From contig JAIXWV010000045.1 in NCBI GenBank assembly GCA_027491115.1, forward strand, positions 1 to 50,774: a stretch of 50,774 nucleotides of DNA. Reading direction: 5' to 3'. Each line of letters opens with the position of its first letter. The stretch's first letter is position 1. Origin of the DNA: Pseudomonadota bacterium (GTDB lineage: Bacteria > Bdellovibrionota > UBA1018 > CAIMNF01). The translations under genes were made by a program, and so were the position numbers. This document shows positions 1-50,774 of the stretch, piece by piece. Under the pieces are notes generated by a model. It was not told where the DNA came from. It searched no databases and was given only the letters and a program-made list of their open reading frames with translations.

Positions 1-126
1 GTGCACAACCAAGAAGCCTGAGGGCTTGATCGATCACCTGTCCATCTACCTGCGTTACCACAATACGGTTTTGATTCGTTCTTGAACCAGGGCTTCAGGC
101 GAAGCCAAAGGGGGCAGTTTGGGGGG
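1..126. other. window edge; no complete gene, small inverted repeat
   Basis: This short stretch lies downstream of the 2302-residue lipoprotein gene. It contains a perfect 6-bp inverted repeat, GGCTTC/GAAGCC with a 4-base loop, at 91-106. No run of T follows in the direction of the upstream gene, so it is not a convincing intrinsic terminator. A minus-strand frame is open from about position 88 to the window edge, with a possible GTG start near 54, and could be the beginning of the next gene. Too little is visible to claim it. Confidence 0.3.
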
Positions 127-3100
127 TTAGCGATGGGCTTGGATCAACAGGCCAGCCTCCCGCACCACAGCCCCAGCCGGCCCATTCACTTCCACCACCA
201 AGTGGTCGCCGTTCGTTAGGTTCAAATTCATTGGCGTAGTCTGTGTCGTCATGTCGGGCAATCCGAACGATAGATTCGATCCTGCGATCGGATTCAGCCC
301 CGTCGTTGATGAACTCGACGAGCCCGCCGAGGACAGAAGCACATCCAAAAGAGTCATCATCGGAGTTGAGGCGGCTACACTCAGACCAAATTTCGGATTC
401 GAATATCCACCCAGGTCAACCACTGCCCGAGAATCAGCCAAGACCGCAGGTCCATCAGGATAGGAGGCCCCTAGAGTGAGACGTTGAAGCACCTCAACTT
501 TTGACAGATTCTGTACCTTTAGCCATAATCCCGCCTTATAGATCTGGACTTGGTTTGTACAATTGCGATCACAGCGCACGACAATGTCATACTGATTGCC
601 TTCGTTTGCGCTTGAAAAATAGTCGAGGCCTTCCGAGATGGGGACTCTTGATAAAGTAACAGTCTGCGACTTGAAGTAAGTTTGAGAGTCCTCCACCAAG
701 GCATCTTGGCTCAAGTTTCGGAGGGCGAAGCTACCTATCGCGTCCTGTTGGGATGAAACGACAGCTTCAAGTTCCCAACTGTTAAACTCTCCCAACGTCG
801 ACTGCGAAGCAAGATTACGGGTAAATCGCTGTGACTGAGCCAGAGTCAAGTAGTCCATACTCGAGGTGCTGTGCAATGGGTTGAGTGAATCAGAGGCGGA
901 GGGAGTCGAGGCTTTTGACAAGAGTGGAAAGTAGAGTTTTGTACGAGTTGCTCCGACCTGTTTTACCATCAAACGAGCACTCAGGACTTGGAGCTGACCT
1001 GCCTCAGAGGTTCCTTCGATCTTGATACGGTATGCACTTACACCTGATGGAATAGTAATTGAATTTTTGAACAAGGTGGGTTCAGTTGAATTCCCCGGAA
1101 TCACCACTTCGCCCACCTCAGTTCCATGCCAGTCGAGCCATTTTAAGCTCCGATTGGAGGTGTCATGATTCATCGCCACTACTTCCAGGGCGTAGGTTCT
1201 GGTTCCGTCATAGTCGTCTGGATCAAAGCTGGTCTGGGTACTCTCAAAAGTGATATCAGTTCGGTCGGATGCCAGGGGTTGATCGGTGAGTTCCACCGGT
1301 ACGATGAGGTCAAGGGTTGCGATACCGGTTGCCATGACCGCTGTCGACATAGGGGAGGTGCCTGAACTAGAGAATCTCGCCGCAACTTTGTAAAAATAGT
1401 CTACTCCGTGCAGAACGTCCGGATCGGAGAAGTTCGTAGAGGCCCCTGCATAGATCAGAGAGTAGGATCCCGTCTCTTCAAAAGAGCGGAAAAGAAAATA
1501 CTGTGTTGCACCTCCAGCTGGATTCCAATTCACCTGGGTGGTTCCATTGGTAGGATTAGCTGCAAGTCCTGAGGGTACACTCACTGTGAAATCGACTCCC
1601 GCTTCATTGGAATAAGGTGAATTGACCCCAGATTCATTTACAGACGTGACCACGTAATAGTAGGCCGATCCAGGGATCACTGTATTATCCACATAGCTCG
1701 TATCTGGCGTCGTCACTGATTCTTTGAATGCGTAGGGTCCACCGGCCGTACTGCTCCGGTAAACACTGTAAGACACAGCATTGGGAGACTGCACCCACTG
1801 AAGTGAAACTTGGGCCACATCACTCGCCCTAGCAACCAGGTTAGCAGGAATGAGTAGAGGGTTGCCGGGGGTGACTGGCGCGCTCGTGGCAGATGCACCT
1901 CCAATGTGCCCCCCGGTGTATTCCGGTCTGTAACGATAAAAATATGCCTGTCCTGATATCACTGCGCTGTCGGTGTGTGCCAATGTGGCGATGCCTGAAG
2001 CAATCACTTGGAAGTTGATTGAATCTGTTGATCTCTCTAGCGTGTACGCGGTTGCAAATGGAGCGCTCGACCAGGAGACTTGAACTGCATTGCCCAGCAT
2101 AGTTGCAGTTGGCGCAGTGCCAGAATTTGAAGGAACCACTGTAATCAAGGGAGAGTATCCGGACTCATTGGTTCCGTTGAGTGCTGTCACTGCAAACGAA
2201 ACTGGAGTTCCTTCAATCTGCCCGAAAAGCGGTTCGGAGTTGTTCGTGCTGAATCCGTATGAAGTGTAGGTACCGCCTTGATAAGTATATATTCCGTAAC
2301 CCGTCGCTCCCGGTACCGGTGCCCAGTAGAGCGTGACCTCTGTCCCATTCGAGTTATCGATGACAGCCAGTCCTGCAGGTACCCGCGGAACAACGCCTGG
2401 AGTTACTGATGAGCTGGTAGGCGAAGTCTGGCTGCCGTTCGGAAAAACTGCGATAATCCGGTAGAAGTAGATCTGTCCATTGGTCAGACCAGTGTCGGTC
2501 AAGGTGAAAGTCGAGAGATTCGAAGCGATGGTGGTGAAACTGTTGCCGTCAGTGGATCGCTGAACATTGTAACCCGAGACACCGCTCACCCCTCCCCAAT
2601 CCACTTTAACTGAGTTGTTTCCAGCTACGACCAAAGGAGCAGAAGGTGTATTCCGGGTGGTTGCCGCTATTTGGACGGATCGAGGAGATTCTCCCGGTGA
2701 GAATGAAGAAATTCTGAAATAGTAAGTCGTGTCGGCAGTTAGACCCGGAATGGAGATGGAGTTGGTGCCAGTCATGAGGGGGATTTGATCGTAGGGTCCG
2801 TTGTTGGTCTGACCCCAGTAGACGCGGTAGTTGCTTGCACCGGTCACTCGACCCCATGCTAAATTCACACTATTCTGACCTACAGAGGTAACCGTTAATC
2901 CCGAAGGAATTTTCCCATTTCCAGGCATCGCACTGGTTTCAGCCGAATCTTGTCCTTGGGTGGTGTCCGCAAATTCGGCAGCCACCACATAGTAGTAGGC
3001 TGTATCTGCAGTCACTCCCGAGTCTGTGAATGGGCTGACGGCGTTGTTGGAGATGACCGTGTAGGGACCTCGTGAAGAGGTGCTTCGTTTCAAGATGTAC

Positions 3101-6100
3101 TTCGAGGCTCCAACGACTGCATTCCAAGTTACTGTTACTGCGGTTGCATTTGCCGTGGCGTTGATTGACGTGCTCACCCCGTTTCGAAATGCTATGCTAG
3201 CCGTTGGTGTTGATTCGTAGCTTTCTCCCCAGCGGGTGGTCACGCGGTAGTAGTTCATGCCGAACTGAGGAACCAAATCCTGCCACGTATTGGTAGGAGA
3301 CGTGAATCGAAGGGTCCATGGGCCTCCGGGAGCTGTTGCAGAGTAGATATTGAAAGCGTTGTAGTGAGCGGGAGCCGTCCAACTGAGATAGGCACGATTG
3401 CTAACAATGACCATCCTCAGGTTGGTCGGAGCTCCTGGATTCGGACCCGGAATTGCGGCTGCGTAGGGGGATTGAATTCCATATTGGCTTCCGGCCACGT
3501 ACTCAGGTTCCACGGTGTAATAGTAGGCGGTACCGTTGCTAACCGTAGTGTCGAGGTAGTAGTTCCCGGCTACATTGCTGATAACGCTCCATGGACCATT
3601 AGGTGACAAAGCTCTCCTTAAAACATAAGAAGGTGCATTGCCTGTCGGGGTCCAATCGACCACGATTTCTCCGTTTCCTGGGGTCACTGTCAGGTTGGGA
3701 CGGACATGGTTCAAAACCACTTCATTGGACTGGGCCCCCGGAAACCCGCCCCAATTCGCTGAGACCGTATAGTGCTCCTCGTAATCGGGTGGAAGAGGAT
3801 AGTTCGTATCCGTGTTTCCCCACCAAGTTGGCATACAAGAAAGGTAAGATTTACCAGTCACTCGGGTGAGGATTTGAGTGCTCCCGGCAGTGGTGCCGAA
3901 ATTGACGAAAAACCCATTGTGGTAAGCCGGGGCGCTCCAAGTGAGAAGCACCCCATCCTGTCCGGCCCCACATGCGCCGATCGCCCATGCTGCGGTCAGG
4001 CGTGTGGGTGCGGGTGGCTGGTCTTTGGCCATGGCGGAGGCCTCGGGGGATGCCGGACTGACACCGGCAGGGTTCACAGCTTTGACGACATAGTAAACCG
4101 CTTGGTCATTGGGAGCGGTATCATCCACGTAAGTGGTTTTATCCAAGTGTGATGCCAGAACCTGGTAGGGACCCCCGGGAGAAAAGGACCGGAAGAGGGA
4201 ATAAGTCAGGTCCTTGATATCTCCTTGCCAATCGAGGGAGACTTTTCCCGAGCCGGGAGTGGCACTCAACAAGGTAGGTGCGATCGGCCTTGAGGTGAGT
4301 GCCTGGGCGTTAGCCTCATTGGAATAGACGCTCTTCCCTGTCGAGTTGATGGACTCAATGGTGTAAAAATAGGTCTCGCCATTAGTGGTATATACGTCCC
4401 TGAAGTTCGCAGATTTGGTGATCTGAATGGTAGTGTACGGCCCGCCCGCTCGGGTCGAGCGTTTCACGTGGTAATCCGGAGCGGGATTGGCAACAAAGTC
4501 TGGTAGCCAGGATAGAATGACCGAGCCATTTGGAAGGGCGGTTGCCATGAGCTCGCTGCCGCCTTCCGGGGCGTGGAGGAAATTCGTCAAGTAGGAACAA
4601 ACGGAGTCTGATCCCACAATGTTCGTCGTGAAGCCATACACCGTCGTGGTGGCATTATACAACATGGTGGCTTCAACTCCTGTGGTCGTGAACAGACCAA
4701 CTGGGCCATAACCAATCTGCTGAGTGCAAGCCTCATCGGAAAACAAGGTGACAGTCGAAGCGGCCAGAAAGTCACTCGTGGGACCGAGGTAACCTTTGAT
4801 CAAGGCTTGGCGGTTGTAAGAGGGGCTTCCTGGCGAAGAGGACAAGAATATCGGGCGTCCAGGCAAAAGGTTGTCGTGGATAAAGGGGGACATGTTGGTG
4901 CAGGCGCTGCCGTTACCCGCTTCATCAAAAGCCCGAGCATGAATGTTGGTGATTGAATTTACACCGGCATTGACGAGGATTCCGCCGCCTTGGAAATCTG
5001 CAACGCTACCCAGACCGATCCGATTCACACAGAATTGGCTGTCATAAAATACCAAACGTGAGCTTGGGATGATCGCCACCGGATTTGTTGGAGCCGTTCC
5101 CTTGATCAAAGGGGTTGAACTCATCCGAGTGGGTGGGGTGGGGGAATAGGATTGGAACACTGGTGCCGAGGGAGTGATATTGGTGTGCGTGTAATTGACG
5201 AAGAAGGTGCACTCCGACTCATTCCCGTATTTGTCGAGGGCTTTAGAATAAACCGGGGTTACTGCATTCATGGCAACTGTGATGCCGATACCAGTCGATC
5301 TGAAGTTCTTCGCGGTTCCCGCCCCGATCATGCTGGTGCATCCGGCATCGGCGAACAATTGGACCTGGGTGATGATCGGCGAAAGAGACCCGATCAGAAA
5401 GGGTTTATTGGTCACATTGGTCGGCGTCACGGGGTTCGCAGTTTGGTAGACTGGAGCAGGTGGGATTGCAGTGGAATGATCATAGGTGGTCAGGTAAGTA
5501 CAATCAGTTCCATTCCCAACCATATCGTAGGACTTGCCATAGATAGTGGTCTGCGCATTATTACCAGCAGTCACCTGGATTCCTGCCGCAATGAAGTCGG
5601 CTGCCGATCCTGTTCCGATCTGGATCTGGCAGTCAATGTCTGAAAAGAGTGAAACGTTCTCGGTATCGGGTGAGACTCCCCCTTGGATCTTCGGCGTGAA
5701 GCTCTTGTTTGTCGGGGAGGTCGGGTCGGTCCCGGAATACACTGGAGGATCCGGTGGAATGGTGTCCGAAACAAAGAAAGCCAATTCCACACAGCTGGAA
5801 GCGTTTCCGGCCGCGTCGATTGCTGCGCCGTAAATCACGGTGGTGTCATTCTCGATGACGCTCACTGGAATTCCAGTGGAAACATAGGCTGCCCGGGTCC
5901 CTGAGCCGATCCCGACAGTACACGCACGATTGTTGTAGAATCGGACTTGGGCCGCATCTGCCGCAATCGTTCCCTTCACTTTTGGGTAGAGTGTCGCACC
6001 GCTTGGAGAAAGAGGAACGGTGGTGGTGAATGCTGGAGCAGCCGGAGGGAGGTTGTCGTGCTGGTAGGTGGTCAAGTAGGTGCAAAAAGAGGAGTGCCCG

Positions 6101-7035
6101 CTCTCGTCGAAATTCTTGGCCCATACACCGAGCTTTTGGTTCTCCGCTACAGTGAGGAGGATTCCTGCTGTAGAAAACTCCTCCGACGTCCCAGATCCGA
6201 CTTCCACCTTGCAACCTGCATCAGAGTAGAATTTGATCTGGGTTCCGCCATCCGGAAGAATCCCTGACAGGCGAGGGGTGGTCGAGGTCCGATTGGGGGA
6301 GACCGGAAGCACACTCGTCAACTCGGGGCCACTGATGGCAGTGGAATCGTGCGAGTAGGTGCCGAGAAACGCGCACGCAGAGCCATTTCCAAAAGGCTCG
6401 AACGCCCGTCCATAAACCTCCGTTTCACGGTTGGGAGCGAGTGGGAGGCCGATTCCAACCGTAGTGAACTCTTCCGAGCTTCCTGAAGCTATTTGTTGAC
6501 TGCAACCGGAATCTCCATAGAGCCTGACATTAACGGTGTTGCCAGAAACCTCACCGAAGATTCTTGGCTCAGCGACCACTTTTGAAGGAGGGGCCGGATC
6601 AAACGAGAGGAAAAGTGGGCTCGGAGGGGCGGTGTGAAGGGGATCGTAGGTCGTGACGTAGACACATTTGTTGTTCGTGTTGTTCGAAGCCCAAATATCG
6701 GTTTTTTGGGTACTCGAAACTTCGGCAACGATTCCAGGATCGATGTAAGTGCGAACTGGCCCTTCTCCGAGTGGAGATGAGACGCACATTGAGTCAGAAT
6801 GAAATCGAATCGTGGTCAATGGATTCGAGTCGGGGAAATAGTTGTTACCGCGAATTCGGATCGAAGCTTGGCTCGAGTCATACGAAAGTTCCTCGAGAGA
6901 GGTGAATGTGATTCCCCGGACTCGGACATCATTGAGAGGGACATCAATTGAGCATGCAGAAAGCACACCCAACAAGAGGAGCATCGCCCCTCTCAGGAGT
7001 CCACCTGACCACGTTGAAACAGTCGCCCAAAACAT
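127..7035 (-). CDS. giant outer-surface lipoprotein with two-Cys Ig-like modules and 12 Fn3 domains
   Basis: The 2302-residue product starts with a lipoprotein signal: hydrophobic residues 17-25, then LSAC with lipidated Cys28. The ATG at 7035 follows a GAGG ribosome site. About eight modules of roughly 85 residues span residues 60-840. Each has a DxxC near its middle and an SxC(T/S)YLTxY-like end, suggesting one disulfide per module. About twelve fibronectin type III modules follow (residues 840-1920), with the usual core Trp and paired Tyr residues. The last 380 residues are non-repetitive and may be a separate beta domain. Fn3 and Ig-like chains usually act as stalks or adhesive rods, so a cell-surface adhesion or scaffold role is inferred. 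It is the last gene of a three-lipoprotein set, 99 bases after the 1090-residue gene. No enzymatic motif was seen. Confidence 0.9.
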   Translation of the reverse strand: MFWATVSTWSGGLLRGAMLLLLGVLSACSIDVPLNDVRVRGITFTSLEELSYDSSQASIRIRGNNYFPDSNPLTTIRFHSDSMCVSSPLGEGPVRTYIDPGIVAEVSSTQKTDIWASNNTNNKCVYVTTYDPLHTAPPSPLFLSFDPAPPSKVVAEPRIFGEVSGNTVNVRLYGDSGCSQQIASGSSEEFTTVGIGLPLAPNRETEVYGRAFEPFGNGSACAFLGTYSHDSTAISGPELTSVLPVSPNRTSTTPRLSGILPDGGTQIKFYSDAGCKVEVGSGTSEEFSTAGILLTVAENQKLGVWAKNFDESGHSSFCTYLTTYQHDNLPPAAPAFTTTVPLSPSGATLYPKVKGTIAADAAQVRFYNNRACTVGIGSGTRAAYVSTGIPVSVIENDTTVIYGAAIDAAGNASSCVELAFFVSDTIPPDPPVYSGTDPTSPTNKSFTPKIQGGVSPDTENVSLFSDIDCQIQIGTGSAADFIAAGIQVTAGNNAQTTIYGKSYDMVGNGTDCTYLTTYDHSTAIPPAPVYQTANPVTPTNVTNKPFLIGSLSPIITQVQLFADAGCTSMIGAGTAKNFRSTGIGITVAMNAVTPVYSKALDKYGNESECTFFVNYTHTNITPSAPVFQSYSPTPPTRMSSTPLIKGTAPTNPVAIIPSSRLVFYDSQFCVNRIGLGSVADFQGGGILVNAGVNSITNIHARAFDEAGNGSACTNMSPFIHDNLLPGRPIFLSSSPGSPSYNRQALIKGYLGPTSDFLAASTVTLFSDEACTQQIGYGPVGLFTTTGVEATMLYNATTTVYGFTTNIVGSDSVCSYLTNFLHAPEGGSELMATALPNGSVILSWLPDFVANPAPDYHVKRSTRAGGPYTTIQITKSANFRDVYTTNGETYFYTIESINSTGKSVYSNEANAQALTSRPIAPTLLSATPGSGKVSLDWQGDIKDLTYSLFRSFSPGGPYQVLASHLDKTTYVDDTAPNDQAVYYVVKAVNPAGVSPASPEASAMAKDQPPAPTRLTAAWAIGACGAGQDGVLLTWSAPAYHNGFFVNFGTTAGSTQILTRVTGKSYLSCMPTWWGNTDTNYPLPPDYEEHYTVSANWGGFPGAQSNEVVLNHVRPNLTVTPGNGEIVVDWTPTGNAPSYVLRRALSPNGPWSVISNVAGNYYLDTTVSNGTAYYYTVEPEYVAGSQYGIQSPYAAAIPGPNPGAPTNLRMVIVSNRAYLSWTAPAHYNAFNIYSATAPGGPWTLRFTSPTNTWQDLVPQFGMNYYRVTTRWGESYESTPTASIAFRNGVSTSINATANATAVTVTWNAVVGASKYILKRSTSSRGPYTVISNNAVSPFTDSGVTADTAYYYVVAAEFADTTQGQDSAETSAMPGNGKIPSGLTVTSVGQNSVNLAWGRVTGASNYRVYWGQTNNGPYDQIPLMTGTNSISIPGLTADTTYYFRISSFSPGESPRSVQIAATTRNTPSAPLVVAGNNSVKVDWGGVSGVSGYNVQRSTDGNSFTTIASNLSTFTLTDTGLTNGQIYFYRIIAVFPNGSQTSPTSSSVTPGVVPRVPAGLAVIDNSNGTEVTLYWAPVPGATGYGIYTYQGGTYTSYGFSTNNSEPLFGQIEGTPVSFAVTALNGTNESGYSPLITVVPSNSGTAPTATMLGNAVQVSWSSAPFATAYTLERSTDSINFQVIASGIATLAHTDSAVISGQAYFYRYRPEYTGGHIGGASATSAPVTPGNPLLIPANLVARASDVAQVSLQWVQSPNAVSYSVYRSSTAGGPYAFKESVTTPDTSYVDNTVIPGSAYYYVVTSVNESGVNSPYSNEAGVDFTVSVPSGLAANPTNGTTQVNWNPAGGATQYFLFRSFEETGSYSLIYAGASTNFSDPDVLHGVDYFYKVAARFSSSGTSPMSTAVMATGIATLDLIVPVELTDQPLASDRTDITFESTQTSFDPDDYDGTRTYALEVVAMNHDTSNRSLKWLDWHGTEVGEVVIPGNSTEPTLFKNSITIPSGVSAYRIKIEGTSEAGQLQVLSARLMVKQVGATRTKLYFPLLSKASTPSASDSLNPLHSTSSMDYLTLAQSQRFTRNLASQSTLGEFNSWELEAVVSSQQDAIGSFALRNLSQDALVEDSQTYFKSQTVTLSRVPISEGLDYFSSANEGNQYDIVVRCDRNCTNQVQIYKAGLWLKVQNLSKVEVLQRLTLGASYPDGPAVLADSRAVVDLGGYSNPKFGLSVAASTPMMTLLDVLLSSAGSSSSSTTGLNPIAGSNLSFGLPDMTTQTTPMNLNLTNGDHLVVEVNGPAGAVVREAGLLIQAHR

Positions 7036-7134
7036 CCCAAACCTCTAAGGTTCTTAACGACTTGCCCTCAACTTAAGTTTAGCAAAAAAGAGGGGTGTCC
7101 GGACTGTGGCAAGATTGACAGTGTCTGATTTGAC

Positions 7135-10100
7135 TCAGTGCCCGAGTTGAACTTTCAGATGGTTGTTGGTACCATCGAGCACCAGCACGTCGAGTTTCCC
7201 GTCAGCGTTGAGATCAGTACCCGACACTGCCGAAATGGCACCCGGCATCATGAAGAGATCTGAGCTGTTACTGAACTGCCCTCCAGCCATACTGGCTAGG
7301 TACCCGAAAGCGTTTTGAGTGTTCAGGGCAACCAGGAGATCCGTTCTCCCTCTCCCGTTCCAGTCACCCGCAAACAAAACCCCCGGTGTTGCGTCTATTG
7401 AATAAACCACTTGAGGTGTGAATGATCCATCCGAGACACCGTGCAAAACACTGACGGTTCCATCTCCGAAGTTCGTTACGGCTAGGTCCACCAGGAGGTC
7501 GTTATTGAAATACCCACTGACCAATCCAGTGGGGAGACCACCGGTTAAATAGCCTACAGGGGCGCGGAAGGTCCCGTCTGGATTCCCTATCAGGATGCTA
7601 ACCGAGCTGTCGGAATAATTGACTGTTGCCAGATCAGGAAGGCCGTCAACGTTAAAGTCGGCTGAGACGATTCCATTTGGAGCACTTCCAGTGAGGAAGT
7701 CGACTTTAACATTGAATGTGCCGTCACCGTTTCCTGTCAAGATACTGACCTTTGAAGTGGACTGATTGGAGGTGGCCAGATCCAGGTGACCATCACGATT
7801 GAAGTCTCCTACCGTGATTCCGGTGGGATTGTCTCCTGTTCCGTAGGGGACCATAGTCTCAAAACTGAGGTCACCTCTGCCGATGAAAACCCCTGCAGAG
7901 TTCCCCCCCTTGTTCACCACGATCATGTCCTGTTTGCCATCACGGTTCAAATCAGCAACCTCGACCCAGACCGGCTGAGTACCCGTGGAGAGCGTTGATT
8001 TCAACTTCAGGTGCCCGTTGCCCAAGCCTTCGAATACGGTCACGGTATTGGAGCCCTGATTGACAACCATGACATCACGCGCGCCGTTCGAATCAAAATC
8101 TCCGGAGGCAAGATGGGCTGGAGCGTTCCCGACAGGGGTGACAAAATCAAGTTGACCCAAAGGGTTGCCTGATAGCACTCGGACGGTGGCATTCGCAACA
8201 TCCACAAATGAGATGTCCGGAACATCGTCGTTGTTCGAGTCGTAGACAACGAGAGAAACCGGGCTTCCATTTACGAAATCAAGCTTCGGTAAACTGAATT
8301 GACGCGTGGTAACTCCATAAAACGTTCCGACATTCATGTCGTCCGTGTTCGAGACCAATAGGTCATTTTTTCCGTCGAGATTGAGGTCAGTCACGACGAC
8401 TGAGCTGGGAAACAGCCCCGTAAGCAAGCTACTGGTGGAGGTCAAGTTACCCAGTCCGTCCCCGTAGAATATGACAAGGTTGGGTTCGGCGGAGTTAGTG
8501 GTGATCAAATCTGGGTGGGCATCTCCATCTACATCGGCTGTGGTGATGGAGTTCAAGCCTAGCCCTGAATATGCTTCAGCATAGTTGCCATAAGTTCCAT
8601 CCTCTTGACGAAACAAAACGCCGACATATCCGGTTGCTGAGTTGGCAACTGCAAGATCGACTTTTCCATCTTCGTTCCAGTCAACGGCGGTGAGAGCAAT
8701 CGGCGTGTCCCCTACTAAAAAGCTTTGTGCCGGCCTAAAGCTACCGTTTCCCTCACCGTAATGCACTGCTACCAAATCGTCTTGCATCGATGCGGTTGCT
8801 AGGTCAAGGTGAGAGTCTCCGTTCAAGTCGGCCACGACTAATCCAGAAGGTACTGCAACGGTGTTCATCACCTGGCCAATGAGAAATGTTCCATCACCGT
8901 TACCCAATAGGCGTGAGATTTGGCCGGATCCATTGCAAGCCACGGCCAAATCAATGTGTCCATCCTCATTCAAGTCACCGGATGCAATTTTGGTTCCTCC
9001 GGAGCATGCACCCAGTCCATAGGTCCTCATTCTCGCAAAAAGTCCGTTTCCACGGCCGATCATGATACCCACGGTGTTTTCGGCTTGGTTCAATACAGCC
9101 ATGTCTCCGAATCCATCGTCGACAAACTTGGCAATCACCATTGAAACCGGGGTGTTTCCTGCTAAAAACGCATTTCCGAATACTGATGTTCCCTGGGTGG
9201 ATGCCCGAGCCTTGAATGAAACAGTCGTTCCACCGCTTCCGGCGAGGTCAGGAAGAGATCCAGACAGTGGAGAGACTCGAAACGTGCTTCGAAGTGATGA
9301 GTACCCCATGGTCACAGGAATCGTGATGTTCCCGGAAGCATCAGTAATTTTGATAGCACTTCCGTTGAACATGGCATCACCTGAAGTCCGAACCACGACC
9401 AGCGGGTAGGAGGGGATGCCGTTGCCATAAGGGTCTGCCAGCTTGGCCACAAGAGGTTGTGGAAACGCGGTTCCGACCGGAACAGTTTGATCGTCCCCGC
9501 TTACGATTTCGATATGGTCCGGATCACCGGCGAGGGCGGTGATGTCGATCGCCCGACTCACACCGAGCGAGTCAGTAACAGTCAAAGTATCAGTGACGTA
9601 GGCTGTTCTCCCTGTGGTGTAGGTCCGGGTAGTCGGATTCAGGGTCCCCCCCGATAAGTTTGAACTGAGCACCATGGTGTAGGATCCCGATCCACCCGTG
9701 ATGGTGAATACTTGAGGGGTATCCACTCGGATGGAGACAGAGGCAGGAGAAATCTCAAGAGCGTGTTTCTTCCATTCGACCGACGTTTCAGACGAATTTC
9801 CCGCTGGATCGACCGCAATCACCCGGATGGTGTAGTTCCCGTCGGATGCTTTCGGGAGGTTCAGCGAGTAGGCGGAGTTGAGGCACTGGGTTGAACCTGC
9901 ACCGTCTCCACCGAGTGACACTATCGATCCCGTTTCACAAGCGCCTGACAAGGTGAGTGATGCACCTGCTGATAGAAAGGGGCTCACGGCAGGGTTGATC
10001 AGTGTGGGTGCGGTGACACTCGTTTTCCTGATCCAGACGACCGGGGTGGAGATCGATGCATTTCCGTTCAGGTCAAGTTGAGTGATCTGGAACGGATACA

Positions 10101-10407
10101 CCCCGTCTGATGTTTTGAGAATCGTGAATTGGTAGCTGGAATTTGCCTGACATTCGGTTTCTTGAGAGTCCGCACCTTCGAGTCTGAGGATGTCTCCGAC
10201 CATGCAGAACCCTTCGATCGTGAGCAGACTCGATCGAGAATAGTGGGGATTTGCCGAAGGGCTCACCACGGTCGGTTGCTCCACGATGGGAGTCTCCTTG
10301 TACTCCCGGTACGGAGTCCCGTCGTAGGTGACTTTCCCACCGAATCTGCACCCTGACAGGATCGTCAGTGCCAAAATCAGGATGTGTTGACCCCCTCTGA
10401 GCATCAT
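7135..10407 (-). CDS. lipoprotein with 14 FG-GAP/VCBS-type propeller blades
   Basis: The 1090-residue product has a short lipoprotein signal ending LSGC, with Cys20 as acceptor. Residues 30-210 look like two bacterial Ig-like modules, each with paired Cys. Residues 210-400 hold two further beta-rich modules, the second resembling invasin-type Big_1. From about residue 415 to the end there are 14 blades of roughly 48 residues, most with a DxNxDGxxDL calcium-loop motif followed by a GNGDGTF-like strand. This is the FG-GAP/VCBS repeat family, as in integrin alpha propellers. Fourteen blades would fit two seven-bladed propellers. Blades 12 and 13 have degenerate metal loops. The start overlaps the stop of the upstream 1959-residue gene as ATGA, which implies translational coupling. 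The likely role is calcium-dependent surface binding; the ligand is unknown. Confidence 0.9.
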   Translation of the reverse strand: MMLRGGQHILILALTILSGCRFGGKVTYDGTPYREYKETPIVEQPTVVSPSANPHYSRSSLLTIEGFCMVGDILRLEGADSQETECQANSSYQFTILKTSDGVYPFQITQLDLNGNASISTPVVWIRKTSVTAPTLINPAVSPFLSAGASLTLSGACETGSIVSLGGDGAGSTQCLNSAYSLNLPKASDGNYTIRVIAVDPAGNSSETSVEWKKHALEISPASVSIRVDTPQVFTITGGSGSYTMVLSSNLSGGTLNPTTRTYTTGRTAYVTDTLTVTDSLGVSRAIDITALAGDPDHIEIVSGDDQTVPVGTAFPQPLVAKLADPYGNGIPSYPLVVVRTSGDAMFNGSAIKITDASGNITIPVTMGYSSLRSTFRVSPLSGSLPDLAGSGGTTVSFKARASTQGTSVFGNAFLAGNTPVSMVIAKFVDDGFGDMAVLNQAENTVGIMIGRGNGLFARMRTYGLGACSGGTKIASGDLNEDGHIDLAVACNGSGQISRLLGNGDGTFLIGQVMNTVAVPSGLVVADLNGDSHLDLATASMQDDLVAVHYGEGNGSFRPAQSFLVGDTPIALTAVDWNEDGKVDLAVANSATGYVGVLFRQEDGTYGNYAEAYSGLGLNSITTADVDGDAHPDLITTNSAEPNLVIFYGDGLGNLTSTSSLLTGLFPSSVVVTDLNLDGKNDLLVSNTDDMNVGTFYGVTTRQFSLPKLDFVNGSPVSLVVYDSNNDDVPDISFVDVANATVRVLSGNPLGQLDFVTPVGNAPAHLASGDFDSNGARDVMVVNQGSNTVTVFEGLGNGHLKLKSTLSTGTQPVWVEVADLNRDGKQDMIVVNKGGNSAGVFIGRGDLSFETMVPYGTGDNPTGITVGDFNRDGHLDLATSNQSTSKVSILTGNGDGTFNVKVDFLTGSAPNGIVSADFNVDGLPDLATVNYSDSSVSILIGNPDGTFRAPVGYLTGGLPTGLVSGYFNNDLLVDLAVTNFGDGTVSVLHGVSDGSFTPQVVYSIDATPGVLFAGDWNGRGRTDLLVALNTQNAFGYLASMAGGQFSNSSDLFMMPGAISAVSGTDLNADGKLDVLVLDGTNNHLKVQLGH

Positions 10408-13400
10408 TTCGGATACCTGGTGATCCTGTGAGTGTTTTCGTCGCTGACGTAGACAAAGTGATTGTCCACGGTGATGCCATAGGGCGCCGCGAATCCGCCA
10501 ATGTTATTCGAGTTTCCGAGCAAGAGCCCTTGCACGGCACTTCCTCCCTGACACCAGTCAGGCGTCACACCGGTCGCACCCACACAGTCTGGACTTGTGA
10601 CTGGACCCGCAGGAGAAGTCCCGATTCCACCCCGCCAACCGAGAACGGTCCCGGTGGTCGCATTCATTTTGCCTACCAAGGTGGTTCCATTCACGACGGT
10701 GTAATAGAGGTGCCCGTTCGAGAAAGCGAGTGATGCGGGTCCAAAATTGTTCCCAAAGTTCGGAGTCGTGGTCCAGACGTTGGTATACACTCCCGGGTGA
10801 GTGTAGGAAGATCTCTCATAGATCCCGGTTGCGAGATTGAACATATCAATCCGGCTGTTTTGTGTGTTGGCAACGTACAATTTTACGCCATCGGAGGCAA
10901 TACCACCGCGCCCGTTGTTGAAGCAGAACCCACCGCCCGGATCGCTTCCGCAGCTGCCGTTTGTAGAGTTCCCACCTGTCGACCACCCATTAGTCAGGAT
11001 CCAGCCGCTCTTGTTCACAGTAGCAGGACTGATACCGGTGGAAGTGTTGACCCGACCGATCCAGCCCTGGAAAGAACCGGTGTTTGCGTTATAAGAAGAT
11101 ACCCGGTGATTGACCTGGTCGATCACATAAAGGTTTCCCGATGCGAAGGTGATGGCACTCGGTGAGTTCAGGTATCCGTTTGCGTTGCCTGCAACTGGAA
11201 AACCTCCGACGCACCAGCCTGGAGTGAAGCGGTTCACGGCATTGGTACAGGCCGCTGAATCCGATGCTGTGGCCGGGCCAGTCGTGGCCGTACCGCTGAT
11301 GCCTCCAATCCAGCCACGGTAGGCGCCATCACTGAGCCGGAAGCGGTTGATCCGGTGGTGACCGATGTCGGTCACGTACAAGAAGGTCCCATCGCTGGTG
11401 ACGCCCGAAGGCCAATACATGAACCCGCCGGCATTGGTCGGAGCCAAGGTCCAGTTATTCTGAGTAAAAAACGAGGGGTGGAACATAGCCCCCAAGCACC
11501 AGCCTGAAGTGACCCCGATCGAGTTGCTTCCGCACCCTAGAGTTCGAGTGATGCCACTGACAAATCCACCGACAGCACCGACCCAGCCCGTGGTGTCTCC
11601 AGTTCGGGCATCAATCTGTTTCAATCGCCCCGCCCAGACCTCTGTAGCGTAAAGATTGTTCGAACCCGCATCGAAATGAAGCCCAGAGGGCGCATACATC
11701 GAGTTGTCATCGAATCCATGCAATCCGGCAATGGCTTGAGAGTCGGACCAAGTAGCTGGACTATCGCCGACATTGACCAGCATGCCTTGATAGTTTCCTG
11801 TCGTCTTATCGAATTTTTTGATCGCCGGAAAGTTGGTTCCTTGCCCGACCAGGATGCCATCTGCTCCGTCATAGGCAATGGCGCCGAGACCAAAGAACGA
11901 GGTCTCGTCGATCCCGAACTTGGCGGTTCCGCCCATACACCAGCCGGTGGTGTTCGAGTTCACACCTACTGTTGAGCAGGTACCGCTCGGGTTACCGGAA
12001 GCATTCGCCAAGGACGCGGTGGTGTTGACTTTGCCGATCCAGCCCCACAGCGTTCCGTTGGTGTCGACTTTTGCAATCCGATTTGTGTCGGCGATGTAGA
12101 AGTACGTTCCGTCGAAAGTGATCTGGGCGATTCCGTTGAACGCCATCGGGGAGTTATTGAACGTCACATTACCGATGTAAGCCCCGGTGGTGAGATTGTG
12201 CTTGTAGATCGTGCCACCGTTATTTCCCATGGATGAATAGAGGATGTTGTTGGCCTCATCCGCCCAAACTCCACCCATTGCACCCATTCCACCGCTTCCA
12301 ATTCCTTGGTTCAACCAGTTTTGTCCGCCGATGCACCAGCCTGGTGTACGGGTATTGGTAGCAGACGTGGCACAGGTGTTGGAAGCACCGGGAGCCGCAG
12401 CCAGAGTAGAAGCCACGGGGGCTCCTGTGGAAACGGCCCCGATCCATCCGATCCACCCGCTATAGGCACCGGTGCTCAACTTGATTCTGGAAACCATGCC
12501 GTGGTTTCCCGTATAAAGATAGGTTTCTCCGGTTTGGTCGGTGGCGATGGCCATCGAGTAGGTCAGGCCCGGGCTAGTCCCGACCTGGATGTAGTTGTTG
12601 TTATGCCCCCCCCAACGGCACCAGCCTGGGGTCGGCGAGTTATTTGCGTTGGAAGGAGAACAGTTCATGAGAGAGTTCCCCTCATGGTCAATGCCGGGAC
12701 TCAGGCCGGAGTTGTTTCCGATTCGGCCGATCCATCCGGTGAACTGACCCGTGGCGGCATTGAATCGAGTGATGTTGTAGTTACTCGAATTGGAAACATA
12801 GACGTAAGTTCCATCACTGGCGACTGCATTCGGTGAATGCATGCCTCCAGAAGTGATGGCAGAGGTCGCCACAGACATTCCCCCCTGACACCAGCCGGGA
12901 GTGATAAAATTGTGCGCCAAGGTGATGCACTGGTTGGCGAGCGAGGCAGCCGCAGTGGAACCCATGGAACTGCTCAATGCAAAGGTGTTCGCACCCGTTG
13001 GGCCTACGCCGCCCCAGCGGGTGAGCATCCCCAGCCAACCGATGTATTGATTGGTCTGATAATCATATTTGATCACGCGATGGTAGTTGGCATCAGCAAC
13101 ATAGAGGTAACGCTTGGATGGGTCAAAAGCGAGGGAGTTCACGCCGGTCGGAGCATCGATCCGCCCGACAATGGGAGTCTTGCCACTTTGCCAGAGGATC
13201 GGAGATCCTTCGGTTTCCGTTGCGGTCCCGCCGGCCCCTCGACCAAGACCGGAACCGATCCAACCGGGAGAGGCATTCACGGTCCAAGACATTTGGGCAG
13301 GAGTCAGGATGGGCGGAGCAGCCGAATCGGAAGCCAAGAAAGAAGGTGTGTCCGGATAGAGTCCTCTAAAGTAGAAGATCCGAGTGCTGACACCCTCTGC

Positions 13401-16283
13401 AAAATTGAGCTCGCTAATTTCATTGGAGCAGGCACTGTCGTTGAAGAATTTCCCGGAATATCCTGCCCCGGTGAGCCCCGCAGTGATCGGGGTCACCGCG
13501 CCCGCCGCATTACCCGCACCATCGATGGTTCTCAGTGTAAACGGACCGGCGCAGATGTTGGTTCTTGAGTTGGCCGGAACCGGACCGGTCAGAGTCATTC
13601 CTGAGGGAGAAATCTTAACCTGAATCGTCGCTGATTCGGAAAGGTTTCCTGCAGGATCAACAACCTTGACACTGATGGACTCTGCCGTCATGTCCTTCAG
13701 GTAGATCATCTGGCTTGCAGCACCTTGCGGAATGGAGAATGCTGAACCCAAGAAAGTTGTGGCTGCCGGATTGCTGTAGAACGCAGCCTGGGTGCCAGTC
13801 AAACCTGAAATATTCAAAGTGATGTTCTGTGGAGCTTGAACCGCATTCCCGAGGGAATCCATCAAAGTGACGGTGTAGGGGCTCGAAGGCTGCCCGGAGA
13901 TGACCACTGTCGGACCCACAAAACGGATTTGTGAGGCGTTGACCATCACCACTACGGGGGCGGACGCAGGTGAAATCACATTGGCCGGATCAGCCACGGT
14001 CAAGGATATGGTTTCTGCCAAGGGATCCTTGACGTAGAAAGTTTTAGTGCTTTCACCGGCGGCAACCTTGAATGCGGATAGATTAGTGACGGGATTATTC
14101 GTACAGGTTGAGTCCTCCCAGAATGTAGCGCTTCCGAGGGTCCCTGCGATCTGGAAAGGCGTTTCATCTTTGACCCTTCCTGTGGAACCGTCAGCGCCCA
14201 GGGTGGTGATGGTGAAAGCCGATGAACAACGACCTGAAATGATGGAGGTCGGTCCACTGAGTGAAACTTGGGATGGCGTAACGGTCAAATTGTGAGTTCC
14301 CTGGCTCATGATGAGAGACGGGTCACGAGCCGTAAGCACTAGGCTTTCCGCTTTCTGGTTCTTAAAATAGAGGGTCTTGGTGTTCGAACCGGTGGAATAG
14401 GTCACACTCGTCACGGGTGTTGTTCCGGCGCAGCTGGTGAAGAATCCACCTCCACCGGTCCCGCTCAATTGAATCACGGTGCTGGCGGTCGCATTGGCAG
14501 CGTTACCACCGATATCCTGGAGTTGAAGCGTGAAGGCAAGAGCGTTACTGCAATTGCCCGATACAAAACTCGCAGGACCCGACAGGGCGAGCCTAGCAGG
14601 GGCACCCGATACGACTTGAAAGTTGTTACTGTAAGCGACAGTGAGTGGAGCTGAGTTTGCGATCAACTTGTAGGTTCCGATACGGTCGATTCCGAGACCA
14701 TTGAAGGTGGCGACTCCGTTCACTGCTGGGACCGTGGTCGTTCCGGTCAGATTCGCCCCACTGACGTTGTTGAAGATCGAGAGAGTGATATTGGCACTCG
14801 AGGTCGTCACCACGTTCCCCTGGATGTCGAGGACTGCGGCTTGGACCGAGTTCATGGTGGCCACCCCAGCTGGAGCGTTGAGGGGTTGTTGAACGAAGCC
14901 GACTTTTGTTGCCACGCCGGCCACAAAGGTTGCCGAGGCGGTGACAGCAGTCAATCCGGACGGTGAACTGATGCTTAGGGTCCGAGTTCCGGCTACGGTC
15001 GTAGTGATCGATCCGGAGGTCAATCCGGCCGAATCTGTGTTGGCCACAGGCTGGCTCAGGGTATCGTTCGAGTTGGTGGAAGCGAACTGGGGTCTCACTC
15101 CAGAAATCGGGTTCTGAAACTGATCAGCGAGTTCGAATGTGACCGTATAACTCGCGTTACCGTTGGCAATCAAAAAAGAGCCTGGGGCTGAAGCTGGGGA
15201 TAGAGTGATTTTTGAGGTCAATGGTGAAACCGTCGCAGGGACAATGGTGAATTGGCTCGAGTCTTTGGTGAAGCTGGGCGCTCCCCCGGTCTGATTCGAA
15301 GTGTCTTGTTTGGTTGCGGTCAGAATTTTCACTCCGGCTTCCTGAAAATTAATTCCGCTGAAGGTGGCCACGCCACCGACTGCAGCGATGGTCGCGGTCC
15401 CCCGGATCGTGCCGGCCGAGGGACTCAAAGCAGACAAAGTCAAGGTGATGAGTGCGGTCGAGTCAGGACCGGAAGATACCAGATTGTCATTGTCATCGAG
15501 AATTCGAATGACAGGTTGAGGTCCGAGGGCGGTACCCGCGGGTGCACTTCCTGGCTCAGTGACATACTGCAATTTCGTGGCTTGGCCGATTGGAATGAAG
15601 CTCACCGTTTGAGTATTGTTGTCAGTAAAATCGGCAATGGTCGTATTGACCCGGCAGGTATAGGTGGATCCGGGAAGAAGGCCGGTCAAATCTGCTGAGG
15701 TCACACCCACGGTATTCGTGATGCTCTTGACCAGAGTGAAGTCCGTCGCAGTCCCCCATTTGCAGTAAATGCCTGCTGAATCGGCGTTGCTGATGTCTGC
15801 AAAATTGACGGTCGCGGTGGTGGAGGAAGTCACGGTCGCCGAGGCGATCCCGCCATAAGGGATGGCGAACTTGTCCACCATGTTGTCATCTTCCACGTTC
15901 TTGGCAGTGGCAGCTTTGACCCGAAAAGTACCGAGGGTGACCGTCGTCAAGCCGGTCAGAGTGAAATTGGTGGCCGGAGCGAGAACGGTTTTTAGGAGTT
16001 TCGGAAAGAAGAAATTGCTCGAATCATAGATGTTGTATGCGATCACCTTTTCATCAGTTGAAGCGTTCCACTTGATTTGAACTTTATTGGCGCTGAGAGT
16101 GTTCGCCTCGGTGATGCCCGTGAATCCAGCGTAGGGTGCGTTGTCTGCTCTCTCAGCTGCGGCGCCGGTGAGCGTCGTGATGGACACTTCCTGTGGTACA
16201 AACTGACAAGCACTCACACCAGCCAGAGCGCTCAGAGTGAGAAAAAACTCCCGTAGTCTAAGATTCAGTCTATTTTTCCGCAT
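10404..16283 (-). CDS. giant lipoprotein with Ig/Fn3 stalk and NHL-like Trp/Cys propeller
   Basis: The start at 16283 gives 1959 residues. It is preferred over the in-frame ATG at 16313 because GAGG lies just upstream and the signal peptide then begins MRKNR and ends GVSAC (Cys26). Residues 35-230 hold two Fn3-like modules. Residues 230-560 hold three invasin/Big-like modules. Residues 560-1020 hold four modules opening with SGP and closing with a KTFYVKD-like strand. From about residue 1040 to the end there are NHL-like repeats with GT(Y/F)xYVxD and NxxRIxRF strands. Each blade closes with GWIG and carries an insertion C-x(9-14)-GWC-x-GG, present about eight times. Members of this arrangement are presumably surface propellers. 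The gene heads the three-lipoprotein operon and is divergent from the coiled-coil/LysM module. Confidence 0.88.
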   Translation of the reverse strand: MRKNRLNLRLREFFLTLSALAGVSACQFVPQEVSITTLTGAAAERADNAPYAGFTGITEANTLSANKVQIKWNASTDEKVIAYNIYDSSNFFFPKLLKTVLAPATNFTLTGLTTVTLGTFRVKAATAKNVEDDNMVDKFAIPYGGIASATVTSSTTATVNFADISNADSAGIYCKWGTATDFTLVKSITNTVGVTSADLTGLLPGSTYTCRVNTTIADFTDNNTQTVSFIPIGQATKLQYVTEPGSAPAGTALGPQPVIRILDDNDNLVSSGPDSTALITLTLSALSPSAGTIRGTATIAAVGGVATFSGINFQEAGVKILTATKQDTSNQTGGAPSFTKDSSQFTIVPATVSPLTSKITLSPASAPGSFLIANGNASYTVTFELADQFQNPISGVRPQFASTNSNDTLSQPVANTDSAGLTSGSITTTVAGTRTLSISSPSGLTAVTASATFVAGVATKVGFVQQPLNAPAGVATMNSVQAAVLDIQGNVVTTSSANITLSIFNNVSGANLTGTTTVPAVNGVATFNGLGIDRIGTYKLIANSAPLTVAYSNNFQVVSGAPARLALSGPASFVSGNCSNALAFTLQLQDIGGNAANATASTVIQLSGTGGGGFFTSCAGTTPVTSVTYSTGSNTKTLYFKNQKAESLVLTARDPSLIMSQGTHNLTVTPSQVSLSGPTSIISGRCSSAFTITTLGADGSTGRVKDETPFQIAGTLGSATFWEDSTCTNNPVTNLSAFKVAAGESTKTFYVKDPLAETISLTVADPANVISPASAPVVVMVNASQIRFVGPTVVISGQPSSPYTVTLMDSLGNAVQAPQNITLNISGLTGTQAAFYSNPAATTFLGSAFSIPQGAASQMIYLKDMTAESISVKVVDPAGNLSESATIQVKISPSGMTLTGPVPANSRTNICAGPFTLRTIDGAGNAAGAVTPITAGLTGAGYSGKFFNDSACSNEISELNFAEGVSTRIFYFRGLYPDTPSFLASDSAAPPILTPAQMSWTVNASPGWIGSGLGRGAGGTATETEGSPILWQSGKTPIVGRIDAPTGVNSLAFDPSKRYLYVADANYHRVIKYDYQTNQYIGWLGMLTRWGGVGPTGANTFALSSSMGSTAAASLANQCITLAHNFITPGWCQGGMSVATSAITSGGMHSPNAVASDGTYVYVSNSSNYNITRFNAATGQFTGWIGRIGNNSGLSPGIDHEGNSLMNCSPSNANNSPTPGWCRWGGHNNNYIQVGTSPGLTYSMAIATDQTGETYLYTGNHGMVSRIKLSTGAYSGWIGWIGAVSTGAPVASTLAAAPGASNTCATSATNTRTPGWCIGGQNWLNQGIGSGGMGAMGGVWADEANNILYSSMGNNGGTIYKHNLTTGAYIGNVTFNNSPMAFNGIAQITFDGTYFYIADTNRIAKVDTNGTLWGWIGKVNTTASLANASGNPSGTCSTVGVNSNTTGWCMGGTAKFGIDETSFFGLGAIAYDGADGILVGQGTNFPAIKKFDKTTGNYQGMLVNVGDSPATWSDSQAIAGLHGFDDNSMYAPSGLHFDAGSNNLYATEVWAGRLKQIDARTGDTTGWVGAVGGFVSGITRTLGCGSNSIGVTSGWCLGAMFHPSFFTQNNWTLAPTNAGGFMYWPSGVTSDGTFLYVTDIGHHRINRFRLSDGAYRGWIGGISGTATTGPATASDSAACTNAVNRFTPGWCVGGFPVAGNANGYLNSPSAITFASGNLYVIDQVNHRVSSYNANTGSFQGWIGRVNTSTGISPATVNKSGWILTNGWSTGGNSTNGSCGSDPGGGFCFNNGRGGIASDGVKLYVANTQNSRIDMFNLATGIYERSSYTHPGVYTNVWTTTPNFGNNFGPASLAFSNGHLYYTVVNGTTLVGKMNATTGTVLGWRGGIGTSPAGPVTSPDCVGATGVTPDWCQGGSAVQGLLLGNSNNIGGFAAPYGITVDNHFVYVSDENTHRITRYPK

Positions 16284-16449
16284 ACGTGCCTCGTCAGACC
16301 TATACCCAATCATTTTACTCTGTTACCATCAGAACCCGAAATCCAAACGGGTGCATCACTTCTTCGGGAAGGTGTGAGTGAAACTTGAATCATTGATTTC
16401 AGATCTAAGTGTCTGAATTTTGACGAAAACTGATTTCGTGGAGAGATCC

Positions 16450-16497
16450 ATGAGAAAAGTAAAGTTCGGCGAGCGATCAGCCGAAATCGCTGATTGA
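16450..16497 (+). CDS. possible 15-codon leader ORF
   Basis: An ATG at 16450 preceded by GGAGAG opens a 15-codon frame, MRKVKFGERSAEIAD, ending in TGA 13 bases before the ATG of the coiled-coil gene. Its second half overlaps a stem-loop, ATCAGC/GCTGAT at 76-81 and 89-94 of the 16400s (16476-16494). A second small inverted repeat, CGAAA/TTTCG, lies at 16424-16438. The arrangement would allow translation of the leader to affect folding around the downstream ribosome site. This is inference from layout only; the ORF is short enough to be chance. Confidence 0.25.
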   Translation: MRKVKFGERSAEIAD

Positions 16498-16510
16498 GGT
16501 GGTACTAACC

Positions 16511-17452
16511 ATGATCAGAACCGAACATGTCAGGCAGAAATCGATGACCCAAGAAGCGATTCAACCCTCGGAGAACGTCGGATATCAAATCGACCGTTTG
16601 GTGGCGCTCGAGCAAGAGCTCGCCGCCGTTCGGAGCCGTGCCACAGTGGGGGAGGCCGAGGGTGAAGTCGAACAGATGAAGGCTCTCATCCTGAAGCAGA
16701 TCGGAGAGATCCAAACCCTGAAAGGGATACAGAAGAGGATCTCAGAAGACGCCGTTCGACAACGGACACAGACCGAGCATTTAAGTAAGGTCGCCCAGGA
16801 GCAGGCGAAACAGATCCAAGCCATGAGCATTCAATTACAACTGTTCCAGGAACTCGAGAGCTCCTTGCGGGATCAGCAAGAGGTCATCGCCACAGAATCC
16901 GCCTACCTGAGACAGGAAAATGAGTCATCCGAGTGTCGGATTCAATCTCTGATGGCTGACAATGAAAAACTCAAAGCCAGAATTGCAGAGCTGGAATCAG
17001 CTCCTCGAGTGGCTGAATTCAAATTCACCGGATCTTCCGCAGGGTCTTCTTCAGCTTCATCATTAGATGAGCTCTCCAGAAAGGAAATCCGTCTCGAAGG
17101 CTATGCGCGGAGACTCCGTTCAGGCCAGACGATGGTCCGTGAGGCCTTAAATGAAGCGCTCATTGAACTGGAAACAGCAATGCGGATGAACCCGACGGCG
17201 GATTTGTTGAAGATCACCGAGTATGAGTTGGGACGAGTGGAAATCGAGATGAAGAAAACACCGACCTCTTCTCCGTCACGCAGAGTTTTGGAAGAGAATT
17301 TCGAGGATCTGATCCAGCAACGCAATTTTCTCCGGACCGTCCGCGAGGCCAGTGACAGAGAAGCTCAATCCAAGTTGACTCGCTTGCAGGACATCCTGTC
17401 TGACGAGCGCTTGGACGAGATTCCCCCTCCTCCCCCGGTCGGGGAGATTTGA
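16511..17452 (+). CDS. cytoplasmic coiled-coil protein of unknown function
   Basis: This is a 313-residue protein without signal peptide or membrane segment. The ATG at 16511 has GAGG upstream; a GTG four codons earlier is possible. Residues 20-165 are rich in Glu, Gln, Lys and Leu with heptad spacing and predict a long coiled coil. A short Ser/Ala/Gly linker follows near 175. The C-terminal half is helical and ends with a five-proline run, EIPPPPPVGEI. No known domain was recognised. It opens a four-gene plus-strand cluster with a LysM lipoprotein, a barrel-like protein and a second coiled-coil protein, so a structural or scaffolding role linked to the envelope is plausible but unproven. Confidence 0.8.
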   Translation: MIRTEHVRQKSMTQEAIQPSENVGYQIDRLVALEQELAAVRSRATVGEAEGEVEQMKALILKQIGEIQTLKGIQKRISEDAVRQRTQTEHLSKVAQEQAKQIQAMSIQLQLFQELESSLRDQQEVIATESAYLRQENESSECRIQSLMADNEKLKARIAELESAPRVAEFKFTGSSAGSSSASSLDELSRKEIRLEGYARRLRSGQTMVREALNEALIELETAMRMNPTADLLKITEYELGRVEIEMKKTPTSSPSRRVLEENFEDLIQQRNFLRTVREASDREAQSKLTRLQDILSDERLDEIPPPPPVGEI

Positions 17453-17463
17453 AGGAGTCGACG

Positions 17464-18627
17464 ATGAAAAGCAAACGGATACGGGCCCCCATCAGTTTCG
17501 GAGTCGCCAGCGTCTGTGTTGCGGCTTGCTCGACTTTGAATCCAATGTCAAAACCCTCGATCCAGTCTTCACTCGAAGCAGAGGAGTTGATCGCTCCCGT
17601 GGAAGTGGCTACTGAGTTGCAGGGTATCGATGCGATTCCGATTTCGAAAAACGATGCCCCGCCGGATGGAACAGCAGATCGTGATGCTACTGGCCCGGGT
17701 GGACAAATGAGTCTCGATCCGGCCCAATCACAGGGTAAGAACAGCTCAGCGCCCAATCCTGTGGTCTCGGGTACTTCCCAGGGTAAAGGTGCAGCTGGAG
17801 CCCTGGCGGGAAAAGGAAGCGCTCAAGGACTGAAGGGATCGGTCGGGTCAGGCACAGCCGGGGGATCCCAGGTCTTGGGGGCTCAGGCCGCCGGATTACA
17901 GGCAGGGAAGTCCCTGGCCGGTAGCTCAATTTTGAATGGAAAAGGTATGAACATCGGTCAGGCTCGAGTGGCAGGTGTCAATGGGGATGCCTCAGGACAG
18001 CCGGCAGGTGTGAACGGGGTTGCCTCGGAACAGCCACCGGGGGCGCAGGCAGCTGGCGGGTCGGATGCGGTGGCGATCGCTTCCCGAGATCCAGCATCAG
18101 CACAGGCACTCAATGCGGACGGAAGTCCCCTGAAATCGCCCGGTTCTATCAAGGAGTCCGGATTGGTCCCTGTCGGGGCTGCACGCGGACCGGCCTCGGC
18201 TGACGGAGCCCAGATCATCGATTATCGAGTTAAAGAGGGTGATACCTTGATGAAAATCGCCTTCGAGGTCTTCGGTGACCTGACCCGGTGGCGTGAGATT
18301 CTCGAGCTGAATAAAGAAGTGATTAATGATCCGAATGTCCTGACCAAGGGATCCCGATTGCGGATCAAAGTATTCGGGGTTCGTACCGTGAGTCGGAACG
18401 GCGAGGCCTACCTCATCAAGCGAGGGGACACCTTACAAAAGATCTCGCAATGGGTGTACGGGACTATCAACAAATGGAAGAAACTTTGGGACAACAACCG
18501 TGAGTTGATCCAGGATCCGAACAAGATTTTTGCGGGATTCAAACTGTACTTCGTCAGGGAGCAGGATCCGAAGCGGGTCCCTGCTGCTGATCCCGCTGTG
18601 CCAGCGAAAAATGATTCGAGCCACTGA
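17464..18627 (+). CDS. lipoprotein with two C-terminal LysM domains
   Basis: The ATG at 17464 is chosen because GAAGGAG lies at the right distance and the upstream TTG at 17449 has no such site. The 387-residue product begins with a basic signal peptide ending CVAAC (Cys22), a lipobox. Residues 70-245 are a low-complexity linker rich in Gly, Ala, Ser and Gln, with a local duplication around AGVNGxAS. Two LysM-like modules follow, near residues 252-300 and 313-362. Each begins Y-(R/L)-(V/I)-K-x-GDTL and contains a W(R/K)xx(L/I)xxxN core. LysM binds peptidoglycan N-acetylglucosamine chains, so the protein probably spans from a membrane anchor to the cell wall. The gene overlaps the next one by 17 bases. 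Confidence 0.87.
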   Translation: MKSKRIRAPISFGVASVCVAACSTLNPMSKPSIQSSLEAEELIAPVEVATELQGIDAIPISKNDAPPDGTADRDATGPGGQMSLDPAQSQGKNSSAPNPVVSGTSQGKGAAGALAGKGSAQGLKGSVGSGTAGGSQVLGAQAAGLQAGKSLAGSSILNGKGMNIGQARVAGVNGDASGQPAGVNGVASEQPPGAQAAGGSDAVAIASRDPASAQALNADGSPLKSPGSIKESGLVPVGAARGPASADGAQIIDYRVKEGDTLMKIAFEVFGDLTRWREILELNKEVINDPNVLTKGSRLRIKVFGVRTVSRNGEAYLIKRGDTLQKISQWVYGTINKWKKLWDNNRELIQDPNKIFAGFKLYFVREQDPKRVPAADPAVPAKNDSSH

Positions 18628-19717
18628 GACCGCCTTACGGAAGTTTTTCGGAATAGGATGGGTGCTGACAGGCTTGGTTCTCCAGCCTCTATTCGAGGCT
18701 GGAGCCCAGACAGTGGAAGAGTCGCGTCCCGAGGTTTATGATGCAAGCTCGGTCGCTGTCGAAAAAACCAACTGGGTGGCTGAGGTGTCCCGTGAAACGG
18801 ATCCGGCCAAACGTATCGAAACGGTGGAGCTGATCCACCAACGTATTCCCGTGGCATTGAGACGGAAAGACGGAAAGCTCCGTCCTTTTGTCGAGATTCG
18901 AGCGCTTCTGAAGGATTCCGGGTCCAAGGTGTTCATCGAAGATCGAGACACCCTTTACCCGGTCACCCTGAAAGACGGGGGGATGTTTGTTGTTTTCGTC
19001 TATCTGAATTCGATCAAGAGCGAACTCAATCTACAGGTGCTCGGCTCGGACGGTCAGACAAAAAAGACGGAAAAGTTCATGGTCTACGCTCCAGACGTCC
19101 AGGAGTACAAAATTGGCAAGCCGTGGGGCCTGTTGGTGATCTCTCCGGGGGGCGCGGTTCTCAGATACAAACAGACGAATTTTGGGGATTATGCCTCGAT
19201 CAACGGATTGGTCTCAGCGACCTATGAAAGCGAGCCGGTGTTCGGTAAGTTTTCACTCGCAGGAGACTTCGCCCTCACGCTTTGGACCGTCCGGTCTTCA
19301 CCCACCGATACGGCCCCGCAATTGCTCGGTGTTCACGCTCATGTGTTGTACGCATTGAGGGAGCCCAAGTCTCGATTTCAAGTCCACCCTATGCTGGGAC
19401 TCCAGTATTTCACGCTTTTTTCAAACGGGAGCCAGCTCGGTTTCGCCAACCTGATCGCAGGCGGCGTCGGCACGAAACTACGATATGAATTCAGCGATCG
19501 GGCCCGCGTGACCCTGCAGGGCTTCTATGCACCACTGAAGGGTGTGTTTAGCTTGAAAGATTTCGGGACTGAAACTTCTTTGACGGCCAGCTACAAGCTT
19601 GAGAACAACCATAGAGTCGAACTAGGTGCGGTCTACAGCCGACAAGCCTTCCAGGCCTCTGATATCACTCGGGTCGATCTCGGTGCGATCTCAATTCGAC
19701 TTGGTTACTCGCTTTAG
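18611..19717 (+). CDS. exported protein with probable C-terminal outer-membrane beta-barrel
   Basis: The start at 18611 (MIRATETALRK) gives a 368-residue product with a signal peptide of about 32 residues ending EAGAQ. An upstream in-frame ATG would lie deep inside the LysM gene. Residues 35-190 form a soluble domain of unknown type. The last 190 residues alternate polar and aromatic/hydrophobic positions in about eight strand-like segments and finish RLGYSL, consistent with a small outer-membrane barrel, though the last residue is Leu rather than the usual Phe. The overlap with the LysM lipoprotein gene suggests coupled translation and a common envelope complex. Function is not recognised. 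Confidence 0.78.
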   Translation: MIRATETALRKFFGIGWVLTGLVLQPLFEAGAQTVEESRPEVYDASSVAVEKTNWVAEVSRETDPAKRIETVELIHQRIPVALRRKDGKLRPFVEIRALLKDSGSKVFIEDRDTLYPVTLKDGGMFVVFVYLNSIKSELNLQVLGSDGQTKKTEKFMVYAPDVQEYKIGKPWGLLVISPGGAVLRYKQTNFGDYASINGLVSATYESEPVFGKFSLAGDFALTLWTVRSSPTDTAPQLLGVHAHVLYALREPKSRFQVHPMLGLQYFTLFSNGSQLGFANLIAGGVGTKLRYEFSDRARVTLQGFYAPLKGVFSLKDFGTETSLTASYKLENNHRVELGAVYSRQAFQASDITRVDLGAISIRLGYSL

Positions 19718-19747
19718 GGAAAAATTTGCCGAATTGTCGCAACTGAA

Positions 19748-20998
19748 ATGCAGCCTTATCCTGTAAAGGCCATGATGGACCGAAATTCGAATGAAAAGCA
19801 GGATGACCCGAATCTGATCAAGAGTGCGCAGATCTATCAGAAACTTCAGGCTGTATCGGCAGCCTCACGAGAAGCGGCATTTCTTCTCTCAGAACAAATC
19901 CAGGGCATCCAGGATTTGATCGAAGAAAACCGTAACTTGAGGGCACTTGAGTCGGTTTGGATCGAGCAGAAGCGTACCTTGGAGAATTTGGAAGTCGCGC
20001 ATCAGTCCACCCTGAACGAGGTTCGACGTTGCCATCAGGTCGAAGTTGAAAGTGTGAAGCGGGAATTGAAAACGAGGATGGAAGATTACGCCTCCCGTTA
20101 CCGCGACCTTGAGCATCGTGCGAGTGAGACTATCCGTTCATTGAGATCCTCCTTGATTCAGGCGCAGCAAGAAGCCAAGGAGAGCCATCATCATGGATCC
20201 CGCCGTGAAGCAGAGCTTGAGAATCGGATCACCGAACTCCTTGCCCGGATGGATGCGGAGGCCAAGGTGAATTTTGATAAAATCACCGAGATTGAAAAGC
20301 GTCATCAACTCGAGAAAGAGCAACAACAGTTCGACTACCAGAAAAGTCGCACATTCTTGCTGGCCTCGAACCAGAGACTGGAGGAGATCGCCCACGAGAA
20401 AGAGCAGGAATTGGAAGAAGCTAGGAAAAGAATCCTTATTTTGGGGGGCGATCCGAATCGCAATCCGGAACAGGAACTTCGCCAAGAACTTGCGGCTATT
20501 CGGGCGGAGATGTCGCGCCTTGAGAAGGATAATGGGAAGCAACTGGCCGAGTTACAATCGCGTAGCTTCGAGGTTTCGATCCTCAAGGATGAACTGTCCC
20601 AGGTTCGTGGAGAATGCGTGGAGCTCAGGGAGCAAGTGGATACGACCTCGGGGAACGCTGAGCTGACTAGTCGTGAACTGTCGCTTGTGCGCGCCAATTT
20701 AGCCCGAGTAGAGGGCGTGAACCAATACCTCGAGAATGAAAATCGCCTTCTGAAGGAGAAGGGTGAGCGTTTGGAGCAGGAGCTCAAGACGGAGAAAGCC
20801 TCGGCAATCTTTCAGCTTCAAATTGCTGAAGAAAATATCAAAGAAGCCTTACGGAGCGGTCAAAGAAACTCGCAGAGCGGATCAATCGAAGAGGTTTCTT
20901 ATCCTCGTTTGGACGAGCTCCGGGACCGTGTGGAGAAAGAGCGTGAAAAAGCCGCTGTACTGTTGAAAGAGGGAGCGAATCGGATCATTTCCTCTTGA
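19748..20998 (+). CDS. long coiled-coil protein of unknown function
   Basis: The 416-residue product has no signal peptide or membrane segment and is almost entirely charged heptad sequence from about residue 50 to 400, very rich in Glu, Gln, Arg and Leu. It resembles generic SMC-like or filament-forming coiled coils, and no enzyme domain is visible. The ATG at 19748 is used; an ATG near 19781 (MMDRNSNEK) is an alternative. It closes the four-gene envelope cluster, 30 bases after the barrel-like gene, and ends directly against the convergent motB stop. A cytoplasmic scaffold role is inferred from composition only. Confidence 0.8.
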   Translation: MQPYPVKAMMDRNSNEKQDDPNLIKSAQIYQKLQAVSAASREAAFLLSEQIQGIQDLIEENRNLRALESVWIEQKRTLENLEVAHQSTLNEVRRCHQVEVESVKRELKTRMEDYASRYRDLEHRASETIRSLRSSLIQAQQEAKESHHHGSRREAELENRITELLARMDAEAKVNFDKITEIEKRHQLEKEQQQFDYQKSRTFLLASNQRLEEIAHEKEQELEEARKRILILGGDPNRNPEQELRQELAAIRAEMSRLEKDNGKQLAELQSRSFEVSILKDELSQVRGECVELREQVDTTSGNAELTSRELSLVRANLARVEGVNQYLENENRLLKEKGERLEQELKTEKASAIFQLQIAEENIKEALRSGQRNSQSGSIEEVSYPRLDELRDRVEKEREKAAVLLKEGANRIISS

Positions 20999-21739
20999 TC
21001 AGGTCTTGCCCTTTTCCTCGGGTTTGCCCATCAGGCCCTCACCTTGATGGATCAGTTTGATTACGACACGGCGGTTTTTTGCCTGATTTTCTTCTAATGG
21101 ATCTCCAGATGCGTTCCGGTTTGGAAACAAGGGGCGTCCATCCGCATATCCAACCGAGGTGAGCACCGACTTGGTGAATCCGTACTGTTCGAAAAGGCCG
21201 ATCACCTTGCTGGCCCGGATTCCGGAAAGTTCCCAGTTGTTGAGAAACCGGCTTTTGTTCCCTACCGGAACATCATCGGTGTGACCTTCGACAATCACCT
21301 GGAATTGCCCCGCCTCCTGTTTGAGAACGGGGAGCAGCGTGTTCATGAGGGACTGGGCTTCGGGCTTGATGTCCGCCGAACCGGTGTCGAAGAATACCGC
21401 GCCAAGAAATGAAATCTCGACCCCGAGAGGAGTCTGCTTCACGGCGAATTGATTGGCGACACCTTGTTTTTCAAGGATCTTCTTGATGCGATCGCCGAGT
21501 TCTCCGTAAGGAACCTGGTAGCTCCCTCCGAACTCCTTGGCGACCACCTCTTTGAATTTTTCAAAGACCTCGTCGTCGATCTTTGAAAAGCTCAGAAGGA
21601 TGACGAAGAATCCCACTAGAAGGGTCATCATGTCCGCATAGGAAACCAGCCAGTTTCCGTCAGAGTGGTCTTCACCCGAGGCGTGGGACTGGTAGGGACG
21701 CTTCAAGTGCTTGATGGAGGGAGGTATCTGTTCGCTCAT
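20999..21739 (-). CDS. motB: flagellar motor stator protein MotB
   Basis: This 246-residue protein has one N-terminal transmembrane segment preceded by SYADMMTLL. Asp36 in this motif matches the proton-binding Asp of MotB proteins. The C-terminal OmpA/MotB domain carries VEGHTDD, an N-x-x-L-S-x-x-R-A motif and NRRVVI, the peptidoglycan-binding signature. With MotA it would form the inner-membrane ion channel that drives flagellar rotation. The start overlaps the motA stop by 4 bases, indicating a coupled motA-motB pair. No other flagellar genes are in the window, so it could also power a different rotary or trans-envelope machine. Confidence 0.93.
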   Translation of the reverse strand: MSEQIPPSIKHLKRPYQSHASGEDHSDGNWLVSYADMMTLLVGFFVILLSFSKIDDEVFEKFKEVVAKEFGGSYQVPYGELGDRIKKILEKQGVANQFAVKQTPLGVEISFLGAVFFDTGSADIKPEAQSLMNTLLPVLKQEAGQFQVIVEGHTDDVPVGNKSRFLNNWELSGIRASKVIGLFEQYGFTKSVLTSVGYADGRPLFPNRNASGDPLEENQAKNRRVVIKLIHQGEGLMGKPEEKGKT

Positions 21740-22536
21740 GCTTTTGCAGCCGCCGCACCGGTCTTGAGGGACGAACGTTCATGGGGAAGGAGGTAGCTTT
21801 TCAGGTATTCCTCGACCATTTTCGGGTGTTCTTTTTTCCGGATCAAACGCAATCCGTCGATCACGATCGCACGGACCGTTTCATCTTCTTTGTTCACTGC
21901 AGTGAGATTCTCTGCAATCGGAATGAATACCAGGTTGGCCAGAACGATCCCGTAGAAGGTCGCCACCAGCCCGAGCGCCATCGACACCCCGAGGAACTTT
22001 TGTGCATCTTTACCGCCCAGCTGCTGGAGCAGTGAAATCATTCCGAGGGTGGTCCCCATGAGTCCGAATGCAGGCGGAAATTTGGAGAGGGCCTTGATCA
22101 CCACTGCATCATGATCATAACGCTTCGAGTAGGTCTCTGCGCGTTTCAAGAGGATCTCATCCAGGGACTCTTCTGAAATCCCCCCCAGGTTCATGAGTTC
22201 GAGTGCGTCTTTCAAGAAGGGGGTATTGACCGATTTAGCCTTGTTTCTGGCGTAGTCGGCGTTGTCGCGCATGCCTTTAGCCAGGTCGACCAGCTCATTG
22301 ATGACGGTATCGTAGCGTAACGCATAGTTTCCGAGAATCTTGTTCTTCAGGACGGTGAGTACCCTGAGGTAGGTCTTGATCGGGAAGCAAAGCATTCCCG
22401 CTGCTGCCGTTCCACCGATGACAATCAGGATGCCATGGGGATCGAGGAAGATCTTGGAGTTGCTCGTGGAGGTGAATACCGAGACCAGCAGGACCAGTAG
22501 GGCGGCGGCGATGCCGAGAATGGAAGAAAGGTTCAT
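21736..22536 (-). CDS. motA: flagellar motor stator protein MotA
   Basis: The 266-residue product has the MotA/TolQ/ExbB layout. Two transmembrane segments lie at the N-terminus, a large charged cytoplasmic loop follows, and two further segments contain PPAFGLMGTTLGM and the AxGLVATFYGI motif with conserved Pro and Thr/Gly positions. It is the channel partner of MotB and pushes on the flagellar rotor FliG. It lies directly upstream of motB with a 4-base overlap. The leader contains a small perfect inverted repeat, AGGCT/AGCCT at 22543-22554, close to the start codon, and no strong ribosome site is visible. Confidence 0.93.
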   Translation of the reverse strand: MNLSSILGIAAALLVLLVSVFTSTSNSKIFLDPHGILIVIGGTAAAGMLCFPIKTYLRVLTVLKNKILGNYALRYDTVINELVDLAKGMRDNADYARNKAKSVNTPFLKDALELMNLGGISEESLDEILLKRAETYSKRYDHDAVVIKALSKFPPAFGLMGTTLGMISLLQQLGGKDAQKFLGVSMALGLVATFYGIVLANLVFIPIAENLTAVNKEDETVRAIVIDGLRLIRKKEHPKMVEEYLKSYLLPHERSSLKTGAAAAKA

Positions 22537-22600
22537 GATTTCAGGCTAAAGCCTCGTGCCGGAATTGCAAGGAGCAAGTGACCCGTGTGATACTAGTGTC

Positions 22601-23629
22601 ATGAGTTCAGTTAAAAAAATCGTGGCTTCGGTGATGGTGGTGGGCGTGCTCGGGGCGGGACTGTTTTGGGTCTTCAAGCGTCAAGGAGTTGTTGATCCTT
22701 CGCAGGAGGCATTGAACCGATCCATCCGGTTGCTTCGCAATCCAGAAGGATCCGACCCAGGAAGTCTTTACCGATCCATTCTCACCGTGGGCAGCTCGGA
22801 TCGAAAAGATGATGCCAAGGTGATTCTTTCCTTGGCCAAGCACGAGCAACCTTTGGTTCGAGCGGGGGTTGCCTATGCAAGCGGGAGCCAGGAGGGAAAG
22901 GACTTTAGGGAGGTATTTGAGTCGTTACAGGCTGACCCTCATCCGCTGGTTCGGAGTCATATCGTCCACGCAATGCGCGAGAAACCAGGCGAAGGACAGG
23001 TGGCTTGGTTGAAGAAGACACTTGAAATCAAGGACCTTCCAGTTCCAGAGCGATTAGAAGCGCTTGCAGCCCTGCATCAGTCACAAAAGGGAAAAGACGA
23101 GGTCCGGGAGATCAAGGAAGAAATGATGGAAATCGCCCAGAAGGAGTTTGCCCGGAAGAATGCGGTAGCTCTGGTCGAGCTGAATCGCATGTTCGGTTCA
23201 GATGAACGGGTGAGGGGAATGAACCGGAAAGTGATTACCGGGGAGTTCGACGCCATGGCGAAGCAATTAGCTCTTCGCGCGCTATTTCAAGAGAGAGATC
23301 CGGCGGTGGTCCGTGAAATCTCCAAGTGGATCCACCACGAAGATGCCGGCTTGCGTAGGGTTGCTGTGGAATATTTGCCGAAAGTATGTCCTCACGAGCG
23401 GTGGAAATGGATCGAAGAAGGGATTGGCAAAGAGCCAGATTTCGCAGGACGTTCAGTATGGTTGCTGGCAACCGAGCAGATCGGCGGTAAAAAAGCGTTG
23501 GAAACGGTTCAGCGGATCCTGGAACAAACCGTAAAATCCGGAGTGAGCCAGGAAGTGAAAGCAGTCGAACAGGTATTGGAACGGATCAAACACCGTGACT
23601 CGCCTGACCTCTGCTCAGGACTCAATTAA
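22601..23629 (+). CDS. membrane-anchored HEAT-like repeat protein
   Basis: The ATG at 22601 (MSSVKK) is preferred because it places a single N-terminal membrane segment at residues 6-22; a GTG 15 codons upstream is also open. The remaining 310 residues are alpha-helical with recurring pairs such as [22 protein letters not shown] and [11 protein letters not shown], the pattern of HEAT/armadillo-type solenoids. Such solenoids are protein-interaction scaffolds. No lyase or kinase residues were recognised. The gene is divergent from motA and its 3' end overlaps the convergent dnaJ gene by 8 bases. Function is unknown; a periplasmic location is likely if the segment is an uncleaved anchor. Confidence 0.75.
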
Positions 23630-24782
23630 AGATCCTCTTTACCCGCTCGAAAAACCCATGAGACAGGGGATGTGCACGGCCATCCTTCTGAGTCAATTCG
23701 GCAAACTTACGAAGGTGTTCTGCCTGTTCGTTGGTCAAACGATTCGGTACTTCCACAACCACCCGCACCAACTGATCGCCTCTCCCGCCGCGGCCGATAT
23801 GGGGGAGGCCTTTGCTCTTTAGTCTGAAGACCTTGTGTGACTGGGTTCCCGGAGGAATTTTCATTTCGACTTTTCCGTCGAGTGTCGGAATATCGATTTC
23901 AGCACCGAGTGCCGCATGGACAAACGTAATCGGTGCGTCGCAAATAATGTCCGCTCCCTCCCGTTTGAAGAAGTCATGATCCATGACTTGGATCACAATA
24001 TACAAATCCCCCGGAGGACCTCCGTGTTCACCGGCCTCGCCCTCGTTGGATAATTTCAGGCGTTGGCCCGTGTCGATACCCGCCGGAATGGTGACTTTGA
24101 GTTGTGATGTTTTCTTGGTTTTCCCCTGGCCTTTGCAGCCTCCACAAGGTGAGGTGATGGTCTGACCGGTTCCATGGCAATGGGTGCAGGGACGTGAGAC
24201 AGCGAAAAAGCCCTGTTGAAAGGTGACTTCTCCCCGCCCACTACAGATCTTACAGGTCTCGGGAGATGTTCCGGGCTTGGCACCTGATCCTAGGCAGGTT
24301 TCACAATCCACTCGCTTGTTCAGCGTGATCACCTTCTCGACACCTTTGTACGCTTCCTCGAAAGTGATATCGACCTGGGTTTCGAGATCCGCGCCTGCGC
24401 GGGCACGTCTTCCTCGAGCGCCGCCACGTCCCCCGCGTCCTCCGCCGAAAATGTCCCCGAAGATATCTCCGAAGATGTCTCCGAAATCAGCTGCGCCACC
24501 ACCGCCGCCAAACGGTCCACCGGCTCCGAAAGGACCTTGTCCGCCTCCGCCCATGTTCGAGGCGGCATGACCGAACTGATCGTACATCTTGCGCTTCTGG
24601 GGATCTGACAGGTGTTCGTAGGCTTCGTTGACTTCCTTGAACTTGTCCTCGGCTTTTTTGTCACCGGGGTTCTTGTCCGGATGGAACTGTACGGCGAGTT
24701 TCCGGAAGGCTTTTTTGATTTCTTCAGCCCCCGCTCCTCTTTGCACACCCAGTACTTCGTAGTAATCGCGTTTGTCTGCCAT
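23622..24782 (-). CDS. dnaJ: chaperone DnaJ (Hsp40)
   Basis: This 386-residue protein has the full type I DnaJ layout. The J domain is at residues 5-70 with HPD at 34-36, followed by a Gly/Phe-rich region. Four CxxCxGxG-type zinc motifs ([32 protein letters not shown]) lie in the middle, and the C-terminal substrate-binding domains follow. It stimulates the DnaK ATPase and delivers unfolded clients. It lies 69 bases after dnaK, with a strong stem-loop immediately before its start codon. The only upstream ribosome-site candidate is a GGGG run adjacent to the stem. Confidence 0.97.
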
Positions 24783-24793
24783 GTGGTTTCCCC

Positions 24794-24829
24794 GGGCCCG
24801 AGACCCGGAATCCGGTAAGTCTCAGGCCC
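24794..24829 (-). promoter_or_regulatory. dnaK-dnaJ intergenic stem-loop
   Basis: On the minus strand an 11-bp stem pairs 24819-24829 with 24794-24804, with one T-G pair. Its 14-base loop contains a further CCGG/CCGG pairing. It ends one base or so before the GGGG that is the only ribosome-site candidate for dnaJ. There is no following T run, so it is not a standard terminator. It could be an mRNA processing or stability element, or could modulate dnaJ translation relative to dnaK. Confidence 0.6.
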
Positions 24830-24851
24830 GAATATGGATCATTGAGATGAA

Positions 24852-26774
24852 TCAGACCTGTTTGTAGTCCGCGTCGATGACGTCTTCATCCTTTTGGCCT
24901 GAAGCCGACTGTTGTCCGTCGGTTCCGGCGGACTGGGTTCCGGCATCTGCGGTCTGGCCCTGTGCCCCGGTATTCTTGTAAAGAATCTCTGCCATCTTGT
25001 TGGAGGCGGCGGTCAGATCCTGGGTCGCTTTCTCGATCTCAGCGAGTTCGTTCGAAGTTGTGAACTTGCGGGCTTCGGTAAGTGCGGCTTCAACCTTGGA
25101 TTTTTCCTCGGCAGGGACCTTGTCACCGGATTCCTTCACGGTCTTTTCGATGGAATAGATCATGCTGTCGAGAGTGTTGCGGGCGTTGACCACCTGCTTG
25201 CGCTTCTCGTCTTCCGCGCGATGTTCATCGGCTTCACGTTGCATGCGCTTGATTTCCTCTTCAGTCAAACCGCCCGAAGCGGTGATCTTGATCGACTGTT
25301 CCTTGCCGGTTCCGAGGTCTTTCGCTCCGACATGAACGAGACCGTTCGCGTCGATGTCGAAGGTCACTTCGATCTGGGGCATGCCACGAGGCGCGGACGG
25401 GATTCCGACCAGGTCGAACCGTCCGAGAGACTTGTTGTGCTCGGCGAAGTCACGCTCTCCCTGGAGCACGTGAATGGTCACCGCGGTCTGGTTGTCTGCG
25501 GCGGTCGAGAACACCTGTGACTTCTTGGAAGGGATGGTGGTGTTTTTTTCGATGAGCTTGGTGAACACGCCACCCATGGTTTCGATTCCGAGGGATAGGG
25601 GTGTGACATCGAGCAAAAGCACGTCCTTGACTTCGCCCTTGAGTACGCCGCCCTGGATCGCAGCGCCGACTGCCACCACTTCATCTGGGTTCACACCTTT
25701 CGAGGCGTCTTTTCCGAAGATCTCTTTCACCTTCTGTTGGACGCGAGGCATACGGGTCATCCCACCGACCAGGATCACTTCGTCGATTTTGTCCTTGGTG
25801 AGGCCCGCATCTTTCAAGGCCACTTCGCACGGACCTGCGAGAGATTGGATCAGGCTGTCGACCAGCTGTTCGAGTTTGGAACGGGTGAGCTTGATGTTCA
25901 TGTGCTTCGGACCGGATGCGTCCGCGGTGATGAACGGAAGGTTGATGTCTGTTTCGGTCATGGAAGAGAGCTCGTGCTTGGCTTTTTCCGCGGCTTCTTT
26001 GAGTCGCTGGAGCGCCATCTTATCGGAGCGGAGGTCGATGCCCGATTCTTTTTTGAACTCGTCGCACATCCAGTCGATGATTTTCTGGTCGAAGTTTCCT
26101 CCGCCGAGAAAGGTGTCGCCGTTGGTGGCTTTCACTTCGAACACGCCGTCACCGAGTTCCAGGATGGAAACGTCGAAGGTTCCGCCCCCGAGGTCGAATA
26201 CCGCGATGGTGATGTTACTGTTCTTCTTGTCGAGACCGTAGGCAAGAGCAGCGGCTGTCGGCTCATTGATGATCCGCTTGACGTCCAGACCGGCGATTCG
26301 ACCGGCATCCTTGGTCGCCTGGCGTTGAGCATCGTTGAAATATGCAGGAACGGTGATCACCGCTTCGGTCACGGGTTCACCGAGGTAGTCTTCCGCGGTC
26401 TTCTTCATCTTCTGAAGGACCATGGCGGCGATCTCTTGAGGGGCGTAGTCGCGGTCGGCGACTTTCACCCAAGCGTCTCCATTCTTGGCTTCCACCACTT
26501 TGAACGGAGCGATCTTCGCGAACTCGGTGGTTTCTTTGGATACGAATTTGCGTCCAATCAGGCGCTTGGCTTCGAAGACGGTCTTGTCAGGATTGGTGAC
26601 CGCCTGGCGCTTCGCGGACTGCCCCACGACCTTTTCACCGGATGCGAGAAAGCCTACAATGGACGGAGTGGTGTTGGCACCCTCTGCGTTGGCGATGACT
26701 TTCGGCTCGCCGCCCTCGAGGACCGATACGCACGAGTTCGTGGTTCCAAGATCAATTCCGATGATTTTACCCAT
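24852..26774 (-). CDS. dnaK: chaperone DnaK (Hsp70)
   Basis: The 640-residue length is typical of bacterial DnaK. The product opens with the nucleotide-binding signature [14 protein letters not shown] and contains [12 protein letters not shown] and [11 protein letters not shown] of the actin-like ATPase. The substrate-binding domain includes [14 protein letters not shown]. The lid and tail end in [11 protein letters not shown]. It is the central ATP-driven chaperone that works with DnaJ and GrpE. An AGGAG ribosome site lies just before the start. It sits between grpE and dnaJ in the order grpE-dnaK-dnaJ. Confidence 0.98.
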
Positions 26775-26844
26775 ATTTTTCTCCTTGTGATTCTTTTCAG
26801 TTCTTAAATGGGAATGTTCCCGTGTTTGTCAAATTCGATTGGCT

Positions 26845-27363
26845 TCAATTGGACGGTTTGCCGCCGGAAATCAGAACCCGGCTTGGACGGAGCAATCGTC
26901 CGTGCAGGGTGTAACCTTTTTGATGCTCCTGAACGACGGTCCCTTGGGGTTTCTCGCTGGGGATCTGGCCCACCGATTCGTGCAACTCCGGATTGAAGGC
27001 TTGGTCAAGGCTTTGGATCTCGGCCACACCTTGCTTTTCGAGAGTCGACTTGAACTGTTGAGCGACCATTCTCAATCCGCTCACCAATGCGGCGTCGGAG
27101 TCGGGTTTCACGTAACCCAGTGCCCGGTCAAAATTGTCTAGAACTTCAAGCAAGCCGGAAGCGACGTTCTCCCAGCCGAACTTCAAGGTTTCCTGGCGCT
27201 CTTTAATGGAGCGCTTCTTGAAGTTCTCGAACTCGGCATACAGGTAGACGTATTTTTGTTCCCAGTCTTTGGCCTTCTTTTCAAGTTCAGAGACCTGGGA
27301 GTCCGGGGCGCTTGCGGAAGCCTCAGGGGTTTCCGAGGGATTGGAGTTGGTTGGATCTTGCAT
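26845..27363 (-). CDS. grpE: nucleotide exchange factor GrpE
   Basis: The product is 172 residues if translation starts at the ATG at 27363 (MQDPTNSN). An in-frame ATG 10 codons upstream exists, but neither has a clear ribosome site. An acidic, disordered N-terminus of about 35 residues is followed by a long coiled-coil helix containing YAEFENFKKR, a GrpE family motif. The C-terminal beta domain ends with the typical VxxxHQKGYxLxGRLLRPSRV. It releases ADP from DnaK. It is the first of the chaperone trio and follows hemW closely. No hrcA is present. Confidence 0.94.
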   Translation of the reverse strand: MQDPTNSNPSETPEASASAPDSQVSELEKKAKDWEQKYVYLYAEFENFKKRSIKERQETLKFGWENVASGLLEVLDNFDRALGYVKPDSDAALVSGLRMVAQQFKSTLEKQGVAEIQSLDQAFNPELHESVGQIPSEKPQGTVVQEHQKGYTLHGRLLRPSRVLISGGKPSN

Positions 27364-27373
27364 GATGCGAAGA

Positions 27374-27401
27374 CTATGGGCACCCCTTTCCATTTGGCAA
27401 G
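27374..27401 (-). promoter_or_regulatory. possible heat-shock (sigma-32-like) promoter before grpE
   Basis: On the minus strand CTTGCCA (27395-27401) and GCCCATAG (27374-27381) are separated by 13 bases, resembling the sigma-32 boxes CTTGAAA and CCCCATNT at permitted spacing. Transcription would begin almost at the 27363 ATG, giving a very short leader. No CIRCE inverted repeat was seen anywhere upstream of hemW, grpE or dnaK. The match is imperfect and could be chance. Confidence 0.3.
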
Positions 27402-27419
27402 TAGACGTTGAGAAAAAGC

Positions 27420-28559
27420 TCAGGAAAGCTCACGAACCAGCGCGTCAGAAAGTGCGAATCCCCGGGGGGTGGCCCGGAGTCGACCGCCCAGGCGGGGGTG
27501 TGGCTCGAGGAGCCCTTCCCGGACCAAAATTTCGACCTTTTTGCGTCTGGAATCTGAGTCAATCCAGTCTTGGGGGAACCCTTCCTCCAAACGGATGGCA
27601 AGCATCCATTTCTCCAGATCCAATTGGTCCGGAGTAAGCTCCTCCCGTTCCTCAACCGGCAGGCGCGGGGTGTCTTCAAGAAGGGGGGTAGCCCATCGAT
27701 GGAGAGAATTGGGGTTGCGGAATCGGATTGGGGCGGAATTAGAGAATGAGTGAGCTGAGGGTCCGAGGCCCAGGTAGGATCCTCCCGTCCAGTACACGAG
27801 ATTGTGCCGGGCTCGATGACCCGGTTTTGCAAAATTCGAGATCTCATAATGATCGAAACCGAGTCCGGTCATTTTTTCGTGAATGAAGGCCAGATGGTCC
27901 AACTGCTCACGCTCATCAGGAAGATCCCGAAACATGGGATGTCCCGGGGTCAGGGTCAGAAGGTAGATGCTCAAGTGAGTCAGGGGAAAGGCGGTCAGCC
28001 CTTGGATGTGTGAATCGAGATCTGCGAGGGTTTGCCCCGGGACGCCGCAAAGCAGATCCGTGGACACATTGTTGAATCCTGCCGCAAAAACTGACTCGAG
28101 AGCATCAAGTGCCTCCTTCTCGTTATGTACTCGCCCGAGCTTCAGGAGATGGTCGGAGCGCAAGCTTTGCACCCCCATGCTGACGCGGTTGATGCCCAGC
28201 TCCCGGTAAGCTTTGAATCGCTCACGGGTGATGGAAGATGGATTCGCCTCCATGGTCCACTCATACCCTTGGCCCGGTGTGGTCCATTGGAACAGGGACT
28301 TGAAAATCCGCTCCATCGATTCCGGAGGGGTCATGCTGGGCGTGCCGCCCCCGAGAAATACCGTTTCAAGTTGATCGGCGAATTCTCCGCGCTCTCCACG
28401 AAGTTGGATCTCGCTCAGAAGGGCTTTCTCAAAAAGGTCAGGGTCGCCATTCCCCGTCTTTTCCCGTCCCAGCGAATAAAAGTCACAATAATGACACTTG
28501 GTCTCACAAAACGGAAAGTGAAGGTAGATCGAGGAATACCTAACGGGGCCGTCGTTCAT
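27420..28559 (-). CDS. hemW: HemW-family radical SAM protein (heme chaperone)
   Basis: The 379-residue product contains the radical SAM cluster motif CETKCHYCDF (Cys18, Cys22, Cys25), which binds a [4Fe-4S] cluster and S-adenosylmethionine. A GGGTPS motif lies near residue 70, and a HemW-type C-terminal domain carries YWTGGSYLGLGPSAHS. HemW proteins are related to coproporphyrinogen dehydrogenase HemN but mostly act in heme trafficking. The extra Cys that HemN needs for its second SAM site was not identified, which favours HemW over HemN. It is upstream of grpE with about 57 bases between the genes, so cotranscription is likely. Confidence 0.92.
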   Translation of the reverse strand: MNDGPVRYSSIYLHFPFCETKCHYCDFYSLGREKTGNGDPDLFEKALLSEIQLRGERGEFADQLETVFLGGGTPSMTPPESMERIFKSLFQWTTPGQGYEWTMEANPSSITRERFKAYRELGINRVSMGVQSLRSDHLLKLGRVHNEKEALDALESVFAAGFNNVSTDLLCGVPGQTLADLDSHIQGLTAFPLTHLSIYLLTLTPGHPMFRDLPDEREQLDHLAFIHEKMTGLGFDHYEISNFAKPGHRARHNLVYWTGGSYLGLGPSAHSFSNSAPIRFRNPNSLHRWATPLLEDTPRLPVEEREELTPDQLDLEKWMLAIRLEEGFPQDWIDSDSRRKKVEILVREGLLEPHPRLGGRLRATPRGFALSDALVRELS

Positions 28560-28639
28560 GGAGCGCAGTCAAACAGGGTTTGAATGTTCTGTCAATTCTT
28601 TGCCGAAAACCTTATTTTCCAATGAAAAACAGTTTCTTT

Positions 28640-28667
28640 TTGTTTTCATGGCCGGATCCGCTAAACT
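28640..28667 (+). promoter_or_regulatory. sigma-70-type promoter for the Gly/Met-rich protein gene
   Basis: TTGTTT at 28640-28645 and TAAACT at 28662-28667 are 16 bases apart, a good fit to vegetative -35 and -10 boxes. Transcription would begin near 28674, giving a leader of about 60 bases that includes the stem-loop at 28684-28705 and a GAGGAG ribosome site. Confidence 0.55.
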
Positions 28668-28683
28668 ATTTTTGGTACCCCCC

Positions 28684-28705
28684 CTCCAGAAAAGGACTTC
28701 TGGAG
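28684..28705 (+). promoter_or_regulatory. 5'-leader stem-loop
   Basis: CTCCAGAA and TTCTGGAG form a perfect 8-bp stem with a 6-base loop (28692-28697), placed about 10 bases after the predicted transcription start and 28 bases before the start codon. No T run follows. Such 5'-terminal hairpins often protect abundant mRNAs from decay; that role is inferred here. Confidence 0.5.
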
Positions 28706-28733
28706 ACGAGAAGACGTTTTGAGGAGATCACTC

Positions 28734-31079
28734 ATGTCTCAGACTTTTTTTAGCAAGATGCTTGCCGCACTGATGGCGCTTACCATGGCTTTGCCTTCGG
28801 GAATCGGAATCCCCGAGGCGAATGCGGATCTCATTCCGTCTCCGAACAACGTTCCGGTGGCACCGAACTCCGGCATAAGGTTTTGTAACACCTACAGCGT
28901 CGACGAAGTTTCCGCGGCCAAAGGCAGTGCGATCATGTGCATCGACAATCAGGGGCGCCGATCGGTGATCGACACCTCTTCCGAGCGCAGTCGTTTCCTG
29001 AAGCGGGGGAACGCTTATGTGGTGCGTACCACTCCTGTTGCGGACCTCACCCAGTCCCAGCGGCGCAGGCTGAATATCGACGAAGGTGGCAGTGGGGGCT
29101 CAAGTGTCAGTACCCGCAACAAAGATCGCGAAGAGCTCGACATACTGGTAGATCAGTGTGGTGGATTTCCAGACTACGCCAAGCAGCGTGAAAAAGAGCG
29201 CGATCAACTCAATGATGACATCAAGCGCTACCGTTGCACCGGATCTGATTGTGTCAACATCGACAAGCTGAAGGCGGATCGAGACCAAGCCCTGAAAGAC
29301 TGTCGCAAGGATTGTCTCAGAATCGCAGTAGAAGACGATAAAAACGCCTGCCATCACAGTAAAGTGTTTAAGCGGACTGCGGATTTTTGCAGCTTCTTGA
29401 CTCTGAATGACAAGGATTTCTGGTTACAGGACTTCCTCAAAAAGAATGCCACTGGGCAGGATGATTGTACCACCGCCATTAACAATCCGGATTCTCGTGA
29501 TGAAACCAAAGCGTGCGGCGAGCTTTTGAGAAATGACTCTTGTGCGAGCCAAATCACCGGACCGAGCTTCAAGTGTGATCAGAAAGATAAAATCATCGCA
29601 TATGATCATGCCGCACGAGAACTGGATGAGCTTGATAAGAGACGCGCGGCGCTCGATGGTCCGACAAAAAAGGGATATTGCAATGTTTCTGGGGCAAAGG
29701 ATGCTACGGCAGCTTGGAGCAATCGTGACAGTCATTCACTTAAGTGCCTCATTGATATCCAATCTTCTTGCTCCGATGCCATTGATCGTGCTCAAGCCCG
29801 GGTTGATTCAAACATCTGTGTGAATTGCAATGCTGGTAGCCAGCAGGCCAACACCTGTCTCTACGGGCCTTGTGGTGGCGGAGTCAGTAAGGCGGCTCAG
29901 ATCATCAGTGCGATTGGTTCGATCGGTGTTCCGATCGGGCTCGGTCTCATGAACATGTCGATGTACAACCGTGGGTTGCAAGCTTGTGTGGCGATGTACA
30001 ACTCCCAGGTGACGCAGGGCCAGGCCGTGGGCCTGCCACCCCAGAATCCGAATTGCGGAACCGGTGGGTTTGGCATGGGTGGCTTCATGGGTGGTATGGG
30101 GGGCATGGGCTTTCCAGGAATGGGCGGCTTCGGCATGGGCTTTCCAGGAATGGGCGGCTTCGGCATGGGCATGCCTGGAATGATGGGCATGGGCTTTCCT
30201 GGAATGGGTGGTTTCGGCATGGGCATGCCTGGAATTGGCATCAATGCTGGAATCGGGCTTGGCATGGGTATGGGTATGCCTGGAATTGGGCTCGGCATGG
30301 GCATGGGCATGCCTGGAATGATGGGTATGGGCATGCCTGGAATGATGGGTATGGGCATGCCTGGAATGATGGGTATGGGCATGCCTGGAATTGGGCTTGG
30401 CATGGGCATGGGTATGCCTGGAATTGGGCTCGGCATGGGCATGGGTATGCCTGGAATTGGGCTCGGCATGGGCATGGGTATGCCTGGAATTGGGCTCGGC
30501 ATGGGCGGTGGATTCCCTGGTATGGGCGGCTTCGGCATGGGTATGCCTGGAATGATGGGCATGGGCGGTGGATTCCCTGGTATGGGCGGCTTCGGCATGG
30601 GTATGCCCGGAATGATGGGCATGGGCGGTATGGGGATGAATCCCATGGTCGGCAACATGATGGCTTCCCAACAAAATGCCATGGGAATTCAGCAGCAAAT
30701 GATGGGTTATCAGTCCGCCATGCAAGAGATGGCCGCTCAAAACATGATCCTCCAGAGCACAGGCATGATGGGCATGGGCATGGGCGGTCAGTTCGGCATG
30801 GGTTACCCCTATTTTGGAATGGGCGGTATGGGCGGTGGTTTCGGCGGGATGGGAGTTCCAGGCTTTGCCGGTGGGATGTTCCATCCAGGCATGGGTAACC
30901 TCGGAATGGGCGGAATGGGAGGTTTCGGCGGAATGGGAGGTCTCTCAATTCCCGGAATCAGCATCAATGCCGGACTCAATCTCGGAGGATTTGGCGGAAT
31001 GGGTGGTTTCGGTGGTTTCAACCCCTACATGTTCGGGGGAGGGGGCTGCGGAATCCAGATGGGAATCCCCTGTTACTGA
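28734..31079 (+). CDS. secreted Cys-rich protein with Gly/Met repeat region
   Basis: The ATG at 28734 follows GAGGAG at good spacing and gives 781 residues. The signal peptide is residues 1-32, ending PEANA. Residues 40-400 are charged and hold about two dozen Cys, including CxxxC pairs, likely structured by disulfides. A hydrophobic helix with AAQIISAIGSIGVPIGLGL lies near 390-410. Residues 444-636 consist almost only of Gly, Met, Pro, Phe, Ile and Leu in units such as GMGMPGIGLGM, MGMGMPGM and GGFGMGMPGM. After a Gln/Met-rich spacer a second Gly/Met/Phe block fills 677-765, and the protein ends in GCGIQMGIPCY. No known family was recognised. The strong promoter, 5' hairpin and terminator suggest an abundant monocistronic product. 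An adhesive, structural or metal-binding surface material is conjecture. Confidence 0.85.
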   Translation: MSQTFFSKMLAALMALTMALPSGIGIPEANADLIPSPNNVPVAPNSGIRFCNTYSVDEVSAAKGSAIMCIDNQGRRSVIDTSSERSRFLKRGNAYVVRTTPVADLTQSQRRRLNIDEGGSGGSSVSTRNKDREELDILVDQCGGFPDYAKQREKERDQLNDDIKRYRCTGSDCVNIDKLKADRDQALKDCRKDCLRIAVEDDKNACHHSKVFKRTADFCSFLTLNDKDFWLQDFLKKNATGQDDCTTAINNPDSRDETKACGELLRNDSCASQITGPSFKCDQKDKIIAYDHAARELDELDKRRAALDGPTKKGYCNVSGAKDATAAWSNRDSHSLKCLIDIQSSCSDAIDRAQARVDSNICVNCNAGSQQANTCLYGPCGGGVSKAAQIISAIGSIGVPIGLGLMNMSMYNRGLQACVAMYNSQVTQGQAVGLPPQNPNCGTGGFGMGGFMGGMGGMGFPGMGGFGMGFPGMGGFGMGMPGMMGMGFPGMGGFGMGMPGIGINAGIGLGMGMGMPGIGLGMGMGMPGMMGMGMPGMMGMGMPGMMGMGMPGIGLGMGMGMPGIGLGMGMGMPGIGLGMGMGMPGIGLGMGGGFPGMGGFGMGMPGMMGMGGGFPGMGGFGMGMPGMMGMGGMGMNPMVGNMMASQQNAMGIQQQMMGYQSAMQEMAAQNMILQSTGMMGMGMGGQFGMGYPYFGMGGMGGGFGGMGVPGFAGGMFHPGMGNLGMGGMGGFGGMGGLSIPGISINAGLNLGGFGGMGGFGGFNPYMFGGGGCGIQMGIPCY
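30064..30642 (+). repeat. in-frame tandem repeats coding Gly/Met-rich units
   Basis: Short in-frame units repeat throughout. A 24-base unit encoding MGMGMPGM occurs three times around 30307-30385. A 33-base unit encoding GMGMPGIGLGM recurs around 30390-30505. A nearly exact 60-base duplication covers about 30505-30624. All repeat lengths are multiples of three, so copy-number change would keep the frame. The biased composition also leaves several other frames open on both strands; those are artefacts. Confidence 0.9.
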
Positions 31080-31103
31080 CCCAGTTTGAATGAGTTTCAA
31101 GAA

Positions 31104-31136
31104 GGCTCCGGAGGTGATCCGGGGCCTTTTTCTTTT
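31104..31136 (+). terminator. intrinsic terminator after the Gly/Met-rich protein gene
   Basis: GGCTCCGGA pairs with TCCGGGGCC (9 bp with one T-G pair) around a 5-base loop, immediately followed by TTTTTCTTTT. It lies 25 bases after the stop codon and separates this gene from rpsA. Confidence 0.9.
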
Positions 31137-31163
31137 GACGAATCAAGGGTTTTTGAATAGAGT
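31135..31163 (+). promoter_or_regulatory. candidate rpsA promoter
   Basis: TTGACG at 31135-31140 and TAGAGT at 31158-31163 are 17 bases apart, a fair sigma-70-type match. The -35 box overlaps the tail of the preceding terminator. It would give an rpsA leader of about 90 bases. An AAGGA ribosome site precedes the ATG. Confidence 0.45.
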
Positions 31164-31259
31164 CGGGCAGTCAGCTTCAACCCTGACTTTCGAGTTCCTC
31201 CTATCAAATGCATTGCGTTCTGGAGGGGCCGATACTCTATCTAAGGAAACTCCGTTAAA

Positions 31260-33065
31260 ATGGCTAAACTCAATACAACCGAATCTGCTCCCAAGCAGAA
31301 GAAGGAATTGCTCAAGAACTTGAGCTGGATCAATGAATTCAGCGATGTCCAGGGCGACATCAATGAACAAAAAGGCACTGTCGGCGCTGAAGACTTCGGC
31401 GCTCTCTTCGAACAGGCCCAGAAAGACAGCGGCATTCAAGAAGGTGCCGTCATCGACGGTAAAGTGGTTGCTGTCGGAACCGACGATGTCACGGTCGATA
31501 TCGGCTTCAAATGTGAAGGTTTCGTACCCCTGTATGAATTCAAAGATGCCACCGGTACTGCCAAAGTCGCAGTGGGTGACATCCTTTCTGTTTACGTCGA
31601 ACGCCTCGAGATCGAGCATGGAAAAATCCATCTCTCCAAAGATCGCGCCGACATCATCAAGGCTTGGGACGAAATCTCTGCCGCCTGTGACCAGGATCAG
31701 CTGGTCGAGGGGATCGTGATTGCGAAGGTGAAAGGCGGCTTGGCTGTCGACATCGGCGTGAAGGCGTTCCTGCCCGGCTCCCAGCTCGACACCAAAGCGG
31801 TGAAGAACCTGGACAAGTTCATCGGTCAGCGCATGAAATTCAAGATCTTGAAGTTCAACAAGAAGCGCGGAAACATCGTCCTCTCCCGCAAAGCGGTAGT
31901 GGCCCAGGAGCGCGAGCTCCAGCGCGCTGAGACTCTGTCCCAGATGCAAGAGGGAATGGTGGTCGCCGGTACCGTGAAGAACATCACTGAGTACGGCGCA
32001 TTCATCGACCTCGGCGGTATGGACGGACTCCTCCACATCACTGACATGTCTTGGGGCCGTATCAAACACCCGAGCGAGCTCTTCAATGTCGGCGATGAAG
32101 TCAAAGTGAAGATCCTGAAGTACGACCGCGAAAAAGAACGCGTTTCTCTGGGTCTCAAGCAGGTGTCTCCGAATCCTTGGGATGAGGCCGAGTACAAGTT
32201 CCCTGTCGGCAAGATCGTTAAGGGTAAGGTCGTGAGTCTGAAGGATTACGGTGCATTCATCGAACTCGACGACGGCGTTGAAGGTCTCATCCACGTGTCT
32301 GAGATGTCTTGGACAGAACGTGTCAAGAATCCTTCAAAGTACGTGAAGGTTGGCGATGCGGTTGAGTGCAAGGTCCTCGAAGTGGACACTCGAAACAAGC
32401 GGATCAGCCTCGGCATGAAGCAGCTCCAGGACAATCCTTGGGATGCCCTCGAAATGAAATTCCCGGTCGGTGCGATTGTGGAAGAGTGCGAAATCAAGTC
32501 AATCACTGATTTCGGCATGTTCGTTGACGTCGGCATGGGTATCGACGGGTTGATTCACGTTTCCGACCTTAGCTGGAACAAAAAAGTGGCCAACCCTGCC
32601 GAGAAGTACAAGAAGGGCGACAAAGTCCGTGCTGTGGTTCTCGGAATCGACAAGCAGGCGGAGAAGTTCTCTCTCGGAATCAAGCAGCTTGAGCGCGATC
32701 CTTGGGAAAACATCAAGTCCCGCTATCGTGTCGGTCAGTCTGTCGAGGGTGCTGTGACCAAGATCGCCGATTTCGGTGCGTTCATGGAGCTCGAAGAAGG
32801 CATTGAAGGTTTGATTTACGTGAGCGAGCTCTCCGAGCAGCGCGTAGAGAAGCCTTCTGACGTGGTGAAACTCGGTGAGAAAGTTCGCGCAGAGATCCTG
32901 TCGATCGAGCCGAAGGACCGCCGGATCAGCCTGTCGATCAAGCAGTTGGGTCGTTCCGAAGAACGCGCCAACTACGAGACCTACATGGGCGATCGCAACA
33001 AGAAGACTTCCATGGGAGATCTTCTTGGCGAAAAGCTCAAGGGTGCTCTCAAGAAGGACGAATAA
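31260..33065 (+). CDS. rpsA: 30S ribosomal protein S1
   Basis: This 601-residue protein has six S1/OB-fold RNA-binding domains. The middle and later ones are clear, with repeated V-(K/E)-G-x-V-x-x-(I/L)-x-(D/E)-(Y/F)-GAF(I/V/M) starts and GL(I/L)(H/Y)(V/I)(S/T)(E/D)(M/L)S centres, each ending near (R/K)(I/V)SLG(L/M/I)KQ. S1 delivers mRNA to the 30S subunit and helps initiation on weak ribosome sites, a relevant point since several genes here lack a strong one. It is slightly longer than the 557-residue E. coli protein, with an extended N-terminus of about 45 residues. It stands alone between two intrinsic terminators. Confidence 0.96.
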   Translation: MAKLNTTESAPKQKKELLKNLSWINEFSDVQGDINEQKGTVGAEDFGALFEQAQKDSGIQEGAVIDGKVVAVGTDDVTVDIGFKCEGFVPLYEFKDATGTAKVAVGDILSVYVERLEIEHGKIHLSKDRADIIKAWDEISAACDQDQLVEGIVIAKVKGGLAVDIGVKAFLPGSQLDTKAVKNLDKFIGQRMKFKILKFNKKRGNIVLSRKAVVAQERELQRAETLSQMQEGMVVAGTVKNITEYGAFIDLGGMDGLLHITDMSWGRIKHPSELFNVGDEVKVKILKYDREKERVSLGLKQVSPNPWDEAEYKFPVGKIVKGKVVSLKDYGAFIELDDGVEGLIHVSEMSWTERVKNPSKYVKVGDAVECKVLEVDTRNKRISLGMKQLQDNPWDALEMKFPVGAIVEECEIKSITDFGMFVDVGMGIDGLIHVSDLSWNKKVANPAEKYKKGDKVRAVVLGIDKQAEKFSLGIKQLERDPWENIKSRYRVGQSVEGAVTKIADFGAFMELEEGIEGLIYVSELSEQRVEKPSDVVKLGEKVRAEILSIEPKDRRISLSIKQLGRSEERANYETYMGDRNKKTSMGDLLGEKLKGALKKDE

Positions 33066-33094
33066 TCGTTCTCCTGCATTTCAAACTTGGATTT

Positions 33095-33130
33095 GCCCCG
33101 GTGGAGTTTCCACCGGGGCTTTTTCTTTTC
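33095..33130 (+). terminator. intrinsic terminator after rpsA
   Basis: A perfect 11-bp stem, GCCCCGGTGGA and its complement, closes a 3-base loop and is followed by TTTTTCTTTT. It lies 29 bases after the rpsA stop codon. Confidence 0.95.
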
Positions 33131-33201
33131 CGACGCACCTGAGCCCGGCATCTTTTGCCCGAGGGTTCAGGTGGGTTGCATTCGATCCGAAACGGGGACA
33201 T

Positions 33202-33924
33202 ATGGTGAAGATCCCCAAGGGCTTTACGGTTCCGTTGGTGTTGGCGCTCATTCTCCCTTATTGGGCTTCGGCGATGACCGAAGTGAAATTCACTTCCCGG
33301 GAGTTGGATGCCGCCTATGTTCTGGTGCGCCCAGAGCTGAACATGATCGAGCTCGATGGCCGGTCCGGGCGGTTCAGTCCCGCTCCTGCCCTGCGTTTTT
33401 TCGGTCTACAGGAACAGCGATTCGAGATCGACTTCAATTCGATCATTGATCTTGCTGATCTTCGGTTCAACCACTTGCGAGCAAGATCGCCTGAGGTCAG
33501 ATTCACAGGGGCATCACTCGAGCTTTCCATTTCGGTGGATGATCAGGAAAAGGTCCTGAAAAGTCGTCTTGGAACAGTCAGCATTGAAGGGGTTTCGATA
33601 GTGGCTGTGCTTGGCTGGCACACCTATCCGGATGGGAGTCAGGCACTCGTGCTTCAACAAGCCAGGTTCAATGGAGTAGTGAAGGGGACTGGACTCCTCA
33701 AGTCCCAATGGATCCTCGAAAAATTAAAAGGGCTGTTCGTGAAGTTGCTCCGGGATCAAGTGAGACAGATCCTATCCAGGGCTGTGGTGCAGCAGTCGAT
33801 TCACGACGGTTTGCTGTCTTGGGCGAGGTTTTACACCGGAGAAATCAGGCAGAGTGTGGTTCCGAATTCACTCCGTTTTTACAAGGAGGATCATCTCTCG
33901 GGGCTTCGTTTCGAGGTCCAGTAA
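33202..33924 (+). CDS. exported protein of unknown function
   Basis: The frame is open from within rpsA, but the rpsA terminator and the signal peptide place the start at the ATG at 33202, giving 240 residues. Residues 1-24 form a signal peptide ending YWASA. The body alternates beta-strand-like segments (IDLADLRFNHLRAR, ASLELSISV, GTVSIEGVSIVAVLGW) and ends with an amphipathic helix rich in Leu, Val and Arg around residues 165-205. This vaguely resembles lipid-binding long-barrel folds, but no family was recognised with confidence. No catalytic motif is visible. Its 3' end overlaps the convergent CLC gene by 34 bases. Confidence 0.75.
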   Translation: MVKIPKGFTVPLVLALILPYWASAMTEVKFTSRELDAAYVLVRPELNMIELDGRSGRFSPAPALRFFGLQEQRFEIDFNSIIDLADLRFNHLRARSPEVRFTGASLELSISVDDQEKVLKSRLGTVSIEGVSIVAVLGWHTYPDGSQALVLQQARFNGVVKGTGLLKSQWILEKLKGLFVKLLRDQVRQILSRAVVQQSIHDGLLSWARFYTGEIRQSVVPNSLRFYKEDHLSGLRFEVQ

Positions 33925-35039
33925 GTCCTGCTGTAAATCGATGGTGCACCTACCGTGACCAGTGCCGCGATTCCGTGGGCGAGCAGGGCCCATGGGATGA
34001 TGTCCCTGCCGGACCATAGGCAAGACAAAGCAAAAGCAGTGATGGGCAACCTGGCTGCCGCGCCGAACACGACTGCCGCTCCAAGTGCGGGAAGTAGAGT
34101 TGAGTTCAAAGGTATCCACTGATTCAGGAGATTGCCGAGAGTGGCACCGATAAAGATCAGGGGAATGAACTCACCGCCAGAGAATCCGATTGCGAGCGAA
34201 ATCAAGGTGAGGATCAACTTCAGGATGGGCACTTCCCACGATACTGAACCTGCGAAAGATCCGCTGATGGTCTCGAGACCGAGTCCACGGTAAAGATGCA
34301 TTTCGACTGGCGCCAGCAGGGCCATGAGGAGTAGACCTCCGATCGAGACCATGATCCAGCTGCCATTCGATGGGTTCGGTAGCCAGGTTGATGAACGCGC
34401 CAATCGATTCTTGATCTCGGAAAACAAACGGCCGATCCCACCGCCTGCCAGACCTAAAGTGACCGTGGCGATCAAGGGTGTCCAGATCCCCGATACTTCG
34501 GATAATGGCGGAATCATGAGCGGTTCAGCCCCTAGAATCTTCATCGTCATGGACCCGATCAGCGCACTCATGAGCACCGGCAAGATGTTTCCGACTCGAG
34601 GGAGGGTGCCTTGTTCCCATGCAAAACAGGATCCGGCAATGGGGTTGCCCACGGCTGCGGAGAATCCACCTGCCAGTCCCATGGAGGTGCCAAAGTTTGT
34701 GGTGGTTTGTTTTTTCGTTTGGGAGAGTGTTTCAATCCAGTGCGAGACTGTCGTGGCCATTTGAACGATGGCACCTTCTCTACCAACAGATGCCCCCACT
34801 CCATGTGAGAGCGTCCCCGAGAAAAAGATCCATAGGATTCGCCTCAATCCGGATTTAGGTGTTTCCGTTCCAAGCTTTCTTCTAAGGCCGAAGAGGAGAC
34901 CTCCTGCCAAAGGAAGTGCCCAGATCCAACCAGGATGGTACTGGTGGTAGGATGTGACTCGATCTAAGGTCAGCGAGAAAGCCGCTCCGAGAGTTCCTGA
35001 TGCAAACCCAGTGAGCATCGCCTGAAGCATCATTGCCAT
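33891..35039 (-). CDS. CLC-family chloride channel/transporter
   Basis: The product is 382 residues from the ATG at 35039; an upstream TTG at 35075 is also open, and no start has a good ribosome site. It has about ten hydrophobic segments with the CLC filter motifs GASVGREGAIVQ (with the gating Glu, normally GREGP), GGEFIPLIFIGATLGN and AARLPITAFALS. The first filter motif, GSGIP, is replaced by AGNPIAGSCF-like sequence or is degenerate. Members move chloride or fluoride, many as proton antiporters. The gating Glu suggests transport rather than a pure channel, but the substrate is not set by sequence here. It is divergent from the MFS gene, with a very short gap. Confidence 0.85.
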   Translation of the reverse strand: MAMMLQAMLTGFASGTLGAAFSLTLDRVTSYHQYHPGWIWALPLAGGLLFGLRRKLGTETPKSGLRRILWIFFSGTLSHGVGASVGREGAIVQMATTVSHWIETLSQTKKQTTTNFGTSMGLAGGFSAAVGNPIAGSCFAWEQGTLPRVGNILPVLMSALIGSMTMKILGAEPLMIPPLSEVSGIWTPLIATVTLGLAGGGIGRLFSEIKNRLARSSTWLPNPSNGSWIMVSIGGLLLMALLAPVEMHLYRGLGLETISGSFAGSVSWEVPILKLILTLISLAIGFSGGEFIPLIFIGATLGNLLNQWIPLNSTLLPALGAAVVFGAAARLPITAFALSCLWSGRDIIPWALLAHGIAALVTVGAPSIYSRTYWTSKRSPER

Positions 35040-35091
35040 GAGCGGAAGTATAGGGTTGCTCCCAGGGTGCGGCAAGTTTTAGGATCGCTGC

Positions 35092-36234
35092 ATGAGTCCT
35101 ATTATCTGGAAAGTGGGTGTGATTTCGTTCTTTGCCGATCTTTCGAGTGAGCTGCTCTATCCGATCACTCCGGTGTTTTTGACCCAGGTTCTTCATGCAT
35201 CGATGGCTTCGGTGGGTCTCATTGAAGGGTTCGCCGAGTTGACCGCCAGCCTGTTGAAAGGGTGGGCGGGGCAGCTCTCGGACCGGATGGGAAAGCGGAG
35301 GAGGTTCATCTGGGGGGGGTACCTTCTGTCCACCCTCTCGAAGGCCTCCATCGGATTCGCCCAGGGATGGGGTGGTGTTCTCTTGGCCCGTTCTTTGGAT
35401 CGGGTTGGAAAGGGTGTCAGAACCGCTCCCCGAGATGCCTTGATTGCCGAGGCGGTGCCAAAAAAAGATCTAGGTCTCGCTTTCGGTATTCATCGGGGCA
35501 TGGACACACTTGGGGCCGTGATGGGACCACTTCTCGCACTGGTGTTCCTCGAGGCTTGGGGTGAAGAGAGACTCCGGGATTTTTACTTTCTCGCATTGAT
35601 CCCAGGAACCATCGCGGTTTTACTTTGTTTCGCACTCCCTGAGACCCCGGTGAATGAGCGAAGTGACGCCGTTCGCGGTCGTTTTTCGATTGAGGGACTT
35701 CCGAGGCGATATTTTCTTTTTCTGATCGGGTGGGGGATCTTTTCTTTTGCCAATTCGAGCGACGCATTCTTACTCCTGAGTGTCCAGAAAAACGGGAATC
35801 CATTGGTCAGGGTGGTCCTCATGTACTGCCTCTTCAATCTGGTATACGCCCTTTCGAGTCCTATTTTGGGACGACTCGCGGATCGCTGGGGGCGGATGAA
35901 TCTGATGAAGGCAGCCCTATTGCTGTTTGCAATCATCTATTGGGGATTCGCTCAAGCATGGAACCCTTGGGTTCTTTTTGCTGGATATGGCGTATTCATG
36001 GGCATGTCCGAGGGGGTAGGGAAGGCCTTGGTCGCTGAAATGGTCCCGACTGGAAAAGAGAGGGAACTGGGCGGTAGTGCCCAGGGGTGGTTCGGGTTGG
36101 TTACCGGGGTCGCCACCCTTGGGGCCAGTCTGACCGCAGGTTTGCTTTGGGACGCCATGGGTCCGAGTGCGCCGTTCGTTTACGGTAGCTGCGGAGCGTT
36201 GCTCTCACTCATTGTTTTTACCTTATTGAAATGA
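35092..36234 (+). CDS. major facilitator superfamily transporter
   Basis: The 380-residue product has about 11-12 hydrophobic segments. The loop between segments 2 and 3 carries GQLSDRMGKRRRF, the MFS signature. A conserved DRVGKGVRTAPRDALIA stretch follows segment 4 and marks a large family of uncharacterised bacterial MFS permeases. A second-half signature, GRLADRWGRMNLM, confirms the internal duplication. Substrate is unknown. The gene starts only a few dozen bases from the divergent CLC start, so the two may share a regulatory region. Confidence 0.88.
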   Translation: MSPIIWKVGVISFFADLSSELLYPITPVFLTQVLHASMASVGLIEGFAELTASLLKGWAGQLSDRMGKRRRFIWGGYLLSTLSKASIGFAQGWGGVLLARSLDRVGKGVRTAPRDALIAEAVPKKDLGLAFGIHRGMDTLGAVMGPLLALVFLEAWGEERLRDFYFLALIPGTIAVLLCFALPETPVNERSDAVRGRFSIEGLPRRYFLFLIGWGIFSFANSSDAFLLLSVQKNGNPLVRVVLMYCLFNLVYALSSPILGRLADRWGRMNLMKAALLLFAIIYWGFAQAWNPWVLFAGYGVFMGMSEGVGKALVAEMVPTGKERELGGSAQGWFGLVTGVATLGASLTAGLLWDAMGPSAPFVYGSCGALLSLIVFTLLK

Positions 36235-36272
36235 TAACTTTCCGATCGGGTCGGGTGTCCGGCCTTCTCGGT

Positions 36273-36349
36273 GGGCCATTAGCTCAGCTGGTTAGAGCGG
36301 TCCGCTCATAACGGATTGGTCGCTGGTTCAAGTCCGGCATGGCCCACCA
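36273..36349 (+). tRNA. tRNA-Ile2 (anticodon CAU, lysidine type)
   Basis: The 77-base cloverleaf includes encoded CCA. The acceptor stem GGGCCAT pairs with ATGGCCC. The D arm is GCTC/GAGC. The anticodon stem GTCCG/CGGAT holds loop CTCATAA, with anticodon CAT at 36307-36309. The T arm is GCTGG/CCGGC around TTCAAGT. CAT can be elongator Met or Ile2. The TTGGTCGCTGGTTCAAGTCC stretch matches E. coli ileX closely, and the stem bases differ from elongator tRNA-Met, so Ile2 (C34 modified to lysidine by TilS, reading AUA) is favoured. It lies 24 bases before the next gene's start. Confidence 0.9.
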
Positions 36350-36370
36350 TTTCACCTCCCGGGAGCCACC

Positions 36371-37030
36371 ATGAGTGAACGACACACCCGAAAGTACCGT
36401 CTCGGAAAAATGGCTGAAATGCGCAAAAGGTGGTGGTACCGAGGCGGGTTGCATTATGGATTTACAGTCGGTTTCGCTCTGTGGGTCGGGGTATTCAGTC
36501 TCATGCATGTGGATCATCCCACTCTAAGCGATGCATGGATCGTTCCTGTCATGGTGGTCTACGCAAACTTCGTCGAGTATTTTGTGCATCGGTTTCCACT
36601 TCACAGAAGGATCCGAGGGCTCGGTATTCTATATGAGCGTCATGCGGTCCAGCATCACCGATACTTCACTGAACGGGATATCTCGATCATCACGCCCAAC
36701 CAAATGTACTATGTGTTGTTTCCTGCTCAGGCGATCGTTTTTTTTATTCCTTTGGCGGCCGGTCCGGTGGCTTGGTGGATCTCCCGATCTTTCGGGGACA
36801 ATGCAGGTTGGCTAGCACTCCTCACCTCTGCTGGATATTTCGCCTGGTATGAAACCTTTCACCTGGCCAATCACCTTCCGCTAACTCACTGGGTACATCG
36901 CATCCCGGCCCTAAGTGAACTGTGTCGATTTCACCGTCTGCATCATCATTCCGTATATTCGAAGCAATTCAACTTCAACGTTACGTTTCCTTTGGCTGAT
37001 TGGGTGATGGGTACACTGAAAACGAAATAA
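36371..37030 (+). CDS. fatty-acid-hydroxylase-superfamily membrane protein
   Basis: This 219-residue protein has about four membrane segments and the clustered histidines of the di-iron hydroxylase/sterol desaturase superfamily: EYFVHRFPLH (His73, His78), HAVQHH (His91, His95, His96), a middle group at His164/168/173 and FHRLHHHS (His188, 191-193). Family enzymes hydroxylate or desaturate fatty acids, sterols or carotenoids using oxygen and iron. The substrate cannot be told from sequence. A GGAG ribosome site precedes the ATG at 36371. It may be cotranscribed with the adjacent tRNA. A terminator follows. Confidence 0.88.
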   Translation: MSERHTRKYRLGKMAEMRKRWWYRGGLHYGFTVGFALWVGVFSLMHVDHPTLSDAWIVPVMVVYANFVEYFVHRFPLHRRIRGLGILYERHAVQHHRYFTERDISIITPNQMYYVLFPAQAIVFFIPLAAGPVAWWISRSFGDNAGWLALLTSAGYFAWYETFHLANHLPLTHWVHRIPALSELCRFHRLHHHSVYSKQFNFNVTFPLADWVMGTLKTK

Positions 37031-37033
37031 AGA

Positions 37034-37060
37034 AGCCCCGACCTGAGTCAGGCCGGGGCT
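37034..37060. terminator. bidirectional terminator hairpin
   Basis: AGCCCCG and CGGGGCT pair, followed after one mismatch by CCTG/CAGG around a 3-base loop. It lies between the stops of two convergent genes. On the plus strand it is followed by TTTGGG, a weak T run; on the minus strand the tail is CTTCTTT. Confidence 0.75.
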
Positions 37061-37086
37061 TTGGGTGATTCAATCTTAGGAGCCAG

Positions 37087-38313
37087 TTAGCGATTCTTGC
37101 AGCAGATCTTGCCGTCAACCGGACCGAAGACCGGAACTGAGGTGACGCCGCAAATGCTGCCAAATGACACGGTTCCCCCGGCACGAGAACAGAGGTCTGG
37201 AATGTTCACGCAGCATTGGTAGCTCGAGTTGCCAGCGGATGCCGATTTGCAACGGTTGTATTCGGCTGCCGTGGCCGGACTGGTGGCCAGCTCTGAGAAC
37301 GGGAAGGGAACCAAAACGCTCGGCGGAAGACAGGCCGGTGTGGGAGTAGGAGTAGCTGAAGGCCTTGGGGTCACCGTCGGAGTCGGCTTCGGAGTGTCAG
37401 TAGGCCTTGGGGTCACCGTCGGAGTCGGCTTCGGAGTGTCAGTAGGCCTTGGGGTCACCGTCGGAGTCGGCTTCGGGGTTTCAGTGGGTCTGGGTGTCGG
37501 TGTCGCCACCGGGCCACAACCGGGAATTCCTGGAACACAGCATTTCGGATCACTGATGCTCCAGACGCACGAGGACCCCTGATTCACGCTGTTGCACCGT
37601 TCGCGGGCAAAAGAGATCCCCTGGGGGTGCCCGAAATTGAGCAAAGGAATCGAACAGTCATACCCGGGATTTGCGTTCGGAATCGCGCGGCAACATGCAC
37701 CACTCGGGAAAGGGGAGGGAGTGGGCGTTGCGGTCGGTTTCGGAGTGGGAGTCGGATCCTGGTGGCAGCCGGGAATTCCGGGGGCACAACATTTCGGATT
37801 GCTCGTATTCCAAACACAAGAAGCACCCTGATTCACACTATTGCAACGTTGTTGCGCGAATGGAATGCCTTGTGGGTGTCCGAAATTGAGCAATGGAATG
37901 GAACAGTCATAGCCTGGGTTCGCTCCGGGAATCGCCCTACAGCAGGCTCCGCTTGGAAACGGAGTCGGAGTCGCCCGAGGGGCCACGCAGCAACGATAAC
38001 TTTTCGGATTCCGTGTGGCAGAGGCTTCTTTGTGACACCTTTTGTAGTTCACCGGATCTTGAGGCAAGAGGGATTGGAAAGGGAAGCCAATCCACACAGA
38101 AGGAGGGCGACAACCACGGGAATCGGTCACAGAGTTGAGCAAACCCGAAGATATCTTTATTGACCGGTCTCTGAATTTGTCTTCCTGAACTTCCTTTGCC
38201 GTCCTCACATTGATATCGGAACCCGTTTGTGCAGAGGCCTCGGTAGCGGTGATGGAATGAACGAGTGAAAATAAAGCTGCTAAAATCAAAGAGTAAGAAA
38301 ATTTGTTTGGCAC
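37087..38313 (-). CDS. secreted Cys-rich modular protein with Pro/Thr linkers
   Basis: AGGAGG lies 6 bases before a GTG at 38313 (a second GTG is at 38316), giving 408 residues. A signal peptide of about 28 residues ends TEASA. The layout is mirror-like. A module beginning CRPPSVWIGFPF (near residue 68) is followed by two near-identical Cys-rich modules of about 62 residues with GACCRAIP, YDCSIPLLNFGHPQG and CNSVNQG motifs. A Pro/Thr linker with three 14-residue repeats comes next. Last is a C-terminal module beginning CLPPSVLVPFPF that resembles the first. Six or more Cys per module suggest disulfide-stabilised extracellular domains. No catalytic residues were recognised; carbohydrate or surface binding is a guess based on the linker style. 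Confidence 0.85.
   Translation of the reverse strand: MPNKFSYSLILAALFSLVHSITATEASAQTGSDINVRTAKEVQEDKFRDRSIKISSGLLNSVTDSRGCRPPSVWIGFPFQSLLPQDPVNYKRCHKEASATRNPKSYRCCVAPRATPTPFPSGACCRAIPGANPGYDCSIPLLNFGHPQGIPFAQQRCNSVNQGASCVWNTSNPKCCAPGIPGCHQDPTPTPKPTATPTPSPFPSGACCRAIPNANPGYDCSIPLLNFGHPQGISFARERCNSVNQGSSCVWSISDPKCCVPGIPGCGPVATPTPRPTETPKPTPTVTPRPTDTPKPTPTVTPRPTDTPKPTPTVTPRPSATPTPTPACLPPSVLVPFPFSELATSPATAAEYNRCKSASAGNSSYQCCVNIPDLCSRAGGTVSFGSICGVTSVPVFGPVDGKICCKNR
37361..37486 (-). repeat. three 42-base tandem repeats coding a Pro/Thr linker
   Basis: Three consecutive 42-base units start at 37361, 37403 and 37445. The first two are identical and the third differs at a few bases. Each codes for a TPRPTDTPKPTPTV-type unit. 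The unit length is a multiple of three, so copy-number change would shorten or lengthen the linker without breaking the frame. Confidence 0.95.
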
Positions 38314-38337
38314 CACGAACCTCCTGGTCAGGCCTTA

Positions 38338-38367
38338 ATTTTAGCCTGTGCTGGAAGAATGTAGCAA
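38338..38367 (-). promoter_or_regulatory. promoter of the Cys-rich secreted protein gene
   Basis: On the minus strand TTGCTA (38362-38367) and TAAAAT (38338-38343) are 18 bases apart, a good sigma-70-type match. It lies about 25 bases before the GTG start, with an AGGAGG site between. Confidence 0.55.
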
Positions 38368-38388
38368 GGGAAGATCTTCTCTAAACCA

Positions 38389-38404
38389 GTGTCAAAAATG
38401 ACAC
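38389..38404. promoter_or_regulatory. perfect inverted repeat upstream of promoter
   Basis: GTGTCA and TGACAC form a perfect inverted repeat around four A residues, about 22 bases upstream of the -35 box of the Cys-rich protein gene and 22 bases after the argH stop. It could be a dimeric regulator site or a short mRNA hairpin at the end of the arginine operon. No T run follows the arginine-operon strand. Confidence 0.4.
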
Positions 38405-38425
38405 CTCTTGAAAATACTCCTGACT

Positions 38426-39772
38426 TTACTTGAGCGAAGTGAGGCAATTGAGCGCAGACTGAATCTTTTGGTCCGGGAACCCCCGCGTGACCCCATCCAT
38501 GCGTTCGCGGATTTCCCGGGTACAGAGGTTTCCGATGCTTCCTTCATGGGTGTGTTGGAGCTCCGCCGGGCGGGCTTGAAATTTGCCCTCTTCAATCTCG
38601 AGGCCCACTTCACGGTAGGCGTCCCGGAAAGTCATGCCCGAGAGCACCCTGCGGTTCACTTCTTCCACGCTGAACAGGTAGCGGTACTTCGGGTCTTCGA
38701 GCAGTGAGGGTTTCACTTCGATCCGTGAAAGCATCAGCACCGCCATGTCCATGCAGCTATGGAGTTCATTGAAGGCAGGGAAGAGGTGTTCCTTCAGGAT
38801 CTGAAGGTCACGGTGGTATCCCGAGGGCAGGTTGGTCGTCATCATCAGGATCTCGTTCGGAAGCGCCTTGAGACGGTTGCACCTCGATCGGATCAGTTCG
38901 AAGACATCCGGGTTCTTCTTGTGTGGCATGATCGATGAACCCGTGGTCAGCTCGGAAGGGAAACCGATGAAATCGAAATTCTGATTCAAGAACAGGCAGG
39001 CATCCATCGAAAGACGGGCCAGGGTGTCCGCCAGATTGGCAAGGGCCATGGCCGTGATCCGCTCTGACTTGCCTCTACCCATCTGGGCGTAGACCACATT
39101 GTAAGAAAGGCCCGAAAAACCGAGAAGCTCTGCCGTCCTGGACCGATTGATCGGGAAAGAAGAGCCGAATCCCGCTGCTGATCCGAGGGGATTGCGATCC
39201 ACCACATCAAAAGCACCTTGAAGGGTGACCAGGTCGTCCACCAGGCTTTCGGCATAGGCACCGAACCACAGTCCGAACGAAGACGGCATTGCCAGTTGCA
39301 AATGGGTGTACCCGGGCATCAAGTGGTCCTTGAAGCGTTCGCTCTGCTCCTGAAGAAGGTCGAAAAGCTGGCGCGTACACTTCACAGTCTTGAGGATCTC
39401 GTCACGTAAATAGAGTCGCAGATCGACAAGAACCTGGTCGTTCCGTGAGCGGGCCATGTGGATCTTTTTTCCGGCTTCGCCCAATCGACGAGTGAGTAAG
39501 AGTTCCACTTGAGAATGGACGTCTTCGACGCCCTCTTCAAGGATGAAAGAGCCGTCCAGGATCTCTTGATGGATTTCTCTCAGGCCCTGAATCAAGGTTT
39601 TCGCATCGGTTTGAGGAAGAAGGCCGGTTTCGGCCAGCATCGTCACATGGGCGATGGATCCGAGTACGTCAAAGGGAGCCAAGTGGAGGTCCCAAATCCG
39701 GTCTTGGCCCACCGTGAAGGCTTCGACGGCGGAGGTCAGGGCATTTTCATTCTTTTGCCAGAGTTTCTTCAT
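38426..39772 (-). CDS. argH: argininosuccinate lyase
   Basis: The 448-residue product belongs to the fumarase/aspartase superfamily. The signature loop GSSIMPHKKNPD is present near residue 275 with its catalytic Ser, and an HSQVE motif and a HMARSRNDQV motif lie earlier. It splits argininosuccinate into arginine and fumarate, the last step of arginine synthesis. It is the last gene of the operon; its start overlaps the argE-like stop by 4 bases. The C-terminal 60 residues match the expected ArgH tail. Confidence 0.95.
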   Translation of the reverse strand: MKKLWQKNENALTSAVEAFTVGQDRIWDLHLAPFDVLGSIAHVTMLAETGLLPQTDAKTLIQGLREIHQEILDGSFILEEGVEDVHSQVELLLTRRLGEAGKKIHMARSRNDQVLVDLRLYLRDEILKTVKCTRQLFDLLQEQSERFKDHLMPGYTHLQLAMPSSFGLWFGAYAESLVDDLVTLQGAFDVVDRNPLGSAAGFGSSFPINRSRTAELLGFSGLSYNVVYAQMGRGKSERITAMALANLADTLARLSMDACLFLNQNFDFIGFPSELTTGSSIMPHKKNPDVFELIRSRCNRLKALPNEILMMTTNLPSGYHRDLQILKEHLFPAFNELHSCMDMAVLMLSRIEVKPSLLEDPKYRYLFSVEEVNRRVLSGMTFRDAYREVGLEIEEGKFQARPAELQHTHEGSIGNLCTREIRERMDGVTRGFPDQKIQSALNCLTSLK

Positions 39773-40833
39773 AGAATCACCTGAGAGAGGAGCTCCGTAT
39801 AAATGCGGATTCCCTGTTCGATTTCGGACAGGAGAACGAACTCGTCCGCCGTGTGACTCCGGGCTGACTCACCCGGGCCGATCTTCAGGGCTGGGAAGGG
39901 CATCAGGGCTTTGTCGGAGGTAGTTGGAGAGCCGTAATGGGTGAGACCGAGATTCAAGCCCGCCCGGACAAGAGGGTGATCAAGGCTGATGGAAGTGGAT
40001 TTGATCCGGACGCTCCGAGGCTTCACTTCGCTTTTCACGTGCGAGCGGATGGTTTGAAGAACAGCTTCAAAGTCGTAGAGCTCGTTGACCCGAACGTCCA
40101 CTGTGAATTGGCACTCGCGGGGCACGACATTGTGCTGGCTACCCGAGTTCAGAATGGTGACGGTCATCTTGTTGGGGCCGAGGAGAGGAGAAACCCTGTC
40201 GAATCTGAAGTCCTTGAACCAATGGATGTCGTCGAGAGCCTTGTAGATCGCATTGTCGCCTTCGTCGCGGGCCGCATGACCGGACTTGCCGATCATGGTG
40301 CAATCGAGAACCAATAGTCCCTTTTCCGCCACGGCCATCTGCATTCCGGTTGGCTCGCCCACGAGGGCGCAGTCGATGGAAGGGATGCCGTTTTCCTTGA
40401 AATAAGGAAGCAGGGCCTCGATCCCGTTCAGGCCGGAGATTTCTTCTTCCGCTGTGGGTGCATAAACAAGGTTGTATTTTAGATCGGTGCGGCTCTCAAA
40501 GTGACGGAACGCGGCCGCCATGGCCACCACCGAGGCACCGGCGTCATTGCTCCCGAGACCGTACAGCCGGCCGTCATTCTGGGTCGGAGTGAATGGATCG
40601 CGAGTGTATCCGGAATTGGGCTTCACGGTGTCGATGTGGGAATTCAATAGAACAGTCGGCTTCGACGGATCAAAAGATCTGTTCTTGAAAAACAAGTTGT
40701 TCTTGAACCGCCCGGGACTCAAGCCGAAAGAGCGAAAGCGTTCCTCCAGGCGGTCGGCGAGTGCCTCCTCATCCCGACTGAAAGAAGGGGTCGAAATCAT
40801 CAGCTTCAGGAGTTCGATGGAGTCTTCAAACAT
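39769..40833 (-). CDS. argE: M20-family N-acylcitrulline/N-acylornithine deacylase (ArgE-like)
   Basis: This 354-residue metallopeptidase-family protein has the di-zinc ligands of the M20 fold: NSHIDT (His66, Asp68), SNDAG (Asp97), AEEE (129-131) and GEPT (Glu160), with ARSHTADEF near the end. From memory it resembles the deacylase of Bacteroidota arginine clusters more than enteric ArgE, including KYNL and KAGHAAR-type segments (here KSGHAARDEG). Given the acylornithine-type carbamoyltransferase in the same operon, its likely substrate is N-acetyl- or N-succinyl-L-citrulline, giving citrulline for ArgG. Plain acetylornithine deacetylase cannot be excluded. The start overlaps argB by 8 bases. 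Confidence 0.88.
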   Translation of the reverse strand: MFEDSIELLKLMISTPSFSRDEEALADRLEERFRSFGLSPGRFKNNLFFKNRSFDPSKPTVLLNSHIDTVKPNSGYTRDPFTPTQNDGRLYGLGSNDAGASVVAMAAAFRHFESRTDLKYNLVYAPTAEEEISGLNGIEALLPYFKENGIPSIDCALVGEPTGMQMAVAEKGLLVLDCTMIGKSGHAARDEGDNAIYKALDDIHWFKDFRFDRVSPLLGPNKMTVTILNSGSQHNVVPRECQFTVDVRVNELYDFEAVLQTIRSHVKSEVKPRSVRIKSTSISLDHPLVRAGLNLGLTHYGSPTTSDKALMPFPALKIGPGESARSHTADEFVLLSEIEQGIRIYTELLSQVIL

Positions 40834-41617
40834 CGCGGTAGAGCCTCGTTCCGGTACTGCGTTCGATCAGGCGGGGGAGGACCTCCGCCTTTCCTAGGAT
40901 GACTTCATTCACTCCCGCCTCGATCGCCCGGAAAGCGTTCTCGAGTTTGGGAATCATTCCATCGGTGATTTTTCCTTGTTCGCGGAGTTCGGCATAGCGA
41001 ACGGGGTTCAGCTCTCTCACGAGGCTGCCGTCGTCGGAAACATCCAAAAGAACCCCTTCTTTTTCGAAAGTGAACAGCAGGCGGACTTGGAATGAGTCAG
41101 CCAAGGCCTTGGCCACCTCGTACGCGATGGTATCCGCGTTCGTATTGAGCAAGGTGCCTCTTCCGTCGTGGGAGAGCGGGGCGAACACGGGAGTGGTACC
41201 CGAGCGGAGCAGGGTGGTGAGGGCCGGGGCATTGACTCCGGTGATGTCCCCCACGAAACCGTAATCGACAGGGACCGGATTCCGTTTCACCGCCCGGATG
41301 AGGTCGAGGTCGGCACCCGAGACGCCAATAGAGGGAGTCCCGCGAGCCTGGAGTCCTGCGACGATCGACTTGTTGATCCAGCCTCCGTAAACCATGATGG
41401 CGATCCGGAGAGTCTCTTCATCCGTCACCCGGCGGCCTTGGACCATGGTTTGAGGAATGCCGAGTCTCGAGGCCAGCTCGGTGGCTAGTTTACCACCGCC
41501 ATGAATCAGCACCTTCGGTCCGTCAAGTTTGGCGAAATGGTCGAGGACCGTTTCGAGCGCACGCGGATCGTTGATGATGTTCCCGCCGATCTTGACTACA
41601 TTGACCGTCTGATTCAT
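40826..41617 (-). CDS. argB: N-acetyl(acyl)glutamate kinase
   Basis: Starting at the ATG at 41617 (MNQTVNVVKIGG) gives 263 residues, a typical ArgB length; the longer open frame merely overlaps argF'. Amino-acid-kinase motifs are present: KIGGNI at the start, HGGGKLATEL near 40, LLNTNADTIA for the nucleotide/substrate site, and GMIPKLENAF near the end. It phosphorylates the gamma-carboxylate of N-acylglutamate. The stop of argF' and this start share one base (TGATG), implying coupled translation. In a succinyl pathway the substrate would be N-succinylglutamate. Confidence 0.94.
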   Translation of the reverse strand: MNQTVNVVKIGGNIINDPRALETVLDHFAKLDGPKVLIHGGGKLATELASRLGIPQTMVQGRRVTDEETLRIAIMVYGGWINKSIVAGLQARGTPSIGVSGADLDLIRAVKRNPVPVDYGFVGDITGVNAPALTTLLRSGTTPVFAPLSHDGRGTLLNTNADTIAYEVAKALADSFQVRLLFTFEKEGVLLDVSDDGSLVRELNPVRYAELREQGKITDGMIPKLENAFRAIEAGVNEVILGKAEVLPRLIERSTGTRLYRDV

Positions 41618-42570
41618 CACCGGTTCCTCAGGATCTCCGAGATCACGGACTGTGCGGACCAGACCCGGTTGGTGGCCAGCGGGGTCAGCAGACTGCGGGG
41701 TCCGTCGAGAATCTCGTCCGAGAGTTCGACATTCCGTCTCAAGGGCAGACAATGCATGACCTTGGCCTTGGGTGCGCGAGAAAGATGCTTCTCTGTCAGC
41801 ATCCATTCCGGGTGTTGACCGAGCACCTTTCCGTATTCGGAAACGGAGCTCCAGTTCTTCACGTAGACGAAATCCGCCCCTTCCAGCGCTTCATTCTGCC
41901 GATCGGTGAAGGTCGCATCTCCCGCAAAGGTCGGTGACAGCTCATAGCCTTTCGGTGCCGTGACTACGAAGTCGGCCTTACCCCAAGCCAGCATCCATTC
42001 AGTGAACGAATTGGCGACGCAGTGGGGGATAGGCTTAATGTGCGGTGCCCAGGTGAGGACGATCTTGGGTTTCCTCGACTCTTGGAAATGCTCCGTGATC
42101 GTGATCAGATCCGCCAAAGATTGAAGCGGATGGCAGGTCGCGCTTTCGAGGCTGATCACAGGTATGCCTGCATGTCGGATGAAGGCCCGGATGACGTGAT
42201 CGCTCTCGTCTTCTTCCCGGCTCGCAAGCTTCGGGAAGGTCCGGACGCAAAGAACGTCGAAATAACTGCCCAGGATGGGGGCAGCATCACGGATGTGTTC
42301 GACCGTGGTTCCGTTCATGACAGCGCCATCCTGGAACTCGAGTGCCCAACCCTCGGTACCGGCGTTCAACACGATCGGGTCGAGGCCCAGGTTCTTCGCG
42401 GCAATCTGGGTGGACAAGCGAGTTCTCATGCTCGGATTGAAGAACATGAGTCCGATGCGTTTCCCGCGCCCGAGTGCCTCGTCTTTGAGACGGTTCGCTT
42501 TGTATTCACGGCCCTGACGGATCAGGGCGTCGATGTCTTTCACATCCTTGACGGTGATGAACTGCTTCAT
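41617..42570 (-). CDS. argF': N-acylornithine carbamoyltransferase (SOTCase/AOTCase type)
   Basis: The 317-residue product has the carbamoyl-phosphate motif SMRTR (47-51), HPLQ (147-150) and HCLPLRRN (273-280). It matches the remembered N-succinylornithine transcarbamylase of Bacteroides fragilis and N-acetylornithine transcarbamylase of Xanthomonas, not ordinary ArgF: it carries FFNPSMRTRLSTQ, a Trp at 75 and HPLQSLADL, and lacks the ornithine-binding SMG loop. It transfers the carbamoyl group to an N-acylated ornithine, giving N-acylcitrulline. Position 90, Pro in the succinyl enzyme and Glu (92) in the acetyl enzyme, is Val here (codon 42301-42303). A neutral residue favours succinylornithine, but this is inference. 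It overlaps argD by 4 bases. Confidence 0.93.
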   Translation of the reverse strand: MKQFITVKDVKDIDALIRQGREYKANRLKDEALGRGKRIGLMFFNPSMRTRLSTQIAAKNLGLDPIVLNAGTEGWALEFQDGAVMNGTTVEHIRDAAPILGSYFDVLCVRTFPKLASREEDESDHVIRAFIRHAGIPVISLESATCHPLQSLADLITITEHFQESRKPKIVLTWAPHIKPIPHCVANSFTEWMLAWGKADFVVTAPKGYELSPTFAGDATFTDRQNEALEGADFVYVKNWSSVSEYGKVLGQHPEWMLTEKHLSRAPKAKVMHCLPLRRNVELSDEILDGPRSLLTPLATNRVWSAQSVISEILRNR

Positions 42571-43697
42571 TTCAAGAGGGTCCTCGTCGCCTCGAGGAAC
42601 TCTTCCATCTCGGCTTTACTAATGTTCAGGGCCGGCAAGAGACGGACAGTGTTGGGCTTGGCCTCGCCAGTGAAAATCCGGTGCTCTTCAAGGAGTCTCT
42701 TCCGGAAGTCCTTCTTGGTGTCAGGAAGGTCGAATCCGATCATGAGTCCCATGCCCCGGAGTCCCAGCACTCCCGGAATTTTTTTGAGTTCACCCATGAG
42801 CCAATCGCCCTTTTCTCGGGCGGCTGGAATCAAGTGTTCCCGTTCCATGACCTCGAGGACCGCCAGGGCGGCGGCACAGGCAAGCGGATTGCCACCGAAG
42901 GTGGTACCCAGCATGCCGAACGAGGCCTTGAACTTGGGGTGGATCAGGACACCACCTATTGGAAATCCGTTCCCCATTCCCTTGGCAGTGGTATACAGGT
43001 CGGCCTCCACTCCGGAGTGGTCATGAGCGAAAAACTGACCGCTCCGACCGTATCCGCATTGGACCGAGTCGGCGATGTAAACAGCTCCGGATGCATCACA
43101 TAGCTCCCGTACGGTCTTCAGGAAGTCCGCAGTGGCCACATGGATTCCGCCGACACCCTGGATGCCTTCGAGGATGACCGCCGCGGTCTGGTTTCCTTCT
43201 CGTGCCATGTGCTCGCGGAGAGCGGAGGAGTCGTTAAACGGTAGGAAAGTCACGTTCGGAGTTTCGTTCACCGGGGCGACGATGGTGGGATTGTCAGTGG
43301 CAGCGACCGCTAAAGAGGTGCGACCGTGAAAGGCTTTTTTGAATGCGACGATCTTCCTGCGGCCGGTGTGGAAGGAGGCGAGCTTCAGGGCATTTTCGTT
43401 CGCCTCGGCGCCACTGTTGCACAGAAACAAGCGATATTCCGTTTTTCCGCTCACTTTACCGAGACGCTCGGCGAGTTCTTCCTGCACAGGAAGCTTGATG
43501 GAGTTGGAGTAGAATGCGATTTTGGAAAGTTGATCCTCAATTCGCTTCACCCAGTGAGGATGGCGGTGACCGATGCTGATCACCGCATGCCCACCGTAAA
43601 AGTCGAGGTAGGCACGTCCCTCCGGATCATAAACCCGTTGGCCCTCGGCCCGGACGATCGTCACATCATTCAAGGGATATACTGGGAACAGATTCAT
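42567..43697 (-). CDS. argD: acylornithine aminotransferase
   Basis: The 376-residue product is a class III PLP aminotransferase. It has FLCNSGAEANENALK, FHGRTSLA, the PLP-lysine region AKGMGNGFP (Lys239) and GTTFGGNPLACAAALAV. It converts N-acylglutamate semialdehyde to N-acylornithine using glutamate. The usual DEVQ motif is DSVQ here: Asp210, which pairs with the PLP ring nitrogen, is kept, and the next Glu is Ser. Whether this is a family trait of Bacteroidota-type ArgD cannot be settled here. It lies one base after argC. Confidence 0.94.
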   Translation of the reverse strand: MNLFPVYPLNDVTIVRAEGQRVYDPEGRAYLDFYGGHAVISIGHRHPHWVKRIEDQLSKIAFYSNSIKLPVQEELAERLGKVSGKTEYRLFLCNSGAEANENALKLASFHTGRRKIVAFKKAFHGRTSLAVAATDNPTIVAPVNETPNVTFLPFNDSSALREHMAREGNQTAAVILEGIQGVGGIHVATADFLKTVRELCDASGAVYIADSVQCGYGRSGQFFAHDHSGVEADLYTTAKGMGNGFPIGGVLIHPKFKASFGMLGTTFGGNPLACAAALAVLEVMEREHLIPAAREKGDWLMGELKKIPGVLGLRGMGLMIGFDLPDTKKDFRKRLLEEHRIFTGEAKPNTVRLLPALNISKAEMEEFLEATRTLLK

Positions 43698-43698
43698 C

Positions 43699-44691
43699 TC
43701 AGAAAGCCGATCCTTTCAGCATGAGTCCGGTCGTTTCGGGCATACCGAACATGAGATTCAGGTTCTGCACGGCCTGGCCGCTCGCCCCTTTGAGCAGATT
43801 GTCGATCACGCAATGGATAGCGAGCTTCGATCCGGACTTGAAGACTTCGATCTGCACCCGGTTGGTGTTCACTACCGCCTTCATGTCAATGGGTTGATCG
43901 GTGACATGGACGAACGGGTGTCCCTCGTAAAAAGAGCGGAAATTCTCGAGAGCTTCTTCCTGGGACCAGGAACAGGCAGTTTGCGCACTGATGAAGATTC
44001 CGCGGGTGAAATCCCCACGCCAAGGGATGAAAGAAACCGTGCCTTTTGCACCGGGGCCTTGAAGGGAGGCCAGACTTTCTTCAATTTCATCGACGTGCTG
44101 ATGCTCGAGAGTCTTGTAGGCCTGAATGTTGTTGGAGCGGAAGCTGAAGTGACTCGTTTCGGTGAGCTTCTGGCCTGCTCCGGTGGATCCGGTGATCCCG
44201 GTGACCGCTGTGTCACCCAAGATGCCGGCTTTGGCGAGCGGGAGGAGTGCGAATTGGATCGCACTTGCGAAACATCCGGGATTGGCGATGGCATCCGCGT
44301 TACGGATTTTCTCCCGATTGAGTTCCGGCAGACCGTAGACAAAGGTCCGCTTGCCGAGTTTCGCATCGGCATGGAGACGGAAATCATTCGAAAGATCGAT
44401 GAGGCGAACTGACGCCGGCAGGTTTTCCTTCTCGAGAACCTTCCGGGTCTCTCCGTGGGGAAGGGTCAAGAAAAGGGCTTGGAGAGATGGGTCTCGCAGA
44501 TTCGCCGTTTCAATGAAGTGGAGATCGGTCACACCCCTGAGATCGTCGTGGACCGATGAAACAGGTTTACCCGCCTGACTCCGGCTTTGTGCGAACAGGA
44601 TCCGCACACCGGGGTGGCCGAGGAGGAGTCTCAACAGCTCCCCTCCCGTATAGCCTGCCGCTCCGATGATGCCGACGTTTACGGGTTCCAT
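43699..44691 (-). CDS. argC: N-acyl-gamma-glutamyl-phosphate reductase
   Basis: The ATG at 44691 (MEPVNVGIIGAAGYTG) gives 330 residues and begins directly with the NAD(P) glycine-rich motif; upstream codons belong to argG. The catalytic Cys140 lies in ANPGCFASA, and LTLPHG and PWRGDFTRG are typical ArgC segments. It reduces acylglutamyl phosphate to the semialdehyde. The start overlaps the argG end by 13 bases. Confidence 0.94.
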   Translation of the reverse strand: MEPVNVGIIGAAGYTGGELLRLLLGHPGVRILFAQSRSQAGKPVSSVHDDLRGVTDLHFIETANLRDPSLQALFLTLPHGETRKVLEKENLPASVRLIDLSNDFRLHADAKLGKRTFVYGLPELNREKIRNADAIANPGCFASAIQFALLPLAKAGILGDTAVTGITGSTGAGQKLTETSHFSFRSNNIQAYKTLEHQHVDEIEESLASLQGPGAKGTVSFIPWRGDFTRGIFISAQTACSWSQEEALENFRSFYEGHPFVHVTDQPIDMKAVVNTNRVQIEVFKSGSKLAIHCVIDNLLKGASGQAVQNLNLMFGMPETTGLMLKGSAF

Positions 44692-45887
44692 CCCCGTCCT
44701 TGATCCATGGTGTGATAAATCTTGAGTTGGTTTCCGAAGATCTTCGTGAAGCCTCTCACATCCTGGCCCGACCATCCCGTGTTCATCTCGCCATATTGGC
44801 CGAGTTTGCTCTTCATGAGGTCGAACTCAGATTCGATCCCTGCAAGCGCGAATCGGAACGGTAGCAGTTCGACCGTCACAGTCCCGGACACGCGCTCTTG
44901 GGAATGGGTGAAGAAGGATTCGATGTCCCGCATGACCGGATCCAACACCTGGCCTTCATGCAAGTGATTGCCGTAGAATTGGGCCAATTGCTCTTTGAGA
45001 TTTTGTTGCCACTTGGTGAGGACATGCTTCTCGAGCAAGTGGTGGGACTTCAGGATGATCAACGGTGCGGCCGCTTCGAATCCGACCCGGCCCTTGATGC
45101 CGATGATGGTGTCTCCGACGTGGATGTCGCGACCGATACCGTAAGGTGCGGCCATTGCCGAAAGCGCCTGGATGGCTTCGATCGGATGGGCGTACTCTTT
45201 ACCGTTCAGCGAAACGAGTTCGCCTTTGCGGAATCCGAGTTTCACGGATTCGCTTCCGGTACGGGTGGCGGGGGTTGGCCAAGCTTCTTCGGGGAGCGTT
45301 CCGAGCGAGTTCAGGGTTTCACGCCCCCCCACACTCGTTCCCCAAAGCCCCTTGTTGATGGAGTAGGCCGCTTTCTTGAAATCCATCTCCACGCCGTGCT
45401 TCTGGAGATAGGCGATTTCCTCTTCGCGTGAAAGACGGAGATCACGGATCGGGGTGATGATCTCGGCATCCGGAAGAAGGGTGTTGAAAATCAGGTCAAA
45501 ACGGACCTGGTCGTTCCCGGCTCCGGTGCTTCCGTGGGCGACCGCCGAGACTCCTTCGGCACGCGCAACCCGCGCGATCTCGAGGGCCTGGACCAGGCGC
45601 TCGGCACTGACGCTCAGCGGGTAGGTGTTGTTTTTGAGGACGTTTCCGTAGACCAGGTACTTGATGATCCGGTCGTAATAGGTTTTGGCCGCGAGGACGG
45701 TCGTGTGCTTGGCCACACCGAGCTTGTACGCGTGCTCTTCGATCCGCTTGCGCTCGGCATCCGAAAACCCACCGGTATCGACCAGGACGCTGTGGACCTC
45801 CATGCCTTTGTCGAGAGTGAGGTGTTTCACACAAAAAGAGGTGTCGAGACCTCCGCTGAATCCGAGAATGACTTTAGGCTTGCTCAT
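44679..45887 (-). CDS. argG: argininosuccinate synthase
   Basis: The ATG at 45887 (MSKPKVILGFSGGLDTS) gives 402 residues, the usual length. The ATP PP-motif SGGLDTS is at 11-17 and the substrate motif HGSTGAGNDQVRF lies near 118. It condenses citrulline with aspartate using ATP. The start overlaps the GNAT stop by 4 bases (ATGA). Placing argG near the front of the operon, before argC-argD-argF'-argB, follows the order remembered from Bacteroidota clusters. Confidence 0.95.
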   Translation of the reverse strand: MSKPKVILGFSGGLDTSFCVKHLTLDKGMEVHSVLVDTGGFSDAERKRIEEHAYKLGVAKHTTVLAAKTYYDRIIKYLVYGNVLKNNTYPLSVSAERLVQALEIARVARAEGVSAVAHGSTGAGNDQVRFDLIFNTLLPDAEIITPIRDLRLSREEEIAYLQKHGVEMDFKKAAYSINKGLWGTSVGGRETLNSLGTLPEEAWPTPATRTGSESVKLGFRKGELVSLNGKEYAHPIEAIQALSAMAAPYGIGRDIHVGDTIIGIKGRVGFEAAAPLIILKSHHLLEKHVLTKWQQNLKEQLAQFYGNHLHEGQVLDPVMRDIESFFTHSQERVSGTVTVELLPFRFALAGIESEFDLMKSKLGQYGEMNTGWSGQDVRGFTKIFGNQLKIYHTMDQGRGWNP

Positions 45888-46486
45888 TTGGGTTCGTTCT
45901 CCTGGGAATTTTTGGCGGGACGTGTCGGATCGAACAACATGGCCGTGCACAGACAGTTCTTCCTGCCCTTGCTGGTGAGGATCTCGAAATTGACGCAGGA
46001 CCTGCATCCGGCCCAGAACTCCTCATCGTCGGTGAGTTCGCTGTAGGTGACCGGCACGTAGCCGAGTTCGCTGTTCATCTTCATCACGGCGAGGCCTGTG
46101 GTCAGGCCGAAGATTTTTGCATTCGGGAATTTGGTCCGTGAAAGATTGAAGATCCTGCGCTTGATCTGTGTGGCGACGCCACTCTTGCGGAAGGCCGGAG
46201 CGACAATGAGTCCCGAGTTTGCCACGAACTGTTCGTGTCCCCACGCTTCGATGTAACAGAAGCCGACCCACTCGCCTTGATCGGTCACAGCGATCACAGC
46301 CTTGCCTTCCCGCATCTTGAGCGCGACGTAGTCCGGGCTTCGTTTGGCAATACCAGTTCCACGCGCACGCGCAGAAGACTCCATCTCATCGGTGATGATC
46401 TTGGCGTAGTGGATGTCGTCTGAATTGGCCTCACGGACCATCACAGTGATGCCGGTGTCCGGAAGGACGATTTTTTGGTCAGTCAT
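45884..46486 (-). CDS. GNAT acetyltransferase, candidate N-acylglutamate synthase
   Basis: The 200-residue protein has a GNAT fold with an acyl-CoA loop near VAPAFRKSGVATQIK. A highly distinctive C-terminal half contains FGLTTGLAVMKMNSELGY, ELTDDEEFWAGC and two Cys pairs (GCRSC, CLC). This type is remembered as the gene next to argG in Bacteroidota arginine clusters. The operon contains no argA or argJ, so this protein is the best candidate for making N-acetyl- or N-succinylglutamate from glutamate and acyl-CoA. That assignment is from context, not from a measured activity. It is the first gene of the operon. The Cys pairs could bind metal or form a redox switch. Confidence 0.85.
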   Translation of the reverse strand: MTDQKIVLPDTGITVMVREANSDDIHYAKIITDEMESSARARGTGIAKRSPDYVALKMREGKAVIAVTDQGEWVGFCYIEAWGHEQFVANSGLIVAPAFRKSGVATQIKRRIFNLSRTKFPNAKIFGLTTGLAVMKMNSELGYVPVTYSELTDDEEFWAGCRSCVNFEILTSKGRKNCLCTAMLFDPTRPAKNSQENEPK

Positions 46487-46542
46487 AGGCGGTGCGGATC
46501 CCGGGAGCTCCCAACAGCGGGTGGTTCAAAGTCGATTCGGTT

Positions 46543-46601
46543 CTTTTAATGGAATCCCATGTCGAAATCAAGGAAAGCATGGGCATTCATTGAAATTTTC
46601 A
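46543..46601 (-). promoter_or_regulatory. candidate promoter and palindrome of the arginine operon
   Basis: On the minus strand TTGATT (46566-46571) and TAAAAG (46543-46548) are 17 bases apart. A perfect inverted repeat, TGAAA-T-TTTCA, lies at 46591-46601, about 20 bases upstream of the -35 box, and could be an operator. It only loosely recalls the ArgR box (TGAAT/ATTCA). A 10-base palindrome, GGGAGCTCCC, sits at 46503-46512 in the leader. The intergenic region also serves the divergent phospholipase D gene. Confidence 0.4.
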
Positions 46602-46655
46602 GGACGGTGACCCCGGCATTCCGTCGGGCCTCAGAATGTGAGAAGGTGGGGTGGA

Positions 46656-47708
46656 ATGAGCCGGGAATCCTGGAACGAGGAAAGCCTGTTTTTCGACAAT
46701 GAGACCTATTTCAGGGCCCTCTTCGACGGGCTCGCTTCAGCCACGCGGACCATCGAGATGGAGACTTACATTTTCGAGCCGGATCCGACCGGCCTCCGGG
46801 TTCTGGATGCTCTCCGCGCGGCCGCCCGACGAGGCGTGAGGGTCAGGTTGGTGGTGGACGGAGTCGGTTCCTGGTTTTGGATCGGTATTCTTCGCGATGC
46901 TCTCCGGGATTCCGGGGTCGAGTTCAAAGTGTATCACCCGGTTTCGCTGTTTCGTCTTGCTTTCGTGAGGTTGAACCGTCGGTTGCATCGGAAGGTCTGT
47001 ATCCTGGATGGGAAAACCGCCTTTTTGGGAAGCTTCAATATCACCCACCGGCATCACCGCGATACCGGGGTGCAGCTGAGCGGGCTCGGGATTCGTGAGC
47101 TAGAAGAAGCCTTTCGGATCCTGTGGGAGGGGCATTTCCCGAATCGGAGACTGCCACTTCGGGAACCCTCGCGGATCCGTCTCAACCTGACTCGACGCCT
47201 CAGGATCCGGTGGAATCGCGAGTTGGTCCGGAAGATTCATGAGTCGAAGCAACGGGTTTGGATCACCAACGCCTATTTCGTTCCACCGTGGTTTCTGTTG
47301 CGAGCCCTGTGTTCGGCCGGGCTCCGCGGAGTGGATGTGAGGCTTTTGCTCCCGGCTGAGCCGGATTACCGTTTCATGAAGTGGATTTCGGAGGCCTATT
47401 ACCGTTACCTGCTTTTGAGCGGGGTCAGGGTCTACGAATACCGAACCCGATTCCTCCACGCCAAATCGATGCTGGTGGATCAGGGGTATGCGATCGTCGG
47501 GTCGACCAATCTCAACCATCGAAGTCTGATGCATGATCTCGAGGTCGATGCGGAAATGGAACATCCCTCCTCCTTCCGGGTCTTGGAAGACCAGTTTCAG
47601 GCCGACTTGAAGGATTCGATCGAGATCCGGGAATTCGACCCCGGGAAGGGGGGATGGGGAATGCGGTTCTTGCGGTGGCTCGTCATCCGCTTGAGGTATT
47701 GGGCGTGA
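46656..47708 (+). CDS. phospholipase D-family protein, ClsB-type cardiolipin synthase
   Basis: The ATG at 46656 follows AGAAGGTGGGG and gives 350 residues. Two HKD motifs are complete: HRKVCILDG (His111, Lys113, Asp118) and HAKSMLVDQ (His268, Lys270, Asp275), each followed by GS(F/T)N. No N-terminal membrane helices are present, as in E. coli ClsB rather than ClsA. ClsB-type enzymes join phosphatidylglycerol (or use phosphatidylethanolamine) to make cardiolipin. The next gene encodes a YbhP-like EEP protein, the same pairing as clsB-ybhP in E. coli, supporting the call. The genes overlap as GTGA. Confidence 0.88.
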   Translation: MSRESWNEESLFFDNETYFRALFDGLASATRTIEMETYIFEPDPTGLRVLDALRAAARRGVRVRLVVDGVGSWFWIGILRDALRDSGVEFKVYHPVSLFRLAFVRLNRRLHRKVCILDGKTAFLGSFNITHRHHRDTGVQLSGLGIRELEEAFRILWEGHFPNRRLPLREPSRIRLNLTRRLRIRWNRELVRKIHESKQRVWITNAYFVPPWFLLRALCSAGLRGVDVRLLLPAEPDYRFMKWISEAYYRYLLLSGVRVYEYRTRFLHAKSMLVDQGYAIVGSTNLNHRSLMHDLEVDAEMEHPSSFRVLEDQFQADLKDSIEIREFDPGKGGWGMRFLRWLVIRLRYWA

Positions 47709-48439
47709 GGATCAAGGTCGTTACCTTCAACATTCACAAGGGTTTTTCCTGGTTCAACCAAAAGGTCACTCTCGAGGAGATGAAAACCCACTTGCAGGCA
47801 TTGGGGGCTGACATGGTCTGCCTACAAGAAGTGCTCGGCTGGCATGAGCTCTTCGCTCCCCGGCCACAGTTCGAAATCCTGGCGGACCGGGTCTGGAGTC
47901 ATTACGCCTACGGTAAGAACGCGGTGTATTCCAAGGGGCATCACGGGAACGCCATTCTGAGTCGTTTTCCCTTCGAGTCTTATGAGAATCTGGATCTGTC
48001 CAATCACCGCTTCGAGCGGCGTGGACTCCTGCATGGAGTCGTGTCGTGTCCGGAATGGAGCGGAAAGAAAGTACACATCATGACCGCGCACCTCGATTTG
48101 CTTTCTTGGGGCAGGGAGCGCCAGTTGAACAAACTCTGCGAGGCCATCCGTGCCCGGGTTCCAGAGGGGGAACCGTTGATTCTGGCCGGTGATTTCAATG
48201 ATTGGGCGGAAGAGCTCGGGTCTGGATTGAGCGAGCGAGCGGGGCTCCGGGAGGTGTTTCTCGACCGGACCGGAGAACATGCCCGGACGTTTCCGGCGGT
48301 TTGGCCTTATTTGAAGCTCGACCGGATCTACGTGAGGGGATTCCGGGTGGTCGAAGTGGAGACCCTGTCCGGCTTGCCCTGGTCCCGCCTGTCGGACCAT
48401 CTGGCTTTGGCTGCTGTGCTCGAGGAGGAGGCGCCATGA
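47705..48439 (+). CDS. YbhP-like endonuclease/exonuclease/phosphatase-family protein
   Basis: The GTG at 47705 overlaps the stop of the preceding gene (GTGA) and gives 244 residues beginning VRIKVVTFNIHKG. EEP-superfamily catalytic motifs are present: TFNIHKG, CLQEV (metal-binding Glu), GNAILSRFP, GDFNDW (catalytic Asp/Asn) and LSDHLAL (final Asp-His pair). The superfamily includes DNases and inositol or sphingolipid phosphodiesterases. Neighbourhood with a ClsB-type enzyme suggests phospholipid metabolism, but the substrate is unknown. The ATG at 48436 of the next gene overlaps the stop. Confidence 0.88.
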   Translation: MRIKVVTFNIHKGFSWFNQKVTLEEMKTHLQALGADMVCLQEVLGWHELFAPRPQFEILADRVWSHYAYGKNAVYSKGHHGNAILSRFPFESYENLDLSNHRFERRGLLHGVVSCPEWSGKKVHIMTAHLDLLSWGRERQLNKLCEAIRARVPEGEPLILAGDFNDWAEELGSGLSERAGLREVFLDRTGEHARTFPAVWPYLKLDRIYVRGFRVVEVETLSGLPWSRLSDHLALAAVLEEEAP

Positions 48440-49065
48440 AATCACCCATCCACTGGGGAAACCGCAAGGATCCCCTCGGAGGCTTTCCAAAGGAGTCATG
48501 GGAAACGACACGTCCCCGTTGGAGACAGGTCCATGGCGTTGCGATCGCAGAGGTGACCGGACCGGGCCAAGAATGCGGTGAGGTCGATGGTCTGTGGACC
48601 CGCCAGCCCGGTGTTCCGTTGGGCGTGGTGACGGCCGATTGCGTACCGATCCTGATGGAGCACGTCGCGGGATTGGCCCGGGCTGCCTTGCATGCCGGCT
48701 GGAGGGGGGTGTTTGCCCGAATCCCGGAGGCGCTGTTCAAGGCACTCCCTCCCGAATTGGCACACCCGGGCGACTGGCGAGTGGCGCTGGGCCCCTCCAT
48801 TCGGGCCTGCTGTTATGAGGTGGGCTCTGATTTGATCGAGTCTTTTGGTCGGGAATTTGAGAACCTCTCCCGACACCATTTCGAGCCCGCGACCCGCCGG
48901 CTCGACTTGATCGCGGTGTTGAACCATCAGTTCGAGTCTTTGGGGTGCCCCCGTCCTGAGGTCCATCCTGCATGTACCTTCTGTTCCGAGGTCTCGGGTG
49001 AGGGGCTCTTTCAGAGTTATCGACGGGGGGACCGTCACTCCCGCCAGCTGTCGATCATCGTTTGA
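48436..49065 (+). CDS. pgeF: PgeF/YfiH multi-copper-like family protein
   Basis: The ATG at 48436 follows AGGAGGAGG and overlaps the previous stop (ATGA), giving 209 residues, slightly short for the family (about 240). Conserved motifs are VHGVAIAEV, VVTADCVPIL, HAGWRG, GPSIRACCYEVG and CTFCSE near the end. His, Cys and His of these motifs form the metal site. The family is annotated polyphenol oxidase or laccase, but members act as purine nucleoside phosphorylases/adenosine deaminases, and E. coli PgeF corrects mis-incorporated L-Ser in peptidoglycan precursors. The exact role here is not resolved. It is the third gene of a coupled set. Confidence 0.88.
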   Translation: MKSPIHWGNRKDPLGGFPKESWETTRPRWRQVHGVAIAEVTGPGQECGEVDGLWTRQPGVPLGVVTADCVPILMEHVAGLARAALHAGWRGVFARIPEALFKALPPELAHPGDWRVALGPSIRACCYEVGSDLIESFGREFENLSRHHFEPATRRLDLIAVLNHQFESLGCPRPEVHPACTFCSEVSGEGLFQSYRRGDRHSRQLSIIV

Positions 49066-49114
49066 CTCGATTCGTCACCCTTCATCGATGCTACCATTTG
49101 GGAAGGAGCTCCTC

Positions 49115-50774
49115 ATGGACCAAGTCAAAGCCGATCAAGTCAAAGCCGATCAATTCAACACCCGTAACGACATTCCTGAAGCCTACCGGTGGAACCTGTC
49201 CCTGGTTTATCCCTCGCTCGAGTCCTGGGAAGCGGACTTCGCAAAAGTGGACGCACACATCAGAAGGGTGGAGGAATACAAAGGAAAGCTCGGTTCCGGC
49301 GCGCTCACACTGAAAGAGGCTTTTGAAGCCCAGGTCAATCTCGACCTCCTGATCGAGAAACTTTATTCCTTCGCCCACCACAGTTCCGACGAGGACACGC
49401 GTGATTCTGCCAAACTCGGTCGCGTGGACCGCATCCGTGGAGAGGCCACTCAAGCCGGTGCGAGGTTGTCCTGGTTCGAGCCGGAACTCCTCGAAATTCC
49501 GGTCGAACAATTGAACGCTCTCAGTCGGGATCCTTTGCTCCGGGACTTTTCCCGGAAACTCGAACTCCTGATCCGCTCGAAGCCCCATCAGCGGAGCGCC
49601 GAAGTGGAAGAGATCCTGGCGCTGGCCTCCGAGCCGATGGAAGGATCCTACAAAGCCTTCAGTCTTCTCGAGAACGCAGACATGAAATTCCCCGATGCGA
49701 TCGATGCGCAGGGGAAGAGCCGGGAATTGAACCATGCCACCTACGGGGCATACCTCGAATCGGAGGACCGCGACCTCCGGCGGAGCGCTTTCGGGAATTA
49801 CATCGGTGAATTCTCGAAGTACCAGAACACCTTCGCTGCGACCCTCGATTCCCACGTCAAGAAGCAGGTTTTTTATTCACGTGCTCGTCGCTTTAACAGC
49901 GCCATCGAAGCGAGTCTGTTCTCCGATGCGGTTCCGCTTTCTGTTTACAACGGGCTCATCGAAACGGTGAACCGCTTCCTGCCGCTCTTGCACCGCTGGG
50001 TGGGGCTCAAGAAGCGGGTTCTCGGCCTGAGCGAGATGGAGATCTTCGATCAGTTCGTACCGATGGTGAAGCCAGCCCGGACCGAGCTGCCCTACGAGGA
50101 AGGCTGCCGCCTGGTCCGCGAAGCGGTCCGCCCGCTGGGTGGGGAGTACTGCTCCGCACTTGAGAATGCGTTTTCAGAACGCTGGATCGACGTGTTCTAC
50201 ACTCCTGGCAAGAGGAGCGGCGCTTATTCGGGTGGAATGTACCTGACGAAGCCTTACATCCTTTTGAATCACAAGCACAACCTCGGAAGCACCTTCACTT
50301 TGGCGCACGAGCTCGGGCACTCACTGCACACGCATTTCTCGAACGCCAACCAGCACTATACGACTGCGAATTATCCGATCTTCCTGGCGGAGGTCGCTTC
50401 GACCACCAATGAAATGCTCCTGCATTTCCATCTATACGAGAACGCCGAATCGAAGGAGATGAAGCTTTACCTTCTCGACCACCTCTTCACCCAGTTCCGG
50501 AGCACGCTCTACAGGCAGGTCCAGTTCGCGGAATTCGAGCGGGACATCCATGCCATGGTTGAACGGGGTGAGCCATTGACCGCGGAGTCTTTGTCGAACC
50601 ATTTCGAGTCCCTGAACTCGCGCTATTACGGACCGGAAATGAAGAAACACCCGGACATCCGGTTCGAATGGTCGCGGATCCCGCACTTTTACTACAACTT
50701 CTACGTGTACAAGTACTCGACCAGCTTCGCAGCGGCCCAGTATTTTGCAAAAGGGATTTACGAAGGCGATACGA
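49115..50774 (+). CDS. pepF: oligoendopeptidase F (M3B), 3' end beyond window
   Basis: The ATG at 49115 follows GGAAGGAG. The frame stays open for 553 codons to the window edge, so the C-terminus is missing (family length is about 600). Characteristic segments are KRSGAYSGGMY, PYILLNHKHN and the zinc motif HELGHS near residue 398, with the downstream EVASTTNE Glu ligand about 25 residues later. PepF cleaves short peptides in the cytoplasm. An exact 15-base duplication at 49121-49150 codes QVKAD twice just after the start Met. The pgeF stop lies 49 bases upstream. Confidence 0.95.
   Translation, partial: MDQVKADQVKADQFNTRNDIPEAYRWNLSLVYPSLESWEADFAKVDAHIRRVEEYKGKLGSGALTLKEAFEAQVNLDLLIEKLYSFAHHSSDEDTRDSAKLGRVDRIRGEATQAGARLSWFEPELLEIPVEQLNALSRDPLLRDFSRKLELLIRSKPHQRSAEVEEILALASEPMEGSYKAFSLLENADMKFPDAIDAQGKSRELNHATYGAYLESEDRDLRRSAFGNYIGEFSKYQNTFAATLDSHVKKQVFYSRARRFNSAIEASLFSDAVPLSVYNGLIETVNRFLPLLHRWVGLKKRVLGLSEMEIFDQFVPMVKPARTELPYEEGCRLVREAVRPLGGEYCSALENAFSERWIDVFYTPGKRSGAYSGGMYLTKPYILLNHKHNLGSTFTLAHELGHSLHTHFSNANQHYTTANYPIFLAEVASTTNEMLLHFHLYENAESKEMKLYLLDHLFTQFRSTLYRQVQFAEFERDIHAMVERGEPLTAESLSNHFESLNSRYYGPEMKKHPDIRFEWSRIPHFYYNFYVYKYSTSFAAAQYFAKGIYEGDT
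49121..49150 (+). repeat. 15-base tandem duplication at the pepF start
   Basis: Two exact copies of a 15-base unit (coding QVKAD) at 49121-49135 and 49136-49150, in frame with pepF. It adds five residues to a variable N-terminus. Confidence 0.9.

Follow-up and report, generated by a model that had tools for sequence, protein, structure and literature searches.

The gene at the centre of this work, which encodes an exported protein with a long tract of little other than Gly and Met, is, on the evidence of sequence comparisons, a real, selected, conserved and mostly single-copy gene, and it belongs to a multi-genus family rather than being the curiosity of one strain. It was found in a stretch of DNA of 50,774 nucleotides (here, the window), which corresponds to contig C26 of a 2.55-Mb genome. 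The 781-aa ORF occupies positions 28734-31079 of the forward strand and begins with an ATG a few bases downstream of GAGGAG (Table 1). A Gly-rich repeat makes up nearly half of the protein, and the Gly/Met tract within it (residues 442-634, 193 aa) is composed of 91 Gly, 56 Met, 17 Pro, 12 Phe, 8 Ile, 6 Leu and 3 other residues, i.e., those six amino acids account for 190 of the 193 positions and Gly plus Met for 76%. The original prediction, made from the letters of the DNA, had described about 190 residues made up nearly entirely of Gly and Met, plus a few Pro, Phe, Ile and Leu, and the residue count confirms it. Past the junction that precedes the tract, the whole tail of the window's protein has 342 residues, 41% of them Gly and 1 charged. 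The same prediction placed an exported, Cys-rich domain at the N-terminus, which agrees with the signal-peptide-like start (judged by eye) and with the distribution of the 24 Cys of the protein, 22 of which lie in the N-terminal half and many of which are invariant in the genus. From these Cys and the signal peptide, we infer that the protein crosses into an oxidising compartment.

Table 1. Features of the Gly/Met gene and its flanks (positions are those of the window)
Feature	Position	Strand	Basis
-10-like element GCTAAACTAT (TACTATTT in congeners)	28660..28669	+	Alignment of congeneric upstream regions
5' leader hairpin CTCCAGAA-AAGGAC-TTCTGGAG, 8 bp	28684..28705	+	Genus alignment, pairing
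Ribosome-binding site GAGGAG	28721..28726	+	Sequence; kept in genus alignment
Signal peptide, residues 1-31, predicted cleavage ANA/D (A-N-A before D)	28734..28826	+	Judged by eye; homologs have similar hydrophobic N-termini
Small alpha/beta subdomain, residues 49-112, with Cys51 and Cys69	28878..29069	+	AlphaFold2, moderate confidence
Cys-rich helical hairpin / coiled-coil domain, residues 125-358	29106..29807	+	AlphaFold2, pLDDT of block mostly 70-95; invariant Cys
CxxC motif, residues 362-365	29817..29828	+	Near-invariant throughout the family
Hydrophobic, membrane-helix-like junction, residues 386-431	29889..30026	+	Kyte-Doolittle ≤1.66 over 19 residues; region covered by profile A3
Gly/Met tract, residues 442-634	30057..30635	+	Composition; in-frame tandem units of 15-138 bp
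Alternating beta-strand motif GIGINAGIGLG	30231..30263	+	Motif count against shuffled tails
Conserved Gln/Met-rich helix, residues 644-678, QQQMMGYQSAMQEMAAQN	30663..30767	+	Alignment; low-confidence helix in model; Gln-rich counterpart in other families
Gly-rich C-terminal tail, end CGIQMGIPCY, stop codon included	30768..31079	+	Sequence; family-wide C-terminal aromatic
Second beta-strand motif GISINAGLNLG	30954..30986	+	Motif scan of tails
Intrinsic terminator GGCTCCGGA-GGTGA-TCCGGGGCC-TTTTT	31104..31131	+	RNA fold; congeneric counterparts

The signals that flank the ORF indicate that the gene is its own transcription unit. The terminator, a 9-bp stem at 31104-31126 followed by TTTTTCTTTT, was missed by a simple pattern scan and found instead by folding, and a comparable structure follows all seven of the congeneric genes examined, in support of the clean terminator that had been predicted. 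The predicted 5' hairpin is likewise real and retained across the genus: in 5 congeneric sequences 100% of the cells are paired, with one compensatory C-G to U-A change, although the covariation is no stronger than in shuffles (100/500). At about the same position, G003, G005 and G010 have hairpins of unrelated sequence, and such replacement suggests that it is the structure that matters, possibly as an mRNA stabiliser. The case for the strong promoter that had been proposed is a divided one, in that an ACTATTT -10-like element is conserved 5' of the hairpin in the alignment of congeneric upstream regions, but a sigma-70 consensus scan of the upstream region gave no hit at that element.

Comparison with two congeners showed the N-terminal half to be highly constrained (dN about 0.05-0.08, with dS above 1 or saturated), as is the end of the tail (dN 0.06), with the Gly/Met tract less so (dN 0.13-0.15). 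The distance from the junction to the Gln helix is 124 residues in G001 versus 210 in the window. As the tandem units of the tract are all multiples of three bases, its expansion remains in frame. The low complexity of the region and the many ORFs that overlap it in other frames might raise the thought of a spurious ORF on a simple DNA repeat, but we give that practically no credence in light of the purifying selection, the conservation of the N-terminal half and of the transcription signals, and the existence of relatives in 90 genomes.

Those relatives were found with a profile (A3) built from the junction only (CxxC through GxPxxxP) and containing none of the Gly-rich tract. It matched in 90 of the 369 genomes of the phylum, representing 50 genera, with E-values down to 2.6e-27; the window itself matches at 1.2e-21 (78.5 bits), a score that arises by construction, as the window is row 1 of the profile. 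By our own count from the profile table, the window's family accounts for 11 matching genomes out of 13, the order's remaining families for 22 of 42, the rest of the class for 1 of 3 and family f9 for 56 of 129. The 182 genomes of families f10-f29 had none. The CxxC, the hydrophobic helix and the G-x-P-x-x-x-P are present in independent members too, and even where identity in the junction drops to about 13-30%, distant members keep the same order of parts: signal peptide, Cys-containing helices, CxxC, hydrophobic helix, Gly-rich tract, Gln-rich helix and tail. Within the genus, homologs are present in 11 of the 12 genomes, the window's own included, and a scan of all species with the genus profile, which reaches mainly close relatives, returned matches in this phylum only. 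Altogether, the family gene looks like an old and mostly vertically inherited one. One of its f9 carriers, G100, is by matching the putative genome of Halobacteriovorax marinus SJ, and its homolog is located near 561,880-563,499. Profile A3 has no match in G190, which we take to be B. bacteriovorus HD100, and a diverged copy was sought beside lysS in that presumed B. bacteriovorus genome and in others, with none found.

Since many of the relatives' copies are near contig ends, the presence of the gene is probably undercounted. At L075, L076, L077, L078, L081, L082 and L093 no more than about 1-3 kb separates the gene from such an end, the breaks perhaps being due to repeats or nearby duplicated sequence. 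There are also shorter forms. Upstream of the main gene, two congeners, at L022 (2590-3651) and L024 (3447-4640), have relatives of the N-terminal half without the full Gly-rich tail, apparently partial duplicates; hemW separates the short copy from the main gene in L022, and in L024 the two directly adjoin. In f9, second short members of 224-231 aa, with almost no repeat tract, are found at L079 (7632-8306) and L085 (7604-8299), and as these retain the junction and the C-terminal aromatic they could serve as a minimal form for study.

In the window, the Gly/Met gene stands alone between a hemW-like gene (27420-28559, reverse strand; named from its radical-SAM domain and our reading of the sequence) and an S1 ribosomal-protein gene (31260-33065, forward strand). 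One or both of these adjoin the gene at all loci of the genus whose flanks were inspected. In families of the same order the adjoining genes are instead those for a CarD-like protein, a VOC protein, a rhomboid, trxB and lysS, and in f9 they are uvrC- and murJ-like, the names outside the genus having been read from N-terminal sequences. The neighbours are housekeeping genes that are specific to each clade and functionally uninformative. Elsewhere in the window (127-16313, reverse strand) there are three consecutive, very large ORFs of 2302, 1090 and 1969 aa, which start with the lipoprotein-like signals LLGVLSACS, ILSGCR and LAGVSACQ.

The original prediction could name no described family. The family libraries yielded no match: nothing passed the curated cut-offs in scans of Pfam, NCBIfam, PHROGs and PADLOC, where weak matches were mostly to generic coiled coils, and sequence searches of the PDB gave no match with E below 0.8. 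A search of the open literature found no description of it either, and within the libraries and open papers covered, the family is undescribed; as a general kind, exported low-complexity proteins rich in Gly are known. AlphaFold2 produced a confident helical hairpin for residues 125-358, a less certain alpha/beta part (49-112) and low-confidence helices at the junction (386-431) and at the Gln/Met segment (644-678). The tail stayed unstructured in both the full-length and the core model (pLDDT about 30, from only 8 input sequences). Foldseek found no match with E below 0.43, and VIA-align 2 returned only generic helical hairpins, including the coiled coils of SH3BP5, Rad50 and PI3K, at Z scores of up to 9.1, which is under the level that is informative for helical bundles; we rejected those likenesses as generic on that ground.

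In 40 non-redundant members (the tail being the region after the junction), tail length ranges over 90-598 residues, with 23-53% Gly, 2-11% Pro and 0-12 charged residues each. Met makes up anywhere from 2 to 28%, while the sum of Met, Tyr, Phe, Ile, Leu, Val, Ala and Trp stays at 38% +/- 5%; Met and the other hydrophobics correlate at -0.84, but proportions must add up to one, which in part imposes such a value, and our argument rests on the breadth of the Met range instead. Members such as L042, L078, L065 and L012 have the same architecture and retained hydrophobicity with Met down to 2-4%. By sequence, then, Met in these tails is one hydrophobic residue among several, interchangeable with Tyr, Phe, Ile, Leu and Ala. 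Gly spacing differs as well, the window favouring 2 and 3 and many other members 4, which excludes a strict silk or polyglycine-II repeat as a family trait.

These data bear directly on whether the protein is a Met-rich metal binder or redox buffer, i.e., a Cu(I)/Ag(I) sponge or a sensor of Met oxidation. A density of 56 Met per 193 residues, in a protein that is Cys-rich and exported, and the high Met content of most members of the window's genus, are what one would hope to see of such a protein, but Met as a ligand residue is not retained across homologs, and no copper-resistance genes were recognised among the adjoining ORFs inspected. As Met swings so widely about a near-constant hydrophobicity, the family is unlikely to share a function in Met-specific metal or redox chemistry; Met-rich members may conceivably bind metal, but for the protein itself we regard such a role as improbable. 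Of the two roles that the original prediction had raised for the Met-rich tract, copper or silver binding therefore loses its support as a general function. The other, that of hydrophobic material, fits better.

The tails carry a second kind of signal. A motif in which Gly alternates with hydrophobic residues, for which GLGISGGFNIG and GIGLGGGIGLG are examples from outside the window, occurs 40 times in 21 of the 40 tails, against about 4 occurrences expected from shuffling. An aromatic residue ends the chain in 27 of the 38 complete members (4.9 expected), versus 20 of 147 (14%) neighbouring control ORFs, and hydrophobic alternation is stronger before the C-terminal aromatics than before internal ones of the same tails (p = 0.0018), bearing in mind that such p-values overstate independence since the members are related. 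In bacterial beta-barrel proteins, the last Phe has been reported as crucial to their integration into the membrane (PMC3596097), and the ends of the family's tails appear to resemble outer-membrane beta-signals. Strand motifs and a terminal aromatic of this kind could also belong to an oligomeric beta pore or translocon in the outer membrane, with the helical hairpin in the periplasm, but no barrel was predicted by AlphaFold2 and the range of tail lengths would be unusual for a pore, and we consider it unlikely.

Our preferred reading, which we hold tentatively and as somewhat short of probable, is that the protein is a Gly-rich structural component associated with the outer membrane or the cell surface, braced by disulfides, and that its hydrophobic repeats associate with one another. 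It would cross the inner membrane via Sec, disulfides would brace its periplasmic helical domain, and the CxxC and hydrophobic helix might provide a membrane or oligomer contact. The alternating strands, together with the signal-like C-terminal aromatic, would bring the tail to the outer membrane, where, or at the surface, its self-assembly could yield a layer or fibre, Gly-rich and flexible, with a structural or adhesive role. Gly/Pro-rich hydrophobic chains are able to form hydrated, disordered elastomers (PMC5703643). Location, assembly and role are all deduced, and several observations count against them: the tail is unstructured in AlphaFold2, with neither barrel nor sheet predicted, the window's own C-terminus (GIPCY) is a poor fit to a beta-signal save for its final aromatic (Tyr), and the clade-variable housekeeping neighbours provide no functional clue. 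The signal peptide, the adhesive-like, Gly-rich composition and the separate transcription unit would suit a fully secreted, unanchored glue or matrix protein too, a rather unlikely alternative given that the hydrophobic junction helix and the beta-signal-like end suggest retention and that no dedicated secretion system was recognised adjoining the gene. Extending the idea of an envelope-associated structural protein to the whole family, its members may be phylum-specific, outer-membrane-anchored, low-complexity polymers, with a disulfide-braced periplasmic hairpin, delivery by a C-terminal beta-signal and a flexible surface layer, found in obligate predators such as H. marinus and absent from Bdellovibrio; this we offer as a doubtful but conceivable generalization.

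What is clear is that a gene for an exported and extremely Gly-rich protein is retained in many genera of the phylum, predators among them, and that striking Met repeats need not imply metal binding, as relatives replace Met by other hydrophobics. Should the protein coat or build the envelope, a predatory lineage would prove to have a structural material that is new, with a bearing on the attachment and survival of its cells. The member in the putative H. marinus SJ genome makes the family a testable handle.

Among known systems, the PE_PGRS proteins of mycobacteria also have an exported helical N-terminal part followed by a long Gly-rich, low-complexity part. They belong to a different phylum, however, no PE domain was detected by Pfam in our protein, and its Cys-rich N-terminal half, CxxC-hydrophobic junction and Gln-rich helix are, to our knowledge, not PE_PGRS features. 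The GGM repeats of the C-terminal tails of GroEL and mitochondrial Hsp60 share the dominance of Gly and Met in a flexible hydrophobic segment, with Met side chains that may contact clients (PMC12571646), a precedent for a chaperone-like, flexible hydrophobic brush that would keep hold of clients in the periplasm. We think this improbable for the Gly/Met protein: its 193-residue tract is roughly ten times the length of the approximately 19-residue GroEL segment; the known tails belong to cytosolic or mitochondrial chaperonins; Met is not conserved across the family; Pfam found no chaperonin domain in the protein or in ten relatives; and the nearby dnaK/grpE are on the opposite strand, in a neighbourhood that is not common to other families. 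Elastin-like and silk-like Gly/Pro-rich structural proteins are similar in their high Gly, some Pro, hydrophobic spacers and near absence of charge (PMC5703643), but no homology to them was detected, and the protein here is bacterial, with a Cys-rich folded N-terminal half and a beta-signal-like C-terminal end. As for outer-membrane beta-barrels with a C-terminal Phe beta-signal, no Pfam outer-membrane family matched and, unlike in a barrel, the remainder of the protein is helical or Gly tract; what most members of the family seem to have in common with them is a C-terminal aromatic and the alternating hydrophobics before it.
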